Under the pieces are notes generated by a model that worked only from the letters and a program-made list of their open reading frames with translations, was not told the origin of the DNA and did no database searches. 64,000 nucleotides of DNA from Pseudomonas sp. HR96 (GTDB lineage: Bacteria > Pseudomonadota > Gammaproteobacteria > Pseudomonadales > Pseudomonadaceae). Made by a program: the position numbers and the translations under genes. Numbering within the stretch: position 1 is the first letter of the stretch; the number at the start of each line of letters is the position of its first letter. The stretch spans positions 2,525,001 through 2,589,000 of the forward strand of contig NZ_CP139141.1 in the NCBI RefSeq assembly GCF_034059295.1. The letters run 5' to 3'. Positions 1-64,000 of the stretch are shown one piece after another.

Positions 1-1
1 T

Positions 2-3000
2 ATCCTCAACAGCGGCACCATCAGCGGCCAGGACCTGGGGCTGCACCTGTTCAGCAGCAGCCTCAAGGGCTCCATCGTCAACGACGGGGTCATCACCGCC
101 AACACGGCCTTCAGCGGCACCACCGGCACCGCGCTGCGCCTGACCGGTGACGTGGTCGGCGGCAGCGTGGTCAACAACGGCCTGCTGGGCGGCTGGAACA
201 CCGGCCTGCAACTGGACCGCAACCTGATCAAGGGCGACGTGATCAACACCGGCACCATCTTCGGCAACCTGAATGCCGGCGTGCTGCTGACCTACACCGA
301 CGTCGATGGCGACCTGCACAACAGCGCCAGCGTCATCGGCGGCCTGCAGGACGGCATCCGCCTGGAAAACAGCAGCCTGAGCGGGGGCAGCCTGATCAAC
401 GATGGCTTCGTCGGCGGCTGGCGCGGCATCGTGCTGCAGAGCGCCAGTGTCGCCAAGGACCTGGTCAACACCGCGCGGGTGCAGGTGTCCACTGCCGCCA
501 TCGAACTGGATGGCAGCCGCGTGGGCGGTGCACTGATCAACAGCGGTTCGCTGTCGGGGCATTCGCTGGGCGTGCTGTACGTCAACGACCATTCGAGTGT
601 CGGCAACGGCATCACCAACAGCGGCAGCATCAGCAACGCGGCTGGCGGAGCGGCGATTCTGCTACAGGATTCACAGGTGCTGGACGGCGGCATCGTCAAC
701 ACTGGTAGCGCGAGCGGCTCTGGCGGCGGCTTGCTGGTGCAGGGCAGCACCGTCATCGGCGGCATCGCCAACGCCGGCACGATCGACGGCGGCAACGCCT
801 CGGTCAACGGCAACGACGGCCTGCGCCTGAACGCCAGCACGCTGATCGGCGACTTGAGCAACGTCGACGGCGGCACCATCAGCGGCCGCACCGCCATTGC
901 CATCGGCAACAGCACCCTGGCCGGCGATCTGTACAACGCCGGGACCATCACCAGCCCGACGCTGGGCGTGCACCTGTACAGCAGCAGCCTGCTCGGCTCG
1001 ATCGTCAACTCTGGGCAGATCACGGCGAACCCGGATCTGGTAGGGCAGACCGGTACCGGGATGCTCCTGAGCGCCAGCGTCATCGGCGGCTCGATCCGCA
1101 ACAACGGTTCGATCTTCGGCTGGAACACCGGCCTTGAGGTCGACAACAGCCAGGTCACCGGCAGCCTGATCAACAGCGGCTCGCTCTTCGGCGATTTCAA
1201 TGCCGGGCTTGCGGTGACCAACAGCACCATCGCCGGCGACCTGCAAAACAGCGGCCGGATCAACGGCGGGCTGATGGACATGATCCGCCTTCAGGGCAGC
1301 ACCGTGGGTGGCAGCCTGATCAACACCGGTTACCTGACCGGCGCCGGCCGCGGCATGGCGCTGCTCGATTCCTCGGTCGGCCAGGACGTGGTCAACAGCG
1401 GCAGCATGGCGCTGGGCACCTATGGCATCCAGATCGACCACAGCCAGGTCGGCGGCACCGTCAGCAACTCGGGGTCCATCTCCGGGCATTCCACGGCCAT
1501 CCTTTACGTCAGCAACGGCTCGACAATCGGCAACGGTATCGTCAACAGCGGCTCGCTGGTCAACTCATCCGGCGGCGCGGCGATTGCCGTGCAGGACTCG
1601 CAGATACTCGCCGGTGGCATCAACAACAGCGGCAATGCCTTGGGCGTGCGCGGCGGGCTGGTGGTCAATGGCAGCACCCTGGCCGGTGGCATCAGCAACA
1701 GCGGCCTGATCAGCGGCGACTACAACGGCGCTGGCGGCACCGGCGGCAACATGAATGTCGGCACCGGCGCCATCGAGCTGAACAACAGCACCCTGAGCGG
1801 CGGTTTCTCCAACAGCGGCACGGTGCAGAGCGCCGACGCGCTGATCCGTGGCAACAATGGCCTGTCTGTGAGCCAGAGCGTGATCAATGGCACGCTGGTC
1901 AACAGCGGCAGCATCACCGGCCATGACGGCATCAGCCTCGACCATTCGACCGTCAATGGCGACCTGGTCAACAGCGGCCTGCTCAGTGGCTACATCGCGC
2001 CGATCAACCTCAATGCCAGCGTGATCAACGGCAGCCTGGTCAATAGCGGCAATACCTTCGGCCTGACCTCGTTCTGGCTGCAAGGCAGCACCATCAGCGG
2101 CTCGGTGCAGAACAGCGCCAGCATGAGCGGCGGATTCCAGGGGCTGGTGGTGCGCGACACGGTGATCGGCGGCGACCTGATCAACTCCGGGGCGATTGGC
2201 GCGCACCTGGACGAGAACGAGATCAGCAACAGCTCGCTGCACGCCATCGTCAACTCCGGCAGCCTGTATGGCTACGACAATGGCTTGTCGATCCAGGGCA
2301 GCCAGGTCAGCGGCGGCATCGTCAACTCCGGGACCATTTCGGGGAGCGGGGTGGGCGTCAACATCGGCAACAGCACAGTCGCCAGCTTCGTCAACAGCGG
2401 CACCCTGAGCGGCTTCAACTACGCCCTGTTGGCCGACGCCAGCCTGCAGCAGCTGACCATCACCGGCGCCAACACCGCGGTGTTCTCCGGCGCGGTTCAG
2501 GCCCCTGAAACCCACGTGAGCATCGCCGAAGGCGCCGCCTACACCATGAACGCCGGCAACCTGTTCACCGTCGCCGACTTCACCAACTACGGCACCCTGA
2601 CCCTGGCCTCCAACGCCACCGGCACCATCGCCGGCAACTACATCCAGGACGCCAACGGCACCTTGAGCACCCAGGCGGTCAACGCCACCACCTTCGGCAA
2701 GCTCAACGTCACCGGCACCGCCACCCTGCCGGACCAGGCCAAATTCAATGTCGACGTGGTCGACAGCGGCCAGTCGTTCAACGGCGCCACCCTGAACAAC
2801 GTGCTCAGCGCCGGCACCCTGAACTCCAACGGCACCTACGCGGTGACCAGCAATTCGGCGCTGTACAACTTCAGCGGCGTCAAGGACGGCAACAGCGTCG
2901 ACCTGGTCGCCTCGCCCAAATCCACCAGCGCCGTGACCCAGGCCCTGCAGAGCAGCGGCGCCAGCACCAACCTCAGCGCCGCCCGCGTGCTCGACAGCGC

Positions 3001-4051
3001 CATCGCCAGCAACAGCAGCCTGACGCCGTTCTTCGTCGGCGCCACCAGCGGCGCCGGCGTCGCCAGCGCGGTCTCGCAGACCCTGCCGTCCAACGCCGTG
3101 GCCGCCAGCCAGGTCAGCCAGTCGACGCTGTCGACCATCACCGACGTGATCCAGTCGCGCATCGACGCCAACACAGGTCTGGCCTCCGGTGACGGGTTCT
3201 ACGGCGACAAGAACCTGTGGATGAAGCCGTTCGGCTCGTGGATCAACCAGAGCCAGCACGGCAACACCCCGGGCTACGACGCTTCGGTGTACGGCATGGC
3301 GTTCGGCGTGGACGCACCGGTCAACGAGCTGACTCGCCTGGGCGTGTCGTTCTCCTACGCCAACGCCGACACCAACAGCAAGGCCGACGTCGCCGCGCAG
3401 AGCGCCAAGGTCGACCTGTACCAGCTGATGGGCTACGGCAGCTACACCCTGGCGCCGGACACCGAGCTGAGCTTCCACGCAGGCGTGGGCCAGAACCGCA
3501 ACGACGGCGAGCGCAACATCAGCCTCAACGGCGTCGGCGGCAAGGCCAAGGCCGACTACGACAGCCGCAGCTTCACCGCAGGCGTGGCCCTGGCCAAGGC
3601 CTTCGACCTGAACCCGACCACGCGCTTCATCCCGTCGGTGCGCGCCGACTACACCTGGATGAAGGACGACAGCTACCACGAGAAAGGCAATGCGGCGCTG
3701 CAACCGCTGCTGCTGGACGTCGACAAGCACCAGACCGACCAGCTGATTCTTGGCGTCGACGGCAAGCTCAGCCACGAAATCGTCCCGGGCACGCAAGTGA
3801 CCGGCAACCTCGGGGTGGGCTACGACGTGATCCACGACGACTCGATGCTGACCTCGGCCTATGCCGGCGCGCCCGGGCAGACCTTCAACACCGTGGGGCA
3901 GAGCTCCAGCCCGTGGCTGGCGCGCGGTGGTGTCGGCCTGACGACCAAGATTGCCGCCAATGGCACGGAGCTGTCGGTGAACTACGACGCCGAAGCGCGC
4001 ACCGACTTCACCAACCAGACGGTGTCGTTGAAGTTGAAGATGCCGTTCTGA
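2..4051 (+). CDS. Giant autotransporter adhesin, 5'-truncated by window edge
   Basis: Type V secretion protein. The reading frame is open from base 2, so the signal peptide and the start of the passenger lie outside the window. The first ~830 visible codons are degenerate ~20-30 residue repeats rich in Asn, Ser and Gly (variants of 'NSGSISG' followed by 'S-T-V-x-G'), as expected for a beta-helical passenger. A non-repetitive stalk follows, then a C-terminal beta-barrel of ~270 residues starting near 'LWMKPFGSW' and ending in 'LKLKMPF'. The terminal Phe is the usual signal for outer-membrane barrel insertion. From base ~2513 to the stop the DNA is nearly identical to the inverted gene at 20386-26499. 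The protein probably acts as a surface adhesin or biofilm factor (family inference). No ligand can be read from the sequence. Confidence 0.93.
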   Translation: MLNSGTISGQDLGLHLFSSSLKGSIVNDGVITANTAFSGTTGTALRLTGDVVGGSVVNNGLLGGWNTGLQLDRNLIKGDVINTGTIFGNLNAGVLLTYTDVDGDLHNSASVIGGLQDGIRLENSSLSGGSLINDGFVGGWRGIVLQSASVAKDLVNTARVQVSTAAIELDGSRVGGALINSGSLSGHSLGVLYVNDHSSVGNGITNSGSISNAAGGAAILLQDSQVLDGGIVNTGSASGSGGGLLVQGSTVIGGIANAGTIDGGNASVNGNDGLRLNASTLIGDLSNVDGGTISGRTAIAIGNSTLAGDLYNAGTITSPTLGVHLYSSSLLGSIVNSGQITANPDLVGQTGTGMLLSASVIGGSIRNNGSIFGWNTGLEVDNSQVTGSLINSGSLFGDFNAGLAVTNSTIAGDLQNSGRINGGLMDMIRLQGSTVGGSLINTGYLTGAGRGMALLDSSVGQDVVNSGSMALGTYGIQIDHSQVGGTVSNSGSISGHSTAILYVSNGSTIGNGIVNSGSLVNSSGGAAIAVQDSQILAGGINNSGNALGVRGGLVVNGSTLAGGISNSGLISGDYNGAGGTGGNMNVGTGAIELNNSTLSGGFSNSGTVQSADALIRGNNGLSVSQSVINGTLVNSGSITGHDGISLDHSTVNGDLVNSGLLSGYIAPINLNASVINGSLVNSGNTFGLTSFWLQGSTISGSVQNSASMSGGFQGLVVRDTVIGGDLINSGAIGAHLDENEISNSSLHAIVNSGSLYGYDNGLSIQGSQVSGGIVNSGTISGSGVGVNIGNSTVASFVNSGTLSGFNYALLADASLQQLTITGANTAVFSGAVQAPETHVSIAEGAAYTMNAGNLFTVADFTNYGTLTLASNATGTIAGNYIQDANGTLSTQAVNATTFGKLNVTGTATLPDQAKFNVDVVDSGQSFNGATLNNVLSAGTLNSNGTYAVTSNSALYNFSGVKDGNSVDLVASPKSTSAVTQALQSSGASTNLSAARVLDSAIASNSSLTPFFVGATSGAGVASAVSQTLPSNAVAASQVSQSTLSTITDVIQSRIDANTGLASGDGFYGDKNLWMKPFGSWINQSQHGNTPGYDASVYGMAFGVDAPVNELTRLGVSFSYANADTNSKADVAAQSAKVDLYQLMGYGSYTLAPDTELSFHAGVGQNRNDGERNISLNGVGGKAKADYDSRSFTAGVALAKAFDLNPTTRFIPSVRADYTWMKDDSYHEKGNAALQPLLLDVDKHQTDQLILGVDGKLSHEIVPGTQVTGNLGVGYDVIHDDSMLTSAYAGAPGQTFNTVGQSSSPWLARGGVGLTTKIAANGTELSVNYDAEARTDFTNQTVSLKLKMPF

Positions 4052-4134
4052 TGCTTCGCGGCCAGGCCGGATGTGGTTGACTCGGCGCAGGAGCAGCCAC
4101 CGGTGGGAGGGGGCAAAGCCCTCGAGCTTTTGCT
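2513..4134 (+). repeat. Long inverted repeat, left copy (autotransporter stalk, barrel and 3' flank)
   Basis: About 1.62 kb that reappears in reverse complement at 20303-21925. The match starts at 'cacgtgag', runs through the barrel, passes the stop codon and continues ~80 bases into the intergenic DNA, including 'gtgggagggggcaaagcc'. Only one amino-acid difference (Val/Ile) was seen between the two translated copies over ~510 residues. Identity reaching past the stop codon points to recent duplication or continuing gene conversion, not only to protein-level constraint. Confidence 0.9.
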
Positions 4135-4193
4135 CTCGACCCTTGTTCGCACTGAGGCTTGGACTTGCAGATGCAACCCCCCGGTCACACGCG

Positions 4194-5576
4194 CTACTTG
4201 CCCCGCACAGGAGGTGCCGGTACCTGCATCTTCGGCAGCACCGGCGACCAGGGCGTCGAGGCCGGGCCCTGCAGGCTGGCCGCGCTCCAGCCAAGACTCA
4301 TCCCCAGCACCGCCAGGGTGCCGACGGCCGCCACGACCATGAAGACCCGCTCGGCCCTTGCGCAGGGCTGCGCCACCATCTGCTGGTAGTCCGCCTCGGT
4401 CAGGAAGCGGTACAGCCGGGTCTGCCAATCACTGCGCAGCCGCCGTTGCTGGAATATATGGGCCGCGGCAGGGCCGGCAACCAACGCGTAGCAGATGCAG
4501 ATAATTGTCATGACCAGGCCCACCAGCCAAGGCTGGATGGGTAGATTCAGCTGCGCTGCCGCAAATCCGGTACCCAGGGTCAGAGCGGTGGTAATCGCCA
4601 GGGCCGTCTGCCGCGTCGCTTCTGTCGCTCTGGCGGTCTCCTCGCCAACGGCCTTGCGCAGGTCGCTCAACAGCTTCAGCGTATCGCGCGAGACCTGCGA
4701 CAAGGACAGCTGATAGGCGATGCGAGCATTGTCCAACGCGCTCTCCATGTGCTGGCCAAGGTAGCGGCATGCAAGATCTTCGTCCTGGCCAGACTGGGCA
4801 ATAGCCACCGCCAGCAGCCCGTGCCTGAGACTCGACTCGGGCGGATTTTCGTAGACCCAGGTCGCCGCCTCCTGCAAGCCTTGCAGGCCCGGGGCGGGTC
4901 CCGACAAGGTTTCCAGGCCAATGCGGGTCAGTTTCAGGCGCGGTGGCCCGTGGAAGATCAGGCCGTGGTCATGGCCATCGATCTCATTGGCAAGGCTGCT
5001 GGCCAGGGCGTCGAAGGCATGAAACGACCAGATCCGGTGTGAGGGGTCACTTGGCTGCGTCGCCGCATCCGGGCTCAAGAGCCACGGCCGGATGTCAGCA
5101 GGCACCCTGCGCTCCAGGCGTGTTTCCTTGACCAGCCGACGGGGTGACACCAGCGCCTGGCTGGCCGGGCAGGGCGCTACCGAAGCCCAGTCCGTTAAGA
5201 GCCGCCCCCGGGTACAGAGGGGAGTGCGCAAGCCAGCCACACGCCAGGTGCCCGCGCCATGCCCGCGTGTCAGCCATTGATGCAAGCCGGCGCCGGTCAG
5301 GATGAACAAGACACCCGGCGCAGCCAGGGGTTTGCTCAGGTCCAGGCGAAACGGCGCAAAGTCTTCGGTGATGTCCTCTGGCTGGACCGGATTGTGCTCG
5401 CTGTCGAACACGGCATGCTGCCAACCCAGCTGTTGACTCAGGCGCATGACGCCAAGGACGTCGGCTGCGGCCATGAGCGAAACCGTGACCAGCTGCTCAC
5501 TCTCGGTGACCAGGGCAGCATTGCGCTGCGCAAGGCCGTCGAGCCACTCAGCGAGCTCGATCGGCGACAATGTCAT
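4194..5576 (-). CDS. Membrane protein of unknown function paired with NdpA-like gene
   Basis: 460 residues; not recognised as a named family. Residues 1-300 look soluble. Residues ~290-325 are helical and charged. Three hydrophobic segments follow at about 325-342, 348-370 and 410-430, with a basic stretch (QQRRLRSDWQTRLYRFL) between the last two. The C-terminus is a Pro-rich tail. The ATG at 5576 lies inside the 3' end of the upstream gene (29-base overlap), so the two are very likely translationally coupled and act together. The architecture, a soluble N-terminal part plus a C-terminal membrane anchor, would suit a membrane effector controlled by its partner, but that is inference. It ends ~60 bases from the left inverted repeat. 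Confidence 0.75.
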   Translation of the reverse strand: MTLSPIELAEWLDGLAQRNAALVTESEQLVTVSLMAAADVLGVMRLSQQLGWQHAVFDSEHNPVQPEDITEDFAPFRLDLSKPLAAPGVLFILTGAGLHQWLTRGHGAGTWRVAGLRTPLCTRGRLLTDWASVAPCPASQALVSPRRLVKETRLERRVPADIRPWLLSPDAATQPSDPSHRIWSFHAFDALASSLANEIDGHDHGLIFHGPPRLKLTRIGLETLSGPAPGLQGLQEAATWVYENPPESSLRHGLLAVAIAQSGQDEDLACRYLGQHMESALDNARIAYQLSLSQVSRDTLKLLSDLRKAVGEETARATEATRQTALAITTALTLGTGFAAAQLNLPIQPWLVGLVMTIICICYALVAGPAAAHIFQQRRLRSDWQTRLYRFLTEADYQQMVAQPCARAERVFMVVAAVGTLAVLGMSLGWSAASLQGPASTPWSPVLPKMQVPAPPVRGK

Positions 5577-6585
5577 CGTCGGTCACTTTGCAGGTGTCAA
5601 TGATGATCTGCTCGCCGCCGGCTACCGTGACGCGCTTGACCAGCGCGGCCTTGCCGTCCGGGAAGAATACGCTCACCCCCTCGGCCGTACGCAGGCGTCT
5701 TGTCGCAGGTCGCGCCAACACCTGGCGGTCGGGCACGAAGCTCAGGTTGTCGAGCTTCTGTTTCTTGATCCTGCGCTTGGTGGCGTTCTCCAGGCGCTTG
5801 CGCAGTTTGTCATCCTGCGGGTTGCCGGCGGCGAAGATCACCGCCTCGACCAACGCCTTCTGATTGATGAAGGTGCGGGTGGCCAGCAGATCCTTGGCCT
5901 GCGCCAGCGCCCTGGGCAGGCCACCCTTGGGCAGGTCGGCCTTGCACGAGGCCAGGGCCGTCTTGACCACATCGAGCGCGCGCGCACTCAGCTCTTCGTT
6001 GGAGCGACAGCGCGTCACGGCGAGAAAACGCGCGAAGTACTCGGTGATTTCCGGCGGATGCTTCATTCGATCGCGAGCGGCCACCGCCCCATCGGCGACC
6101 CCATTGACCACTCGGATCAAGGCGCTTTTCTGCACGGCCCGCTTGTCGTCGACGAAGGCATTGACGATTCGGCGCAACATGCCATCGGGATCCTGACTGT
6201 CCTGTTCCAGCGCCTCGCGGTAGTCGTACTTGATCAGGCTGTAGATCGAGGTATCCGGGTCCAGGGTGCGCAGCTCGAACAGGAACAACGCGCCGTCGGC
6301 GCTGCCCGCCACGTGCTGGCGAGCGAAGCTGGCCGCCAGACTCTGAGCGCCGGGCTCGAAGGCTACCCGTCGGCTGGCGATGCCCTCCAGTTGGCGCTGG
6401 GTGGCCGAGTTGTCATCGAAGGCCCACACCGGGTCCACCGCCGTTTCCACGATCTTGTCGATGAAAAAACGCTCATGCTCGACCTTGCGCGCCCTGGCGG
6501 CCTGGAAAGGCTCGGGCCCCACCACATGCAGAATCATGTTGCTGATGCGCAAGGATGCTTTTTCCTTGTCGGTGAAAAATCCCAC
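5548..6585 (-). CDS. Nucleoid-associated protein, NdpA/YejK-like (NA37)
   Basis: 345 residues, close to the ~335 of the NdpA/YejK family. The start is 'MGFFTDKEKASLRISNMILH' and the body has the family-like 'FFIDKIVETAVDPVWAF' and 'DPDTSIYSLIKYDYREALEQ'. Family members bind DNA or nucleoid and many sit in accessory loci. The start is GTG at 6585, preceded by GAGGAG at a spacing of ~7. The gene overlaps the next gene, encoding a membrane protein, by 29 bases. Core-genome ndpA normally stands alone, so this pair is probably an accessory copy. The family call rests on my recognition of these motifs and would need a profile search to be certain. A role in conflict or defence is inference only. 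Confidence 0.7.
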   Translation of the reverse strand: MGFFTDKEKASLRISNMILHVVGPEPFQAARARKVEHERFFIDKIVETAVDPVWAFDDNSATQRQLEGIASRRVAFEPGAQSLAASFARQHVAGSADGALFLFELRTLDPDTSIYSLIKYDYREALEQDSQDPDGMLRRIVNAFVDDKRAVQKSALIRVVNGVADGAVAARDRMKHPPEITEYFARFLAVTRCRSNEELSARALDVVKTALASCKADLPKGGLPRALAQAKDLLATRTFINQKALVEAVIFAAGNPQDDKLRKRLENATKRRIKKQKLDNLSFVPDRQVLARPATRRLRTAEGVSVFFPDGKAALVKRVTVAGGEQIIIDTCKVTDDDIVADRAR

Positions 6586-6807
6586 TGCTCGCTCCTCATG
6601 ACAGCTGCCCTAGTGCGGGGCGTCACTGCCAAGTCCATGAATGGGGCCACTTGGGCCTGCAGTCCTATGGTCGGGGCTTTGGGGGGCTGCGTAACAGGGA
6701 ACTTTTCCGAAAGACAGCTGGGAAAATTCCTACAAATCGGCGTCGGGAGGAAGGGGCTGGTGGGCGGTGTGTGGTACCTGGCCTGTCGGCCACCGTATCA
6801 GGGGAGA

Positions 6808-6860
6808 TGGTCAGCTGCTTGGCGTTGAGCATCAGCTAGCCGGGCAGTGAGCTGTCAGTG
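6808..6860 (-). pseudogene. Remnant of a HIT-like gene
   Basis: Read on the minus strand this gives TDSSLPG*LMLNAKQLT. It aligns without gaps to 'IDSTLPGYLMLSAEQMT' in the intact HIT-like protein at 16004-16501, with an in-frame stop where the intact gene has Tyr. The orientation is the same as the intact gene. Nothing else of the gene is recognisable around it, so it is a short decayed fragment. Confidence 0.6.
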
Positions 6861-7013
6861 CCCAAAGCTTCCAGCTTTTGTTGTCGTCAGTTGGATGTCC
6901 GTAGTGTCCGGAGTGTCGCGTGGTCTTCCGGTGTCTCGCGGTAGAATGCAAGGGCCGGATGCTGGCGAAAGTCTGCTCTTGGCCGAAAGCGGACGGCCGT
7001 CATAGGCGGCTCC

Positions 7014-7028
7014 TGACCCAAAGCAGAC
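7014..7028 (+). repeat. Imperfect copy of 'cgacccaaagcggac' element
   Basis: 'tgacccaaagcagac' differs in two bases from the 15-mer found exactly at 11184-11198 and, inverted, at 15957-15971. A further related string, 'ggccgaaagcggac', lies at ~6981-6994. The copies sit between gene modules. Confidence 0.5.
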
Positions 7029-7395
7029 TCTGAGCGGGATCTTGGTTACAACCTGAAGTTAGGAGCGCCGCTTGCTGATCGGCGCCCACCATGACGCTCG
7101 TGCGCTGGGCGCGATTGAATCCGTCTCTTTCATCTCCCCCATCAAGCCTCGGGCGATGAATCGGAGTGGGGCCTATATGGACACCGCTCGCGGCTACCCA
7201 CGTCGCGAGCCGGCAAGATCGAGCAGCGGAAGCTGCATCTCGATGGCTCAATGCCTAAGCAGTGCAACAAGTATTCAATGGTCGTGTAGATCATTGCTGC
7301 ATTTGGTGCAGCTATACGATGCAATTAGTCTATCTTGTATGCGTAGGAATGAGTTTCCATACTGATCGTGATTTCTGACCAAGTGGAGCAAAGCC

Positions 7396-8370
7396 GTGGC
7401 CCAAGCAATCCGTTTTGATCACCATGGGGAACCGTCCGTTCTATCCATTGAACCAGTGACTGTGCGGGCTCCGGGAGCTAATGAAGCTCTCATCAAACAT
7501 GAGGCCATTGGAGTCAATTACCTCGATGTGACACAACGCAGTGGTGCTGTGAAGGTGCCCCTTCCTTCTGGCCTAGGCCTTGAAGGCGCAGGCACTGTTG
7601 TGTCGGTAGGTTCGGGTGTTACGAATGTTCGGCCAGGTGACCGGGTGGCCTATGCGACTGGCCCGCTAGGCGGCTATGCAACGGAACGGCTTTATCCAGC
7701 TGAACGACTGGTCAAGGTTCCCGACGGAATAACCTTTGCGGAGGCCGCCGCTGTGCTGTTCAAGGGTATTACGGCTCAGTACCTGCTCAAATCAACATAT
7801 CCTGTGGGCGCAAGCACGACAGTGCTGCTGTATGGCATAGCTGGAGGCCTTGGCCAAATCATGGGGCAATGGGCCAAGCACCTGGGGGCTTTCGTCATTG
7901 GCGTCGTCTCCAAGCCAGAAAGCATTGAGCGTGCTCGATCTGTGGGATGTGATGAGGTGCTGGTGTTCGATCCCCAGACGCTTGCGTCAGATGTTGCAAA
8001 AATTACCCAAGGACGCAAGGTCGACGTCGTTTACGATCCTATTGGCAGAATCTCTTTCGAGGCTTCTCTGGACAGTCTTAGGCCTCGCGGGTTGATGGTG
8101 TCGTTTGGGGCATCATCGGGTGCGCCATCTGCAGTGGAAATTTCGACCCTTAACACCAAGGGGTCTCTGTTTCTAACGCGTCCCTCTATTGTTGCGCACA
8201 CCGCTTCCACAGCTGAATACCAAGATCGCGCCGCTGATGTATTTGCAGCGGTCGAGGCAGGTATCATCACACCCCGCATCTGGAACACCTATTCACTTGC
8301 CGACGCTGTGGCGGCACACGAAGCGCTCGAAACGGGAAAATCAGTAGGGGCGATTGTGCTAACGCCATGA
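7396..8370 (+). CDS. NADPH:quinone oxidoreductase (zinc-free MDR family)
   Basis: 324 residues, the usual length of QOR-type medium-chain reductases. The N-terminal GroES-like part carries 'GVNYLDVTQRSG', 'LGLEGAGTVVSVGSGV' and 'GDRVAY'. The Rossmann part carries 'VLLYGIAGGLGQIMGQWAK' and 'VSKPESIERARSVGCDEV'. The Cys/His set for structural zinc is absent, as in QOR. It reduces quinones or alpha,beta-unsaturated carbonyls with NADPH in the cytosol (family knowledge). The next gene, a LysR regulator, starts in its stop codon (ATGA overlap), so the two form one unit. GC and codon use are visibly lower than in the flanking genes, which suggests acquisition. Confidence 0.9.
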   Translation: MAQAIRFDHHGEPSVLSIEPVTVRAPGANEALIKHEAIGVNYLDVTQRSGAVKVPLPSGLGLEGAGTVVSVGSGVTNVRPGDRVAYATGPLGGYATERLYPAERLVKVPDGITFAEAAAVLFKGITAQYLLKSTYPVGASTTVLLYGIAGGLGQIMGQWAKHLGAFVIGVVSKPESIERARSVGCDEVLVFDPQTLASDVAKITQGRKVDVVYDPIGRISFEASLDSLRPRGLMVSFGASSGAPSAVEISTLNTKGSLFLTRPSIVAHTASTAEYQDRAADVFAAVEAGIITPRIWNTYSLADAVAAHEALETGKSVGAIVLTP

Positions 8371-9302
8371 GCTTTGACGCCCTTGATAGTCAGCATAGTG
8401 ATGAGATAGCAGCCTTTCTTGCGGTGGCTGGCCAAGGCTCTTTCGTGGCCGCTGGGAAATTGCTACAACGTCATCCGACGATAATCTCCAAGCGCCTGGC
8501 CGCGATGGAAAAGCGGCTGGGTGTTCGCCTCATGGAACGTTCTACTCGCCAAGTCCGCATTACAGAAGTGGGTGCAAAGCTTGAGCAGCGGTTGAGGTCT
8601 GCGCTTGGACTGATTGCTGACGCTGAGCAGGAAGCCACTTCTGGTGCGACGGAAGTCCGTGGGTTATTGCGATTGACGTTACCGGCCGCTATGGGCAGGT
8701 TGTGGCTGGGTCCAATGCTGCCAGATTTCCTACGCTCACATCCCGGTGTCTCAATCGTCGCGGATTACAGTGAGCACGTGGTCGATATCATTGAACAAGG
8801 TTACGACATCGCCGTACGTATAGGTGAGCTTGAGGACAGCAGACTGATCGCGACTAAGCTTTGTGATCACCATCGTATCTTGTGCGCTTCCCCTGCGTAT
8901 CTCGACAAGTTCGGTTTACCTCACGCACCGAGAGACCTCGCCAGTCATAACTGCCTTCGCTTCAGCGGCCTTGCATCCTTTCCTGAATGGAGATTGCACC
9001 AAGCAGACCGTCAGGAAACTGTGATGACCCGGGGGTCGTTGACCTCGAACGACAGTGAGACTCTCTTGGCGGCCGCTTTAGCAGGGCATGGAATTCTAGG
9101 CGCTGGCGAGTGGCTAATGAGCCGTCAAATTGCCTCTGGGGATCTTGTCCGCGTGCTGCCCGAATGGCGGCTCGATCCTGTGGGTGGGGTTTACCTGGTG
9201 AGGCCGTCGTCGAAATTTTCTTCCGCCACGGTGCTTGCGTTCAAAGGCTGGATTGAATCTAAATTTTCAAGCGCGCCGCCCTGGGTAATAACCCCACGGT
9301 AA
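8367..9302 (+). CDS. LysR-family transcriptional regulator
   Basis: 311 residues. The N-terminal winged helix is seen in 'AAFLAVAGQGSFVAAGKLLQRHPTIISKRLAAMEKRLGVRL', followed by 'TEVGAKLEQRL'. The effector-binding domain has 'GLLRLTLPAAMGRLWLGPML' and 'GYDIAVRIGELEDSRLIATK', of the type common in CrgA/YafC-like regulators. It overlaps the quinone reductase stop by four bases and is read with it. It therefore probably controls the reductase, the following permease, or the electrophile genes nearby. The inducer is unknown. Confidence 0.92.
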   Translation: MSFDALDSQHSDEIAAFLAVAGQGSFVAAGKLLQRHPTIISKRLAAMEKRLGVRLMERSTRQVRITEVGAKLEQRLRSALGLIADAEQEATSGATEVRGLLRLTLPAAMGRLWLGPMLPDFLRSHPGVSIVADYSEHVVDIIEQGYDIAVRIGELEDSRLIATKLCDHHRILCASPAYLDKFGLPHAPRDLASHNCLRFSGLASFPEWRLHQADRQETVMTRGSLTSNDSETLLAAALAGHGILGAGEWLMSRQIASGDLVRVLPEWRLDPVGGVYLVRPSSKFSSATVLAFKGWIESKFSSAPPWVITPR

Positions 9303-9334
9303 TCACGCTTCAGCCAAGTTCAAGAGGAGGCACC

Positions 9335-10258
9335 TTGTTAAAAGGCGTTAGTTTATCTGTTGCGTCATCTGCAATTTTTGCAGGTCTGTATTTCTACGCG
9401 ACGTTGCTCCACCCACTCGATGGCCAGGCAATATTTGGATGGCGGATGCTGTTAATGCTTCCCGTCATCACGTTATTTTTGATCCTCTCCAAGGACTGGG
9501 GCAACGTAGTTGAACTATGCAAGCGCATTCGAACCGACCCGGCATTATTTCCACTGCTGTGCATAAGCAGTGCGCTATTGGGAACCCAGCAGTGGCTGTT
9601 TATGTGGGCACCTCTCAATGGCCATGGCCTGGATGTATCATTAGGTTATTTTCTCTTGCCGCTTGTGATGTTGTTCGTTGGACGTATTGCCTATGGCGAG
9701 CATCTCACCAGCCTGCAGAAATTTGCGGCTCTCTGCGCCGCGGTAGGCGTAGCGAATGAGATCTATCAAGTCGGTGGTATCTCATGGCCCACGCTAGTGG
9801 TCGCGATCGGATTTCCTCTCTATTTCCTTTTGCGCCGGCGTCTGCGGTCCGCTCATACCGGAGGGCTCTGGTTCGATATTCTCCTGACTTTTCCAGTTGC
9901 CGCCTATTTCGCCTTTGAGCACGGCGCAGGCATCAGTGCCGTCGTAGAAGAACCCCGTCTGTATCTGCTGATGCCTCTCCTAGCGATCATCAGCGCCGCC
10001 GGATTCATTTGTTACACCGTGGCTAGTAAGCTCTTACCGTTCAGCCTGTTTGGGCTTTTGGGGTACGTGGAACCGGTGTTGATGGTAGGCGTGGCGCTTA
10101 TGCTAGGTGAGCAAATCCAAACGGAGGAATGGATGACGTTTTTGCCGATATGGCTCGCGGTCGGTGTGTTGGTATGCGAGGGGCTACGTCATTTAACGAG
10201 TATATCCATTCGCCAAAAATTACCTCGGAACGGTTCTGGCGTGAAGTGTGAAGGGTGA
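9335..10258 (+). CDS. RarD/EamA-family permease
   Basis: 307 residues with about ten hydrophobic helices and the two-fold EamA layout. 'AIFAGLYFYATLLHPLDGQAIFGWR' and 'ISSALLGTQQWLFMWAPLNG' closely follow the RarD pattern, as does 'LLPFSLFGLLGYVEPVLM' near the C-terminus. The start is TTG at 9335, fixed by a strong 'aagaggagg' 5-6 bases upstream. No ATG lies at a comparable distance. It is probably an inner-membrane exporter of a small metabolite, read with the two genes before it (33-base gap). The substrate is unknown. The low GC is shared with 7396-9302. Confidence 0.85.
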   Translation: MLKGVSLSVASSAIFAGLYFYATLLHPLDGQAIFGWRMLLMLPVITLFLILSKDWGNVVELCKRIRTDPALFPLLCISSALLGTQQWLFMWAPLNGHGLDVSLGYFLLPLVMLFVGRIAYGEHLTSLQKFAALCAAVGVANEIYQVGGISWPTLVVAIGFPLYFLLRRRLRSAHTGGLWFDILLTFPVAAYFAFEHGAGISAVVEEPRLYLLMPLLAIISAAGFICYTVASKLLPFSLFGLLGYVEPVLMVGVALMLGEQIQTEEWMTFLPIWLAVGVLVCEGLRHLTSISIRQKLPRNGSGVKCEG

Positions 10259-10392
10259 AAAAATGAGATTAACGCCACGGAGCCGATGGCAACATAAGTA
10301 GGTTTACTGATCAACAGCAGGAGCTCAGAGACATGGGCGTTTGGTAAAGACGCTTTGTAGATCACCCTGACATGAACTACACAGGTATCGAG

Positions 10393-11130
10393 ATGAACGT
10401 GCTTATCGTCCTGGCTCACCCGGAGCCTCAATCCTTCAACGCGGCACTGAACAGTACCGCCGTCGACACCCTGCAGAAAGGTGGGCACGAAGTGACTATC
10501 AGTGACTTGTATGCTATGGGTTGGCAGGCTGCACTGGGTGGTGATGATTTCGTCGGCGAGCGTGCAGACAAGCGTTACTTGAATCTTCCTCGCGAGCAAG
10601 AACATGCATTTGCCCACAATACCTTCGCGGCGCAGATCAAGGCCGAGCAGGACAAGGTCAGCCGAGCCGACTTAGTCCTGTTTCACTTCCCGGTCTGGTG
10701 GTTCTCGATGCCGGGGATCCTCAAAGATTGGGTGGACAGAGTTTTTGCGCGGGGATTCGCCTACTCCACCGGCACGGCTTCATCGCTGTATGAACCAAAT
10801 GGCATCGACGGCGACCTGCACCACATTCTCTGGCCGATCCACAACGGAATATTGGCTTACACAGGCTTCACCGTACTGCCGCCGTTTACGGCCTGGATGC
10901 CGGCCAGCGTCACCGAGCATGAGCGCCAGGACTATCTGACCGGGTATGCCGAGCAACTCAACTGCCTCGACAGCCTGCAGCCCCTATATTTCCACCCCTG
11001 GGAAGATTATGACGATTCGCAACGGCTCAAGCCCGGGGTGATTGCCAAATCGGGCGTGCAGTGGAACCCGCGGGCTGAACAGAACAAAGTGCAAGCGTGG
11101 TCGGAGTTCACCCCTGAGGATAAGCATTAA
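10393..11130 (+). CDS. Flavodoxin-fold NAD(P)H:quinone oxidoreductase
   Basis: 245 residues from the ATG at 10393. An upstream in-frame ATG at 10372 would add seven residues but has no ribosome site, whereas 'acagg' precedes 10393 at 7 bases. Typical of the NQO1/MdaB/KefF superfamily are 'VLIVLAHPEPQSFNAAL' (FMN phosphate loop), 'DLVLFHFPVWWFSMPGILK' and 'DWVDRVFARGFAY'. It reduces quinones by two electrons in the cytosol. It completes an electrophile/quinone module with the OYE and QOR genes around it. Confidence 0.9.
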   Translation: MNVLIVLAHPEPQSFNAALNSTAVDTLQKGGHEVTISDLYAMGWQAALGGDDFVGERADKRYLNLPREQEHAFAHNTFAAQIKAEQDKVSRADLVLFHFPVWWFSMPGILKDWVDRVFARGFAYSTGTASSLYEPNGIDGDLHHILWPIHNGILAYTGFTVLPPFTAWMPASVTEHERQDYLTGYAEQLNCLDSLQPLYFHPWEDYDDSQRLKPGVIAKSGVQWNPRAEQNKVQAWSEFTPEDKH

Positions 11131-11183
11131 GCCGGTCTCGCCGCTACATCACCGCTGTCCCTCAGTGCACGACCGGCTGCTTT

Positions 11184-11229
11184 CGACCCAAAGCGGACAC
11201 TGACAGTTAAACACTCTGTCCGCTTCTCG
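11184..11229. repeat. 'cgacccaaagcggac' element with inverted partner
   Basis: The exact 15-mer 'cgacccaaagcggac' lies at 11184-11198, followed after ~20 bases by 'tgtccgcttctcg' as an imperfect inverted partner. The exact reverse complement is at 15957-15971. It lies between the convergent ends of the reductase and the decayed monooxygenase. Confidence 0.6.
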
Positions 11230-11515
11230 TCATGCTCGAGCGAGATGCACATACTCGTTGCTAATATTCATTGAGTGCTTCACCAAGCCTTTAATGAATG
11301 GCAGTCGAGCCTGCTCATAACGCGCAAGCACAGTAGCAAATGTTTCTCCGGGGCTTCGCCTCGCCAGCAGATACGCCACGGTCGAAGCGTCCTCCATTCC
11401 AGTCAAAAGCCTGTTCAAGTACACGAACCCTCAAACCTGATGCTGCGCAGGCGAGCGCCAGGGTGAGTCCGGCGAGTGAGCCGCCGATGATGGTGATCTC
11501 TTCGTCCGAAGCCAT
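11230..11515 (-). pseudogene. FAD-dependent monooxygenase, internally deleted and frameshifted
   Basis: The first ~40 codons are the N-terminus of a FAD monooxygenase: 'MASDEEITIIGGSLAGLTLA' with the GxGxxG-type dinucleotide loop, then 'LRVRVLEQ'. In another frame come ~50 codons of the C-terminal end: 'EDASTVAYLLARRSPGETF', 'LARYEQARLPFIKGLVKHS', ending '...EYVHLARA'. A normal member has ~380-400 residues, so ~300 codons are missing and the ends are out of frame. It starts 3 bases after the pirin stop and was the last gene of the OYE operon. Confidence 0.85.
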
Positions 11516-11518
11516 TGA

Positions 11519-12250
11519 TCAAGTTCCGCTGATGGTTCCAGCCAGGGAATAGGGTGCTGTCATGTCGACCAGAAACAGCACGAGCGAGCTGTCCCCCTCC
11601 GCCTGGATGGAGGGCAGTGGTGCCTGCGCGGAGCTTACGCCGTCGCCTTTGCCAAGCGAGTGTTCACCCACGGTCACCTCGCCATCCAGCACATATAGCC
11701 AGGACACCAGGCCGGGCCGCTCGACCGGCGTTATCTGTTGGTCTGCGTTGAGCACCGTATCGTAGACATAAACCTGGTTGCGGATAATCAAGGGTGCCTC
11801 GCTGCCTTCCGGGCCCGCGACCCAACCCCATTCCCCGACCGGAGTGCCTTCAGCGCGTTCCAGAAAATGTACGTGCCCCGACAGGTCGGCCTCACGGGGG
11901 CGAACGAAGATCTGAAGCATCTCGACCGCTTCATCGGGGGTGCTTTCTTCATGCCAGAAGCTCTTACCGGCGTTCATCATCATGAGCTTGTTGCGGGAAA
12001 TCGGGATGATGTTCCCAGCCTTGTCCTCGTGAAGCATGCTGCCTTTCCACATGTAGCTGAGGATCTCGTCGTTCACATGCTCATGCATCTTCACGACTGT
12101 GCCGACGCCCAGGGTGGCGTGGTCAAATCCACTGAGTGGCCCCAGCGCCGGGTCTTTGCTGTTGGCATAAGCCAGGCCCGGTTTGACCCGTTCGATGTGA
12201 AACGAGCCTTGGCCATGTGTCGTACGTTGTTCGGCGCGGAAAATTTGCAT
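11519..12250 (-). CDS. Pirin family protein (YhaK-like bicupin)
   Basis: 243 residues. The N-terminal cupin shows 'LSGFDHATLGVGTVVKMHEH' followed by 'NDEILSYMWKGSMLHED', and the region 'SFWHEES' keeps the HxE pair of pirin-type metal sites. The C-terminal cupin is 'LYVLDGEVTVGEHSLGKGDG'. Pirins of this kind act as quercetinase-like dioxygenases or redox sensors (family knowledge). The start at 12250 is set by GGAGG six bases upstream. It is the fourth gene of the minus-strand operon running from 14944. Confidence 0.88.
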   Translation of the reverse strand: MQIFRAEQRTTHGQGSFHIERVKPGLAYANSKDPALGPLSGFDHATLGVGTVVKMHEHVNDEILSYMWKGSMLHEDKAGNIIPISRNKLMMMNAGKSFWHEESTPDEAVEMLQIFVRPREADLSGHVHFLERAEGTPVGEWGWVAGPEGSEAPLIIRNQVYVYDTVLNADQQITPVERPGLVSWLYVLDGEVTVGEHSLGKGDGVSSAQAPLPSIQAEGDSSLVLFLVDMTAPYSLAGTISGT

Positions 12251-12345
12251 ATCAAGCCTCCAGTTTCAGCGATGCTATCGAACACTTCAGCGCATTGACT
12301 GCTACTGAACCCCGATGGCGGACACCTTCGACATCATCGGTGTAA

Positions 12346-12371
12346 CCAGAGGCGCCATCAGACAGCGCCTC
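12346..12371 (-). other. Stem-loop between isochorismatase and pirin genes
   Basis: 'gaggcgc' and 'gcgcctc' arms with a 9-base loop on the minus strand, 17 bases after the isochorismatase stop. No U-run follows, so it is more likely a processing or attenuating hairpin than a full terminator. Confidence 0.4.
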
Positions 12372-12387
12372 GGGTTGCCATGGCGTA

Positions 12388-12972
12388 TCAGTCACCAAAT
12401 GCTTCCATCAACACTTGAACCAACTGACCGCCCTCCGGAGTAGCCCAGCTGCCTGCCAATTCGGCGATCAGCTGGTTGGTCGTGGTAAGGGTCACACCGG
12501 CCTTATCCATACGCCGCAAGGCAATGTCGTCAGCCATTTTGGTAGGGGAAGCACCCCCGTCAGCCACGACCTGAACCTCGAAACCACCGCGTACCAGCGA
12601 CAGCGCTGGATAGACCGTGCAGACATCGTTGGTCACGCCAGCGATGATGAGTTTCTTGCGGCCGGTAGCGTGCACCGCAGCGGCGAAGTTTTCATCGTCC
12701 ATGGCATTGACGATGCCCAGGCGTTTGATGCGACCGGCGTATTGGTTCGGAAGGATCTCTTCCAGTTCGCTCAGCAGAGGCCCCTGGGCGTGCTCTTCCA
12801 TGCTGGAAGTCAGCACTACAGGAAGCTTGAGGATGCGAGCGGCCTTGGCGAGCATGAGCGCATTGCGTTTGAGTTCTTCAAACGGCATGGATTTAGCCCA
12901 GCCCATGGTGCCGACCTGGTGGTCGATCAGCAGAAGCGCCGCATTGTCGGCACTGAATTTTTCGTACGTCAT
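12388..12972 (-). CDS. Isochorismatase-family hydrolase (YcaC-like)
   Basis: 194 residues. 'NAALLLIDHQVGTM' carries the catalytic Asp. 'RKKLIIAGVTNDVCTVYPAL' holds the catalytic Cys (VCT), and 'GFEVQVVADGGAS' is also family-typical. Lys in the expected middle position is likely within 'GRIKRLGIVNAM'. YcaC-like members are cytosolic hydrolases of unsettled substrate. 'aggag' stands 7 bases before the start. It lies 57 bases after the pirin gene in an operon with OYE and two pirins, which suggests a step in amide or ester breakdown after reduction. That link is inference. Confidence 0.88.
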   Translation of the reverse strand: MTYEKFSADNAALLLIDHQVGTMGWAKSMPFEELKRNALMLAKAARILKLPVVLTSSMEEHAQGPLLSELEEILPNQYAGRIKRLGIVNAMDDENFAAAVHATGRKKLIIAGVTNDVCTVYPALSLVRGGFEVQVVADGGASPTKMADDIALRRMDKAGVTLTTTNQLIAELAGSWATPEGGQLVQVLMEAFGD

Positions 12973-13029
12973 GGTGATTCTCCTGGCGATTGTGTGAGGG
13001 TGGATCGCCTCGATTGGGGATCGTCTGTA

Positions 13030-13869
13030 TCAGTTCACGCTGTGCAGCTTTCCGAATGCGCCGCGTTGATAGCCCGTGACGGCTTTGACCAACGCGTCGG
13101 CGGAGGCAAGTGCCAGCGGCCCTTGCCAAAAAACCGGCTGATTCAAAGGCACACCCGAAAACATGACCGCCTTGGCGTTACCCCTTTTTGCAGCCAGCTT
13201 CACCAATCGATCTGCGGTCTGGGGCAGGTTCACCGCCGCCTTGGGCTCAGTCAGATCAAAAGACTGGTCGTCCACAGTTATCTCCCCGTCAATTGGCATG
13301 ACAAAGGCGACATGGCCCTGTGGAACAGAAATCAAGACTTCCCCGCCATCTTCCAGTGAGATGTCCAAAAGGCGTACTTCTGTAGGCACCGTCAGGGGGG
13401 AAGCAGCTCCCTCAAAGCTGCCTAGCGGCACGCGAATCTTTGCTCCTGATTTATAGATGACGGGCACGTCTTGAGCTTCGAGACTCAATGCAAACGGCGC
13501 AGCGTCCTGTTTCGGCTCTGGCAAATTGATGAATATCTGAAGCATGTGGACTGTCTTGCCGGGTTCAGCCGGAACTTCCTCATGAACGATGCCTTGCCCC
13601 GCCGCCGTCCAGTGCAGCCCACCCGGCTGAATCACGTTGCGATTGCCCAGGGAGTCGCGATTGTCGATGCCTGTTTCCGAGTCCAGAAACAGGTAGGAGA
13701 CTGCCGAAAAACCGGCATGAGGGTGCGGTGGAAACGTCGGCCCGCTGATCCAGGCGTGATCAACACCCAGGAATGGATCAATAGGTTTTGCGTACTGGTC
13801 GCCGCGCAGGTTGAAGGCCCTGAATTGGCTGCCATGGTTCATGCGCTGCAAACGTGCACTGGATATCAT
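13030..13869 (-). CDS. Pirin family protein
   Basis: 279 residues, the usual pirin length. 'FPPHPHAGFSAVSYLF' and 'GGLHWTAAGQGIVHEE' carry the His/Glu metal ligands of the N-terminal cupin. 'GHVAFVMPIDGEITVDDQSF' is in the C-terminal cupin. The ribosome site 'gaggagaagg' precedes the ATG. It starts 11 bases after the OYE stop. Likely a cytosolic metal-dependent dioxygenase or redox regulator. It is only distantly similar to the second pirin of the operon, so the two are not recent duplicates. Confidence 0.92.
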   Translation of the reverse strand: MISSARLQRMNHGSQFRAFNLRGDQYAKPIDPFLGVDHAWISGPTFPPHPHAGFSAVSYLFLDSETGIDNRDSLGNRNVIQPGGLHWTAAGQGIVHEEVPAEPGKTVHMLQIFINLPEPKQDAAPFALSLEAQDVPVIYKSGAKIRVPLGSFEGAASPLTVPTEVRLLDISLEDGGEVLISVPQGHVAFVMPIDGEITVDDQSFDLTEPKAAVNLPQTADRLVKLAAKRGNAKAVMFSGVPLNQPVFWQGPLALASADALVKAVTGYQRGAFGKLHSVN

Positions 13870-13879
13870 GACCTTCTCC

Positions 13880-14944
13880 TCAGGCCCTTTCGGTAAGGGC
13901 GGGGTAGTCGATATAGCCTTCAGCGCCAGGGGCGTAGAAGAGGTCTTTGTTCGGGGCGTTCAGGTCGGCATCGGCGCGGAAACGTTCAGGAAGGTCAGGG
14001 TTGGCGAGGAAGGCGCCCCCAAACACAACAGCGTCTGCTTTCGTCCCCGCGATCAGCGACTCGGCACTGTCTTTGGTCTGGCCACTGCCGATCAGGTAGC
14101 TGCCGTTGAACAGCGGGCGCAGGGCAGTGTGGTAGTCAAACTGGGCACCGAACAGGGCAACGTGCAGGTACGCCAGCTTCAGGTCGCGCAATTGCGTAAC
14201 GAGATAGGTGTACGTCTCCTGCGGGTCGGCATCAGCGATGTCGTTGAAGTTCATCTCCGGCGAAATCTTGATACCGACGCGATCACCGCCCACCTCGGCG
14301 ACCATCGCGGCGAGCACTTCCAGCACGAAGCGGGCACGGTTTTCCACGGAACCGCCGTATTGATCGTCGCGCTGGTTGCTGCCGGTAGAAAGGAACTGCT
14401 CGGGCAGATAGCCGGACGCGGCATGCAACTCGACGCCATCGAAACCCGCTTCAATCGCCAGACGTGCAGCGTTGCGATACCCCACGACGACGTCTGCAAT
14501 CTCGGCAACGGTGAGCGCATGCGGGGTGACAAAGTCCTGCAACCCGGTCGCGGTGTAGGTCTGACCCGCTGCCTTGACCGCTGATGGCGCCTGCGGTTGT
14601 GCGCCGTCCGGCAGTAGCGAAGGGTGCGACACGCGTCCGCAATGCATCAATTGCATGAAGATCCGACCGCCGCGAGCGTGCACGGCGTTGGTGACCTTCT
14701 TCCAGGCCGCCACTTGCTCGGCGGTTTCGATACCCGGCGTGCGGACGTAGCCCTTGCCCATGGCAACCGGGAACACACCTTCACTGATGATGAGACCAGC
14801 AGAAGCGCGCTGGAAGTAGTAAGTGGTGACCAGATCGGAAGGTACGCCAGCATCGTCAGAGCGCGAGCGAGTCATTGGCGCCATGACCATACGGTTGGAG
14901 AGGGTGTAACGACCTACTTTGACTTCGGAAAAAAGAGAGTTCAT
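13880..14944 (-). CDS. Alkene reductase, Old Yellow Enzyme family (NemA-like)
   Basis: 354 residues, FMN-dependent TIM barrel. Seen are 'NRMVMAPMTRSRSDDAGVPS', 'FMQLMHCGRVSHPSLLPDG', 'AGFDGVELHAASGYLPEQFL', 'RYGGSVENR'-type sequence (here DDQYGGSVENR) and 'DAVVFGGAFLANPDL'. The paired H..N positions of the active site are expected in 'GVELHAASGYL' and upstream. It reduces activated C=C bonds, maleimides and nitro esters with NADPH. It is the first gene of a five-gene minus-strand operon, divergent from the LysR gene at 15045. Confidence 0.95.
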   Translation of the reverse strand: MNSLFSEVKVGRYTLSNRMVMAPMTRSRSDDAGVPSDLVTTYYFQRASAGLIISEGVFPVAMGKGYVRTPGIETAEQVAAWKKVTNAVHARGGRIFMQLMHCGRVSHPSLLPDGAQPQAPSAVKAAGQTYTATGLQDFVTPHALTVAEIADVVVGYRNAARLAIEAGFDGVELHAASGYLPEQFLSTGSNQRDDQYGGSVENRARFVLEVLAAMVAEVGGDRVGIKISPEMNFNDIADADPQETYTYLVTQLRDLKLAYLHVALFGAQFDYHTALRPLFNGSYLIGSGQTKDSAESLIAGTKADAVVFGGAFLANPDLPERFRADADLNAPNKDLFYAPGAEGYIDYPALTERA

Positions 14945-14988
14945 TGCGGAGTTCCTCAGTGGTGATGTGCCTATGATTAATCAATCCG

Positions 14989-14999
14989 TATCCGGGATA
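14989..14999. promoter_or_regulatory. Palindromic operator candidate between OYE operon and LysR gene
   Basis: 'tatccgggata' is a perfect 5-1-5 palindrome in the 100-base divergent intergenic region, with a further 'atccgg' close by. LysR regulators commonly bind such sites to control both a divergent operon and themselves. The assignment comes from position and symmetry only. Confidence 0.45.
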
Positions 15000-15044
15000 A
15001 ATCCGGTAAAATTGAAATCACTGATCCACTGATGGAGCAATACG

Positions 15045-15926
15045 TTGGAGTATCTGAATGACATGGCGTTGTTTGTCGAGGTTGTTAAAGTCCGCAGCTT
15101 TCGAAAAGCTGCCGAGGGACTGGGCATGCCCAACTCAACGCTTTCAAGGCGAATCAGTGGCCTGGAAAAAGCCATTGGCCTGCGGCTGCTGCATCGCACA
15201 ACCCGGAAAATTGAACTGACCGAGGCGGGGCACCTGTATTACGAACGCTGCAAGCGGATCGTTGATGAGGCGAGACTCGCTCATGAACAATTGGGAGAGA
15301 TGCTGGCTCGTCCTAGCGGCCTGTTGCGAGCGTCCCTTCCCGTGGATTTTGCCAATGTCTACCTGGCACCACTTATCGCCGAGTTCGCTCATCAGTACCC
15401 TGGCATCAGCTTCGATTTCGACCTCACGCCCCGGCAGGTGGATCTGATCAGCGAACCAGTCGACGTCGTGATCCGCATGGGTGAGCCTCCAGACTCCAAT
15501 CTGATTGCGCGGAAGTTGGCGAGCTTGCAACGCTTCTTGTACGCCTCACCGCAGTACCTGGAAGTCTCGGGTGAGCCACAATCTCCCCTGGAATTGACTC
15601 ACCATGAGTGTTTGCGGTTGCGCGGCCCGAGTTCGGATCGCTGGACGCTTGCAGGCAAGGGTGAAACGGAGCAGGTCGATATCGGCGGGCGATTCGAACT
15701 CAACAGTGTTGGGATGTTGCGACGTATGGCGTCGTTGGATCTGGGGGTCACTTTGCTCCCAGAGGGCATCGCCGCTCAGGACGTGGCGGAAGGGAAACTG
15801 CGAAGGATTCTCCCTGACTGGCAGGGATCACCTGTCTCGGTATATGCCCTGACTGAAACTCGATTGCTTCCTGCCAAAACCCAGCGCTTCATTGAATTTG
15901 TGCGCGATAAGCTAGCCACTCAATAG
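15045..15926 (+). CDS. LysR-family transcriptional regulator of the OYE operon
   Basis: 293 residues. The helix-turn-helix is in 'FVEVVKVRSFRKAAEGLGMP' and 'STLSRRISGLEKAIGLRLLH'. The effector domain has 'GLLRASLPVDFANVYLAPLI' and 'PVDVVIRMGEPPDSNLIARK'. The start is taken as TTG at 15045 with 'tggag' about eight bases upstream. An ATG at 15063 is the alternative. It is divergent from the alkene reductase operon and therefore probably senses the electrophile or quinone the operon removes. Confidence 0.9.
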   Translation: MEYLNDMALFVEVVKVRSFRKAAEGLGMPNSTLSRRISGLEKAIGLRLLHRTTRKIELTEAGHLYYERCKRIVDEARLAHEQLGEMLARPSGLLRASLPVDFANVYLAPLIAEFAHQYPGISFDFDLTPRQVDLISEPVDVVIRMGEPPDSNLIARKLASLQRFLYASPQYLEVSGEPQSPLELTHHECLRLRGPSSDRWTLAGKGETEQVDIGGRFELNSVGMLRRMASLDLGVTLLPEGIAAQDVAEGKLRRILPDWQGSPVSVYALTETRLLPAKTQRFIEFVRDKLATQ

Positions 15927-15956
15927 CGAAACCGGATTGCTATGTTAATAGCGGGA

Positions 15957-15971
15957 GTCCGCTTTGGGTCG
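15957..15971 (-). repeat. Exact inverted copy of 'cgacccaaagcggac'
   Basis: 'gtccgctttgggtcg', the exact reverse complement of 11184-11198, lies between the convergent LysR and HIT-like genes. Confidence 0.6.
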
Positions 15972-16003
15972 ATATCGGACAATTCCCAGAACGCCCACCC
16001 CAC

Positions 16004-16501
16004 TCATTCATCGCAATGAAAACCAAAGCTGTAACGCAGAACCGCAATGACTTCATCGATCAATGGGCCATCTATGGGTGGCGGATCAGGCCGCTCACAG
16101 AATTCTCTCCACACGAACAGCGTCAGCTCTGCACCATCAGTCTGGGGTGAAGCAGCATCGATTGAGCTGAAGTTTTGCAGCAGTCTGTACCTGGCATCGC
16201 GCCAGAACATTGCTTCTACCCAGGCATGGATCGGGATGAAGTGAAAGTGAATCGAGTAGCCGGCATCATGACCAAACCGACCGATGTAGAGCCTTCTCGG
16301 TTGAAAATTCGCTTCGATAGCCTTCTGGATCATCGCCTGCAGTACGCCCAGCTCAGCCAGTGCTTCGGCAGGCAACGCTGCCAGGGAGTTGGTCATCTGC
16401 TCGGCACTGAGCATCAGGTAGCCGGGCAGGGTGCTGTCGATGCGGTGGTTGACCGTCCAGTACAGGGTCTCGTGGATGATGTAGCGCGCTGGTATTTCCA
16501 T
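16004..16501 (-). CDS. HIT-like domain protein
   Basis: 165 residues from the ATG at 16501, preceded by 'aagg' at 7 bases. A TTG at 16519 would add six residues. 'GYSIHFHFIPIHAWVEAMF' resembles the H-x-H-x-x site of histidine triad nucleotide hydrolases, with 'RRLYIGRFGHD' before it. The histidine pattern is reduced (HFHFIPIH), so catalysis is not certain. A broken piece of the same gene is at 6808-6860. It is downstream of, and probably read with, the frameshifted gene at 16575-17056. Confidence 0.75.
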   Translation of the reverse strand: MEIPARYIIHETLYWTVNHRIDSTLPGYLMLSAEQMTNSLAALPAEALAELGVLQAMIQKAIEANFQPRRLYIGRFGHDAGYSIHFHFIPIHAWVEAMFWRDARYRLLQNFSSIDAASPQTDGAELTLFVWREFCERPDPPPIDGPLIDEVIAVLRYSFGFHCDE

Positions 16502-16574
16502 GAAGTGGCCTTGACGCAAGGGTGGCGCAGTTTATCAGGCGAATCCGTTGCCACCCTGACCCTGTTTCAAGGTG

Positions 16575-17056
16575 TCAAAGCTCAGGTGTCTGCAGGGGGC
16601 GCCAGATCACGCTGATATCCCTGCACTCTATCAGCCACAGCGCCTGTGCCAGCTCAATTTCGTGGATGACTTGGCCGTGATCAGCGGCCCGAACTTCATC
16701 ATAACGCCAGTCCCCATGATGAGAGGCGTTGCCGGCCATCTGATATCTACTGACCCCTTCGTAGTGAATATCAATGTAACCGTCGTGATAGGCTCCCAGC
16801 AGGGTCAGTTGAATCGAGAGTGTTCGGTGCTGGTGGCGGTCACCGCTGCCTTGCTCGGTGATGCGCAAAGATTCGACCCAAGCATCATGCGGGCATTGGG
16901 AATGCTGAGGGTCGTAATGCCAATCCGCCGTCGCAAACGCGTATGCGCTGGGGGGATCAGGCCTTTGAGGCCCTCAAGGTAGGATTCGTAGGCTGCCCAC
17001 TGCAACCGTTGCTGCTGAAGGTCGGCATCTCGAAGGTCAGCGGTCAGGATGAACAT
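16575..17056 (-). pseudogene. Conserved-looking gene split by a -1 frameshift
   Basis: From the ATG at 17056 the first frame reads 'MFILTADLRDADLQQQRLQW' and continues to '...HTRLRRR'. The remainder, beginning around 'WHYDPQHSQCPHDAWVESL' and running to 16575, is in the -1 frame. Joined, they give ~155 residues that read as one protein with 'LTLLGAYHDGYIDIHYEGV' in its C-terminal part. The junction is near base 16925-16945. The family is not recognised. It may be a genuine pseudogene, a sequencing error, or less likely programmed frameshifting. It is 70-75 bases upstream of the HIT-like gene on the same strand. Confidence 0.65.
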
Positions 17057-17251
17057 CGTCTGTCTCAGTAAGGTGGCTTCGCCCTACGCTACGGGTGCAC
17101 GGGTTTTCTGTCGAGGGCTGCTTCTGGCATGAAGCAGCCTTTGCCCCGGCGAGCGGCTGCAGACCATCGTTGCAATGATGCAAGACAATGCGCGCCCACC
17201 GCCTATCGGCCTCCTGGCTGACCAGACAGTCTCAGAGACGAGGAACAAGAC

Positions 17252-17500
17252 ATGGAATATCGGCTGCAGATTGCTTCGGACGTGATTCGTGATGGTTTGG
17301 GGGTAGAGCTCATCGACGCCACCCATCGAGTCTGCGCCGAGGTCTTCAGGTGCGACGCTGACAACACATTGAAAATATCGCTATTCGCTGAAGATCTGCC
17401 ATTCGTACAGGTTGAACATCTGCTGCTGATCGCCCGAAAAGAGTTGGCTCGCTACGAGGACGGCACACCCTTGCCCCCCGCTATCGCTCTCCCCGGTTAA
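17252..17500 (+). CDS. Small conserved-type hypothetical protein
   Basis: 82 residues, acidic, without membrane segments: 'MEYRLQIASDVIRDGLGVEL' through 'EDGTPLPPAIALPG'. A good ribosome site ('gacgagga') stands about 10 bases upstream. Length and codon use are those of a real gene, but I do not recognise a function. It lies alone between the divergent frameshifted gene and the histidine kinase. Confidence 0.7.
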   Translation: MEYRLQIASDVIRDGLGVELIDATHRVCAEVFRCDADNTLKISLFAEDLPFVQVEHLLLIARKELARYEDGTPLPPAIALPG

Positions 17501-17617
17501 TAGCCCGGCTGAATGCCAAGGCCACAGACCTGACCCATCAGTCACCGTATTAAAGTGCCGCCCCGGCGCTTTTTCCGTACACTCGCGCGCAAATTATCGC
17601 GGGTCAGTGAAAAGCTC

Positions 17618-20248
17618 ATGCTGGACTTTCTGTTGGGTGGGGGCGAGATGGGCGCGAGCATCCGTGCCCATGACTGGTCCTCCAGCGCCCTGGGCGCGCC
17701 GGCCGCCTGGCCGCAATCGTTGCGCTCGGCGCTGAGTATCTGCCTGAACTCGAGTTTTCCCACGGCCATCTATTGGGGGGCGGACCTGTGCCTGCTGTAC
17801 AACGACGCCTGGGCGCCGATCCCCGGTGAGCGTCACGGCGCGGTACTCGGGCACCCGGCGCGGGAGGTCTGGGCGGATATCTGGGCGGTGGTCGGGCCGC
17901 AACTGGCGCAGGTGCAGGCCACCGGCAACGGCTTTTCGACCTTCGACCAATGGCTGCCCATGCTGCGCGACGGCGTGGTCTGCGACACCTGGTGGAATTA
18001 CAGCTTTACCCCGATCCGTGGCGAGGCCGGCGAGGTCGCCGGCATTTTCAACCAGGGGCACGAGACCACCACCCGCGTGCTCGGCGAGCGTCAGCGCGCG
18101 GCAGAGGCGGCGCAGCAGCAGCGCATGTTCGAGCAGGCGCCGGGTTTCATCACGGTGCTCAAGGGCCCGGAGCACGTCTACGAGTTCGTCAACAAGGCCT
18201 ATCGCAGCCTCTTCGGTGATCGGGACTTCGTTGGCAAGACCATCCGCCAGGTCTTTCCCGAGCTGGTCGGGCAAGGCTTCTATGAGTGGCTGGACCGGGT
18301 CTACAGCACCGGCGAGCGGTTCGTCTCCGAGCGCACGCCGATCTGGCTGACCACCCCAGGCCAACCCGCCGAGCAGCGCTACCTGGACTTCATCTACGAG
18401 CCGCTGACCGACGAGCAGGGCCGCGTCATCGGTATCTTCTGCGAAGGCCACGACGTCACCGAAGCGCACCTGGCCCGCGCCGCCATGCAAGCCAGCGAGC
18501 AGCGCCTGCGCCAGGCCTTGAGTGCGCTGCAGACGCTCAACCGGATCAATACCGTACTGGCGGGGGACCTGGATCTGGAACGGGTGGTGCAGACCGTCAC
18601 CGATGCCGGGGTCGAGTTGACCGGCGCGCGGTTTGGCGCCTACTTCCACAACCAGCTGGACGAAAGCGGCGAACGCCTGCATCTGTTCACGCTGTCGGGG
18701 GCCGACCGCGAGGTCTTCAGCCGGCTGGGCCGGCCGCGGGCGACACAGGTCTTCGCGCCCACCTTCAACAACCTCGGCGTGGTGCGCAGCGACGATATCC
18801 AGCAGGACCCGCGCTATGGCCAGGCCGAGCCCCATCGCGGCATGCCCGAGGGCCATTTGCCGGTGCGCAGCTACCTGGCCGTGTCGGTGGTGTCACGCTC
18901 CGGGGAAGTGCAGGGCGGTCTGTTCTTCGGCCACCCGCAGCCTGGCCAGTTCACCGCCGAGCATGAACACCTGATGTCCGCGCTGGCCGCCCAGGCGGCC
19001 ATCGCCATCGACAACGCGCGGTTGTTCCAGCAGGTGCAGGTCGCCAACGAGACCCTTGAGCAACGGGTGGCCGAGCGCAGCAACGAGCTGACCCAGGCCC
19101 ACGAGGCCTTGCGCCAGGCGCAAAAGATGGAAGCTGTCGGTCAGTTGACCGGCGGCATCGCCCACGACTTCAACAATCTGCTCGCCGGTATCATCGGCAG
19201 CCTGGAGTTGCTCGACAAGCGCCTGAGCCAGGGCCGCCACGAGGGCGTCGAGCGCTTCATCAAGGGCGCGCAGACCTCGGCCCAGCGTGCCGCTGCGCTG
19301 ACTCAGCGCCTGCTGGCGTTCTCACGGCGGCAGACGCTGGACCCCAAACCCACCGACGTCAACCGCCTGGTGTTCGGCATGGAAGACCTGATTCGGCGCA
19401 CGGTAGGACCGGCGATCAACGTTCACGTACTGGCGGACGACAGTCTGTGGCCCGCGCGCATCGACGCCGCGCAACTGGAAAGTGCCTTGCTCAACCTGGC
19501 CATCAACGCTCGTGATGCGATGCCGGCCGGGGGCTGCATCGGTATCCAGACGCGCAACGTCGAACTCGGCGGCCTGGCAGCCAAGGAGCTCGACCTGGTG
19601 CCCGGCGACTACTTGTGCCTGGCCGTCAGCGACAGCGGTACCGGGATTGCCGAAGACATCATTGCGCGCATCTTCGACCCGTTCTTCACCACCAAGCCGA
19701 TTGGCCAGGGCACCGGGTTGGGGCTGTCGATGATTCATGGTTTCGTGCGCCAGTCCGGCGGCCAGGTGCAGGTCCATTCGCGGATCGCCGAAGGCACCAC
19801 CATGAGCCTGTACCTGCCACGCCACAGCGGCGCGCTGGCCGACGAAGGCGATGCGGCGCACACGCCGTTGACGGCCGGCAGTGGGCAGCAGGTGCTGGTG
19901 ATCGACGACGAAGAAACGGTGCGCATGTTGATCGTCGAGGTGCTCGAAGAGGCGGGTTACCGGACACTGCAGGCCGACAACGGCCAGGCGGGCCTGGACA
20001 TCCTGCGCTCCAGCGCGAGGGTCGACCTGCTGGTCAGCGACGTCGGTTTGCCCGGTGGCATGAACGGGCGGCAGGTCGCCGATGCGGCGCGGGTCTTTCG
20101 TCCGACGCTCAAGGTGCTGTTCGTGACGGGGTTTGCCGAGTCGGCGGTGCTGGGCAGCGGCAGCCTGGATGCGCGCATGCAGGTGATCACCAAGCCCTTC
20201 GTGATGGCCGAGCTGGTGGCTCGGGTTGCCGAGATGATTGACGGCTGA
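17618..20248 (+). CDS. Soluble hybrid histidine kinase (PAS-PAS-GAF-HK-REC)
   Basis: 876 residues from the ATG at 17618. A GTG at 17555 could add 21. No membrane segment is visible, so it is a cytosolic sensor. In order: a PAS-like domain ('[20 protein letters not shown]' to ~130), a second PAS ('[20 protein letters not shown]'), a GAF domain ('[20 protein letters not shown]' to 'AIDNARLFQ'), a coiled linker, and HisKA with the phospho-His in '[16 protein letters not shown]'. These are followed by the ATPase ('[19 protein letters not shown]') and a C-terminal receiver ('[11 protein letters not shown]', Asp in '[14 protein letters not shown]', Lys in 'VITKPF'). No partner response regulator is adjacent. 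Confidence 0.92.
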
Positions 20249-20265
20249 GGCCGGCGAGGGTGGGA

Positions 20266-20290
20266 GAGGGGGCAGGCCCCCGCGCTTTTG
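20266..20290 (+). terminator. Terminator-like hairpin after the hybrid kinase
   Basis: A ggggg/ccccc stem with a 4-base loop followed by 'gcgctttt', 20 bases after the stop. It also forms half of an inverted REP-like pair with 20303-20328. Confidence 0.55.
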
Positions 20291-20302
20291 ATCAAGGTCA
20301 AC

Positions 20303-20328
20303 AGCAAAAGCTCGGGGGCTTTGCCCCC
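20303..20328 (-). terminator. Terminator-like hairpin after the complete autotransporter
   Basis: On the minus strand a gggggc/gccccc stem with an AAA loop is followed by 'gagcttttgct', 58 bases after the autotransporter stop. The same hairpin, less perfect, follows the left autotransporter at ~4109-4134. Confidence 0.55.
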
Positions 20329-21925
20329 TCCCACCGGTGGCTGCTCCTGCGCCGAGTCAACCCCATCCGGCCTGGCCGCACAGCATCAGAAAGGCATCTT
20401 CAACTTCAACGACACCGTCTGGTTGGTGAAGTCGGTGCGCGCTTCGGCGTCGTAGTTCACCGACAGCTCCGTGCCATTGGCGGCAATCTTGGTCGTCAGG
20501 CCGACGCCACCGCGCGCCAGCCACGGGCTGGAGCTCTGCCCCACGGTGTTGAAGGTCTGCCCAGGGGCGCCGGCATAGGCCGAGGTCAGCATCGAGTCGT
20601 CGTGGATCACGTCGTAGCCCACCCCGAGGTTGCCGGTCACTTGCGTGCCCGGGACGATTTCGTGGCTGAGCTTGCCGTCCACGCCAAGAATCAGCTGGTC
20701 GGTCTGGTGCTTGTCGACGTCCAGCAGCAGCGGTTGCAGCGCCGCATTGCCTTTCTCGTGGTAGCTGTCGTCCTTCATCCAGGTGTAGTCGGCGCGCACC
20801 GACGGGATGAAGCGCGTGGTCGGGTTCAGGTCGAAGGCCTTGGCCAGGGCGACACCTGCGGTGAAGCTGCGGCTGTCGTAGTCGGCCTTGGCCTTGCCGC
20901 CGATGCCGTTGAGGCTGATGTTGCGCTCGCCGTCGTTGCGGTTCTGGCCCACGCCTGCGTGGAAGCTCAGCTCGGTGTCCGGCGCCAGGGTGTAGCTGCC
21001 GTAGCCCATCAGCTGGTACAGGTCGACCTTGGCGCTCTGCGCGGCGACGTCGGCCTTGCTGTTGGTGTCGGCGTTGGCGTAGGAGAACGACACGCCCAGG
21101 CGAGTCAGCTCGTTGACCGGTGCGTCCACGCCGAACGCCATGCCGTACACCGAAGCGTCGTAGCCTGGGGTGTTGCCGTGCTGGCTCTGGTTGATCCACG
21201 AGCCGAACGGCTTCATCCACAGGTTCTTGTCGCCGTAGAACCCGTCACCAGAGGCCAGACCTGTGTTGGCGTCGATGCGCGACTGGATCACGTCGGTGAT
21301 GGTCGACAGCGTCGACTGGCTGACCTGGCTGGCGGCCACGGCGTTGGACGGCAGGGTCTGCGAGACCGCGCTGGCAACGCCGGCACCGCTGGTGGCGCCG
21401 ACGAAGAACGGCGTCAGGCTGCTGTTGCTGGCGATGGCGCTGTCGAGCACGCGGGCGGCGCTGAGGTTGGTGCTGGCGCCGCTGCTCTGCAGGGCCTGGG
21501 TCACGGCGCTGGTGGACTTGGGCGAGGCGACCAGGTCGACGCTGTTGCCGTCCTTGACGCCGCTGAAGTTGTACAGCGCCGAATTGCTGGTCACCGCGTA
21601 GGTGCCGTTGGAGTTCAGGGTGCCGGCGCTGAGCACGTTGTTCAGGGTGGCGCCGTTGAACGACTGGCCGCTGTCGACCACGTCGACATTGAATTTGGCC
21701 TGGTCCGGCAGGGTGGCGGTGCCGGTGACGTTGAGCTTGCCGAAGGTGGTGGCGTTGACCGCCTGGGTGCTCAAGGTGCCGTTGGCGTCCTGGATGTAGT
21801 TGCCGGCGATGGTGCCGGTGGCGTTGGAGGCCAGGGTCAGGGTGCCGTAGTTGGTGAAGTCGGCGACGGTGAACAGGTTGCCGGCGTTCATGGTGTAGGC
21901 GGCGCCTTCGGCGATGCTCACGTGA
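20303..21925 (-). repeat. Long inverted repeat, right copy
   Basis: Inverted partner of 2513-4134, covering the stalk, barrel and 3' flank of the second autotransporter. The two copies enclose 16.2 kb (4135-20302). Confidence 0.9.
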
Positions 21926-24900
21926 GCTTCAGGGGCGGACACTTCGCCGCTGAACACGGCGGTGTCGCTGCCGGCGATCATCAGCTGGGTCACGCTGCCG
22001 TTCTCCGACAACAGCGAGAAGCGGCCGCCGCTGATGGTGCCGCTGTTGATGACCAAACCGTTGATGGTGCTGTTGGCAATGTCCAGACCAATGGCGCCGC
22101 CGCTGATGGTGCCGCTGTTGATGACGCTGCCCACGGTGCTGCCGGTGATGGCGTTGCTGTCCTGGGAGACGATGCTGCCGCTGTTGTTGATGCCCCCGCT
22201 CAGCACGCTGTTGCTGACGCTCAGGGCGCTGTTGCGCGCGGAGATCGAACCGCTGTTGACCAGCATGCCGCCCACGGTGCTGCTGTTGACGATCAGGCCC
22301 TGGAGTGCGCCGCTGATGCTGCCGCTGTTTTTGAAGGCGCCGGTGATCTGGCTGCCTTCGATGTCCAGGCCGTTGCCGCGGCTGTTGATGATGCCGCTGT
22401 TGCTGAAGCTGCCCAGGCTGCTGGTGCTCACCGCGTTGCTGCCGAGGCTGTCGCTCAGCGTGCCACTGTTGCTGATGCCGCCGGTGATGGTGCTGTCGCT
22501 CAGGCTCAGGCCACGGGTGCCGCCGCTGACCAGGCCACTGTTGTTCAGCTGGCCGGCAACGCTAGTGCCCTGCAGGACAAGGGCGGTGTCGCCGCTGATG
22601 ACGCCGGTGTTGACGATGTCGCCGCTGATCGTGCTGTTGCTGGCCAGCAATCCGCCGCCGACGCCGGTCAGCGTGCCGCCGAGGTTGCTGATGCCGCCAC
22701 TGCCGATGCTCGAGTCGTAGATGCCGATGGCCGGCCCTGCCGTAGTGCTGACGCCGTCGCCAGTGTTGGTGATGGTGCCGCTGTTGACGATGGCGTTGGC
22801 ACTGGAGCCATTGGCCAGCCAGACCGCGCCCAGGTAGTTGGCGCTGATCAGGCCGCTGTTGGTCAGGGTGCCGCCAACACTGCTGTGATCCAGTTGCAGG
22901 CCGGTGATGGTGCCGCTGTTGTTCAGGTCATGGGTGATCTGCGAACTCTGGATGTCGTAGCCGTCGCCGATGCCGCGGATGTAGCCGCTGTTGACGAAGC
23001 TGCCCAGGGTGCTGTTGAGGATGGTCCCCGAACCCATGTAAGTGTTCAGGGTACCGGTATTGGTGATACCGCCATCGATGCTACTGTTGATCACGCTCAG
23101 CGAACTATTCTCGGTCCCGATCGAGGCGCCGTTGAGCAATTGGCCTGTGATCGAACTGCCGGTGATGAGCATGCCGCCGCGACCGGTGATGGTGCTGCCG
23201 GACTCGTTGATCAGATTGCCTTGCAGCCGGCTGTTGGTCAGCGCCACGCCGACATTGGAACCGCCAATGGCGCCCGAGTTGTCGATGTTGCCGATCACAG
23301 TGGACTGTTGCAGGTTCAGGCCGATGCGGCCCTGCACAGACCCCCGGTTGATCAGGTTGCCGGTCAGCACACTATTGCTCAGGGCCAGCCCGTCATTGCC
23401 CGTGGTGGTGAAGTTGGTGCTGTAGATCAGCTTGCCGGCGTTGTAGATGTCGCCATTGACCCGGCTGTTGCTGATCTCCAGCACACCGGCCGTGCCGCTC
23501 AGGTCCGCGCTGTTGCGAATGCCGCCGCTGCCGATCACCGAGTCGCTGATGCTGATGGCCGCCCCGAAGCCGTTGGTCATTTGTGCGCTGTTGACGATGC
23601 CGCCCACGCTGGACTGGCCAGCGACGTTGATCACCGCAGGGCCATAACTGCTCAGGCTGGTGCCGGAAATCGCCAGGGTGCCGCCGATGGTGCTGCCGGA
23701 CAGGCTGACGGCGCTGCCGTTGGCGGCGATCAGACCGCTGCTGACGACGTCGCCAGTCACGGTGGAGTTGGACAGCAGTACCCCCGTGTTGCCCGTGAGG
23801 GTGCCGGTGTTGCGGATGCCAGCATTGCCGATGACCGAATCGTAGACCCCGATGGCCGGGCCGGGCAGGCCGTTGGCGCCATTGTTGGTCAGGCTGCCGG
23901 AGTTGACGATGCCGGCAATGGTGGAATGCCCCTCGATGTCCAGCGGGCCATGGTAGTTGAGCGTCATGGTGCCGCTGTTCTGCAGGGTGCCGCCGATGGT
24001 GCTGGCGCTGATGTAGAGGCCGCCCATGGTGCCGGCATTGACCACGTCGCCTGTGACCCGATCGGCGTTCAGGTAGAGCGACGGGCCCTGGCCAAAGATG
24101 CTGCCGCTGTTGACGAAACTGCCCAGGGTGCTGTTGGCAATGATGCTGGAACTTTCGTTCGAGCGCAGGGTGCCGGCGTTGGTGATGCCACCTGTGACCA
24201 CGCTGTCGTTGACCGCCAGGCTGCTGAACTTGGTCGAGGCATTGCCGTTGTTGTCCAGCTGGCCACCGATGGTGCTGTTGTTCAGGTTGATGCCATAGCG
24301 GCCGCCCACGCTGCTGCCGATCTCGTTGGTCAGGTTGCCGGTCACCAGGCTGTCGACCAGATTGATGCCGGTGCCGAAGGCACCATTGGCAGCCCCCGAG
24401 TTGTCGATATTGCCGATCACCGTCGACTGCTCCAGCGACAGCGCATTGAAGCCTGAGAGCACGCCGCTGTTGATGATGTCGCCGTTGAGCGTACTGCCCT
24501 TGAGGCCCAGCCCGTCCACGGTGGCGGTCACGAAATTCTGGGTGGTGACCATGCTGCCCGAGTTGTTGATATTGCCATTGACCAGGCTGTTGCTGATCAG
24601 CACGCCGCCGTCGGTGCCACTCAGGCTGCCGCTGTTGGTGATGCCGCCGCTCTGGATCGCCGAGTGGTCGAGGTCGATGGCCACGCCGTTCTTGCCTACG
24701 TTGCCGGTGTTGATCAGGCCTTTGCCGATGGAGGAGCCGCCGCTGATGTACAGCCCGCCCGTCATCGTACCGCTGTTGTTGAACTGGCCGCCGATGCTGC
24801 TGCCGGTCATCACCAGCGCGGCACCGCCGGTGTTGATCGAACCGGTATTGATCAGGTCCTTGGCGATGCTGGAGTTGCTCAGGCTGATGCCCATCGAGGC

Positions 24901-26499
24901 GCTGGTGTTGCCGTCGTTGACCAGGCTGCCACCCAGGTTGCTGCGGTCGAGGCTGACGGCGAAGTAAAGCGCGCCGATGCTGCCCTTGTTGATCAGGTCG
25001 CCGCGCGTGTCGGTCTGGGTCAGCACCAGGCCGTTGGCGTTGTTGCTCTGGATGCTGCCGGTGTTGAGGATGTCGCCATCGAGCGAGCTGCGGTTGAGCT
25101 GCAGGCCGCTGGTGAAGCCGGCGATGCTGCCGCCGTTGACGATGTCGCCGCGCAACACGTCGGTGGTCAGCAGCAGGCCGGTGCCATTGCTCGAGGAGAT
25201 CACCCCGGTGTTGGTCAGCGAACCTTTCAGGCTGCTGCTGTACAGGTGCATGCCCTGGTCGGCGCCGGTGATGGTGCCGCTGTTGACGATGTTGCGCCCC
25301 AGCACCGAGCCACCGATGTGCGCGCCGGCGCCGCCGGCCGTGCCGCCGGCGATGGTGCCGGAGTTGTCGATGTCCTTGGCCACGCTGGACAGCTGCACGT
25401 CCAGGCCGTTGCCGATGTTCGGGTTGGGCGCGCCTTGCCAGTTGGGCGCCAGGATGCCCAAGGTGCCGGTGTTGGTGATGCCGCCGCCGAGGTGGGCCTG
25501 GGTGACCTGCACGGCGAAGTCGCGGCCGGTGATGCTGCCGCTGTTGCGCAGAGTGGTGAGGCTGCTGCCGTCGGCGATCTTCAGGCCGGTGCTGCCGTCG
25601 ATGCGGCCACTGTTGTTGACGTTGCCGCTGACCTGGGTGTTGTCCAGCAGGACTGCGGTCTGCTGCGCCCACAGGCTGCCACTGGTGGTGACCGAGCCGC
25701 CGACGCTGTCGTTGGTGAGGGTCAGGGCATTCTTGCCGCCCGCCGCGCTGCCTTGCACGCTGACACTGCCGCCGACCTGGCTGCCGTCAACAATGATGGC
25801 GTAGTCGCTGCTGTTGATGTTGCCGCTGTCCAGCACGCTGCCTTTGATGGTCGAGGCTTGCACGTTGAGGCCGGTGTTGGCGGAAATGGCGTTGCGGTTG
25901 TCGAGGTTGCCGGCCAGCACCGAGCCCAGCACGGAGATGCCGTTGCCGGTGCTGGCGATGCTGCCCAGGTTGCGGATGTAGCCATCGAGGCTGGAGTTCT
26001 GCAGGCGGATGCCGTCGCCACCAGTGCTGGCGGTGAGCCGGCCGCCGGCGGCATTGAGCACCGAGCCACTGGCCGAAGTGCCGTCTATCAGCACGGCCGA
26101 GCTGCCGTTGCCACCGCTGAGCAGGCCGGCGTTGCGGATCAACACGCTGTTGTTGACCACACCGGTGGTCGGCACGCTGGCGGCGGCGCCCAGCAGCACG
26201 CCAGGGCCGTTGGCGACGATCGAGCCGTTGGAGGTGACATTGACCGTGCCGCCGCTGGCCAGGGTGCAGGTAATAGTGCGGGCGCCATTGATGGTGCTGG
26301 CTCCACCGCTGGCGCAACTGCCGGCCGCCATGGCCGCGCCGGGCAGCAGGCCAGTGAGGCCAACGCCCAGGCCCAGCGCGATGGCGCTGGCCAGCAGCTT
26401 GCGCCCGGAGGTGGGTTTGCCACGCGACTTGGCGTTTTCATGGGTCACCACGAATGCACCTTGGGCGTCGCTCCAGACAACACGGTGGGCTTTGTTCAT
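20386..26499 (-). CDS. Giant autotransporter adhesin, complete (2037 aa)
   Basis: Type V secretion. The N-terminus is an extended signal peptide region (ESPR: 'MNKAHRVVWSDAQGAFVV') followed by a basic stretch and the hydrophobic core 'LLASAIALGLGVGLTGLLP' with an 'AMA-A' cleavage site near residue 59. Residues ~60-1640 are degenerate repeats rich in Asn/Ser/Gly/Thr, expected to form a long beta-helix. A stalk follows and a ~270-residue barrel ends in 'KLKMPF'. 'aagga' precedes the ATG. A strong sigma-70 promoter lies ~55-85 bases upstream. Neighbouring upstream genes are a lipoprotein hydrolase and a sulfotransferase-glycosyltransferase fusion. Likely a surface adhesin; the ligand is not readable from the sequence. 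Confidence 0.95.
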   Translation of the reverse strand: MNKAHRVVWSDAQGAFVVTHENAKSRGKPTSGRKLLASAIALGLGVGLTGLLPGAAMAAGSCASGGASTINGARTITCTLASGGTVNVTSNGSIVANGPGVLLGAAASVPTTGVVNNSVLIRNAGLLSGGNGSSAVLIDGTSASGSVLNAAGGRLTASTGGDGIRLQNSSLDGYIRNLGSIASTGNGISVLGSVLAGNLDNRNAISANTGLNVQASTIKGSVLDSGNINSSDYAIIVDGSQVGGSVSVQGSAAGGKNALTLTNDSVGGSVTTSGSLWAQQTAVLLDNTQVSGNVNNSGRIDGSTGLKIADGSSLTTLRNSGSITGRDFAVQVTQAHLGGGITNTGTLGILAPNWQGAPNPNIGNGLDVQLSSVAKDIDNSGTIAGGTAGGAGAHIGGSVLGRNIVNSGTITGADQGMHLYSSSLKGSLTNTGVISSSNGTGLLLTTDVLRGDIVNGGSIAGFTSGLQLNRSSLDGDILNTGSIQSNNANGLVLTQTDTRGDLINKGSIGALYFAVSLDRSNLGGSLVNDGNTSASMGISLSNSSIAKDLINTGSINTGGAALVMTGSSIGGQFNNSGTMTGGLYISGGSSIGKGLINTGNVGKNGVAIDLDHSAIQSGGITNSGSLSGTDGGVLISNSLVNGNINNSGSMVTTQNFVTATVDGLGLKGSTLNGDIINSGVLSGFNALSLEQSTVIGNIDNSGAANGAFGTGINLVDSLVTGNLTNEIGSSVGGRYGINLNNSTIGGQLDNNGNASTKFSSLAVNDSVVTGGITNAGTLRSNESSSIIANSTLGSFVNSGSIFGQGPSLYLNADRVTGDVVNAGTMGGLYISASTIGGTLQNSGTMTLNYHGPLDIEGHSTIAGIVNSGSLTNNGANGLPGPAIGVYDSVIGNAGIRNTGTLTGNTGVLLSNSTVTGDVVSSGLIAANGSAVSLSGSTIGGTLAISGTSLSSYGPAVINVAGQSSVGGIVNSAQMTNGFGAAISISDSVIGSGGIRNSADLSGTAGVLEISNSRVNGDIYNAGKLIYSTNFTTTGNDGLALSNSVLTGNLINRGSVQGRIGLNLQQSTVIGNIDNSGAIGGSNVGVALTNSRLQGNLINESGSTITGRGGMLITGSSITGQLLNGASIGTENSSLSVINSSIDGGITNTGTLNTYMGSGTILNSTLGSFVNSGYIRGIGDGYDIQSSQITHDLNNSGTITGLQLDHSSVGGTLTNSGLISANYLGAVWLANGSSANAIVNSGTITNTGDGVSTTAGPAIGIYDSSIGSGGISNLGGTLTGVGGGLLASNSTISGDIVNTGVISGDTALVLQGTSVAGQLNNSGLVSGGTRGLSLSDSTITGGISNSGTLSDSLGSNAVSTSSLGSFSNSGIINSRGNGLDIEGSQITGAFKNSGSISGALQGLIVNSSTVGGMLVNSGSISARNSALSVSNSVLSGGINNSGSIVSQDSNAITGSTVGSVINSGTISGGAIGLDIANSTINGLVINSGTISGGRFSLLSENGSVTQLMIAGSDTAVFSGEVSAPEAHVSIAEGAAYTMNAGNLFTVADFTNYGTLTLASNATGTIAGNYIQDANGTLSTQAVNATTFGKLNVTGTATLPDQAKFNVDVVDSGQSFNGATLNNVLSAGTLNSNGTYAVTSNSALYNFSGVKDGNSVDLVASPKSTSAVTQALQSSGASTNLSAARVLDSAIASNSSLTPFFVGATSGAGVASAVSQTLPSNAVAASQVSQSTLSTITDVIQSRIDANTGLASGDGFYGDKNLWMKPFGSWINQSQHGNTPGYDASVYGMAFGVDAPVNELTRLGVSFSYANADTNSKADVAAQSAKVDLYQLMGYGSYTLAPDTELSFHAGVGQNRNDGERNISLNGIGGKAKADYDSRSFTAGVALAKAFDLNPTTRFIPSVRADYTWMKDDSYHEKGNAALQPLLLDVDKHQTDQLILGVDGKLSHEIVPGTQVTGNLGVGYDVIHDDSMLTSAYAGAPGQTFNTVGQSSSPWLARGGVGLTTKIAANGTELSVNYDAEARTDFTNQTVSLKLKMPF

Positions 26500-26554
26500 G
26501 CAGCGACATCCTTGTGCGGTGGGAGTTTATTAAGAAGGTTTCATACTGGACACA

Positions 26555-26583
26555 TTCATATCCGTGCCCGTGACGAATGTCAA
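26555..26583 (-). promoter_or_regulatory. Sigma-70 promoter of the complete autotransporter
   Basis: On the minus strand TTGACA (26583-26578) and TATGAA (26560-26555) are separated by exactly 17 bases, a near-consensus pair. Transcription should start ~7 bases downstream, giving a ~50-base leader before the ATG at 26499. No operator was recognised. Confidence 0.8.
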
Positions 26584-26856
26584 AGTCCTGACAGAAATAT
26601 TTTGAAATGAGGCGACGGACGTGATAATGGCGGAATACTGGCGTTTTCGCCGTATGGCTCGGGCTAGAGCGGGCCGATAAGGATAGAGATGAATGAGTAT
26701 GTGGCAGAATTTCGGCGGATTGGCCGATTTAGGCAGATCTGGCGTCAAATAAATGTTGGCTTGGCGGGGGCTGGCCGGGCCTTGCTCGGCGATTCAGCCC
26801 CCGGGCCGTCCCATAGGGGGGCAGGGTCCGGGCGGGCGTGCACCCAGCGACCGATT

Positions 26857-27708
26857 TCAGGGCGCGCGGGCGTCCTGGACTTCGTGCAATACCGGCTCGA
26901 CCAACCCGGCCCAGTCCCGGGCCCAGCAACACTGGTGCTGAAAACCGTCGACCACCACCACCTTGGCCCGGGGCAGGCCGTCGGCAAAACCCTGGGCCAG
27001 CTCAGCGGGCATGTTGCTGTCGCGCCCGCCGACAAAATGCCATTGCGCCAGCGCAGCCAGGCGGCTGCGCTGGGCCATGGGGTCGAGGGAGCCGGCCAAT
27101 GGTGTAACCCGATGGATACGCGTCCAGCCTGCCGGGTCGAGGTTGCCGGCCACCGTCACCAGGGCGGCGATATCGCTGCGCCGCTCGGCCAGCAGGGCCG
27201 CCACCGCACCGCCGCCGGAATAGCCGACCAGCACCAGGCGGCGGGCGCCGGCGCGGGCCTTGAGTTGGTCGACGGCCTGGTTGCTGGCGTCGATCACCGC
27301 TGGCGAGAAACGCTGGACGGTCCAGTCGGCCTGGTTGCAGCGTGGGTCCTGGCGGCCGCTGTACTGGCATGGCCGGGCCAGGTAGGCCACCGCGCCGCGC
27401 GGCTGCGCCACGGCCAGGCGCAGGCCCACTGGGTCGAGCGGCGTGGGGTCGTCGGAGGCAGTCGAGGAGGAGAGCCAGGCCAGGCCGTCACCTTCGATGT
27501 AGACCGTCAGCAGCCCGTCGCCAGCGGCGGCTTGTGCAGGTCCGGCCCAGGCGGCGAGGGTAAAACTGCCGGTGCGCAACTCCAGGGCCTGCCACTGGGC
27601 GGCCGCGGTCAGGCCGCTGGCGGTCTGTTCGCGGCTGGCATGGGGCGGTACCCCGGCGCACGCGGCCAGTAGGGCGAGGCCCCAGGCCAGGCTCAGGCGG
27701 GCGTTCAT
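26857..27708 (-). CDS. Alpha/beta-hydrolase lipoprotein
   Basis: 283 residues. 'MNARLSLAWGLALLAAC' is a lipoprotein signal with lipobox LAAC (lipidated Cys17). The nucleophile elbow is 'LVGYSGGGAVAALL', a likely acid is within 'HFVGGRDSNMPAEL', and the His is in 'VVVDGFQHQCCW'. It is an esterase-like protein anchored to the inner or outer membrane. The ATG overlaps the stop of the upstream fusion gene (ATGA), so the two are co-translated. Longer upstream readings of this frame are only shadow of the fusion gene. It lies between the fusion enzyme and the autotransporter promoter, about 270 bases from that promoter. Confidence 0.85.
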   Translation of the reverse strand: MNARLSLAWGLALLAACAGVPPHASREQTASGLTAAAQWQALELRTGSFTLAAWAGPAQAAAGDGLLTVYIEGDGLAWLSSSTASDDPTPLDPVGLRLAVAQPRGAVAYLARPCQYSGRQDPRCNQADWTVQRFSPAVIDASNQAVDQLKARAGARRLVLVGYSGGGAVAALLAERRSDIAALVTVAGNLDPAGWTRIHRVTPLAGSLDPMAQRSRLAALAQWHFVGGRDSNMPAELAQGFADGLPRAKVVVVDGFQHQCCWARDWAGLVEPVLHEVQDARAP

Positions 27709-30629
27709 GGGCGCACCGCCGGCGGCGTCGCCAGGGCGGCCGGCAAGGCCTGACAGACCTGCTCGATGACGCCCGGCCAGGCGCCAAAGGTGGCCTGGCG
27801 AAAGATCCGCAGGCGCGGGTACCAGGGGCTGTCGAGGCGGTCCTTGAGCCAGCGCCATTCGTTGTCGAAGCGGTCGAGCATCCACACCGGCACGTCGAGG
27901 CCACCGGCCAGGTGCACCAGCACCGAGTCCACGGAGATCACCAGGTCGAGGTTGGCCACCAGCGCGGCGGTGGTGGCGAAGTCGCCCAGGTCGCCGGTCC
28001 AGTCCAGCCAGTCGACCTCGGGCCCGGGGCGCGAGGCTTGCACCCCGGCGGGCCATTTCTGCAGATTGACCCAGCTCACGCGTCCGGCAGCGGCTTCGAA
28101 CAGCGGCTGCAGGTGGGCGAAATCCAGGCTGCGCCGCTGGTTGTAGCGATAGTCGGCGCGCCCGGCCCAGGCCAGGCCGATGCGCAGGCGCCCAGGCGCG
28201 GCGGCCTGCAGCCGGGACCGCCAATACTCGGCCGCAGGCTGCGGCACTTTCAGGTACGGCAGCTGTGCCGGCACGCTGTCCACGCGGGTGGCGAAGGCCC
28301 CCGGCAACGACATCAGCGGGCACTGCCAATCCCAGCCCTCGAAGTGCTCGGGCAGGCCGTGGAAGATCACCACCTGCTCGCCGAAGGAGTCCTGCATCAG
28401 GCGCAGCACCGGGGTCGAGCAGGCCAGGCCGACCCGCGCGAAGCGCGTCACCAGCAGGTTCAGGTAACGCGCGAACTGAAAGGTATCGCCAAAGCCCTGC
28501 TCGATGATCACCAGCAGGCTCTGCCCGCTGGCCGGCTGGCCGTGCCATTGCGGCAAGGGGCAATCGGGGCGCTTGAAGGTCTCGAGCGAGGCTTCGGCAG
28601 AGCCGGTCCAGCGCGCCTCGTAGTTGGCCCAGCCGGCCTGCCAGTCGCCCAGTTTGAGTTGCGCCAGGCCCAGGTTGAGCCGCGCCATGGCCAAGTGCGG
28701 GTCCAGCGCCAGGGCCTGGGCGAAGCAGTCGCGCGCCGCTTCGGTACGGCCCAGGTCCTGCAGGGCGAAGCCCTTGCTGTTATGCACGCTGGCGGCCTGG
28801 GGCAGCAGGGCAAGGGTTTGCTCGAAGAGGGCCAGTGCCTGCTCGAAGCGGCCCTGGTGGTAGAGCGCGATACCGGCCTGGTGCAGGCTGTCGGCCTGCG
28901 CCAGCTGCATGGCCTGCAGCAGCTGCGGTTCGTCGTCGCGGCTGTCGCGCCAGGCCTTGACCTGCTGATACAGCGGCCACAGGTGGCGGGCGAAATGTTT
29001 CCAGCGCGCCACCGAGCTGCTGTACAACGGACGGCGGACCTGGGCCACGCTGGCGGTCTTGACCGGCCGCGGGTTGCGATGAAACTCCAGGCAGCGGGGG
29101 TCCCAGGGCAGGCCGACGAATTGCAGTACGCGCCGGGCCTGGCCCTCGGGGTCGGCGATCAGCGCCTCATAGTCCAGGTCAAGGAAGGTGCCGGCCGGCA
29201 GCACCTGCTGCCAGTGCTCCATCAGTTGCCGGTAGCGCACGTAGTAGCGGCCCAGCGCCTGCTGGTCGTAGGCAAAGTCCATGGTCTCGCCGAACAGCCG
29301 CGCATAGCAGGAAAAGCACGAGTCCATGGGGTCGCGGCGGGCATGGATGATGCGCGCGCCGGGCAGGGCCAGGTGCAGCAGGCCCAGATAGAAGAAATTG
29401 GCCGGCATCTTGTCGGTGATCAAGGCGCTGTCCGGCGCCAGTTGCCACACCTCGCGCAGGTAGGCCTGGCCAATGTCGCGTATCTGGTCTTCGTCCAGGC
29501 CCGTGGCGCCCTCCGGGTAGCCTGGCGCGCCGCAGCCGGCGGTGATGACCGTGCCCAGCGTCGGCAGCTCGCCGGCGCCATGCACCTGGGCATGGCTGCA
29601 GAGGATCTGCTCGAGCAGCGTGGTGCCGGAGCGCGGCATGCCAACGATGAACACCGGGCGCCGCTGCGGGTCGACAGCGCCTTGCCAGTGCGCGCGGGCG
29701 GCGAAGAAGTCGGCGTCGAAAGTGGCGATGATGCGTTGCTGCAATGCCTGGGCCGCGCTGTCGTCGTAGCCATGGGCGGCGTACTGCAAGCGGTTGCCTT
29801 CGTCATAGGCGGCGAACGCCGCGTCATAGGCGCCGGCATCGTCCAGCGCCTTGCCCAGGGCGAAGCTGTAGCGCACGCGGGTCTCGTAGGGCCATTGTTC
29901 GCGCCCGGCGTGCAGGCCTTGCAGCAGGGCCAGATGCGGGTCGTCCGGGCGGTAGGTGTGCAACGACGAGTAGTTGTAGTGGGCGGCGACGAAATCGCCC
30001 TGGGTGGCGATTGCCGCTTCGAAGCAGGCACGGGCCTCGTCCAGACGGCCTTGCTCGGCGTACAGCGCACCGAGGTTGTTCTGCGCCTGGGCATGGCGCG
30101 GGTCCAGGCTGATGGCCTGCCGATAGGCGACCTGCGCCGCCTCGCGGTCGCCCGGCGCGTTGCGCAGCTCGAGCAGCGAACCGAGGTTGTTCCATGCCGC
30201 CCCGTAGCCTGGCGCCAGCGCCAGGGCGCGGCGATAGGCCGGCTCGGCGCGCGGGTGATCGCCTTGTTCGGCGCACGCCAAACCCAGGTTGTACCAGGCC
30301 AGCGGGTCGTCGGGCAGCAGTTCGCAGGCCTGGGTGGCAGCTTGCGCCGCGCCGGCCAGCTGCCCCTGGCGCCGACGGATTTCGCCCAGGTTGCGCCAGT
30401 ACAGGCCTTCGTCGGGGCCGTGCGCCAGGGCCTGCTCGATCAGCTCGCCAGCCAGCGGCAACTGCTGCGCGGCGACCGCCAGCAGCCCCAGCGCGTGCCA
30501 GGCCGGGTGAAAGTCGGGCTCCAGGGCCAGCAGTTGCCGATAGGCCTGCTCGGCCCGCTGCGCCTGGCCGTCGTGTTCCAGTTGCCGGGCTTGTTGCCAG
30601 AGTTGCTGCACCTGAAGGGATGGGCTCAT
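27705..30629 (-). CDS. TPR-sulfotransferase-TPR-glycosyltransferase (GT9-like) fusion
   Basis: 974 residues. Residues ~1-215 are TPR repeats ('AWYNLGLACAEQGDHPRAEP', 'AQNNLGALYAEQGRLDEAR'). Residues ~320-570 are a sulfotransferase with the PAPS 5'-phosphosulfate loop 'FIVGMPRSGTTLLEQIL' (~327-343) and the 3'-phosphate site 'HARRDPMDSCFSCY' (~429-442). Further TPRs ('AASVHNSKGFALQDLGRTEA') lie at ~590-690. The C-terminal ~260 residues match the glycosyltransferase part of TPR/GT9-like proteins: 'IIEQGFGDTFQFARYLNLL', 'IGLAWAGRADYRYNQRRSL', 'NLDLVISVDSVLVHLAGGL', 'DSPWYPRLRIFRQ'. Cytosolic; no signal. TPR-linked transferases often modify proteins. The neighbour is a Ser/Asn-rich autotransporter, so it may glycosylate and sulfate the passenger before export (inference). 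Confidence 0.88.
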   Translation of the reverse strand: MSPSLQVQQLWQQARQLEHDGQAQRAEQAYRQLLALEPDFHPAWHALGLLAVAAQQLPLAGELIEQALAHGPDEGLYWRNLGEIRRRQGQLAGAAQAATQACELLPDDPLAWYNLGLACAEQGDHPRAEPAYRRALALAPGYGAAWNNLGSLLELRNAPGDREAAQVAYRQAISLDPRHAQAQNNLGALYAEQGRLDEARACFEAAIATQGDFVAAHYNYSSLHTYRPDDPHLALLQGLHAGREQWPYETRVRYSFALGKALDDAGAYDAAFAAYDEGNRLQYAAHGYDDSAAQALQQRIIATFDADFFAARAHWQGAVDPQRRPVFIVGMPRSGTTLLEQILCSHAQVHGAGELPTLGTVITAGCGAPGYPEGATGLDEDQIRDIGQAYLREVWQLAPDSALITDKMPANFFYLGLLHLALPGARIIHARRDPMDSCFSCYARLFGETMDFAYDQQALGRYYVRYRQLMEHWQQVLPAGTFLDLDYEALIADPEGQARRVLQFVGLPWDPRCLEFHRNPRPVKTASVAQVRRPLYSSSVARWKHFARHLWPLYQQVKAWRDSRDDEPQLLQAMQLAQADSLHQAGIALYHQGRFEQALALFEQTLALLPQAASVHNSKGFALQDLGRTEAARDCFAQALALDPHLAMARLNLGLAQLKLGDWQAGWANYEARWTGSAEASLETFKRPDCPLPQWHGQPASGQSLLVIIEQGFGDTFQFARYLNLLVTRFARVGLACSTPVLRLMQDSFGEQVVIFHGLPEHFEGWDWQCPLMSLPGAFATRVDSVPAQLPYLKVPQPAAEYWRSRLQAAAPGRLRIGLAWAGRADYRYNQRRSLDFAHLQPLFEAAAGRVSWVNLQKWPAGVQASRPGPEVDWLDWTGDLGDFATTAALVANLDLVISVDSVLVHLAGGLDVPVWMLDRFDNEWRWLKDRLDSPWYPRLRIFRQATFGAWPGVIEQVCQALPAALATPPAVRP

Positions 30630-30730
30630 TGGGTATTCTTGTTGGACGAAGGTGGGGGGATTCTATAGGCAGGCGCGCGGTGTATGGCAAGCCAGATGTG
30701 CGAGGGGGCAGAACCTGTGCGCCTGCGGGC

Positions 30731-35011
<4,281 letters not shown>

Positions 35012-35132
35012 CGGCAACCTCGCGACTTCCGCTTCTGCGACACCTGATCCTTGGATTGTGCCTCGCTGCCCCAAGCGTAGCGGATCCCTGCTGGAGCTGC
35101 CCGGGTGAAAAATCTTTTACTGCAAGCCGTGC

Positions 35133-35201
35133 CTAGACGTGAGCCAATGCCACGGCAAACGAGAAGACAATGGTGCACACTATTATCAGGTTGATATTCA
35201 T
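35133..35201 (-). CDS. Very small membrane peptide (22 aa)
   Basis: Reads MNINLIIVCTIVFSFAVALA followed by HV and a stop: one hydrophobic helix, no charged residue. A strong ribosome site 'aaggaaacctg' stands immediately upstream of the ATG at 35201. The gene is too short for routine annotation. It lies 122 bases upstream of the CHASE kinase on the same strand, divergent from a cytochrome c gene. It resembles in form the tiny subunits of oxidases and transporters, but I recognise no specific family. Confidence 0.5.
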   Translation of the reverse strand: MNINLIIVCTIVFSFAVALAHV

Positions 35202-35326
35202 CAGGTTTCCTTTCCCAAGGCCAGTCGATGGATGCCATCCTGCCCGCTTGCTGCACCAATGAATAATTCCGAATGGCGATTTGAATGATCAATCGAATTG
35301 ATGATGGGTCTATGGGGAAGTTCAGA

Positions 35327-35695
35327 ATGAATGCCTGGCCGTTGTTCCTGCTGCTGGCAGCGCTGCCGACACTGGCTCGCGCCGATGGCGATGCGGCGGC
35401 CGGCCAGGTGGTTTTCGAGAAGACCTGCAAGGGTTGCCACACCATTGGTCGAGCTGCCCAGCATGCGTTCGGCCCCGAGCTCAATGGCCTGATCGGGCGC
35501 AAGGCCGGCACCACGGCTGGCTACAAGTATTCAGACGAAATGCAGGCGTCGGGCATCGTCTGGTCGGACACCAGCCTGGCCGCCTTCGTTGCGGCGCCGA
35601 CCGACGTGGTGCCGGGCACGCGCATGCACTTCTGGGGGTTGTCCGACCCGCAGAAGGTCGCCGATTTGCTGGCCTGGCTAAAGGCGAATCCCTGA
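35327..35695 (+). CDS. Class I cytochrome c, periplasmic
   Basis: 122 residues from the ATG at 35327, chosen because 'ggggaag' precedes it by 7 bases and because it begins a clean signal peptide 'MNAWPLFLLLAALPTLARA'. ATGs at 35285 and 35312 are in frame but poorly placed. Heme binding is by 'CKGCHTIG', with the distal Met in 'GTRMHFWGL'. 'GPELNGLIGRKAGT' and 'YKYSDEMQASGIVW' are typical of the mitochondrial-like c2/c550 group. It is a soluble periplasmic electron carrier. No oxidase or dehydrogenase partner is adjacent. Confidence 0.92.
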   Translation: MNAWPLFLLLAALPTLARADGDAAAGQVVFEKTCKGCHTIGRAAQHAFGPELNGLIGRKAGTTAGYKYSDEMQASGIVWSDTSLAAFVAAPTDVVPGTRMHFWGLSDPQKVADLLAWLKANP

Positions 35696-35713
35696 GCAGA
35701 CGACCCGGACCGA

Positions 35714-38700
35714 TTAGTGCTCGCGTGGAAACAGCTTGCGACCGATGGACTGTTGCTCCGGCGTGAGTGCGTTGTACACCTGGTCATACTCACGTCTGGC
35801 TTTTGCCATATCCGCGATGCGCTGATTGCGCGCCAGTATTTCGTAAGCCGGACCCTGTTCGATCACCCGCAACTCTTCGGTGACGACCTGGATTCTGCGG
35901 CTGGCCATATAGAGTTGGAGGAACGCTACGGAGTTGTCGTCATAGATATTGAGTTCGTTTAATGACCTGTTCAAGCTGTCAACATTTAGCAGCAGGCGTT
36001 CCTTGAGTTCAAAATAGACTTCTCGATCAGAATATCTCCCGTCGGGATGCAATGGAGCTGCGTCCAGCTCCTTGGCCATCTGCTCCAAGGCTGTCTGTAT
36101 CTGCTGCTTGGCCAGACTGATACTCTGCCTGTAGTCTGTAGTCGCTATAAGGCTTGGATAGCTATCAGGTCCGACCATGACCAGTTCCTCGTACCGGGCA
36201 AGCTCTGCCAGTAGTGCAGCGGCACTGGCGCTCTTGTCCCGAGCATTATTGAAAGCGGTCAGCGCCGGACGGTCGCTTGGAATCTTGTCGACGATCACCT
36301 GGTCGAAATAGGCCTTGCGTTTGAGCGGGTCCATCAGAGCGAAGCCATGTTTCTGTAAAGCGTCGGGCACCTCATGGCCTCGGGCTTTTATCAAGACCTC
36401 ATGGACGTATGCTCCATTCATTTGCATTTTGTAAAGACCATTGAACGCTGCACCATAGCCCAATAACTGCTCCGCGCGTGTGGCGAGTTTGTACAGTGTA
36501 TGACCGATCATCCGGTAAACCCCGGTGCCCAGTACCTGGTGCCGATCGTAAATGTACCAACGGTCGGTGTCGCTGCGCTGATAACGCAATGGCGTCACCG
36601 TCGAAGCACTGTCTGCCGGTCGTGCTGCAAGATCTTCAAGCTCGAGGTCCAGAGTGCCCAAGGGAACTTGGCGGTAGTGGAAATCCATTGGCGAGTCGCG
36701 GTAATCCAGGTAGTCGAGGTCCACGACATAACGCTGAAAAGGTTGAACCACAAGGGGGTGATAGATACTAGGTTGCGCGTTTGGCGTCGAGGGTAATCCG
36801 CTGGCATCGTCGACAGCCTCCTCTGCTAGGCGCTTGGCCTCCGCCTCGAACTCGGGCTTGTTCAGCTTAGCCATGTAGTCAACGCCTATCGGGCCGCCTA
36901 TCACCGCCCCGAGGACGATCATGGGGCCGAGGATGTCGCTCATCGCGTTTTCGCTAATGCTGTTGTAAAGCGCAGGATTGTCCTTGATCCAAGTCTCGAT
37001 ATTGAAGGGTTTAGGGCTATTGTTGAGGCGTGTCTTGCTGTTCAAGATCCGCTTTATCTTGTCGTCTTCCAGTTTTTTTGCCTTGGCTGCCGCTTCGGCG
37101 ACTTTTTCCGCCTTTGTTTTCGCTGGGCCCGCAGGGATGCGCGCAGCATGCTCCTGGAGCTTCATCAACCTGGCCTTGGTTCGCTTTTTGATTGCTGCGA
37201 ACGCGGTGCCCAAGGCTTTGGGCAGCCTGAACACATCGCCCACTTTCAGGCCGGCGCCCAAAGCAAAGAGCTCAAGCATAATGTTGAGCATGATGGTGTT
37301 TCTGTAATAGGTGGCGTCCTCGACGGTGTCAGCATGCAATATTCGCTGCGAGTTGCTGCTTGCGGCTGAAGCGATGGCCGATATCGCCGACATGGCGGCG
37401 AGGGTACCGGACCCGGCGGTGGGGATCAGGGATACGGCGGCGAACGCCATTGCGACGATGCCGAAAATCCAACCCGCGACGTCGCCGTTATAGATATCCG
37501 CCTGTTCCTGTTCGTTGCGGGTCGCCTTATCCATCTGATTTTTCAAGTCGAGTTCCAGATCTGCAATCTGCCGTTCGGCTATCTCGCTCAGCGTCCGCCG
37601 AGGTCCGAGGGAGATCGCGACCCCATCGTAGGCGTGGTATTTGACCGATTCCGGAAGGGCATCGTATGGCCCCAATCCCGCCTGTAACCTCTGGTACTGC
37701 CCGATCAAGCCGGCATCGAACCGTGGGCTGCCATCGCTGCGTTTGGCCTTGAGCGCTTCCTGTAGAACTTCAGCGGGGATTCGTTTTGCAACGTAATCGG
37801 TGGGGAAAACTGTAGAGCGAGGCTTTTTTCCGTCCATGATCCCGACCAAAGTGGAATAGTCGCGAATTTGAAATTGATGGATCCGATGTGGGTTGCGTCC
37901 TTCGCCGACGCCCTCGCTATAACGCTCTCCGAATAACCTACGGGCCCTGCCGCCGGCCTGGGACACATCCGTCAGTGTTCCACTTTGCAGGAATAAAAGA
38001 AATTGCAGGTCCCAGGTTCTGTCGACGAACCCGACCACATTGCGCACTGTATCCGAAGCGGTTGCCCTGGCTTTATCCTCGAGCAGATCAACTTCGTGCA
38101 GCGATGCTTGCCCTGATTTCAATGCCTGAATCGGATTGTAGCCGGGTATCTTGACTCTGAGTCGAAGCATGTCCTGGATCAACTTCATACGGCCGTCCTG
38201 AAGGGCTGGACGGAGCCTTTCGAATTCCGGAGCCAACGCTTTCAGGTAGCTGGCTTCAAGATCCGTTGTCAGCATTTCCTTGTACAACTCTTTCGGTTCA
38301 GGCCCTCCAAGATCGTATCTGGATGCATCCTTCTTGACGTACAGCAGTGCATTGGTCTGTTCGGCTAGCTTGCCGGTCAACATATCGTACTCACTGATCT
38401 CTACTTCTTCGTCGATATACATGCGCCCGTCAGCAATCATCGGCTGGTAGGTGTAAGGGTTGCGCTCACGGGCTGCAAGCGACTGAAAGTGAGAAGTTCC
38501 CAGGGTCAGCACCCCCAACAGTGGCGAGCGCAGATCTTTATTCTGGCCGGAAACGTTCAATACGTGAGTGCGTTCGGCGTTGTAAGACTTTCGATCGGCG
38601 GGTAACTGGTCAGCGTATTTGCTGTAAAGCTGGTTGCCTATATGTTCCGCGTAACCCTCCGGCGTGAAGAGGTGGGCCGGCATTGTCGGTTTCTTATCCA

Positions 38701-41700
38701 TGTGCTGCTGCATTTCGTCCTTGAGCACGATCTTGATCGCTTCCTGGATCATCAATTCCTGTTTCAATACCTCGACGATATCCGAAAGGCGGATCGCCGC
38801 CTCGACGGACAATTGCACAAGCTCCGCGCCCGCCGACAGCGCGTCGAGGATCGCATCGGTATCGCGAGCTTCTCTGGAGCTCTTTTTCTGCAACGAGACC
38901 GTGGGCCATTCGGCTTGCTCCGCTTCGGTGGGAACGTAGCCAGCGGCCGTTGCCAGCTCGATCATGGCCAGCTCCATGGCGTCGTCGTCTTCCCACAACT
39001 GCTGCATGTCGTACTCGGCCTCCAGCGCCACCGCCACGTTGTCGATAACGGGTTTGCCGTTCTTGCCGGGTTTGTGCAGCAGCGCCGCAATTTCTTTTTC
39101 GCCAAGCTTGCTGGCCATGCCATGCCACACCAGCCCGACTCCCACGACCGCTGCGGTAGCGGCAGCTCCCGCAGCAATCCATTTGCGCTGATTACTAATG
39201 CTTTGGCCCACGCTCCTGATACCGTTTGCCACGCGCTCGCTCAAGGCAACCGGTTGCGTGGTGGCTTTGAACACCGAGTTATCGTGCTCCCAGGATTTAT
39301 CGTAGGGCGCCAGCAGCGCGCCGGATTCCGCCGCCGTCGCCTCTGGCTGCTTCGCGCTGCTACCGGCGCCAGCCGCAGTCGGCGCAGACGCCTCACCATG
39401 GTTTCGCCAGCGGTACGCCATTGCAGCGAACAGCAACGCCGCCGCCAGTGCGCCGACGCCGCCGTAGATTTCGGCGTTGGCGCGGGCGTTATGGGCCGCA
39501 AGGCTCTCGACGGCTGTCGGAATACCCGCCATCTCCTGCAATTCACCGTGGTCTATCACGGTCGACCCGTCATCGTCCGCGGCTGACGCCATCGGGATGT
39601 TGAGCATGAACCCGGCGAGCATTTTGCTTAGTTTGGAGGCAGTCGTAGCGGGTACCAAATAATCGTACAAGTTGCGCGCCCCTTGCAGATGCTCTGCAAT
39701 CGTCCTCGCGCTGGACTGAGTGACTGTGGCGGGCCCCAGGTAGCTCTGTTCACTGGGCGTGCCAGACCGGTACTGCTGATCAAGGTCCGAGTCGGTGCCG
39801 GCGGTGGTCGGGATGTAAGGACTGATCTGCTCTTCGCTCAGGCCGGTCACCAGGCTGATGGCCAGTATCTTGAGCCGCCGCAGCCAGGCCTGCACCACTG
39901 GGTTGCTGCTGTCGTGCAGCTTGGTCACGATCAGGCCGATGCGTTCCAGCGCACCTTCTTCAGCCACCTCATCGCCTTGCGCCTGATACATCGCGAGCAG
40001 CGGGGGCAGCAAGTAGAAAAGCTCGCGCACTTGGATGATCAGCGGCGTCACCCAGCTCCATAGGCCGATGGCGTCCGCCAGGTAGGTAAATAGCTTCTGC
40101 TCGCGAGCAGCGCTGGGTGGTTGCTGGTAGACCTGCCAGAACTCACGGAATGTCCAGAGATAGCTATTGACCTTGCGGAGCCACAGAGCAGCGTTCAAGG
40201 CCCCATAAACTTGTGGAAACAATCCCTTGATGACCTTCTTTACCACCAGTTCGGCAAGCTCCCCCATAGTTTGCGGGACCTTGTAGCCCCCTAGCATGAA
40301 TCCCCAAACCGCGAGCGGTATGACCACTTCACTGACCAGTTCGCCATCCTGAACCGTTCTATCGAGGTACGCCTTGGCCTCTTGGGTAACCATCTCCCAC
40401 AGGCCCATGCCGATAATGCTGACACGCGACCATGCCTGCGAATCCGCAGTCTCGTCGTTCAGGCGGGTGATTCGCGAAGTCAACGGGCTCCAGCGTTCGA
40501 ATTGCTCGGCCAACTGCGCCAGAGGCATCGGCAAATGCGCTTCGAGCAGGTGGCGGTGGGGTGACTGGGCAATGGCGTTGGTGACTTCATCGAGCAGGAC
40601 GTTCACTGAGGCATCGTCAGGAAGCCTGGCCAGCCGCGCGCCGATATCGCCCGTGGCCAGAATGGGTGTGGCGATACGCTCGGGCATCAACAGCTGCATG
40701 GCTTGCCGGGTTTGCGGAGCCTGGAGAAAGTCGAATCCCCAGCCCAGTTGTGCACTGACGCTCAGCTGGTATGGAAAGCTGGACAGCGCGCGCAGCGCCT
40801 GGGCGGCGCTGGCCAGGTCGCTCAGGTAAGTGATCGCCTGCAGCGAGCCGGGGCTGTTGCGCATCGTTGCATCCATGAACAAGGGTACGGCTTGGGTGGC
40901 CAAGGTTTCTTCCGGCAGGCGGACACCGAAGCGCTCGTCGAGGAAATCACGAACCAGGCCGGCAAGAGGACTTTGCAACGCTGTTTCGAGAAAGGCAGTA
41001 CCTTGCTCGATGGCCTGGCTGGATTGGGCCGCCAGCGCATCGGTCTGCGATTGCAGAGTGGTAGCAACGAACAGCGCCGGATCTTGCAATGCCTCAAGCA
41101 GTTGCCCCCAGCCCCAGAAGAAGTTCGGCAGCCATTGCAAGTTGTCAGGCAATACCACCCTCAGCACCTGCTGGTTATCGATGCTGTTGATTGACTGCAA
41201 GTAGTTGGCAACTCCCTCCATGTCCGGCACGCCGGCGCCATTGAAAAACTGTCTGAGCAAGCGCAGTACCCCCGGTACTGCCACCTGCATGACCTTGTGC
41301 ACCGAGTCGCCGCTGTGCCGGGAGGAAAGACCCAGCAAATGCGGTTCAAGCTTGCTCAGGGGTTCTTCCAGTGCCTGCACACTGAAGTTCGAACCCCCTG
41401 CCCAGATGATGTGGTAGGCATGCGCTATCACTTCGACCAGTTGCAGTGTCCGCGGGTCGATGTAGCTGTCCCGGATTGACTCCAACAGTTGTTCCATCCG
41501 CTCTTTGCCGGAGAGATGCACGGGTTGCTGGTCCAACCCCGTCAAAATGTCCTTGGCCAGCCCGGGGTCAACCCATATACGCAGCAGCTTGATAGCCATG
41601 GCGACGAAAGTTGGCAGCACCATGGTCTTGAACAGCTGCGGCCATGTCGAGGCCGTTGATTTGGGCACGTCTGCGGCTGAGGCGGGGGCTGGCAATGGCG

Positions 41701-41782
41701 GCTGGAGGACATACTCGGGTTCAGCTGGGGCATTCGAGTGAGTGGCAGGCGACTTGGCAAACGTGGAAGAAGGGAAGCTCAT
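35714..41782 (-). CDS. Very large protein of unknown function (2022 aa), possible toxin/effector
   Basis: The start is at the ATG at 41782 ('MSFPSSTFAKSPATHSNAPA'), with 'gagagg' five bases upstream. There is no signal peptide. The N-terminal ~750 residues are Leu/Ala-rich and helical. Hydrophobic segments lie near residues 760-785 ('YGGVGALAAALLFAAMAY'), 870-895 ('WIAAGAAATAAVVGVGLVW'), 1434-1480 ('WIFGIVAMAFAAVSLIPTAG') and 1611-1634 ('ILGPMIVLGAVIGGPIGV'). The C-terminal ~390 residues are soluble and charged. GC is lower in the 36-38.5 kb part than in the neighbours. Length, paired membrane hairpins and a variable C-terminus recall large Pseudomonas dermonecrotic/membrane-targeted toxins, but no catalytic motif was identified. 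Confidence 0.75.
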   Translation of the reverse strand: MSFPSSTFAKSPATHSNAPAEPEYVLQPPLPAPASAADVPKSTASTWPQLFKTMVLPTFVAMAIKLLRIWVDPGLAKDILTGLDQQPVHLSGKERMEQLLESIRDSYIDPRTLQLVEVIAHAYHIIWAGGSNFSVQALEEPLSKLEPHLLGLSSRHSGDSVHKVMQVAVPGVLRLLRQFFNGAGVPDMEGVANYLQSINSIDNQQVLRVVLPDNLQWLPNFFWGWGQLLEALQDPALFVATTLQSQTDALAAQSSQAIEQGTAFLETALQSPLAGLVRDFLDERFGVRLPEETLATQAVPLFMDATMRNSPGSLQAITYLSDLASAAQALRALSSFPYQLSVSAQLGWGFDFLQAPQTRQAMQLLMPERIATPILATGDIGARLARLPDDASVNVLLDEVTNAIAQSPHRHLLEAHLPMPLAQLAEQFERWSPLTSRITRLNDETADSQAWSRVSIIGMGLWEMVTQEAKAYLDRTVQDGELVSEVVIPLAVWGFMLGGYKVPQTMGELAELVVKKVIKGLFPQVYGALNAALWLRKVNSYLWTFREFWQVYQQPPSAAREQKLFTYLADAIGLWSWVTPLIIQVRELFYLLPPLLAMYQAQGDEVAEEGALERIGLIVTKLHDSSNPVVQAWLRRLKILAISLVTGLSEEQISPYIPTTAGTDSDLDQQYRSGTPSEQSYLGPATVTQSSARTIAEHLQGARNLYDYLVPATTASKLSKMLAGFMLNIPMASAADDDGSTVIDHGELQEMAGIPTAVESLAAHNARANAEIYGGVGALAAALLFAAMAYRWRNHGEASAPTAAGAGSSAKQPEATAAESGALLAPYDKSWEHDNSVFKATTQPVALSERVANGIRSVGQSISNQRKWIAAGAAATAAVVGVGLVWHGMASKLGEKEIAALLHKPGKNGKPVIDNVAVALEAEYDMQQLWEDDDAMELAMIELATAAGYVPTEAEQAEWPTVSLQKKSSREARDTDAILDALSAGAELVQLSVEAAIRLSDIVEVLKQELMIQEAIKIVLKDEMQQHMDKKPTMPAHLFTPEGYAEHIGNQLYSKYADQLPADRKSYNAERTHVLNVSGQNKDLRSPLLGVLTLGTSHFQSLAARERNPYTYQPMIADGRMYIDEEVEISEYDMLTGKLAEQTNALLYVKKDASRYDLGGPEPKELYKEMLTTDLEASYLKALAPEFERLRPALQDGRMKLIQDMLRLRVKIPGYNPIQALKSGQASLHEVDLLEDKARATASDTVRNVVGFVDRTWDLQFLLFLQSGTLTDVSQAGGRARRLFGERYSEGVGEGRNPHRIHQFQIRDYSTLVGIMDGKKPRSTVFPTDYVAKRIPAEVLQEALKAKRSDGSPRFDAGLIGQYQRLQAGLGPYDALPESVKYHAYDGVAISLGPRRTLSEIAERQIADLELDLKNQMDKATRNEQEQADIYNGDVAGWIFGIVAMAFAAVSLIPTAGSGTLAAMSAISAIASAASSNSQRILHADTVEDATYYRNTIMLNIMLELFALGAGLKVGDVFRLPKALGTAFAAIKKRTKARLMKLQEHAARIPAGPAKTKAEKVAEAAAKAKKLEDDKIKRILNSKTRLNNSPKPFNIETWIKDNPALYNSISENAMSDILGPMIVLGAVIGGPIGVDYMAKLNKPEFEAEAKRLAEEAVDDASGLPSTPNAQPSIYHPLVVQPFQRYVVDLDYLDYRDSPMDFHYRQVPLGTLDLELEDLAARPADSASTVTPLRYQRSDTDRWYIYDRHQVLGTGVYRMIGHTLYKLATRAEQLLGYGAAFNGLYKMQMNGAYVHEVLIKARGHEVPDALQKHGFALMDPLKRKAYFDQVIVDKIPSDRPALTAFNNARDKSASAAALLAELARYEELVMVGPDSYPSLIATTDYRQSISLAKQQIQTALEQMAKELDAAPLHPDGRYSDREVYFELKERLLLNVDSLNRSLNELNIYDDNSVAFLQLYMASRRIQVVTEELRVIEQGPAYEILARNQRIADMAKARREYDQVYNALTPEQQSIGRKLFPREH

Positions 41783-42100
41783 GCCGACCTCTCGGGATCT
41801 CCAATGCACGCGGGCGATGGCGGGCATCTGGGCGAATTCAGTTGTGTGCCGAGTCAATATAGGCCGGTGGCAGCGTAGCTCGATGACTGTTATCTGCCGG
41901 TCAAAAGCGGCCTGAAAAGAAAGTGTCGGCGTCCACCGACTCAGCGCGTAGCCGGGTTCGCTGGAGCCGACCACTGAGCCGCAGGCATAAACAAAACGCA
42001 TCACCTCCCAAGCCCAACGCATTGGCTTGGAGCGCCGCCGGCTGCCACTCTGGTGCTCGAATCACCCGTTACTCAAAAACAATAACGACGGTCGAGCGCA
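41783..42100. other. Divergent intergenic region
   Basis: About 318 bases between the giant gene and the symporter gene. It must hold both promoters; no near-consensus pair stands out. The only clear element is the CA motif at 42078-42085. Confidence 0.5.
42078..42085 (+). promoter_or_regulatory. Crc/Hfq catabolite-repression (CA) motif
   Basis: 'aacaataa' fits AAnAAnAA exactly and lies 15 bases before the ATG of the dicarboxylate-type symporter, in the ribosome-binding region. In Pseudomonas, Hfq with Crc blocks translation at such motifs when preferred carbon sources are present (established). Confidence 0.7.
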
Positions 42101-43450
42101 ATGAAACTACTTGGCAAACTGTATATCCAGGTGCTGATCGCGATGGCCCTGGCCATCGCCTTGGGCCTGCTGGCACCGGACCTTGCGGTGCGCATGAAGC
42201 CGCTCGGCACGGCGTTCATCGCCCTGCTGAAAATGGTGCTTGGGCCGATCATCTTCTTCACCGTGGTCCACGGCATCGCCCACATCGGCGACTTTCGCCG
42301 ACTCGGGCGCATCGGTATCAAGACCCTGGTCTACTTCGAGGTGGTCAGCAGCCTGGCCATGCTGGTGGGCTTCGTCGTGGTGTCTTTGGTGCGGCCGGGC
42401 GATGGCCTGCATGCGCACATGGGCGACGAGCTGGCCGCCGGGCAGGCGGCCACGGTCAATGCCGCGTTGGCCGGCGGCAGTTTCAACCTCGAACACTTCC
42501 TGCTGACGATCATCCCCAGGACCCTGGCGTCGGCCTTCGTCGATGGCGACATCCTGCCGGTGCTGTTCGTCTCGATCCTGGTCGGCCTGGCCCTTGCCCA
42601 GTGTGCCAAGCCCGACTGGGTGGGCCTGCGGCTGTTGAACGAAGGGCAGACGGTCATCTTCAAGCTGCTGAGTTACATCATGCGCCTGTCGCCGTTGGGC
42701 GCGTTCGGCGCCATGGCCGCCGCCGTGGGGAGTTTCGGCTCGCAGACCCTGCTGTACCTGCTGCGCTACATCCTGACCTACTACGCCAGCGCGCTGATCT
42801 TCATCTTTCTGGTGCTCGGCAGCGTCGCCGCGCTGGCTGGCTTTTCTATCCTGAAAATCCTTCGGGTGATCAAGGAGGAGGCGGTCATCGCCATGGGCAC
42901 CGCGTCCAGCGAAGCGGCGTTTCCCAAGCTGGTGGCCAAGCTGACCCAGGCTGGATGCGACGAAGCGGTGGTGGGATTCGTGCTGCCGGCCGGCTACAGC
43001 TTCAACATCGATGGCGCCTGCCTGTACATGGCCTGCGGCCTGGGCTTCCTGGCCCAGGCGACCGACACCAGCCTGTCCTTGGGCCAGTCGCTGAGCCTGC
43101 TGGGGGTGATGCTGCTGACCTCCAAGGGCGGTGCGGGCGCCGCCGGTGGCGCGGTGATCAAGCTGGCCGCCACCCTGGAGTCGGTGCGCGTGCTGCCCCT
43201 CGGCGCCCTGGGGCTGTTGTTTGGTATCGACCGGGTGCTGGCGATCGCTACCTCGACCACCAACGTGATCGGCAACAGCGTGGCGGTGTTCGTCATCTGC
43301 CGCTGGGAGAAGCTGTTCGACCGCGAGCGCTTCGATGCCTGCCTCAATCCTGCGGCTGCGGCTGCGGCTGCGGCTGCGGCTGCGGCGCCACGGGCCACCC
43401 GCACCCATCCTTCCACCCTCGACAACCCGCAAGAAGGAACGCACCCATGA
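42101..43450 (+). CDS. Dicarboxylate/amino acid:cation symporter (DctA-like)
   Basis: 449 residues. DAACS-family signatures are 'MVLGPIIFFTVVHGIAHIGD', 'AMGTASSEAAFPKLVAKL' (re-entrant loop), 'GFVLPAGYSFNIDGACLYMA' and 'LLTSKGGAGAAGGAVIKLAA'. About eight membrane helices and two re-entrant loops are expected, in the inner membrane. It imports a C4-dicarboxylate or related acid with H+ or Na+. The sequence diverges from standard DctA, so the substrate may differ. Near the C-terminus an Ala13 tract comes from a hexanucleotide repeat. A CA motif precedes the gene. The next gene starts in its stop codon (ATGA), giving a transporter-dehydrogenase operon. Confidence 0.9.
   Translation: MKLLGKLYIQVLIAMALAIALGLLAPDLAVRMKPLGTAFIALLKMVLGPIIFFTVVHGIAHIGDFRRLGRIGIKTLVYFEVVSSLAMLVGFVVVSLVRPGDGLHAHMGDELAAGQAATVNAALAGGSFNLEHFLLTIIPRTLASAFVDGDILPVLFVSILVGLALAQCAKPDWVGLRLLNEGQTVIFKLLSYIMRLSPLGAFGAMAAAVGSFGSQTLLYLLRYILTYYASALIFIFLVLGSVAALAGFSILKILRVIKEEAVIAMGTASSEAAFPKLVAKLTQAGCDEAVVGFVLPAGYSFNIDGACLYMACGLGFLAQATDTSLSLGQSLSLLGVMLLTSKGGAGAAGGAVIKLAATLESVRVLPLGALGLLFGIDRVLAIATSTTNVIGNSVAVFVICRWEKLFDRERFDACLNPAAAAAAAAAAAAPRATRTHPSTLDNPQEGTHP
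43351..43386 (+). repeat. Hexanucleotide microsatellite (tgcggc)6
   Basis: Six perfect tandem copies of tgcggc inside the symporter gene, coding alternating gcg/gct Ala codons. Copy-number change by slippage would stay in frame and only alter the length of the cytosolic Ala linker. Confidence 0.9.
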
Positions 43451-44352
43451 GCGTATTGCAGACAGTGGCCCTGATCGGTTTCGGTGAGGCCGGCGGCATT
43501 CTTGGCCAGGACCTCGCCGCGCAGGGGGTGCAGGTGCGCATCCACGACCGCCTGCTCAATGATCCGGCGCAGCGCGATGCCATGCTGGCCAAGGCCCGCA
43601 AGGCCGACGTGCAGCCGTTCGACTCGGCCGAGCTGGCCATCCAGGGCGCGCAGCTGGTGATCTCGGCGGTGACCGCAGGCTCGGCGCTGGCTGTGGCGCA
43701 ACAGGCAGCCGCGCACCTGCAGGCCGGCCAGGTGTTCATGGACATCAACTCGGTGGCGCCGACCACCAAACAGGCCGCCAGCGCCGCCGTCGGCGCGGGG
43801 GCCGCGCATTATGTGGACGCGGCGGTCATGGCCCCGGTGCCGCCTCAGCGCCTGCAGACGCCGATCCTGCTGGGCGGCGGGCGGGCCCAGCAGGCCGCGC
43901 AATGGCTCCTGCCGCTGGGTTTCAATGTGCGGGTGGTGGCCGAACAGGTCGGTGTCGCTTCGGCGATCAAGATGTGCCGCAGCGTGATGATCAAGGGCCT
44001 CGAGGCGCTGACCACCGAGAGCCTGGCCACCGCGCGCCAGTACGGCGCCGAAGAGCTGGTGCTGGCCTCTTTGCACAAGAGCTTTCCGAGCATGGGTTGG
44101 GACGCCCGCCAGCCGCACTACCTGATCAGCCGCGTGGCCGAGCATGGCCGCCGGCGCGCCGAAGAAATGGAGGAGGTGGCCCGCACCGCCGCCGATGTCG
44201 GCATCGAGCCGCACATGAGCCGCGCCATCGTCGCCACCCAGCGTGGCCTGGTGGACGCCATGGCGGCCCAGGGCATTGCCTACGCCGAGCCGTTCGACTG
44301 GATGGCCCTGGTCGACCAGCTGTACCCAGGGCGCCGTCAGTCTGGCGACTAG
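43447..44352 (+). CDS. NAD(P)-dependent beta-hydroxyacid dehydrogenase-like protein
   Basis: 301 residues. The N-terminal Rossmann domain has '[20 protein letters not shown]' (GxGxxG-type loop). '[19 protein letters not shown]' and '[20 protein letters not shown]' correspond to the substrate loop of the 6-phosphogluconate/3-hydroxyisobutyrate dehydrogenase superfamily. '[20 protein letters not shown]' carries the catalytic Lys region. The C-terminal part resembles the DUF1932 type. It oxidises or reduces a small hydroxyacid. It is read with the symporter (4-base overlap) and so likely acts on the imported acid. Its stop codon shares bases with the convergent hydrolase stop (ctag). Confidence 0.85.
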
Positions 44353-45233
44353 ACCAGGTACTTGTTGAACCACTCCAGGGTGCGGTCCCAGGCCAATTGC
44401 GCGGCGGGTTCGTCGTAGCGCGGCGTGGAGTCGTTGTGAAAGCCGTGGTTCACCCCGGGGTAGATGTAGGCCTGGTACAGATTGCCGTGGGCCTTGAGCG
44501 CCTGCTCGTACGCCGGCCAGCCGTCGCTGATGCCTTTGTCCAGTTCGGCGTAATGCAGCAGCAACGGTGCCTGGATGCGCGGCACGTCTTCGGCCTTTGG
44601 CTGGCGGCCGTAGAAAGGTACGGCAGCGGCGAGCTCCGGGTAGGCCACGGCGGCGGCGTTGGCCACGCCACCGCCATAGCAGAAGCCGGTGATGCCGACC
44701 TTGCCGACGTCGTTCTGCTTCATCAACCACTCGATGCCGGCGAAGAAATCGTTCATCAGGCGGGTAGGGTCAACCTTCTCCTGCAGCGCCTTGCCCTTGT
44801 CGTCGTTGCCCGGATAGCCGCCCTGTGAAGTCAGGCCGTCGGGCGCCAGGGCGATGAAACCGGCCTTGGCCACGCGTCGGGCGACGTCCTCGATATAGGG
44901 GTTCAGGCCGCGGTTCTCGTGCACGACCAGCACCGCCGGGGTCTTGCCGGAGGCCTTGGCCGGCCGTACCCGATAGGCACGCACGGCGCCGTTCCCGGCG
45001 GGCGAGGGGTAGGTGATGTACTCGGCGACGATGTCCGGGTCGGTGAACGGCACCTGCTCGGCCAGGGCGTAGTTGGGGCTCAAGGCCGCCAGCAGCGCCG
45101 GGGCAGTGAGGCCCATCACCGCGAAGGCGGCGGCGCGGTCGAGAAAGGCGCGGCGGTCGATGCGGCCGTGGGCGTAGTAGTCGTACAGCTCCAGCAGCTC
45201 CTGGGGAAAATCCTTGGCGGTGAGACGGCTCAT
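44349..45233 (-). CDS. Dienelactone hydrolase family protein with Tat-like signal
   Basis: 294 residues from the ATG at 45233 ('[20 protein letters not shown]', with 'ggag' 7 bases upstream). An ATG at 45260 adds nine residues. '[16 protein letters not shown]' is a twin-arginine-type signal ahead of a hydrophobic stretch ending 'ALA', so the enzyme is probably periplasmic. The catalytic triad is Cys in '[12 protein letters not shown]', Asp in '[10 protein letters not shown]', and His in '[11 protein letters not shown]'. It cleaves lactones or esters; the substrate is unknown. It is the last gene of the minus-strand operon with the ArsB-like antiporter and the MFS pump. Confidence 0.88.
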
Positions 45234-45290
45234 CGCTGCGCTCCGGTCTTTGATAGGCATGGAAGACTCAGTAAAGCAGCCTTTGCCGGC

Positions 45291-46541
45291 TCAGTGGGTC
45301 AATTGCAGCGCGGCCAGGCTGGCGAGCAGCGCGGGCGGCATGACCAGGGCTCCCAGCTTGAGGAAGGTCCAGGCGCTGACGTGCTCGCCTTCGCGGCGCA
45401 CCGCGATCAGCCACAGCACCGTGGCCAGTGAGCCGGTGATCGACAGGTTGGGGCCCAGGTCCACGGCCACCACCAGCGCCCGGGTGGTCTCGCTGGGCAA
45501 GCTGGCCAGGTGGCCCACCGAGCCTGCGATCAGCCCGGCAGGCAGATTGTTGACCAGGTTGCAGGCGATCCCCACCAGCACTCCGGCGCCCCAGGTGACT
45601 TGCACCGGCGCGGCCTGCGCCCACTGTTCCAGGGCCTTGGCCAGGGCGCCGACCACGCCGGTCAGGGTCAATGCCTCGACCAGCACGAACAGCCCCGCCA
45701 CAAGCGGCAGCACCCCCCAGGACACGCCCTTGAACACCGGCCAGGGGTTGCTTTTCTGCAGGCTGTGCACCAGCACCACCGTGGCCAACCCGGCCAGGCA
45801 GGTCGGCAGGCCCAGCTGCAGGTCCAGGGCCGACACCACCAGCAGCAGCACGCCGGTGACGGCGATGCCGCCGGCGGTCAGCCGCGCGCCCAGGCTCAGC
45901 GGCGGCAGGGCGTCGACCTGCTCCAGCGGCTGGCGCAACGCCTGGCGCTGGCTGAGGCGCAGCACCAGGTAGGTCAGGGCGATGGCCGCCAGCGATGGCA
46001 GGCTGAACTGTGCCAGCCATGGCCCCAGCGCCGGCATCTGGCTGCCGAAGATGACCAGGTTGGCCGGGTTGGAGATCGGCAGCACGAAGCTGGCGGCGTT
46101 GGCGATGAAGGCGCAGATGAACAGATAGGGCAGCGGCTCGGCTTTGGCCGCTCGGGTGGCTGCATACACCGCCGGAGTCAGCACCACGGCGGTGGCGTCG
46201 TTGGAGAGAAACACGGTGACCAGGGTGCCGACCGCGAACACCAGGTCGAACAGCCGCTGGCTGGAGCCCCGGGCCTGGCGCGCGGCCAGGGTCGCCAGCC
46301 AGTCGAACAGTCCTTCGCGGCGAGCCAGCTCGGCCAGCAGCATCATGCCGGTGAGAAACAGATAGACGTCGTCACCCTTGGCCACCGCCGCCAGCGCAGC
46401 GGGCCAGGGCACCAGCCCGCACACCACCAGCAGCAGCGCGCCGCCCAGGGCCCAGACGTACTCGGGCAGCCGCCAGGGCCGCAGGATGACGCCGGCAGTG
46501 GCCAGGGCGGTGATGCACCAGGTGATAGCGGATAGCGGCAT
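45291..46541 (-). CDS. ArsB-like / ion transporter superfamily membrane protein
   Basis: 416 residues with about 11 helices. 'VFLSNDATAVVLTPAVYAAT', 'FVLPISNPANLVIFGSQMP', 'IACNLVNNLPAGLIAGS' and 'VDLGPNLSITGSLATVLWL' match ArsB-type arsenite antiporters closely. No arsR, arsC or arsH lies nearby. Instead it stands between an MFS gene (9-base gap) and a dienelactone hydrolase-like gene. It may therefore export arsenite, or an organic anion related to the hydrolase product. Confidence 0.82.
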   Translation of the reverse strand: MPLSAITWCITALATAGVILRPWRLPEYVWALGGALLLVVCGLVPWPAALAAVAKGDDVYLFLTGMMLLAELARREGLFDWLATLAARQARGSSQRLFDLVFAVGTLVTVFLSNDATAVVLTPAVYAATRAAKAEPLPYLFICAFIANAASFVLPISNPANLVIFGSQMPALGPWLAQFSLPSLAAIALTYLVLRLSQRQALRQPLEQVDALPPLSLGARLTAGGIAVTGVLLLVVSALDLQLGLPTCLAGLATVVLVHSLQKSNPWPVFKGVSWGVLPLVAGLFVLVEALTLTGVVGALAKALEQWAQAAPVQVTWGAGVLVGIACNLVNNLPAGLIAGSVGHLASLPSETTRALVVAVDLGPNLSITGSLATVLWLIAVRREGEHVSAWTFLKLGALVMPPALLASLAALQLTH

Positions 46542-46550
46542 GGGGCAGAC

Positions 46551-47765
46551 TCAATCGGAGGCGGGTTGGCGGGTTTCCGGCAGCAGGAACAGCAGCAGCA
46601 GGGCGAGCGCAGCAATCGCCCCGAGGGTCAGGAAGGCCATGCTGAAGCCGGCGGCCTGCACCACCAGCCCGGCCAGGCCGTTGCTCAAGGCCGCGCCCAG
46701 GCCGAACGCCGTGGTCAGCGCACCGAGGCAGATATTGAAGCGGCCGCTGCCTTGGGTCAGGTCCTTGACCACCAGCGGGAACAGCGCGCCGAACAGCCCG
46801 GCGCCGACGCCATCGAGCATCTGCACCGCCACCAGCCAGTAAGGGTTGTCGGAAAGGGTATAGAGCACCGCACGCACCGGGAGGATGGCGAAACCTGCCA
46901 GCAGCAGCGGCTTGCGCCCCCAGCGGTCGGCGCGCGCGCCGACCAGCATCGCTGCCGGCACCATTACCAGTTGCGCGGCGACGATGCAGGCCGAGGTCAA
47001 AGGCGTGGCCAGGCTCATGTTCAGCTGCGACAACTTCTGGCTGACCAGCGGCAGCATCGCCGCGTTGGCCAAATGGAACAGTGCGCAACACAGGGCAAAC
47101 AGCAGCAGCGAGCGGCTGCCCAGCAGCGCGCGCCAGCCAGGCACAGCATCGGCTGGCGCAGCGGCGCTGGCATCGAAGCCGCGGGCCAGGTCGTGGTCGA
47201 TGGCTTGCGGGGCGATGTTGGCGATGGCCACCACACTGCACAGGGCCATCGCGGCCATCAGGTAGAACACCGCCACCGGCCCGAACAGATAGGACAGGCC
47301 GCCGGCCAGCAAGGCGGCACAGGCATTGCCGGCATGGTTGAAGGTCTCGTTGCGACCGGTCCGCCGCGTGAACGCCTTGGGCCCGGTCATGCCCAGCGAA
47401 ATGGCGGCGATGGCCGGCGCGAAGATCGACGCCGCTGCCGCGCTCAGGGCCTGGGTCACCGCTACCACGCTGAAGCCGTGGACCCAGGGCAGGATCACGC
47501 AGCATCCGGTCACCAGCATCGCCGCCACCGCCACGGCGGCGCGCTTGCAGACGATCCGGTCGATCAGGCCGCCCGCCGGCGTCTGCGTCACCAGCGCCGC
47601 CAGCCCGGCCAGGGTCATCACCAGGCCAATACTGGCGGGCTCCCAGTGATGCACGGCCAGCAGGTAGATCGCCAGATAAGGACCCAACCCATCGCGCACA
47701 TCGGCCAGAAAGAAATTCAGGGCGTCGAGCGCGCGGTTGCTGCGAGGGGTGGGCGACTGGACCAT
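46551..47765 (-). CDS. MFS transporter
   Basis: 404 residues from the ATG at 47765 ('MVQSPTPRSNRALDALNFFL'). A GTG at 47777 adds four. Twelve helices. 'TQTPAGGLIDRIVCKRAAV' and 'GARADRWGRKPLLLAGFAIL' carry the inter-helix MFS motifs. Inner membrane; substrate unknown, but typical of drug/metabolite efflux members. It is the first gene of the operon with the ArsB-like and hydrolase genes. The palindromic array lies directly upstream, so its promoter must be in or close to it. Confidence 0.88.
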   Translation of the reverse strand: MVQSPTPRSNRALDALNFFLADVRDGLGPYLAIYLLAVHHWEPASIGLVMTLAGLAALVTQTPAGGLIDRIVCKRAAVAVAAMLVTGCCVILPWVHGFSVVAVTQALSAAAASIFAPAIAAISLGMTGPKAFTRRTGRNETFNHAGNACAALLAGGLSYLFGPVAVFYLMAAMALCSVVAIANIAPQAIDHDLARGFDASAAAPADAVPGWRALLGSRSLLLFALCCALFHLANAAMLPLVSQKLSQLNMSLATPLTSACIVAAQLVMVPAAMLVGARADRWGRKPLLLAGFAILPVRAVLYTLSDNPYWLVAVQMLDGVGAGLFGALFPLVVKDLTQGSGRFNICLGALTTAFGLGAALSNGLAGLVVQAAGFSMAFLTLGAIAALALLLLFLLPETRQPASD

Positions 47766-47843
47766 GGCGGCTCGCACGGTGGGAAGGATTGAAGCTCAGT
47801 GGGGGTTTTGACGGTGGAAGTTCCGTGAGAAGCCGCAAGGCTC

Positions 47844-49378
47844 GTCTCGAGACTCAATCACGGCCACCACCGGCCGCCCGCGCGGCCTTATCGCGGGCTT
47901 CGCGCGCTCCTACGGTTGTTCCGGGCGCATGCATCCATTTGATGTTCCACGATAGACCGCCAGGCACCAAGGCGGTCATAGGAGATCTGCCTGGAACGGC
48001 ACGATCAAAACAGACGTGGGAGCGCGCGAAGCCCGCGATAGGCCGCGCGGGCGGCCGCTGGTGGCCATATTGGACATTTCGCCAGGCACCAGGAAGATCA
48101 CACCGGCCTGGCGGCCTCTCGGGGTCTGCGACCCCTCCCACTTTGATCGCGAACCCCTTGTGGGAGGGGGCGAAGACCCCGAGAGGCCGGCGGGCCTGTC
48201 TTGAGACTCAATCACGGCCGCCAACGGCCGCCCGCGCGGCCTATCGCCAGCTTCGCCGGCTCCTACATTTGCTTCGAACGTGCCGTTCCAGTGGCATTAC
48301 CTATGAGCGCCTTGGTGCATGGCGGTCTATCGTCGAACATCAAAGGCGGTCATAGGAGATGCCACTGGATGCATATAACTCGAAACAGATGTAGGAGCCG
48401 GCGCAGCTGGCGATAGGCCGCGCGGGCGGCCGCTGGTGGCCCTATTGGACATTCCGTCAGGCACCAGGAAGATCACACCGGCCTGGCGGCCTCTCGGGGT
48501 CTGCGACCCCTCCCACTTTGATCGCGAACCCCTTGTGGGAGGGGGCGAAGACCCCGAGAGGGCGCCAGGCCTGTCTTGAGACTCAATCACGGCCGCCAAC
48601 GGCCGCCCGCGTGGCCTATCGCCAGCTTCGCCGGCTCCCACATTTGCTTCGAACGTGCCGTTCCAGTGGCATTGCCTATGAGCGCCTTGGTGCATGGCGG
48701 TCTGTCGTCTAACACCAAGAGCGGTCATAGGCGATGCCACTGGATGCATATAATCGAAACAGATGTAGGAGCCGGCGCAGCTGGCGATAGGCCGCGCGGG
48801 CGGCCGCTGGTGGCCATATTGGACATTTCGCCAGGCACCAGGAAGATCACACCGGCCTGGCGGCCTCTCGGGGTCTGCGACCCCTCCCACTTTGATCGCG
48901 AATCCCTTGTGGGAGGGGGCGAAGACCCCGAGAGGGCGGCTGGCCTGTCTTGAGACTCAATCACGGCCGCCAACGGCCGCCCGCGCGGCCTATCGCCAGC
49001 TTCGCCGGCTCCTACATTTGCTTCGAACGTGCCGTTCCAGTGGCATTACCTATGAGCGCCTTGGTGCATGGCGGTCTATCGTCGAACATCAAAGGCGGTC
49101 ATAGGAGATGCCACTGGATGCATATAACTCGAAACAGATGTAGGAGCCGGCGCAGCTGGCGATAGGCCGCGCGGGCGGCCGCTGGTGGCCCTATTGGACA
49201 TTCCGCCAGGCACCAGGAAGATCACACCGGCCTGACGGCCTGGCGGCCTCTCGGGGTCTGCGCCCCCTCCCACTTTGATCGCGAATCCATTGTGGGAGCG
49301 CGCGAAGCCCGCGATAGGCCGCGCGGGCGGCCGCTGGTGGCCATATTGGACATCGCGCCAGGCGCCAGGAAGATCCCA
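47844..49378. repeat. Tandem array of ~355-375 bp palindromic units (REP/REPIN-like)
   Basis: Four units start at 47844, 48198, 48573 and 48947, recognised by 'gagactcaatcacggcc' (spacing 354, 375, 374). Each contains inverted pairs. One pair is 'tatcgccagcttcgccggct' against 'agccggcgcagctggcgata'. The other is 'cctctcggggtct' against 'agaccccgagagg', flanking 'ctcccac...gtgggag'. The cores resemble Pseudomonas REP hairpins of the type 'gtgggagc..gcgat'. Units 2 and 4 are almost identical while unit 3 differs, so a ~750 bp dimer was probably duplicated. Short open frames in it are translations of the palindromes. No intact gene is present. Confidence 0.88.
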
Positions 49379-49492
49379 GGCAAAAAAAAGCCCGTGATGG
49401 GGGCACGGGCGGGAACACTTGAAGGAGCGAGTTCAGACTATGCCCAGCCAGTTGAAAAAATCGTGATAAGGATGTGAGCTGGTTTTCACATT
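49379..49492 (-). ncRNA. Duplicated ~115 bp element, copy 1 (possible small RNA)
   Basis: About 114 bases closely matching 51079-51194. On the minus strand it begins with an inverted pair 'tgtga' - 8 bases - 'tcaca', continues through 'ttatcacgattttttcaact' and 'ctccttcaag', and ends in a strong terminator. Both copies lie on the strand of, and just after, a minus-strand gene. They could be 3' UTR-derived or independent small RNAs. No known RNA was recognised. Confidence 0.45.
49382..49410 (-). terminator. Intrinsic terminator downstream of the carboxylesterase
   Basis: On the minus strand gcccgtg/cacgggc stem, short C-rich loop, then eight U residues. It ends transcription coming from the carboxylesterase or copy 1 of the duplicated element. 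Confidence 0.85.
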
Positions 49493-49581
49493 TGCATCAG
49501 GTTGATCGCGGTGGCCGAGCTATAGGCCGCATGGAGCAGCCCCCGATAGGCAGTAAGCCCGGTTTCACGCAACGCTGTGGA

Positions 49582-50973
49582 TCAATCCCCATAGAGCCTT
49601 ACCCCGGCATCGGCAGTGAAGTCCAATACGGTCGGCTGGCCGCTTTCATAGCGCGGCCAGCGCGCCAGGCCCGCGCCGTTGGGGTTGCCGGTCCTGACGA
49701 AATTGACCAGATAAGCGCTGGCCAGCTCGCTGGCCCGGCGGTCCTGAGCGCTCAGGGCTGGCCCAAGCCAAGCGTCGAGGGTGCGCAGGAAGTAGGGAAT
49801 CTCACTGGCGTGCCGGGCGCCCTGTGGTGACTGCGCCCGCGCCGCCTGGGCGACGTAGGAAAAACGATAGCGGTACAAGGGCACCCCTCGCCCGACCAGA
49901 AGGTCGGCTACCGTCCTGGCGCCTTTGATCATGGCGCCTTCGGCGCCGAACAGGTCATCGCTGACCACGCCAAGCATCACCGGCACAGGGGCGAAACGCC
50001 TGGCCTGGTAAGCCTTGAGCGCATCCACGGCGACCTGGCCGTCGCGCATCGGCAGGGTATAGGTCGGCACTGCCTGGGGCGGCTCGAACAGGGTCGAGAG
50101 ATTGAGCTCGCCGGTGACTTGCGCAGCGCTCAGCCGGCGCAAGCGGGCGACGGCCTGGGGATCGTCGGCAGCGATGCCCTGCGTGGCCGCGAAGGCCAGG
50201 CCGGCCTGTTCCGCCTTGCCCAGGTCGTTCATGAACAGCTGGCCGTCGCCACCGGACTGAATGACTGCGCGCTGAAACAGTCCGTGGTTCTGCGGCGAGG
50301 TCAACAGCGCATGGATCGACATGCCGCCCGCCGATTCGCCCACCACCGTCACCTGGCCCGGGTCGCCGCCGAAAGCGCCGATGTTGCGCTGCACCCACTG
50401 CAACGCGGCCAACTGGTCCATCAGGCCGTAGTTGCCGAGGGCTTCGTGCGCGCCCTGGTCCCGGCTGAGCTGGGGGTGGGCGAAAAAGCCGAAGCGCCCG
50501 ACCCGGTAGTTGAAGCTGACCACCAGCACGCCCTGGCGGGCGAGCGGCTCGCCGGAATACACCGCTGCCGAGCTCCGGCCATTGACGAAGCCGCCGCCGT
50601 AGATCCACACCAGCACCGGGGTCCGGCCAGCGGCCTGGGCCGGCTTCCAGACATTGAGGTACAGGCAGTCCTCGGCGGGCGGCGCGCCTGCCGGCGAGGC
50701 GCTGCTTTCAAAGGCTTTCTGCATGCAGTCGGGGCCGTAGCGCTCGGCCGAGCGGACCTCCTGCCAGGGGCTGACCGGCTGCGGCGGGCGCCAGCGCAGC
50801 TCGCCCAGCGGCGGTTGGGCCAGGGGGATGCCCTTGAAGGCTTCGACCCCTGCGCTGCGCACGCCGCGGATCAGTCCGGGCTCGATGGCGACGATGGGGG
50901 CCTGCAGTTCGCTGGCGTGGGCAGCGAGCGCTGCCAGCATGAGCAGCGCTGGTGAGGTGGGCAAAGCGTGCAT
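49582..50973 (-). CDS. Type B carboxylesterase/lipase, exported
   Basis: 463 residues. The N-terminus 'ALPTSPALLMLAALAAHASE' is a signal peptide, so the protein is periplasmic or secreted. 'FKGIPLAQPPLGELRW' and 'EDCLYLNVWKP' are family signatures. The nucleophile Ser is in 'VTVVGESAGGMSIHALL'. The oxyanion hole is 'WIYGGGFVNG'. The catalytic His is in the 'GARHASEIPYFL' region and an acid residue lies before it. The length is a little short for the family (~500) because the lid region is reduced. 'agga' precedes the ATG. It is bracketed by the two copies of the ~115 bp element. Confidence 0.92.
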   Translation of the reverse strand: MHALPTSPALLMLAALAAHASELQAPIVAIEPGLIRGVRSAGVEAFKGIPLAQPPLGELRWRPPQPVSPWQEVRSAERYGPDCMQKAFESSASPAGAPPAEDCLYLNVWKPAQAAGRTPVLVWIYGGGFVNGRSSAAVYSGEPLARQGVLVVSFNYRVGRFGFFAHPQLSRDQGAHEALGNYGLMDQLAALQWVQRNIGAFGGDPGQVTVVGESAGGMSIHALLTSPQNHGLFQRAVIQSGGDGQLFMNDLGKAEQAGLAFAATQGIAADDPQAVARLRRLSAAQVTGELNLSTLFEPPQAVPTYTLPMRDGQVAVDALKAYQARRFAPVPVMLGVVSDDLFGAEGAMIKGARTVADLLVGRGVPLYRYRFSYVAQAARAQSPQGARHASEIPYFLRTLDAWLGPALSAQDRRASELASAYLVNFVRTGNPNGAGLARWPRYESGQPTVLDFTADAGVRLYGD

Positions 50974-51078
50974 GATGACATCCTGTAGTGACGGTACAGG
51001 CTCAGTTTCTCGAGGCCACCGCTGACAGGGGTTTTAGCATGAGCTGGATCGACGGGCGAATTGCTGCAGCAAATTGCA

Positions 51079-51194
51079 GGCAAAAAAAAGCCCGCGATGG
51101 GGGGGAGCGGGCGGTAAAGCTTGAAGGAGCCAGCACAGACTAAGCCCGGGCAGTTGAAAAAATCGTGATAAAGATGTGAGCTGGTTTTCACATT
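51079..51194 (-). ncRNA. Duplicated ~115 bp element, copy 2 (possible small RNA)
   Basis: Partner of 49379-49492. The conserved segments are the 'tgtga'/'tcaca' pair, 'atcacgattttttcaactg', 'agtctg', 'ggctccttcaag' and the terminator. The terminator stem differs in sequence but keeps its pairing, and such compensatory change favours a structured RNA. It begins 13 bases after the stop of the GlxA-type regulator. Confidence 0.45.
51082..51112 (-). terminator. Intrinsic terminator downstream of the GlxA-type regulator
   Basis: On the minus strand gcccgc/gcgggc stem with a C-rich loop followed by eight U residues. Confidence 0.85.
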
Positions 51195-51207
51195 CTCAAT
51201 GGGCGAC

Positions 51208-52299
51208 TCAGCACGCCAGGTTCTGCGCGACGAACCGATACCCCGTCTGACCCGCCGCCGGCAGCGGCGCATGGCCGCGTTGCCGATAGCCCTGCGGGCT
51301 GTCGCCCAGTTGCTTGTGGAAGGCTCGGCGCATGCGTTCTTCGCGGCCGAAGCCGACCGTCTCGGCGATGCGCTTGATCGGTTCGTTGCTGGTTTCCAGC
51401 AGGCGGCAGGCGGCTTCCAGGCGTAGGGTCTCCACGGCATGGGCGGGGGTGTCGCCGGTGGCGGCGACGTAGGCGCGGGCGAAGTGCCGCGGGCTCATGC
51501 CGAACTGTTCGGCCAGGCGCTCGACGCGCAGGTCTTCGTTGAGGTGGGCGGCGATCCAGGCGTGCAGGCGCGCCAGGCGCACCTGCGGGTCGGTGCCCAG
51601 GGCCTTGGACTGCGCCTGCAACGACGCGCTCAGTTGCGGCTGTTCGGCCGAGCGCCAGATGAACACGGTGAAATAGCGCGCCAGCGCCAGGGCGGCATGG
51701 GGGCCCAGGTCCTGTTCGACCAGGGCCAGGGCCAGGTCGATTCCGGCGGTGGCGCCGCCGCAGGTCCACAGCGGGCCGTCATTGAGGTACAGGGCGTCCT
51801 GCTGGCAGCGCACCCCGGGATAGTCGGCCTGCAGCTGCTCGATGAACTTCCAATGGGTCACTACCTGGCGGCCTTCCAGCAGGCCGGCGGCGGCCAGCAC
51901 GAAGCTGCCGGTGCCGATCGAGCACAGGCGCCGCGTGCCGGGCTGGCGTCGGCGCAACCATCGGCAGATCTGTGCGTCGTGCTCCAGCACGGTCACCCCC
52001 GGGCCGCCGACCACGATCAAGGTGTCGATGGCCGGCACCTGGGCATCGAGCCAGGCCAGCGACTGGGTCATCACCTCGACGCCAGACACCGAGGTCACCA
52101 GGCCGCCTTCCGGGGAAGCGAGGACCAGGCGATAGGGCGGTTGGCTGGCGAAACGGCCGGCCAGCACCCGCGGCACGGCAGCGAATACTTCCATAGGGCC
52201 GCTGCCGTTGAGCAGCAGGGCATCGGCGAAGGTCAGCACCACCACCGTGCGAGTGTCAGGCGTGGCAGCAAAGGAGGGGTGTTTGGCATGGATCGGCAC
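51208..52299 (-). CDS. GlxA-type AraC family transcriptional regulator
   Basis: 363 residues from a GTG at 52299 with 'tggag' 7 bases upstream. An ATG at 52314 adds five. The N-terminal DJ-1/PfpI-like domain has 'TVVVLTFADALLLNGSGPME' and 'IDTLIVVGGPGVTVLEH', with a Thr-Gly ('SIGTGSFVLAAAG') where DJ-1 enzymes have Cys, so it is a sensor and not an enzyme. The C-terminal AraC domain has 'LAEQFGMSPRHFARAYVAAT' and 'IKRIAETVGFGREERMRRAF'. It is divergent from the sulfonate-binding protein gene 47 bases away and probably controls that cluster. Confidence 0.9.
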   Translation of the reverse strand: MPIHAKHPSFAATPDTRTVVVLTFADALLLNGSGPMEVFAAVPRVLAGRFASQPPYRLVLASPEGGLVTSVSGVEVMTQSLAWLDAQVPAIDTLIVVGGPGVTVLEHDAQICRWLRRRQPGTRRLCSIGTGSFVLAAAGLLEGRQVVTHWKFIEQLQADYPGVRCQQDALYLNDGPLWTCGGATAGIDLALALVEQDLGPHAALALARYFTVFIWRSAEQPQLSASLQAQSKALGTDPQVRLARLHAWIAAHLNEDLRVERLAEQFGMSPRHFARAYVAATGDTPAHAVETLRLEAACRLLETSNEPIKRIAETVGFGREERMRRAFHKQLGDSPQGYRQRGHAPLPAAGQTGYRFVAQNLAC

Positions 52300-52345
52300 G
52301 ACGGGACTCCACATACTCGGCGCAACACAAAACGAGAACCTGACA

Positions 52346-53308
52346 ATGCCGTCAATTTTCCTGCCTGCCAAGCGACTTCGTCGTGCCTTGTTCGGCTGCG
52401 CGGCGCTGGTGCTGGCGGCCCACGCCAGCGCCGCCGAGGTCTTGCAGATCGGCGACCAGAGTGGCCTGGTGCAGGCCCTGCTGCAGGCGGCCGGGCAAGC
52501 GCGGCCGGACAGCGACCGCTGGCACCCCTTCAGCGCCGGTCCGGCGTTGCTCGAAGCACTCAACAGCGGCGCCATCGACGTCGGCGTGGTCGGCAATGCG
52601 CCGCCGGTGTTCGCCCAGGCTGGCGGCTCGGCGGTGCGCATCATCGGCGTCGCCGAGGGCGCGCAGAACAACAACGCCTTGCTGCTGCCGGCCGGTTCCA
52701 GCGTGCAGCGAGTGGCCGACCTCAAGGGCCGGCGCATCGCCGTGGCCAAGGGCTCCAGCGGGCATTACCTGGTGCTGGCGGCGCTGCACGAGGCGGGGCT
52801 CGAGCCCCGTGACGTGGAGCTGGCGTACGTCAGCCCGGTGGACGCGCAGAACGCCTTCGCCAGCGGCCATGTCGATGCCTGGGCCGTATGGTATCCCTAC
52901 GTCGGCCAGGCCGTGGCCCAGGGCGCACGGGTGCTGGTGGACGGCAGCCCGTGGCCGGAAAGCGGATTGAGCTTTGCCGTGGCCAGCCAGCAGGCGCTGG
53001 CCGACCCGCAGCGCTCGGTGCAACTGGCCGAGCTGCTTGGGCGCCTGGCCCGGGCGCAGGACTGGGCCACTGCGCACCCGGCCGAGTGGGCCGTCGCGCT
53101 GGCCGCCGCCACGCACCTGCCGCTGGCGCTGGTGCAGGACATGCTCGCTCACCAGCACCTGCGTTATGTGCCCATCGACGCTGGAATCATCGCCTTGCAG
53201 CAACACCTGGCCGATGCCTTCGCCGCAGCCCGGTTGATCCCGCGACCGGTCCAGGTGCAGACCCTGTTCGACGCCGACTTCAACGGCGCGCTGCCCGCGC
53301 CACACTGA
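52346..53308 (+). CDS. Sulfonate-type ABC transporter substrate-binding protein (SsuA-like)
   Basis: 320 residues. The signal peptide is 'RRALFGCAALVLAAHASAAE'. The mature part, 'EVLQIGDQSGLVQALLQAAG', 'NSGAIDVGVVGNAPPVFAQA', 'DLKGRRIAVAKGSSGHYLVL' and 'ASGHVDAWAVWYPYVGQAVA', follows the SsuA/TauA fold. It is a periplasmic binder of a sulfonate or sulfate ester. No permease or ATPase gene follows, so it is an orphan that must use a transporter elsewhere. It starts a plus-strand series with an arylsulfotransferase-family gene and a TonB receptor. Confidence 0.9.
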   Translation: MPSIFLPAKRLRRALFGCAALVLAAHASAAEVLQIGDQSGLVQALLQAAGQARPDSDRWHPFSAGPALLEALNSGAIDVGVVGNAPPVFAQAGGSAVRIIGVAEGAQNNNALLLPAGSSVQRVADLKGRRIAVAKGSSGHYLVLAALHEAGLEPRDVELAYVSPVDAQNAFASGHVDAWAVWYPYVGQAVAQGARVLVDGSPWPESGLSFAVASQQALADPQRSVQLAELLGRLARAQDWATAHPAEWAVALAAATHLPLALVQDMLAHQHLRYVPIDAGIIALQQHLADAFAAARLIPRPVQVQTLFDADFNGALPAPH

Positions 53309-53371
53309 CCTGAAACCTGAAAACGCCATGCCGCTTGCCCCGGCAGGGCCTCGTTCACCCGGAGAAAAGCC

Positions 53372-54490
53372 ATGCCAACGCTCGATCGCACCACCCTCAG
53401 ACGCCAGAAGACCGGCTTGATCGCCGTCGACCACGAACGCAGCGCCGGGGGCTACACCCTGTTTGCCCCGCAGACCGCCAACGGCCAGGTCTTCCTCGTC
53501 GACCTGGACGGCGAAGTGGTGCACCGCTGGCAGCTGCCGCAGCGGCCCGGGCGCGATGCCGTGCTGCTGGCCAATGGCAATCTCGGCTACAACGGCAACC
53601 ACCCGGATTCGCCGAACCTGTTTCCCGGCTGGTCGGTGTGGCACGGCGGCGCTTTCAGCGAAGTCACCCCCGAAGGCGAAGTGGTGTGGCAGCACACCGA
53701 CCTGATGCACCATCACGATGCGCAGTGGCTGGACAACGGCCACCTGCTGTACACCACCGTCGAGCCGCTGAGCGCCGAGCTGGCGCGCCGCGTGCAGGGT
53801 GGCATCCCCGGCAGCGAAGCCGCCGGCGGGGTGATCTACGCCGACGTGGTCAAGGAGGTCGATCGCCAGGGCCAGGTGGTGTGGGAGTGGCGCAGCTGGG
53901 AGCACCTGCGGCCCGAAGACTATCCGTTGCACGACAGCTTCGAGCGCTACCACTGGCCGATGACCAACGCGGTCAGCCCGGGGCGCGACGGCAAGGTCAT
54001 CCTCAGCCTGCGCAGCGTCTCGGCGGTGATCGCCGTGCAGCGCGTGAGCGGCGAGGTGCTGTGGCGCCTGGGCCACGACCTGGTGGCGCAGCAGCATTGC
54101 CCCAGCGAACTGGACGACGGCCGCATCCTGGTGTTCGACAACGGCATCTCGCGGCCCCACGTGTCCATGCCGTTCTCGCGGGTGCTGGAAATCGACCCGC
54201 TGGCCCAGCGCATCGAATGGCAGTACGCCGACACCCCGGGCTACGCCTTCTTCACCCCGTTCATGGGCGGCGCGCAACGGCTGCACAACGGCAACACGCT
54301 GATCACCGAGGCCAACTTCGGTCGGCTGTTCGAGGTCACCCGGGCCGGCGAGGTGGTGTGGGAGTACGTCAACCCGCACTTCGCCGCCTACCCCGACGCA
54401 CCGTCGCGGCAATATCTGCCCGGCGAAAACAACGGCATCTTCCGCGCCCACCGCTACCAGCGCGAGGACATTGCCTGGCTGCGTGATTGA
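53372..54490 (+). CDS. Arylsulfotransferase (ASST) family protein
   Basis: 372 residues. Propeller-type repeats 'LFAPQTANGQVFLVDLDGEV', 'GAFSEVTPEGEVVWQHTDL', 'DNGHLLYTTVEPLS' and 'LHNGNTLITEANFGRLFEV' with conserved 'MHHHDAQWL' match the Arylsulfotran_2 family. ASST moves sulfate from aryl esters to a phenolic acceptor through a His. No signal peptide is visible, so it appears cytosolic, unlike the periplasmic enterobacterial ASST. 'ggagaaa' precedes the ATG. It lies between the sulfonate-binding protein and the TonB receptor, which suggests use of an imported aryl sulfate. Confidence 0.85.
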   Translation: MPTLDRTTLRRQKTGLIAVDHERSAGGYTLFAPQTANGQVFLVDLDGEVVHRWQLPQRPGRDAVLLANGNLGYNGNHPDSPNLFPGWSVWHGGAFSEVTPEGEVVWQHTDLMHHHDAQWLDNGHLLYTTVEPLSAELARRVQGGIPGSEAAGGVIYADVVKEVDRQGQVVWEWRSWEHLRPEDYPLHDSFERYHWPMTNAVSPGRDGKVILSLRSVSAVIAVQRVSGEVLWRLGHDLVAQQHCPSELDDGRILVFDNGISRPHVSMPFSRVLEIDPLAQRIEWQYADTPGYAFFTPFMGGAQRLHNGNTLITEANFGRLFEVTRAGEVVWEYVNPHFAAYPDAPSRQYLPGENNGIFRAHRYQREDIAWLRD

Positions 54491-54572
54491 GCCAACCCCC
54501 ACCCACCGTCCTGACCAACGCGCTTACGCCAGCCACGCGCAGCGAGGAGTCGACTCATCCCGAGGAACACCG

Positions 54573-56858
54573 ATGAATCCGTATTACCCGCGCTGCCTGG
54601 CCCTGGTCGCCATGCTGCCAACCTGTCACCTGGCGGCCGCCGAGAGCGGCAGCGACACCGCGACCACCCTGCAGGCCGTCACGGTCGAGGCCCGACGCCG
54701 CAGCGAAGATGCCCAGCAGGTGCCCACCGCCATGAGTGTGCTCAGCGGCCAGACCCTGGAAGCACAACGGCTGTATCGCCTGCAGGATCTGCAGCAGGCG
54801 ATGCCCAGCCTCAACGTCGCCTTCATGAACCCGCGCCAGGCCAGCCTGTCGATCCGAGGCCTGGGCAACAACCCGGCCAGCGACGGGTTGGAGGGCAGCG
54901 CCGGGATCTATCTGGACAACGTCTACCTGGGCCGTCCCGGCATGGCCGTGTTCGACCTGCTCAGCGTCCAGCAGATGGAGCTGTTGCGTGGCCCGCAAGG
55001 CACGCTGTTCGGCAAGAACACCACGGCTGGCGTCTTGAACATCAGCACCCGCCAGCCCAGTTTCACGCCCCAGGGCAGTGTCGTCAGCTCCCTGGGCGAG
55101 CACGGCTATGTGCAGAGCCAGGCCAGCTTCTCCGGCCCGCTGAACGACAGCCTGGCCGGGCGCATCGACCTGTACCGCAGCCATGAGAACGGCTACGTGA
55201 CCAACCAATACAACGGCAACACCCTGGGTGGCGGCATGCGCCAGGGCGTGCGCGGGCAGCTGCTGTTCAAGCCCGACGAGGACTTCAGCCTGCGCTGGAT
55301 CGGCGACTACAACGAGGAAGACTCCAGCGCCGGCACCCGCTCGCTGTTCAGCACCGGGCCGCTGATCAACGGGGTCAACCGCTACCAGCAGCGCGCGGCC
55401 GCGGTGGGCGCGACGCTGGTGGACGGGCGGCGAGTCAACCTTGACGCCGACCAGAGCATCAAGGTCTACCAGGGCGGCACCTCCCTGGAGGCCAACTGGC
55501 GCCTGCCCAGCGACTTTCAGCTGACCTCGATCAGCGCCTGGCGCTGGTGGGATTTCACCCCGCGCAACGACGACGAGCTGAACGTCGACGTGATGCACAA
55601 TGTCGGCCAGTCGGCCCGCGACCAGCAGTTCTCCCAGGAGCTGCGGCTGGCCTCGCCGCTGGGCGAGCACTTCGACTACGTACTGGGCGCCTACTACTTC
55701 CGCCAGCTGATGGACAACAAGGTGTTCACCTATTACGGGCCGCTGGCCGACACCTGGAACGGCACTGCGCAAGGGGCCTTGAACGACGTCACCAGCATAG
55801 GCAATGGCAGCGTCGACACCGACAGCTTCGCCACCTTCGCCCAGGGCACCTGGCATTTGACCCCGCAGCTGGATTTCAGCCTGGGCGTGCGCGGCACCTA
55901 CGAGCGCAAGCAGTCGACGGTTACCCGCAACGCGCCGGCAGGCGGGGCGCCCGTCAGCGCTGCGGCGGCGGCAGCGCGCCTGGCCCGCGCCGGTGCCTAC
56001 GACTCCGGCGACCTCAGCCAGTACAGCTTCAGCCCGTCGCTGCTGGCCAGCCTGTCCTGGCACATCAGTGAGCAGGTGCTGGGCTACGCCTCGCTGGCCC
56101 ACGGCGAGAAGTCCGGTGGGGTCAACCTGGGGGTTGCCAGCGCGCCGGTGGCCGGGGCCGACTCCCTGCTGATCGGCAGCGAGCGGGCCAACGACGCCGA
56201 GCTGGGGATCAAGACCACCTTGCTGGACCAGCGCCTGCTGATCGACGCCAACCTGTTCTGGACTCAGGTCTACGGCTACCAGGCCAACGCCTACGACGCC
56301 GCCAGCCAGGCCAGCTACCTGACCAACGCCGGCACCGTGCGCAGCCGCGGCCTGGAGCTGGACAGCAGCTGGCGGCCGGTGCGCGGCCTGACCCTCAACG
56401 CCAACGGCTCATGGAACGATGTGCGCTACCTGTCCTACGACAGCGCACCATGCCCGGCCGAGGTCGCGTTGCAGGCCGGCGCACCGGCGTCCTGCGACCT
56501 TAGCGGGCATGCGGTGGTGGGTGCCTCGAAGTGGATCTTCAACAGCAACGCCAGCTACCAGTGGAATCTGGCCAACGGTCTGCAACCTTATCTGAACGGC
56601 AGCTATGCCTGGCGCTCCCACGCCGTCGGCACCCTCGACGACTCGCGCTACGCACAACTGCCGGGCTATGCGCTGGTCAACCTGAGCACCGGGCTGCGCG
56701 GTGATCTGGGGCAGGGGCAGTGGGATGTCTCGCTGTGGCTGAAGAACGCCTTCGACAAGACCTACTACACCACCCTGTGGAACTCGCCCAACGGCGCCTA
56801 CACCGGCGTGCTGGGCACCCCAAGGACCCTGGGCATGACGGCCCGGTACGACTTTTGA
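54573..56858 (+). CDS. TonB-dependent outer-membrane receptor
   Basis: 761 residues from the ATG at 54573 with 'cgagga' upstream. Longer upstream reading lacks a site. Signal 'CLALVAMLPTCHLAAAE', a TonB-box-like 'LQAVTVEARRR', a plug domain ('VPTAMSVLSGQTLEAQRLYR', 'LRGPQGTLFGKNTTAGVLNI') and a 22-strand barrel ending 'GMTARYDF' with terminal Phe. 'GVLNISTRQP' is typical of the receptors often found with sulfonate or sulfate-ester genes. It imports a ligand with TonB energy, probably the sulfur compound used by the two genes before it (82-base gap). Ligand identity is inference. Confidence 0.93.
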   Translation: MNPYYPRCLALVAMLPTCHLAAAESGSDTATTLQAVTVEARRRSEDAQQVPTAMSVLSGQTLEAQRLYRLQDLQQAMPSLNVAFMNPRQASLSIRGLGNNPASDGLEGSAGIYLDNVYLGRPGMAVFDLLSVQQMELLRGPQGTLFGKNTTAGVLNISTRQPSFTPQGSVVSSLGEHGYVQSQASFSGPLNDSLAGRIDLYRSHENGYVTNQYNGNTLGGGMRQGVRGQLLFKPDEDFSLRWIGDYNEEDSSAGTRSLFSTGPLINGVNRYQQRAAAVGATLVDGRRVNLDADQSIKVYQGGTSLEANWRLPSDFQLTSISAWRWWDFTPRNDDELNVDVMHNVGQSARDQQFSQELRLASPLGEHFDYVLGAYYFRQLMDNKVFTYYGPLADTWNGTAQGALNDVTSIGNGSVDTDSFATFAQGTWHLTPQLDFSLGVRGTYERKQSTVTRNAPAGGAPVSAAAAAARLARAGAYDSGDLSQYSFSPSLLASLSWHISEQVLGYASLAHGEKSGGVNLGVASAPVAGADSLLIGSERANDAELGIKTTLLDQRLLIDANLFWTQVYGYQANAYDAASQASYLTNAGTVRSRGLELDSSWRPVRGLTLNANGSWNDVRYLSYDSAPCPAEVALQAGAPASCDLSGHAVVGASKWIFNSNASYQWNLANGLQPYLNGSYAWRSHAVGTLDDSRYAQLPGYALVNLSTGLRGDLGQGQWDVSLWLKNAFDKTYYTTLWNSPNGAYTGVLGTPRTLGMTARYDF

Positions 56859-56910
56859 AGCCCGCTCTTTTTTGCAAGCCAGCGCTGGGAGCCAACTCAC
56901 CGGAGCCCGC

Positions 56911-58095
56911 TCAAAGCGTCGAATCCGCCGCCGGCCTTTGCCCCAGCCACCAGGTCAGCCCCAAGCCGGCCAGGGCCAGTAGCGAGGCCAGCAGGAAGAT
57001 CCAGCCATAGCCCAGGTGCAAGGCTACCGCCCCCATCATCGGCCCTGCGATGGCCAGGGCCAGGTCGAAGAACACCGCATAGGCCCCCAGCCCCGCGCCA
57101 CGGCTGGCGGCCGGCACGCGGGCGATGGCCAGTACGCCGAGTGCCGGGTACACCAGCGACAGCCCGAACCCGGCCAGGCCGGCACCGAACAGCGCGGTCA
57201 GCGGCGACGGTGCCAGCCACAGCAGCACCAGGCCGAGGGTCTCCATGCTCATGCAGCTGATGGCCACGCTGAAGCCGCCAAAGCGGCTGATGGCGTTGAT
57301 GAACACCAGCCGCGAGATGATGAAACACAGGCCGAAACTGGTCAGGCACCAGGCCGCCCCGACCCAGCCGCGGTCCAGGTAATACAGGGTGATGAAGGTG
57401 GTCAGGGTGCCGTAGCCGATGGAGGCCAGGGTCAGGCTGAGGCCGAACGGCGCCACCCGGCTGAACGCCGCCCAAAAGGGCAGGCGCTCGCCGCGCAGCA
57501 CCGGCACGGCCTTTTTATCCCGGATCAACCACAGCGCCAGCAGGGCCAGCACGCTCAGGGCGATACCCAGGGTATTGAAACCCGCCGCGCCGACCATCAG
57601 CACCCCCAGCGGCGCGCCGAGGGCGATGGCGCCGTAGGAGGCAATGCCGTTCCAGGAGATGACGCGGGCGGTCTGCTCGCTGCCGACCAGGCCGATGCCC
57701 CAGCTGATGGTGCTGACACCGATCAGTCCCTGGGAGGCGCCGAGTACCAGGCGGGCGATGATCAGCAGGCTGAGGCTGGCATCGGGCAGGCTCTGCAGCA
57801 GGGTCGAGAGCAGGGTCAGCGCGCCGCTCGCGGCAATCCCGGCCAGGCCCACCACCACCGCCTTCTTGGTGCCCAGGGTATCGGCGGCGCGGCCGGCACC
57901 AGGGCGGCTGATCAGGGTGGCCAGGTACTGCGAACCGATGGTCAGGCCGGCGATCATCGGGCTGAAACCCAGCTGGTCGTGCACATACCCCGGCAGCACG
58001 GCGATGGGCAGGCCGATGCAGAAGAAGGCGATGAAGGTGTAGAAGACGATCGAGACGATTTGCAGGGTGACGTTGTGTTGTGTGTCTGCAGTCAT
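56911..58095 (-). CDS. MFS transporter (YfcJ/YhhS-like)
   Basis: 394 residues with 12 helices. 'GFSPMIAGLTIGSQYLATLI' and 'SRPGAGRAADTLGTKKAVVV' carry the signature loop of the YfcJ/YhhS group. 'VLGASQGLIGVSTISWGIGL' is also typical. Inner-membrane exporter; substrate unknown. It is convergent with the TonB receptor (52-base gap) and divergent from the UvrA-like gene, so it is transcribed alone. Confidence 0.9.
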   Translation of the reverse strand: MTADTQHNVTLQIVSIVFYTFIAFFCIGLPIAVLPGYVHDQLGFSPMIAGLTIGSQYLATLISRPGAGRAADTLGTKKAVVVGLAGIAASGALTLLSTLLQSLPDASLSLLIIARLVLGASQGLIGVSTISWGIGLVGSEQTARVISWNGIASYGAIALGAPLGVLMVGAAGFNTLGIALSVLALLALWLIRDKKAVPVLRGERLPFWAAFSRVAPFGLSLTLASIGYGTLTTFITLYYLDRGWVGAAWCLTSFGLCFIISRLVFINAISRFGGFSVAISCMSMETLGLVLLWLAPSPLTALFGAGLAGFGLSLVYPALGVLAIARVPAASRGAGLGAYAVFFDLALAIAGPMMGAVALHLGYGWIFLLASLLALAGLGLTWWLGQRPAADSTL

Positions 58096-58188
58096 GGGGG
58101 CTTCGCTGGCCTGGGAGGTTGTCGTATGACCACATCCTAGCTGAAATTATCGGCGGCTCGAGGTTGCCCGGGGCAATCGGGGCAAACT

Positions 58189-58216
58189 TTGCACGCACCC
58201 CCGGGTCGGTTATAAG
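58189..58216 (+). promoter_or_regulatory. Promoter of the UvrA-like gene
   Basis: TTGCAC (58189-58194) and TATAAG (58211-58216) separated by 16 bases, 30 bases before the ATG. No LexA-type CTGT-N8-ACAG site was found nearby. Confidence 0.55.
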
Positions 58217-58245
58217 ACTCTTTCTATCAGGCCACCGACTTTTCC

Positions 58246-60756
58246 ATGAAACCCAGCCCCCCAGCATTGCCCGGCTATGTGCGGGTTCGCGGCGCTCGCG
58301 AACACAACCTCAAGAACGTCGACGTCGACATTCCCCGCGATGCGTTGGTGGTGTTTACCGGCGTATCCGGTTCGGGCAAGTCTTCGCTGGCTTTCGGCAC
58401 CCTGTACGCCGAGGCGCAGCGTCGCTATTTCGAATCGGTGGCGCCCTATGCCCGGCGCCTGATCGACCAGGTCGGCGTACCGGCCGTGGACAGCATCGAG
58501 GGCCTGCCGCCGGCGGTGGCCCTGCAGCAACAGCGCGGCACGCCGAGCACGCGCTCGACGGTGGGCAGCGTGACCACCCTGGGCAGCCCGGTGCGCATGC
58601 TCTACTCGCGGGTCGGCGAGTACCCGCCCGGGCAGCCGCTGCTGTACGCCGAGGACTTCTCGGCCAATACGCCCCAGGGCGCCTGCCCCGGTTGCCAGGG
58701 CCTCGGGCGGGTCTATGAAGTCACCGAGCAGACCATGGTGCCGGACGACTCGCTGACCATCCGCGAGCGCGCGGTGGCCTCCTGGCCACTGGCCTGGCAA
58801 GGGCAGAACCAGCGCGACATCCTCGTGACCCTGGGCTACGACGTCGACATCCCCTGGCGCGACCTGCCGAAAAAGGACCGCGACTGGATTCTCTTCACCG
58901 AAGAGACGCCCACCGTGCCGGTGTACGCCGGCCTGACCCCGTCGCAAACCCGCGAGGCGCTCAAGCGCAAGGTCGAACCCAGCTACCAGGGCACCTTCAC
59001 GGGTGCCCGTCGCTACGTGCTGCACACCTTCAGCCACTCGCAAAGCGCCTTGATGAAAAAACGCGTGAGCCAGTACATGATCGGCGCGGACTGCCCGCTG
59101 TGCGCGGGCAAGCGTCTCAAGCGCGAAGCCCTGAGCGTGACCTTCGCCGGCCTGGACATCGGCGAGTTCTCGCAGCTGCCACTCAACCGCGTGGCCGAGC
59201 TGCTGACACCCATCGCCGAGGGCCACGGCGACAGCGCGCTGGCCCCGGAGAAACGCTTGGCCGGCCAGCAACTGGCGGCCGAGCTGCTGCTGCGCATTCG
59301 CGTGCTGACCGATCTGGGCCTGGGCTACCTGGCGCTGGAGCGCAGTACACCGACCTTGTCTTCCGGCGAGCTGCAGCGACTGCGCCTGGCCACCCAGCTC
59401 AATTCGCAGCTGTTCGGCGTCATCTATGTGCTCGACGAGCCGTCGGCCGGCCTGCACCCGGCCGACGGCGAGGCGCTGTTCGACGCCTTGGCGCGGCTCA
59501 AGGCGGCCGGCAACTCGCTGTTCGTGGTCGAGCATGACCTGGAGACCATGCGCCGTGCCGACTGGCTGGTGGACGTCGGCCCGGCCGCCGGCGAGCATGG
59601 CGGGCAGGTGCTGTACAGCGGCCCGCCGCAGGGCCTGCGCAAGGTGCAGGCGTCGCGCACACGGGTGCATCTGTTCGCCGAACAGCAAGCCGTGCAGCGC
59701 ACGCCCCGGCCAGCTGGCCAGTGGCTGGCACTGAGCGGGGTCAGCCGCAACAACCTGGAGAACGTCGACGCGGCGTTCCCTCTGCACTGTTTCACCGCCG
59801 TCACCGGGATTTCCGGCTCGGGCAAATCCAGCCTGGTCAGCCAGGCCTTGCTGGAGCTGGTGGGCGAGCGGTTGGGGCAGGCACCCTCGGCGCCGGAGGC
59901 CGACGACAACCCCTTGCAGGAAAGCGCACCGCAGACCCGCTCGGGCGCCATCACCGCCGGCATGGAGCACATCCAGCGCCTGGTGCAGGTGGACCAGAAG
60001 CCCATCGGCCGCACGCCGCGCTCCAACCTGGCCACCTACACCGGCCTGTTCGATGCGGTGCGCAAGTTGTTCGCTGCCACGGACGCGGCCCGCGAGCGCG
60101 GCTTCGATGCCGGGCAGTTTTCCTTCAACGTGGCCAAGGGGCGCTGCCCGGCGTGCGAGGGCGAGGGCTTCGTCAGTGTCGAATTGTTGTTCATGCCCAG
60201 CGTCTATGCTCCGTGCCAGACCTGCCACGGCGCGCGTTACCAGGCGCAGACCCTGGAGGTGCAGTGGAATGGCCGCAACATCGCCCAGGTGCTGGACCTC
60301 ACGGTCGAGCAGGCCTGCGCCTTCTTTGCCGAAACGCCCAGTGTGCTGCGCGCCCTGACCGTGCTGCGCGACATCGGCCTGGGTTACCTGCGCCTGGGCC
60401 AGCCGGCCACCGAGCTCTCAGGCGGCGAGGCGCAGCGCATCAAGCTGGCCACCGAGCTGCAGCGCAGCCAGCGCGGGGCGACCCTGTACGTGCTCGACGA
60501 GCCGACCACCGGACTGCATCCCAGCGATGTCGACCGGCTGCTGGTGCAGCTGAACACTTTGGTGGATGCCGGCAACACGGTGGTGGTGGTCGAGCACGAT
60601 ATGCGCGTGGTAGCCCAGTGCGACTGGGTGATCGATATCGGCCCGGGCGCCGGGGAAGACGGCGGCACCGTGGTGGCGGCGGGGCAGCCCGAGGCCGTGG
60701 CAGAAGTAGCGGCGTCGCGTACGGCGCCGTACCTCAAGGCGGTTCTGCAACACTAG
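58246..60756 (+). CDS. UvrA-like ABC ATPase (class II, short UvrA)
   Basis: 836 residues against ~940 for UvrA. It has two ABC modules: '[20 protein letters not shown]' and '[20 protein letters not shown]' (Walker A), '[15 protein letters not shown]' and '[15 protein letters not shown]' (signatures), and '[18 protein letters not shown]' and '[19 protein letters not shown]' (Walker B). Zinc-site cysteines are in '[11 protein letters not shown]', 'CPLCAGKRL', 'CPACEGEGF' and 'CQTCHG'. The reduced length and compressed first insertion suggest the UvrB-binding part is altered, as in UvrA2/DrrC-type proteins linked to drug or damage tolerance. It is probably cytosolic and DNA-binding. It is not the housekeeping uvrA. 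Own promoter, no partner gene. Confidence 0.92.
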
Positions 60757-60830
60757 AACAGGCTTGCGGCCTGACAGCACCACGGCTGACGCCCGTGATC
60801 AAACCCGGAGCGGGCAGAGCGCCGATGCGT

Positions 60831-60974
60831 TCAGCGCCCCGCCTGCTTCGGATCGGCCGGCGTGCCCGGCCTTTGCTGCTCGCCCTGCTGGTTGAGCTGC
60901 TTGTGCTTCTCGCCGACCTTGCCGGCGTTGGCCGGTTGGTCCTTGAGGTCTTCGCGTTTGGATTCTTGTGTCAT
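60831..60974 (-). CDS. Small hydrophilic protein (47 aa)
   Basis: Reads 'MTQESKREDLKDQPANAGKV' and continues with Gln/Lys-rich sequence, '...PGTPADPKQAGR'. A strong ribosome site 'aaaggagc' lies 5 bases before the ATG at 60974. It is highly charged and probably disordered, like small stress-type proteins common in Pseudomonas. No function is known to me. It stands alone between the UvrA-like gene and the SDR operon and is easily missed because of its length. Confidence 0.75.
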   Translation of the reverse strand: MTQESKREDLKDQPANAGKVGEKHKQLNQQGEQQRPGTPADPKQAGR

Positions 60975-61075
60975 GGTCGGCTCCTTTCAAGTGGCCTGTA
61001 AAACTTGGGCAACCGCAATTGCCGAAGGTGCCCTGAACTCCCGCCGCCACCCCTAGTCAGTCTCTAGAGACCCTT

Positions 61076-61894
61076 ATGGAGACAATGGCGCACATGCACA
61101 TCTCACTCGACAAGCAAGTAGCGCTGGTCACCGGGGCCAGTTCCGGGCTCGGTGCTGCCGCAGCCAAAGGCCTGGCCGCAGCGGGCGCTGCGGTAGTGAT
61201 CAACTACAACGCCCACGCCGAACCCGCTGAACGACTGGCCGAAGAAATTCGCCAGGCTGGTGGCAAGGCCATCGCCGTGGGCGCCGACGTGTCCCAGGAG
61301 GCGGACGTCGAAAAGCTTTTCGCCAAGACCCTCGACACCTTCGGCGCCCTCGACATCCTGCTGGCCAATTCAGGGATGCAGAAGGACGCCGCCACCGTCG
61401 ACATGACCCTGGCCGACTGGAACAAGGTGCTGGAAGTCAACCTGACCGGGCAGTTCCTCTGCGCTCGCGCCGCCCTGCGCCAGTTCGCCAGCCAGGGGCC
61501 ACGGCCCTGGGTGTCGCGGGCTGCCGGCAAGATCATCCACATGAGCTCGGTGCACCAGCTCATCCCCTGGGCCGGCCACGTGAACTATGCGGCCTCCAAA
61601 GGCGGCATCGACCTGTTGATGCGCAGCATCGCCCAGGAAGTGGGCGAGCAGCGCATCCGCGTCAATTCAATCGCCCCCGGGGCGATCCGCACCGCGATCA
61701 ACAGCGCCAACACCCAGGGGGAAGCCGAGCGCAAGCTGCTCGAGCTGATCCCGTACGGGCGCATCGGCGAGGCCGAAGACGTGGCCAATGCGGTGGTCTG
61801 GCTGGCCAGCGATGCGTCCGATTACGTACACGGCACTACCTTATTCATCGACGGCGGCATGAGCCTGTACGCGGGGTTTCGCAACAATGGCTGA
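61076..61894 (+). CDS. SDR family oxidoreductase (glucose 1-dehydrogenase-like)
   Basis: 272 residues from 61076. ATGs at 61085 and 61094 are possible. Rossmann loop 'VALVTGASSGLGAAAAKGLA', 'ILLANSGMQKD' (NAG-type motif), catalytic Ser in 'IIHMSSVHQL', and Tyr/Lys in 'VNYAASKGGI'. The C-terminal 'IAPGAIRTAIN' and 'GTTLFIDGGMSLY' are typical of the glucose 1-dehydrogenase subgroup. Cytosolic. Its stop overlaps the start of the GH15 gene by eight bases, so the two act in one unit, likely on sugars. Confidence 0.93.
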   Translation: METMAHMHISLDKQVALVTGASSGLGAAAAKGLAAAGAAVVINYNAHAEPAERLAEEIRQAGGKAIAVGADVSQEADVEKLFAKTLDTFGALDILLANSGMQKDAATVDMTLADWNKVLEVNLTGQFLCARAALRQFASQGPRPWVSRAAGKIIHMSSVHQLIPWAGHVNYAASKGGIDLLMRSIAQEVGEQRIRVNSIAPGAIRTAINSANTQGEAERKLLELIPYGRIGEAEDVANAVVWLASDASDYVHGTTLFIDGGMSLYAGFRNNG

Positions 61895-63731
61895 TTCCAG
61901 CACTCGAGAATCGTTCGACCAGGAGCCGCAGAGCATCATCGAGGCCCACGGTGTCATTGGTGACATGCGCAGCGCGGCGCTGATTGCGGACACCGGCAGT
62001 GTGGACTTCTTCTGCTGGCCTGACTTCGACAGCCCATCGCTGTTCAGCGCCTTGCTCGACAGCCCCAAGGCGGGAATCTTCCAGCTGGCGCCGCAACTGG
62101 ACGATGCCCGCCGATTGCAGGTGTACCTGCCCGATACCAACGTACTGCTGACCCGCTGGATCAGCGAAAGCGCCGTGGTGGAAATCACCGACCTGATGCC
62201 CATCGGCATCAGCGAGGACGACCTGCCGCGTCTGGTGCGGCGGATCGTGGTAATCAACGGCAGCGCCGACGTGCGCATGTGCTGCCGGGTGCGCCACGAC
62301 TACAGCCGCGCCGACACCCGCGCCGGCATGGACGGCGACGATGTGTGGTTCGAAGCCGATCAGCAGCCCACCCTGCGCCTGGCCAGCACCCAGCCAATGC
62401 GCCTGGATGAGCACGCCGCCATCGCCGAGTTCACCCTGCAGGAAGGCGAAAGCGCCGAGTTCATCCTGGGCGGCAGCGAAGACCCGCTGGTCAAGGCCGG
62501 GCAGGGCAGCCAGTGCCTGACCGACACCTTGGCGTTCTGGCGTGACTGGATCGGCAAGTCCAACTACAACGGCCGCTGGCGCGAGGAGGTCAATCGCTCG
62601 GCGCTGGCGCTCAAGCTGCTGACCTCGCGCAAGCACGGCGGCATCGTCGCCGCCGCCACCTTCGGCCTGCCGGAAACCCGCGGCGGCGAGCGCAATTGGG
62701 ATTACCGCTACACCTGGATCCGTGATGGCTCGTTCACCGTCTACGCCTTCATGCGCCTGGGCTACACCAGCGAGGCCAATGCCTTCGTGCAGTGGGTCCG
62801 CGAGCGGGTCGGCGCCTGCTGCGAGGAACAGGCCAAGCTGGGCATCGTCTACAGCCTGCAGGGCGAGGAGAAACTGCCCGAAGCGACCCTCGACCACCTT
62901 GCCGGCTACGCCGGCTCGCAGCCGGTGCGCATTGGCAACGGTGCCTACAAGCAGCATCAGCTGGACATCTATGGCGAACTGCTGGACGCAGTGTACCTGG
63001 CCAACAAGTATGGCGAGGCGATCTCCCATGAAGGCTGGAAACATGTCATCACCCTGGTCGACCGGGTGTGCGAGCAGTGGCAGGAAAAGGACGTCGGCAT
63101 CTGGGAGATCCGTGGTGCAGGGCGGCACTTCCTGCATTCGCGGCTGATGTGCTGGGTGGCACTGGACCGCGCCCTGCGCCTGGCCAACAAGCGGTCGCTG
63201 CCGGCACCCTTCATGCGCTGGGACGAGGTGCGCCAGGCCATCCACGATGATATCTGGAGCAATTTCTGGGACGCCAAGGCCGGCCATTTCGTGCAGAGCC
63301 TGGGCAGCCAGGAGGTCGACGGCGCCATGCTGCTGATGCCGCTGGTGCGCTTCGTCGGTGCCAGCGACCCGCGCTGGCTGGCCACCCTGGAGGTCATCGA
63401 GCGCGAGCTGGTGCGCGATGGCATGGTCTATCGTTACCGCAACGACGGCGTCAACAGCGACGGCCTGCAAGGCGAGGAGGGCGCGTTCACCGCCTGCTCG
63501 TTCTGGTATGTCGAATGCCTGGCCAGGGCCGGGCGCGTCGAACAGGCGCATCTGGAATTCACCCAGCTGCTGCGCTATGCCAGCCCCCTGGGGCTGTACG
63601 CCGAAGAATTCGACCGCCACGGCCGGCACCTGGGCAACACGCCACAGGCGCTCAGCCATCTGGCGTTGATCAGCGCTGCCAGTTTTCTGGACCGCAAACT
63701 CAGCGGCAAGGCGACGCAGTGGCAACCTTGA
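61887..63731 (+). CDS. Glycoside hydrolase family 15 protein (glucoamylase/trehalase-like)
   Basis: 614 residues, the normal length. The N-terminal beta-sandwich includes '[20 protein letters not shown]' and '[19 protein letters not shown]'. The alpha/alpha barrel has '[20 protein letters not shown]', '[16 protein letters not shown]', '[10 protein letters not shown]' (probable acid Glu) and '[19 protein letters not shown]'. No signal peptide, so it is cytosolic, which fits intracellular trehalase or oligosaccharide hydrolysis (family knowledge). It overlaps the SDR gene by eight bases. A small winged-helix-like gene follows 29 bases later. Confidence 0.93.
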
Positions 63732-63760
63732 ACACTTGGAAACTGCAAGAGGATAGCGTG

Positions 63761-63985
63761 ATGACCGTGACCAACGAGCTGGAAAAAGAAGTCCTGACCC
63801 GCCTGCTGCATGCCGGCAGCGCTGGCCTGGGCAAGGAAGTGCTGGACAACTACCGCGGGCCGGAGCAGGTCGCGCTGTGCCTGCAGAGTCTGCAGGACAA
63901 GGGCTGGGTGCAAGGCAGCAGGGAGCCGCTGGAATACCCGATCAAGTTGAGCGCGGCGGGGGTCGAGGCGGCCAAGGCCCTCTGA
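63761..63985 (+). CDS. Small winged-helix-like protein (74 aa)
   Basis: 'MTVTNELEKEVLTRLLHAGS' then 'CLQSLQDKGWVQGSREP' and 'YPIKLSAAGVEAAKAL'. The helix-helix-wing order resembles a small winged-helix domain. 'agagga' precedes the ATG. It is read with the SDR and GH15 genes (29-base gap) and may regulate them or be a stress-related companion. No family was firmly recognised. Confidence 0.75.
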   Translation: MTVTNELEKEVLTRLLHAGSAGLGKEVLDNYRGPEQVALCLQSLQDKGWVQGSREPLEYPIKLSAAGVEAAKAL

Positions 63986-64000
63986 TTCGGGCGTCACTGG

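Follow-up and report, generated by a model that had tools for sequence, protein, structure and literature searches.

A TPR-linked fusion of a predicted sulfotransferase and a GT9-like glycosyltransferase beside a giant autotransporter in Pseudomonas sp. HR96: a candidate adhesin-modification system

Our analyses favour, at rather better than even probability, the existence in Pseudomonas sp. HR96 of a dedicated, modular and cytoplasmic adhesin-modification system, in which GT9-like sugar transfer and TPST-fold sulfation would act on the passenger of an autotransporter (AT). The observations behind this proposal are the domains, fold and catalytic residues of the enzyme, a conserved neighbourhood and, in relatives, a co-located PAPS-making kinase. 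The enzyme is encoded in the window, the whole stretch of 64,000 nucleotides that was analysed.

Results

The fusion (P0001; 27705..30629, minus strand; 974 residues), delimited from its open frame, Pfam and a structural model, is free of internal stops throughout, and its predicted structure is confident (mean pLDDT 88.6). It comprises an N-terminal TPR superhelix similar to the TPR stacks of OGT and PilF (residues ~5-286; 29772..30617, minus strand), a sulfotransferase (ST) domain (residues 318-567; 28929..29678, minus strand), a second TPR block (residues ~568-670; 28620..28928, minus strand) and a GT9-like glycosyltransferase (GT) domain (residues ~690-967; 27729..28562, minus strand). Both TPR regions were defined by Pfam and the model, the Pfam matches covering residues ~10-220 and 577-660. 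A first-pass annotation had placed an ST, a GT9-like transferase and TPR blocks in one 974-residue protein, which is borne out here, although the GT9 match is sub-threshold.

The Pfam family Sulfotransfer_3 (PF13469) covers residues 325-511 with an E-value of 4e-49 (168 bits vs a curated cut-off of 27); with this match, the confident model and the conserved neighbourhood, the enzyme is far above chance. The PRSGTT loop occupies residues 332-337 and the motif RRDPMDS residues 431-437. In alignments, R333, E354, K407 and S527 are all present and conserved in the ST domain, and R432 is likewise conserved; from their correspondence to TPST2 residues, we take the first four to be the 5'-PSB arginine and the catalytic glutamate, lysine and serine of TPST, respectively. 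On sequence and model together, the domain is predicted to be a PAPS sulfotransferase of TPST fold.

The sequence assignment of the GT half, which carries the motifs EQGFGDT and SVDSxxVHLAG, is weak. Glyco_transf_9 (PF01075) gave a short sub-threshold match at residues 884-915 of the whole fusion (18.3 bits vs a cut-off of 22) and 20.2 bits with the isolated domain, again below the cut-off; 16 of the 17 aligned GT members matched it at E<0.01. Eight matches of a GT profile to structures include GT9 chains, at E-values of 0.27-0.76 and mixed with unrelated chains. OGT chains ranked high in the fold search of the full-length fusion, mainly through the TPRs, and neither TibC nor a GT9 chain was among the 50 matches listed (VIA list), an absence that excludes nothing. 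No GT41 family occurred among the Pfam matches of the fusion or of the GT domain. The only cysteines of the GT half are the widely spaced 690, 737, 770 and 959, and the columns that are invariant or nearly so in the 17 aligned members contain none.

Downstream of the fusion lies a lipoprotein alpha/beta-hydrolase of 283 residues (26857..27708, minus strand, 26857 being the final base of its stop codon) with a lipobox LAAC, C17 and S164-D230-H258, whose ATG at 27708 overlaps the TGA of the fusion (ATGA). It is followed by a 2037-residue AT, the presumed substrate (20386..26499, minus strand), with an ESPR, a Ser/Asn/Gly-rich passenger and a beta-barrel; ESPR and barrel both exceed their Pfam cut-offs. 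A second giant AT (1..4051, plus strand; barrel 3170-4042), whose N-terminus lies beyond the left end of the window, is 91.5% identical to the first at the DNA level across the final 2 kb and is a possible further substrate. The genome encodes nine AT barrels, only one of which adjoins the enzyme. Directly upstream of the fusion, Pfam identified a CHASE-PAS hybrid histidine kinase (30731..35074, minus strand), and a promoter scan placed one weak promoter-like site within the kinase gene, 5' of the fusion (30831-30804). In the lipoprotein-AT gap, promoter and terminator scans gave neither a sigma-70-like site nor a minus-strand terminator-like site.

The lipoprotein had been proposed in the first-pass annotation to edit the modification. 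Among 43 Pseudomonas lipoprotein loci, an AT lies within 4 kb in 32, and 27 of these 32 have no ST or GT match; a role as modification editor, weakened by this distribution, was rejected. The co-translated hydrolase may instead partner this AT family in a role of its own, at the outer membrane or surface.

All eight ST domains of the window's clade are AT-adjacent, in differing gene orders. In the close family of the fusion (at least 55% identity, six named genomes) an AT adjoins in five, the exception being a close GT relative (L018) with neither an AT nor a lipoprotein match. Among the 50 ST loci read, an AT was seen in 16 and none in 34, five of the AT-less stretches being shorter than 15 kb. 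The AT was called by ESPR alone at L013 and L196, where the locus ends inside it, and its barrel match was partial at L024, L208 and L209. The gene cysC, which makes the sulfate donor, is present in 6 of the 16 AT-linked loci. The expectation that an ST-GT enzyme would accompany an AT is thus supported by the clade and by cysC. Frequent occurrence of the fusion without an AT, which would have counted against it, does not apply to the close family and does apply to the wider ST family. Because the gene of the enzyme adjoins an adhesin gene in several distantly related bacteria, it probably decorates the adjoining large adhesin.

The fusion was rejected as a general Pseudomonas trait, the window's own genome being the only one of 249 searched to carry it in full; a second carrier, Pseudomonas sp. 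dw_358 (L013), comes from another collection. Another locus (L022) encodes a cysC-TPR-ST fusion and has no AT match. In four loci (L144, L148, L159, L160) with an ST and no AT, the adjoining genes were read as TonB-dependent receptors. The orders of G479 and G599, sampled for Burkholderiales and read by us as not belonging to them, comprise 57 and 54 genomes, with matches in 8 and 2, respectively. On the AT barrel tree, which includes several long branches, ST/GT labels change 10 times vs a shuffled mean of 12.9 (12 of 500 shuffles as low). A single simple origin of the AT linkage was rejected since these labels are scattered over the tree, and the modules were therefore probably gained or swapped.

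Direct sulfation of passenger tyrosines, independent of sugar, is the best placed of the alternatives and nevertheless unlikely. Human TPST1 and TPST2, Golgi enzymes without TPR or GT parts, have the fold and catalytic residues (the TPST-type Glu/Lys/Ser) in common with the ST domain, and in 6 of the 16 AT-linked loci the ST occurs without a GT. Together with a locus in which a GT adjoins an AT and the ST is absent (L017), these six argue against an obligate order in the sugar-then-sulfate sequence suggested at first. The acceptor of human TPSTs, however, is tyrosine in an acidic context, which the passengers here do not favour. Tyrosine is not enriched in ST-linked passengers (1.75% vs 2.07% in 29 comparison passengers, 28 from Pseudomonas plus the GT-only L017, p 0.27, with composition differences confounded by kinship), its acidic context is rarer than in ATs without ST, and only 2 of the 23 tyrosines of the window passenger have at least two acidic neighbours. 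Two ATs of the same genome with no enzyme gene seen are of similar composition. A tyrosine-sulfation signature was consequently rejected, none being visible in the tyrosine content or acidic context of the passengers; their composition speaks against tyrosine sulfation by the predicted ST but does not decide the question.

It is quite improbable that the enzyme modifies a surface polysaccharide, a lipid or a small molecule, AT adjacency reflecting shared regulation or hitch-hiking. The 34 AT-less loci are in its favour, as is the promoter scan, which gave no sign of one transcript shared with the AT. The adjacency in the clade, kept in eight of eight cases despite differing gene orders, argues against it. 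OGT is a TPR-bound transferase acting on proteins. The TPR-bound transferase FlmG, whose target is known, also acts on protein (PMC7591256), which again speaks against this alternative. That in this strain the passenger is modified by one half only, GT or ST, with the other a relic, is very improbable: in L013 cysC lies between a homologue of the histidine kinase and the fusion and it is absent from the window cluster, but the window genome still has two full APS kinases, both outside the cluster, and conserved residues are kept in both halves.

Discussion

That the AT is the substrate is our inference, as are the sugar, the acceptor group, the sequence of steps and what the TPR blocks and the hydrolase do. 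In the proposed adhesin-modification system, the TPR blocks would hold the unfolded passenger before or during export, the N-terminal stack being presumed to bind substrate by analogy with FlmG. The GT9-like domain would move a sugar from a nucleotide-sugar onto the passenger, and the TPST-fold domain would use PAPS to sulfate either the passenger or its glycan. The passenger, rich in Ser, Thr and Asn, would then be secreted via its own barrel in negatively charged form. Several observations weigh against this proposal: the 34 ST loci in which no AT was seen, the AT-less L018 and L022, the lack of cysC in the window cluster, the adjacency of only one of the nine AT barrels to the enzyme, the GT9 match below its cut-off, the AT calls made from an ESPR or a partial barrel, and the confounding of composition by kinship.

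The transferases of the BAHT family are GT9-like. In the BAHT pairs TibC/TibA and AAH/AIDA-I, a cytosolic sugar transferase encoded beside its autotransporter decorates the passenger, and TibC is a dodecamer with an N-terminal beta-barrel, a beta-hairpin thumb and a four-Cys iron finger (PMC4358343). The fusion shares this gene adjacency. However, it begins with a helical TPR stack and has a TPR block ahead of the GT, the conserved four-Cys set is missing and a sulfotransferase is added; BAHT membership was rejected on the lack of the beta-barrel and iron finger. The second half of the fusion resembles, by described architecture, FlmG of Caulobacter, in which an N-terminal TPR domain binds substrate and a GT-B-like C-terminal domain transfers sugar (pseudaminic acid, to flagellins) in the cytosol; the available text of PMC7591256 has no occurrence of the word sulfotransferase and names no autotransporter for FlmG. 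RaxST of Xanthomonas is likewise a bacterial TPST-like PAPS sulfotransferase encoded beside its secreted substrate, the 60-residue peptide RaxX, and with the type I exporter RaxAB, PAPS coming from housekeeping genes (PMC6637879). The fusion differs in having TPR and GT parts, neither described for RaxST in the available text of that source.

Sulfated bacterial surface proteins are little known, RaxX being the one bacterial protein substrate found in the literature available to us (PMC6637879). Adhesin sulfation, predicted here, would be a new kind of adhesin decoration. Whether it is a widespread mix-and-match system in Proteobacteria, with TPR-guided sulfotransferases, alone, GT-fused or doubled (ST-GT-ST) and often with their own APS kinase, acting on type V autotransporters and giant type I-secreted adhesins, we regard as evenly balanced. 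If true, the adhesins shown by bacteria would be sulfated and resemble mucins or proteoglycans. Were adhesins of both type V and type I served by a dedicated enzyme and PAPS supply, sulfation of proteins or glycoproteins would count as a surface strategy general to bacteria. It would bear on adhesion, on the charge of biofilms and on recognition of or by a host or plant, and the system would offer TPR-guided transferase modules for protein engineering.

Autotransporter linkage of the sulfotransferase-glycosyltransferase fusion

The 974-residue fusion (P0001; 27705-30629, minus strand), in which a sulfotransferase (ST) and a GT9-like glycosyltransferase (GT) domain are arranged as TPR-ST-TPR-GT, was matched at E<=1e-30 in 9 of 249 Pseudomonas genomes, its own included. 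Nine loci from the eight other genomes were examined, seven of them holding an ST (L022-L028). The co-occurrence with large autotransporters (ATs) across Pseudomonas, which the first-pass annotation put forward as a check, held in part: an AT was present at four of the seven ST loci (L023-L026), but L027 and L028 carry an exporter operon and a large adhesin-like gene, L022 has neither AT nor exporter operon, and among the 249 genomes the whole fusion is present only in its own. The GT-only loci L029 and L030 gave no AT match. Nine further loci came from named genomes; among the six with at least 55% identity in the best segment (L013-L018) all except L018 have an AT, and none was found at three distant ones (L019-L021). 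Additional loci were drawn from class, order and phylum samples: in one, 71 of 369 genomes matched and 20 places were examined, while later samples, which left out G786, G773 and seven genomes found only by the last search, added 17 places.

The AT counts are based on 50 ST loci chosen by P0001, the lipoprotein-found L085, L087 and L089 being dropped; an AT is present at 16, in a sample biased toward the query's relatives, so that counts are not population frequencies. The loci span 8-31 kb, five of the 34 AT-less ones being shorter than 15 kb, and absence means absence within the stretch. Loci with an AT were compared with those without for an alpha/beta-hydrolase lipoprotein gene (11/16 vs 0/34; Fisher p 1e-7), a GT (10/16 vs 1/34; p 7e-6) and the APS kinase gene cysC (6/16 vs 3/34, the latter L022, L027 and L028; p 0.02), with p values that ignore kinship. 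At L144, L148, L159 and L160, distant sulfotransferases adjoin genes that we read as TonB-dependent receptors.

Phylogeny and catalytic residues of the sulfotransferase domains

The ST domains of these loci were placed in one tree with those of L085, L087 and L089, 77 in all; the window's ST fell in a clade of eight (support 100/97), all AT-adjacent. It groups Pseudomonas sp. dw_358 (L013), Paludibacterium purpuratum (L014), Candidatus Aquabacterium excrementipullorum (L015), two genomes of the window's class (G479, L142; G1138, L196) and two sharing only its phylum (G994, L197; G1199, L198). The lipoprotein is found in seven of these loci (L197 lacks it) and cysC in four (L013, L014, L015, L196). 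Two further groups are AT-rich: the second ST of ST-GT-ST proteins with L016, L142 and L198 (6/7 rows, L022 being the exception), and L023-L026, L089, L208-L210 and L201 (7/9 rows). The ATs of L013 and L196 were recognised from the ESPR only, because the locus ends within the gene, and the barrel match is partial in L024, L208 and L209. The AT label required 7 changes on the tree vs 20.7 in shuffles (0/500 as low), a clustering that near-copies favour.

Two arginines, R333 and R432, are present in all 77 domains; 73 retain E354, as many retain K407, and 74 retain S527. From alignments that position these residues, we take R333, E354, K407 and S527 to correspond to TPST2 R78, E99, K158 and S285. 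The E, K and S are missing in 2 of 24 AT-linked domains, the short STs of L085 and L087.

Modular architectures, PAPS supply and exporter operons

The order TPR-ST-TPR-GT is shared by the window and L013. Elsewhere we found ST-GT-ST (L014, L015, L196; P0003, P0022 and P0029 each have two Sulfotransfer_3 stretches), GT-ST (L016), ST and GT as adjoining genes (L025, L026), ST without GT (L023, L024, L089), two STs (L142, L198) and GT alone (L017). Other enzymes can stand in for these at AT-lipoprotein loci. L085 has a 272-residue ST and, between AT and lipoprotein, a protein (8113-9216) with a CxxxCxxC motif, a radical-SAM sign; the related protein of L091 (8556-9245), in the same position, matched no Pfam family. 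In L074 the gene between AT and lipoprotein encodes an AMP-binding protein resembling CoA ligases (10408-12042).

The APS kinase gene, whose product makes the sulfate donor PAPS, lies upstream of the fusion in L013, between AT and fusion in L015 and 3' of the lipoprotein in L014, L016, L026 and L196; it is fused to TPR-ST in L022, and in L086 it follows an AT-lipoprotein pair on a 12.7-kb stretch where no ST was found. Pfam confirmed APS_kinase in L013, L014, L016 and the L022 fusion. None was found in the window; elsewhere in the same genome there are two full matches and one partial, the free-standing enzyme being 58% identical to that of L013 and neighboured by a gene that reads like a phosphomannomutase. 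Six enzymes from clusters or fusions are closer to that of L013, at 63-69% identity, and the two of the exporter operons more distant, at 52-55%.

These operons (L027, L028) run from a large repeat adhesin-like protein through a sulfotransferase, TolC-like, ABC exporter and HlyD-like genes to a closing APS kinase gene, the TolC-like and HlyD-like names being our own, putative reading. In L028 the adhesin-like protein has 2347 residues with bacterial Ig-like repeats, in one run with ST, exporter and APS kinase (ABC and repeats identified by Pfam, APS kinase by phmmer). The genes of L027 match those of L028 (phmmer), its adhesin-like frame being truncated at the contig start.

The lipoprotein as an autotransporter partner

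The ATG of the 283-residue lipoprotein (26857-27708, minus strand) overlaps the TGA of the fusion (ATGA), and a 2037-residue AT with ESPR and barrel (20386-26499, minus strand) begins 357 bp beyond it. A scan of the lipoprotein-AT interval found no sigma-70-like site, so one transcript or two are both possible. Upstream, the fusion is preceded by a CHASE hybrid histidine kinase; a 2102-residue protein (35714-42022, minus strand) matched no Pfam family at E<=0.01. The lipoprotein combines a lipobox (LAAC) with an alpha/beta-hydrolase fold. An alignment of 25 sequences has Cys17, Ser164 (GYSGGG), Asp230 and His258 without exception, the last three forming a putative catalytic triad. Its predicted structure (mean pLDDT 93) is closest to general esterases, lipases and dehalogenases (TM about 0.6).

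Lipoprotein matches (E<=1e-15) occurred at 97 places in 91 of 398 Pseudomonas genomes, and 43 of the 96 outside the window were examined (the 35 with the highest scores plus 8 from the remaining 61). An AT lies within 4 kb at 32 of the 43 and at 5.4 kb in one more, while ten have no AT match. Because 27 of those 32 have no ST or GT match, the lipoprotein is often an independent partner of ATs, and the same count speaks against its proposed role as surface editor of the modification. The AT and lipoprotein hydrolase (L061-L100) are a common gene pair in Pseudomonas.

Passengers and possible substrates

Composition was compared between 14 passengers from ST loci and 29 from lipoprotein loci without ST, omitting L091, whose sequence was too short, and those AT-linked loci that lack a full barrel (L013, L024, L196, L208, L209). 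The contrast is confounded by kinship, since 28 of the 29 are from Pseudomonas: ST-locus passengers have more Ser+Thr (25.0 vs 20.4%; p 1e-4), less Asp+Glu (4.7 vs 8.7%; p 2e-5), similar Tyr (1.75 vs 2.07%; p 0.27) and fewer Tyr with at least two acidic neighbours (0.08 vs 0.24; p 0.002). The low acidity, subject to the same confounding, might accommodate the added charge of sulfate.

The same genome has two more large ATs, one at 1-4051 (plus strand) and one in L177 (3728-9619), that resemble ST-locus passengers in composition. Around neither did the stretch read give a match to ST, GT or lipoprotein (the left flank of the former lying outside it). Over their last 1.7-2 kb the three paralogous ATs are 81-92% identical in DNA, and therefore one enzyme could serve all; this identity may reflect recent duplication or gene conversion. 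Their passengers diverge more than their barrel ends.

Conclusions

Judged by titles and the beginnings of abstracts, the open-licence literature yielded nothing on sulfated adhesins. We found no open-licence paper combining sulfotransferase, autotransporter and tetratricopeptide, or sulfotransferase, APS kinase and adhesin in Pseudomonas; the one that joins autotransporter, glycosyltransferase and sulfotransferase concerns, by title and abstract, another matter. The adhesin-linked ST-GT module is real and conserved, it probably modifies the autotransporter, and the combination of predicted TPR-guided sulfation and glycosylation in one module is new to us.
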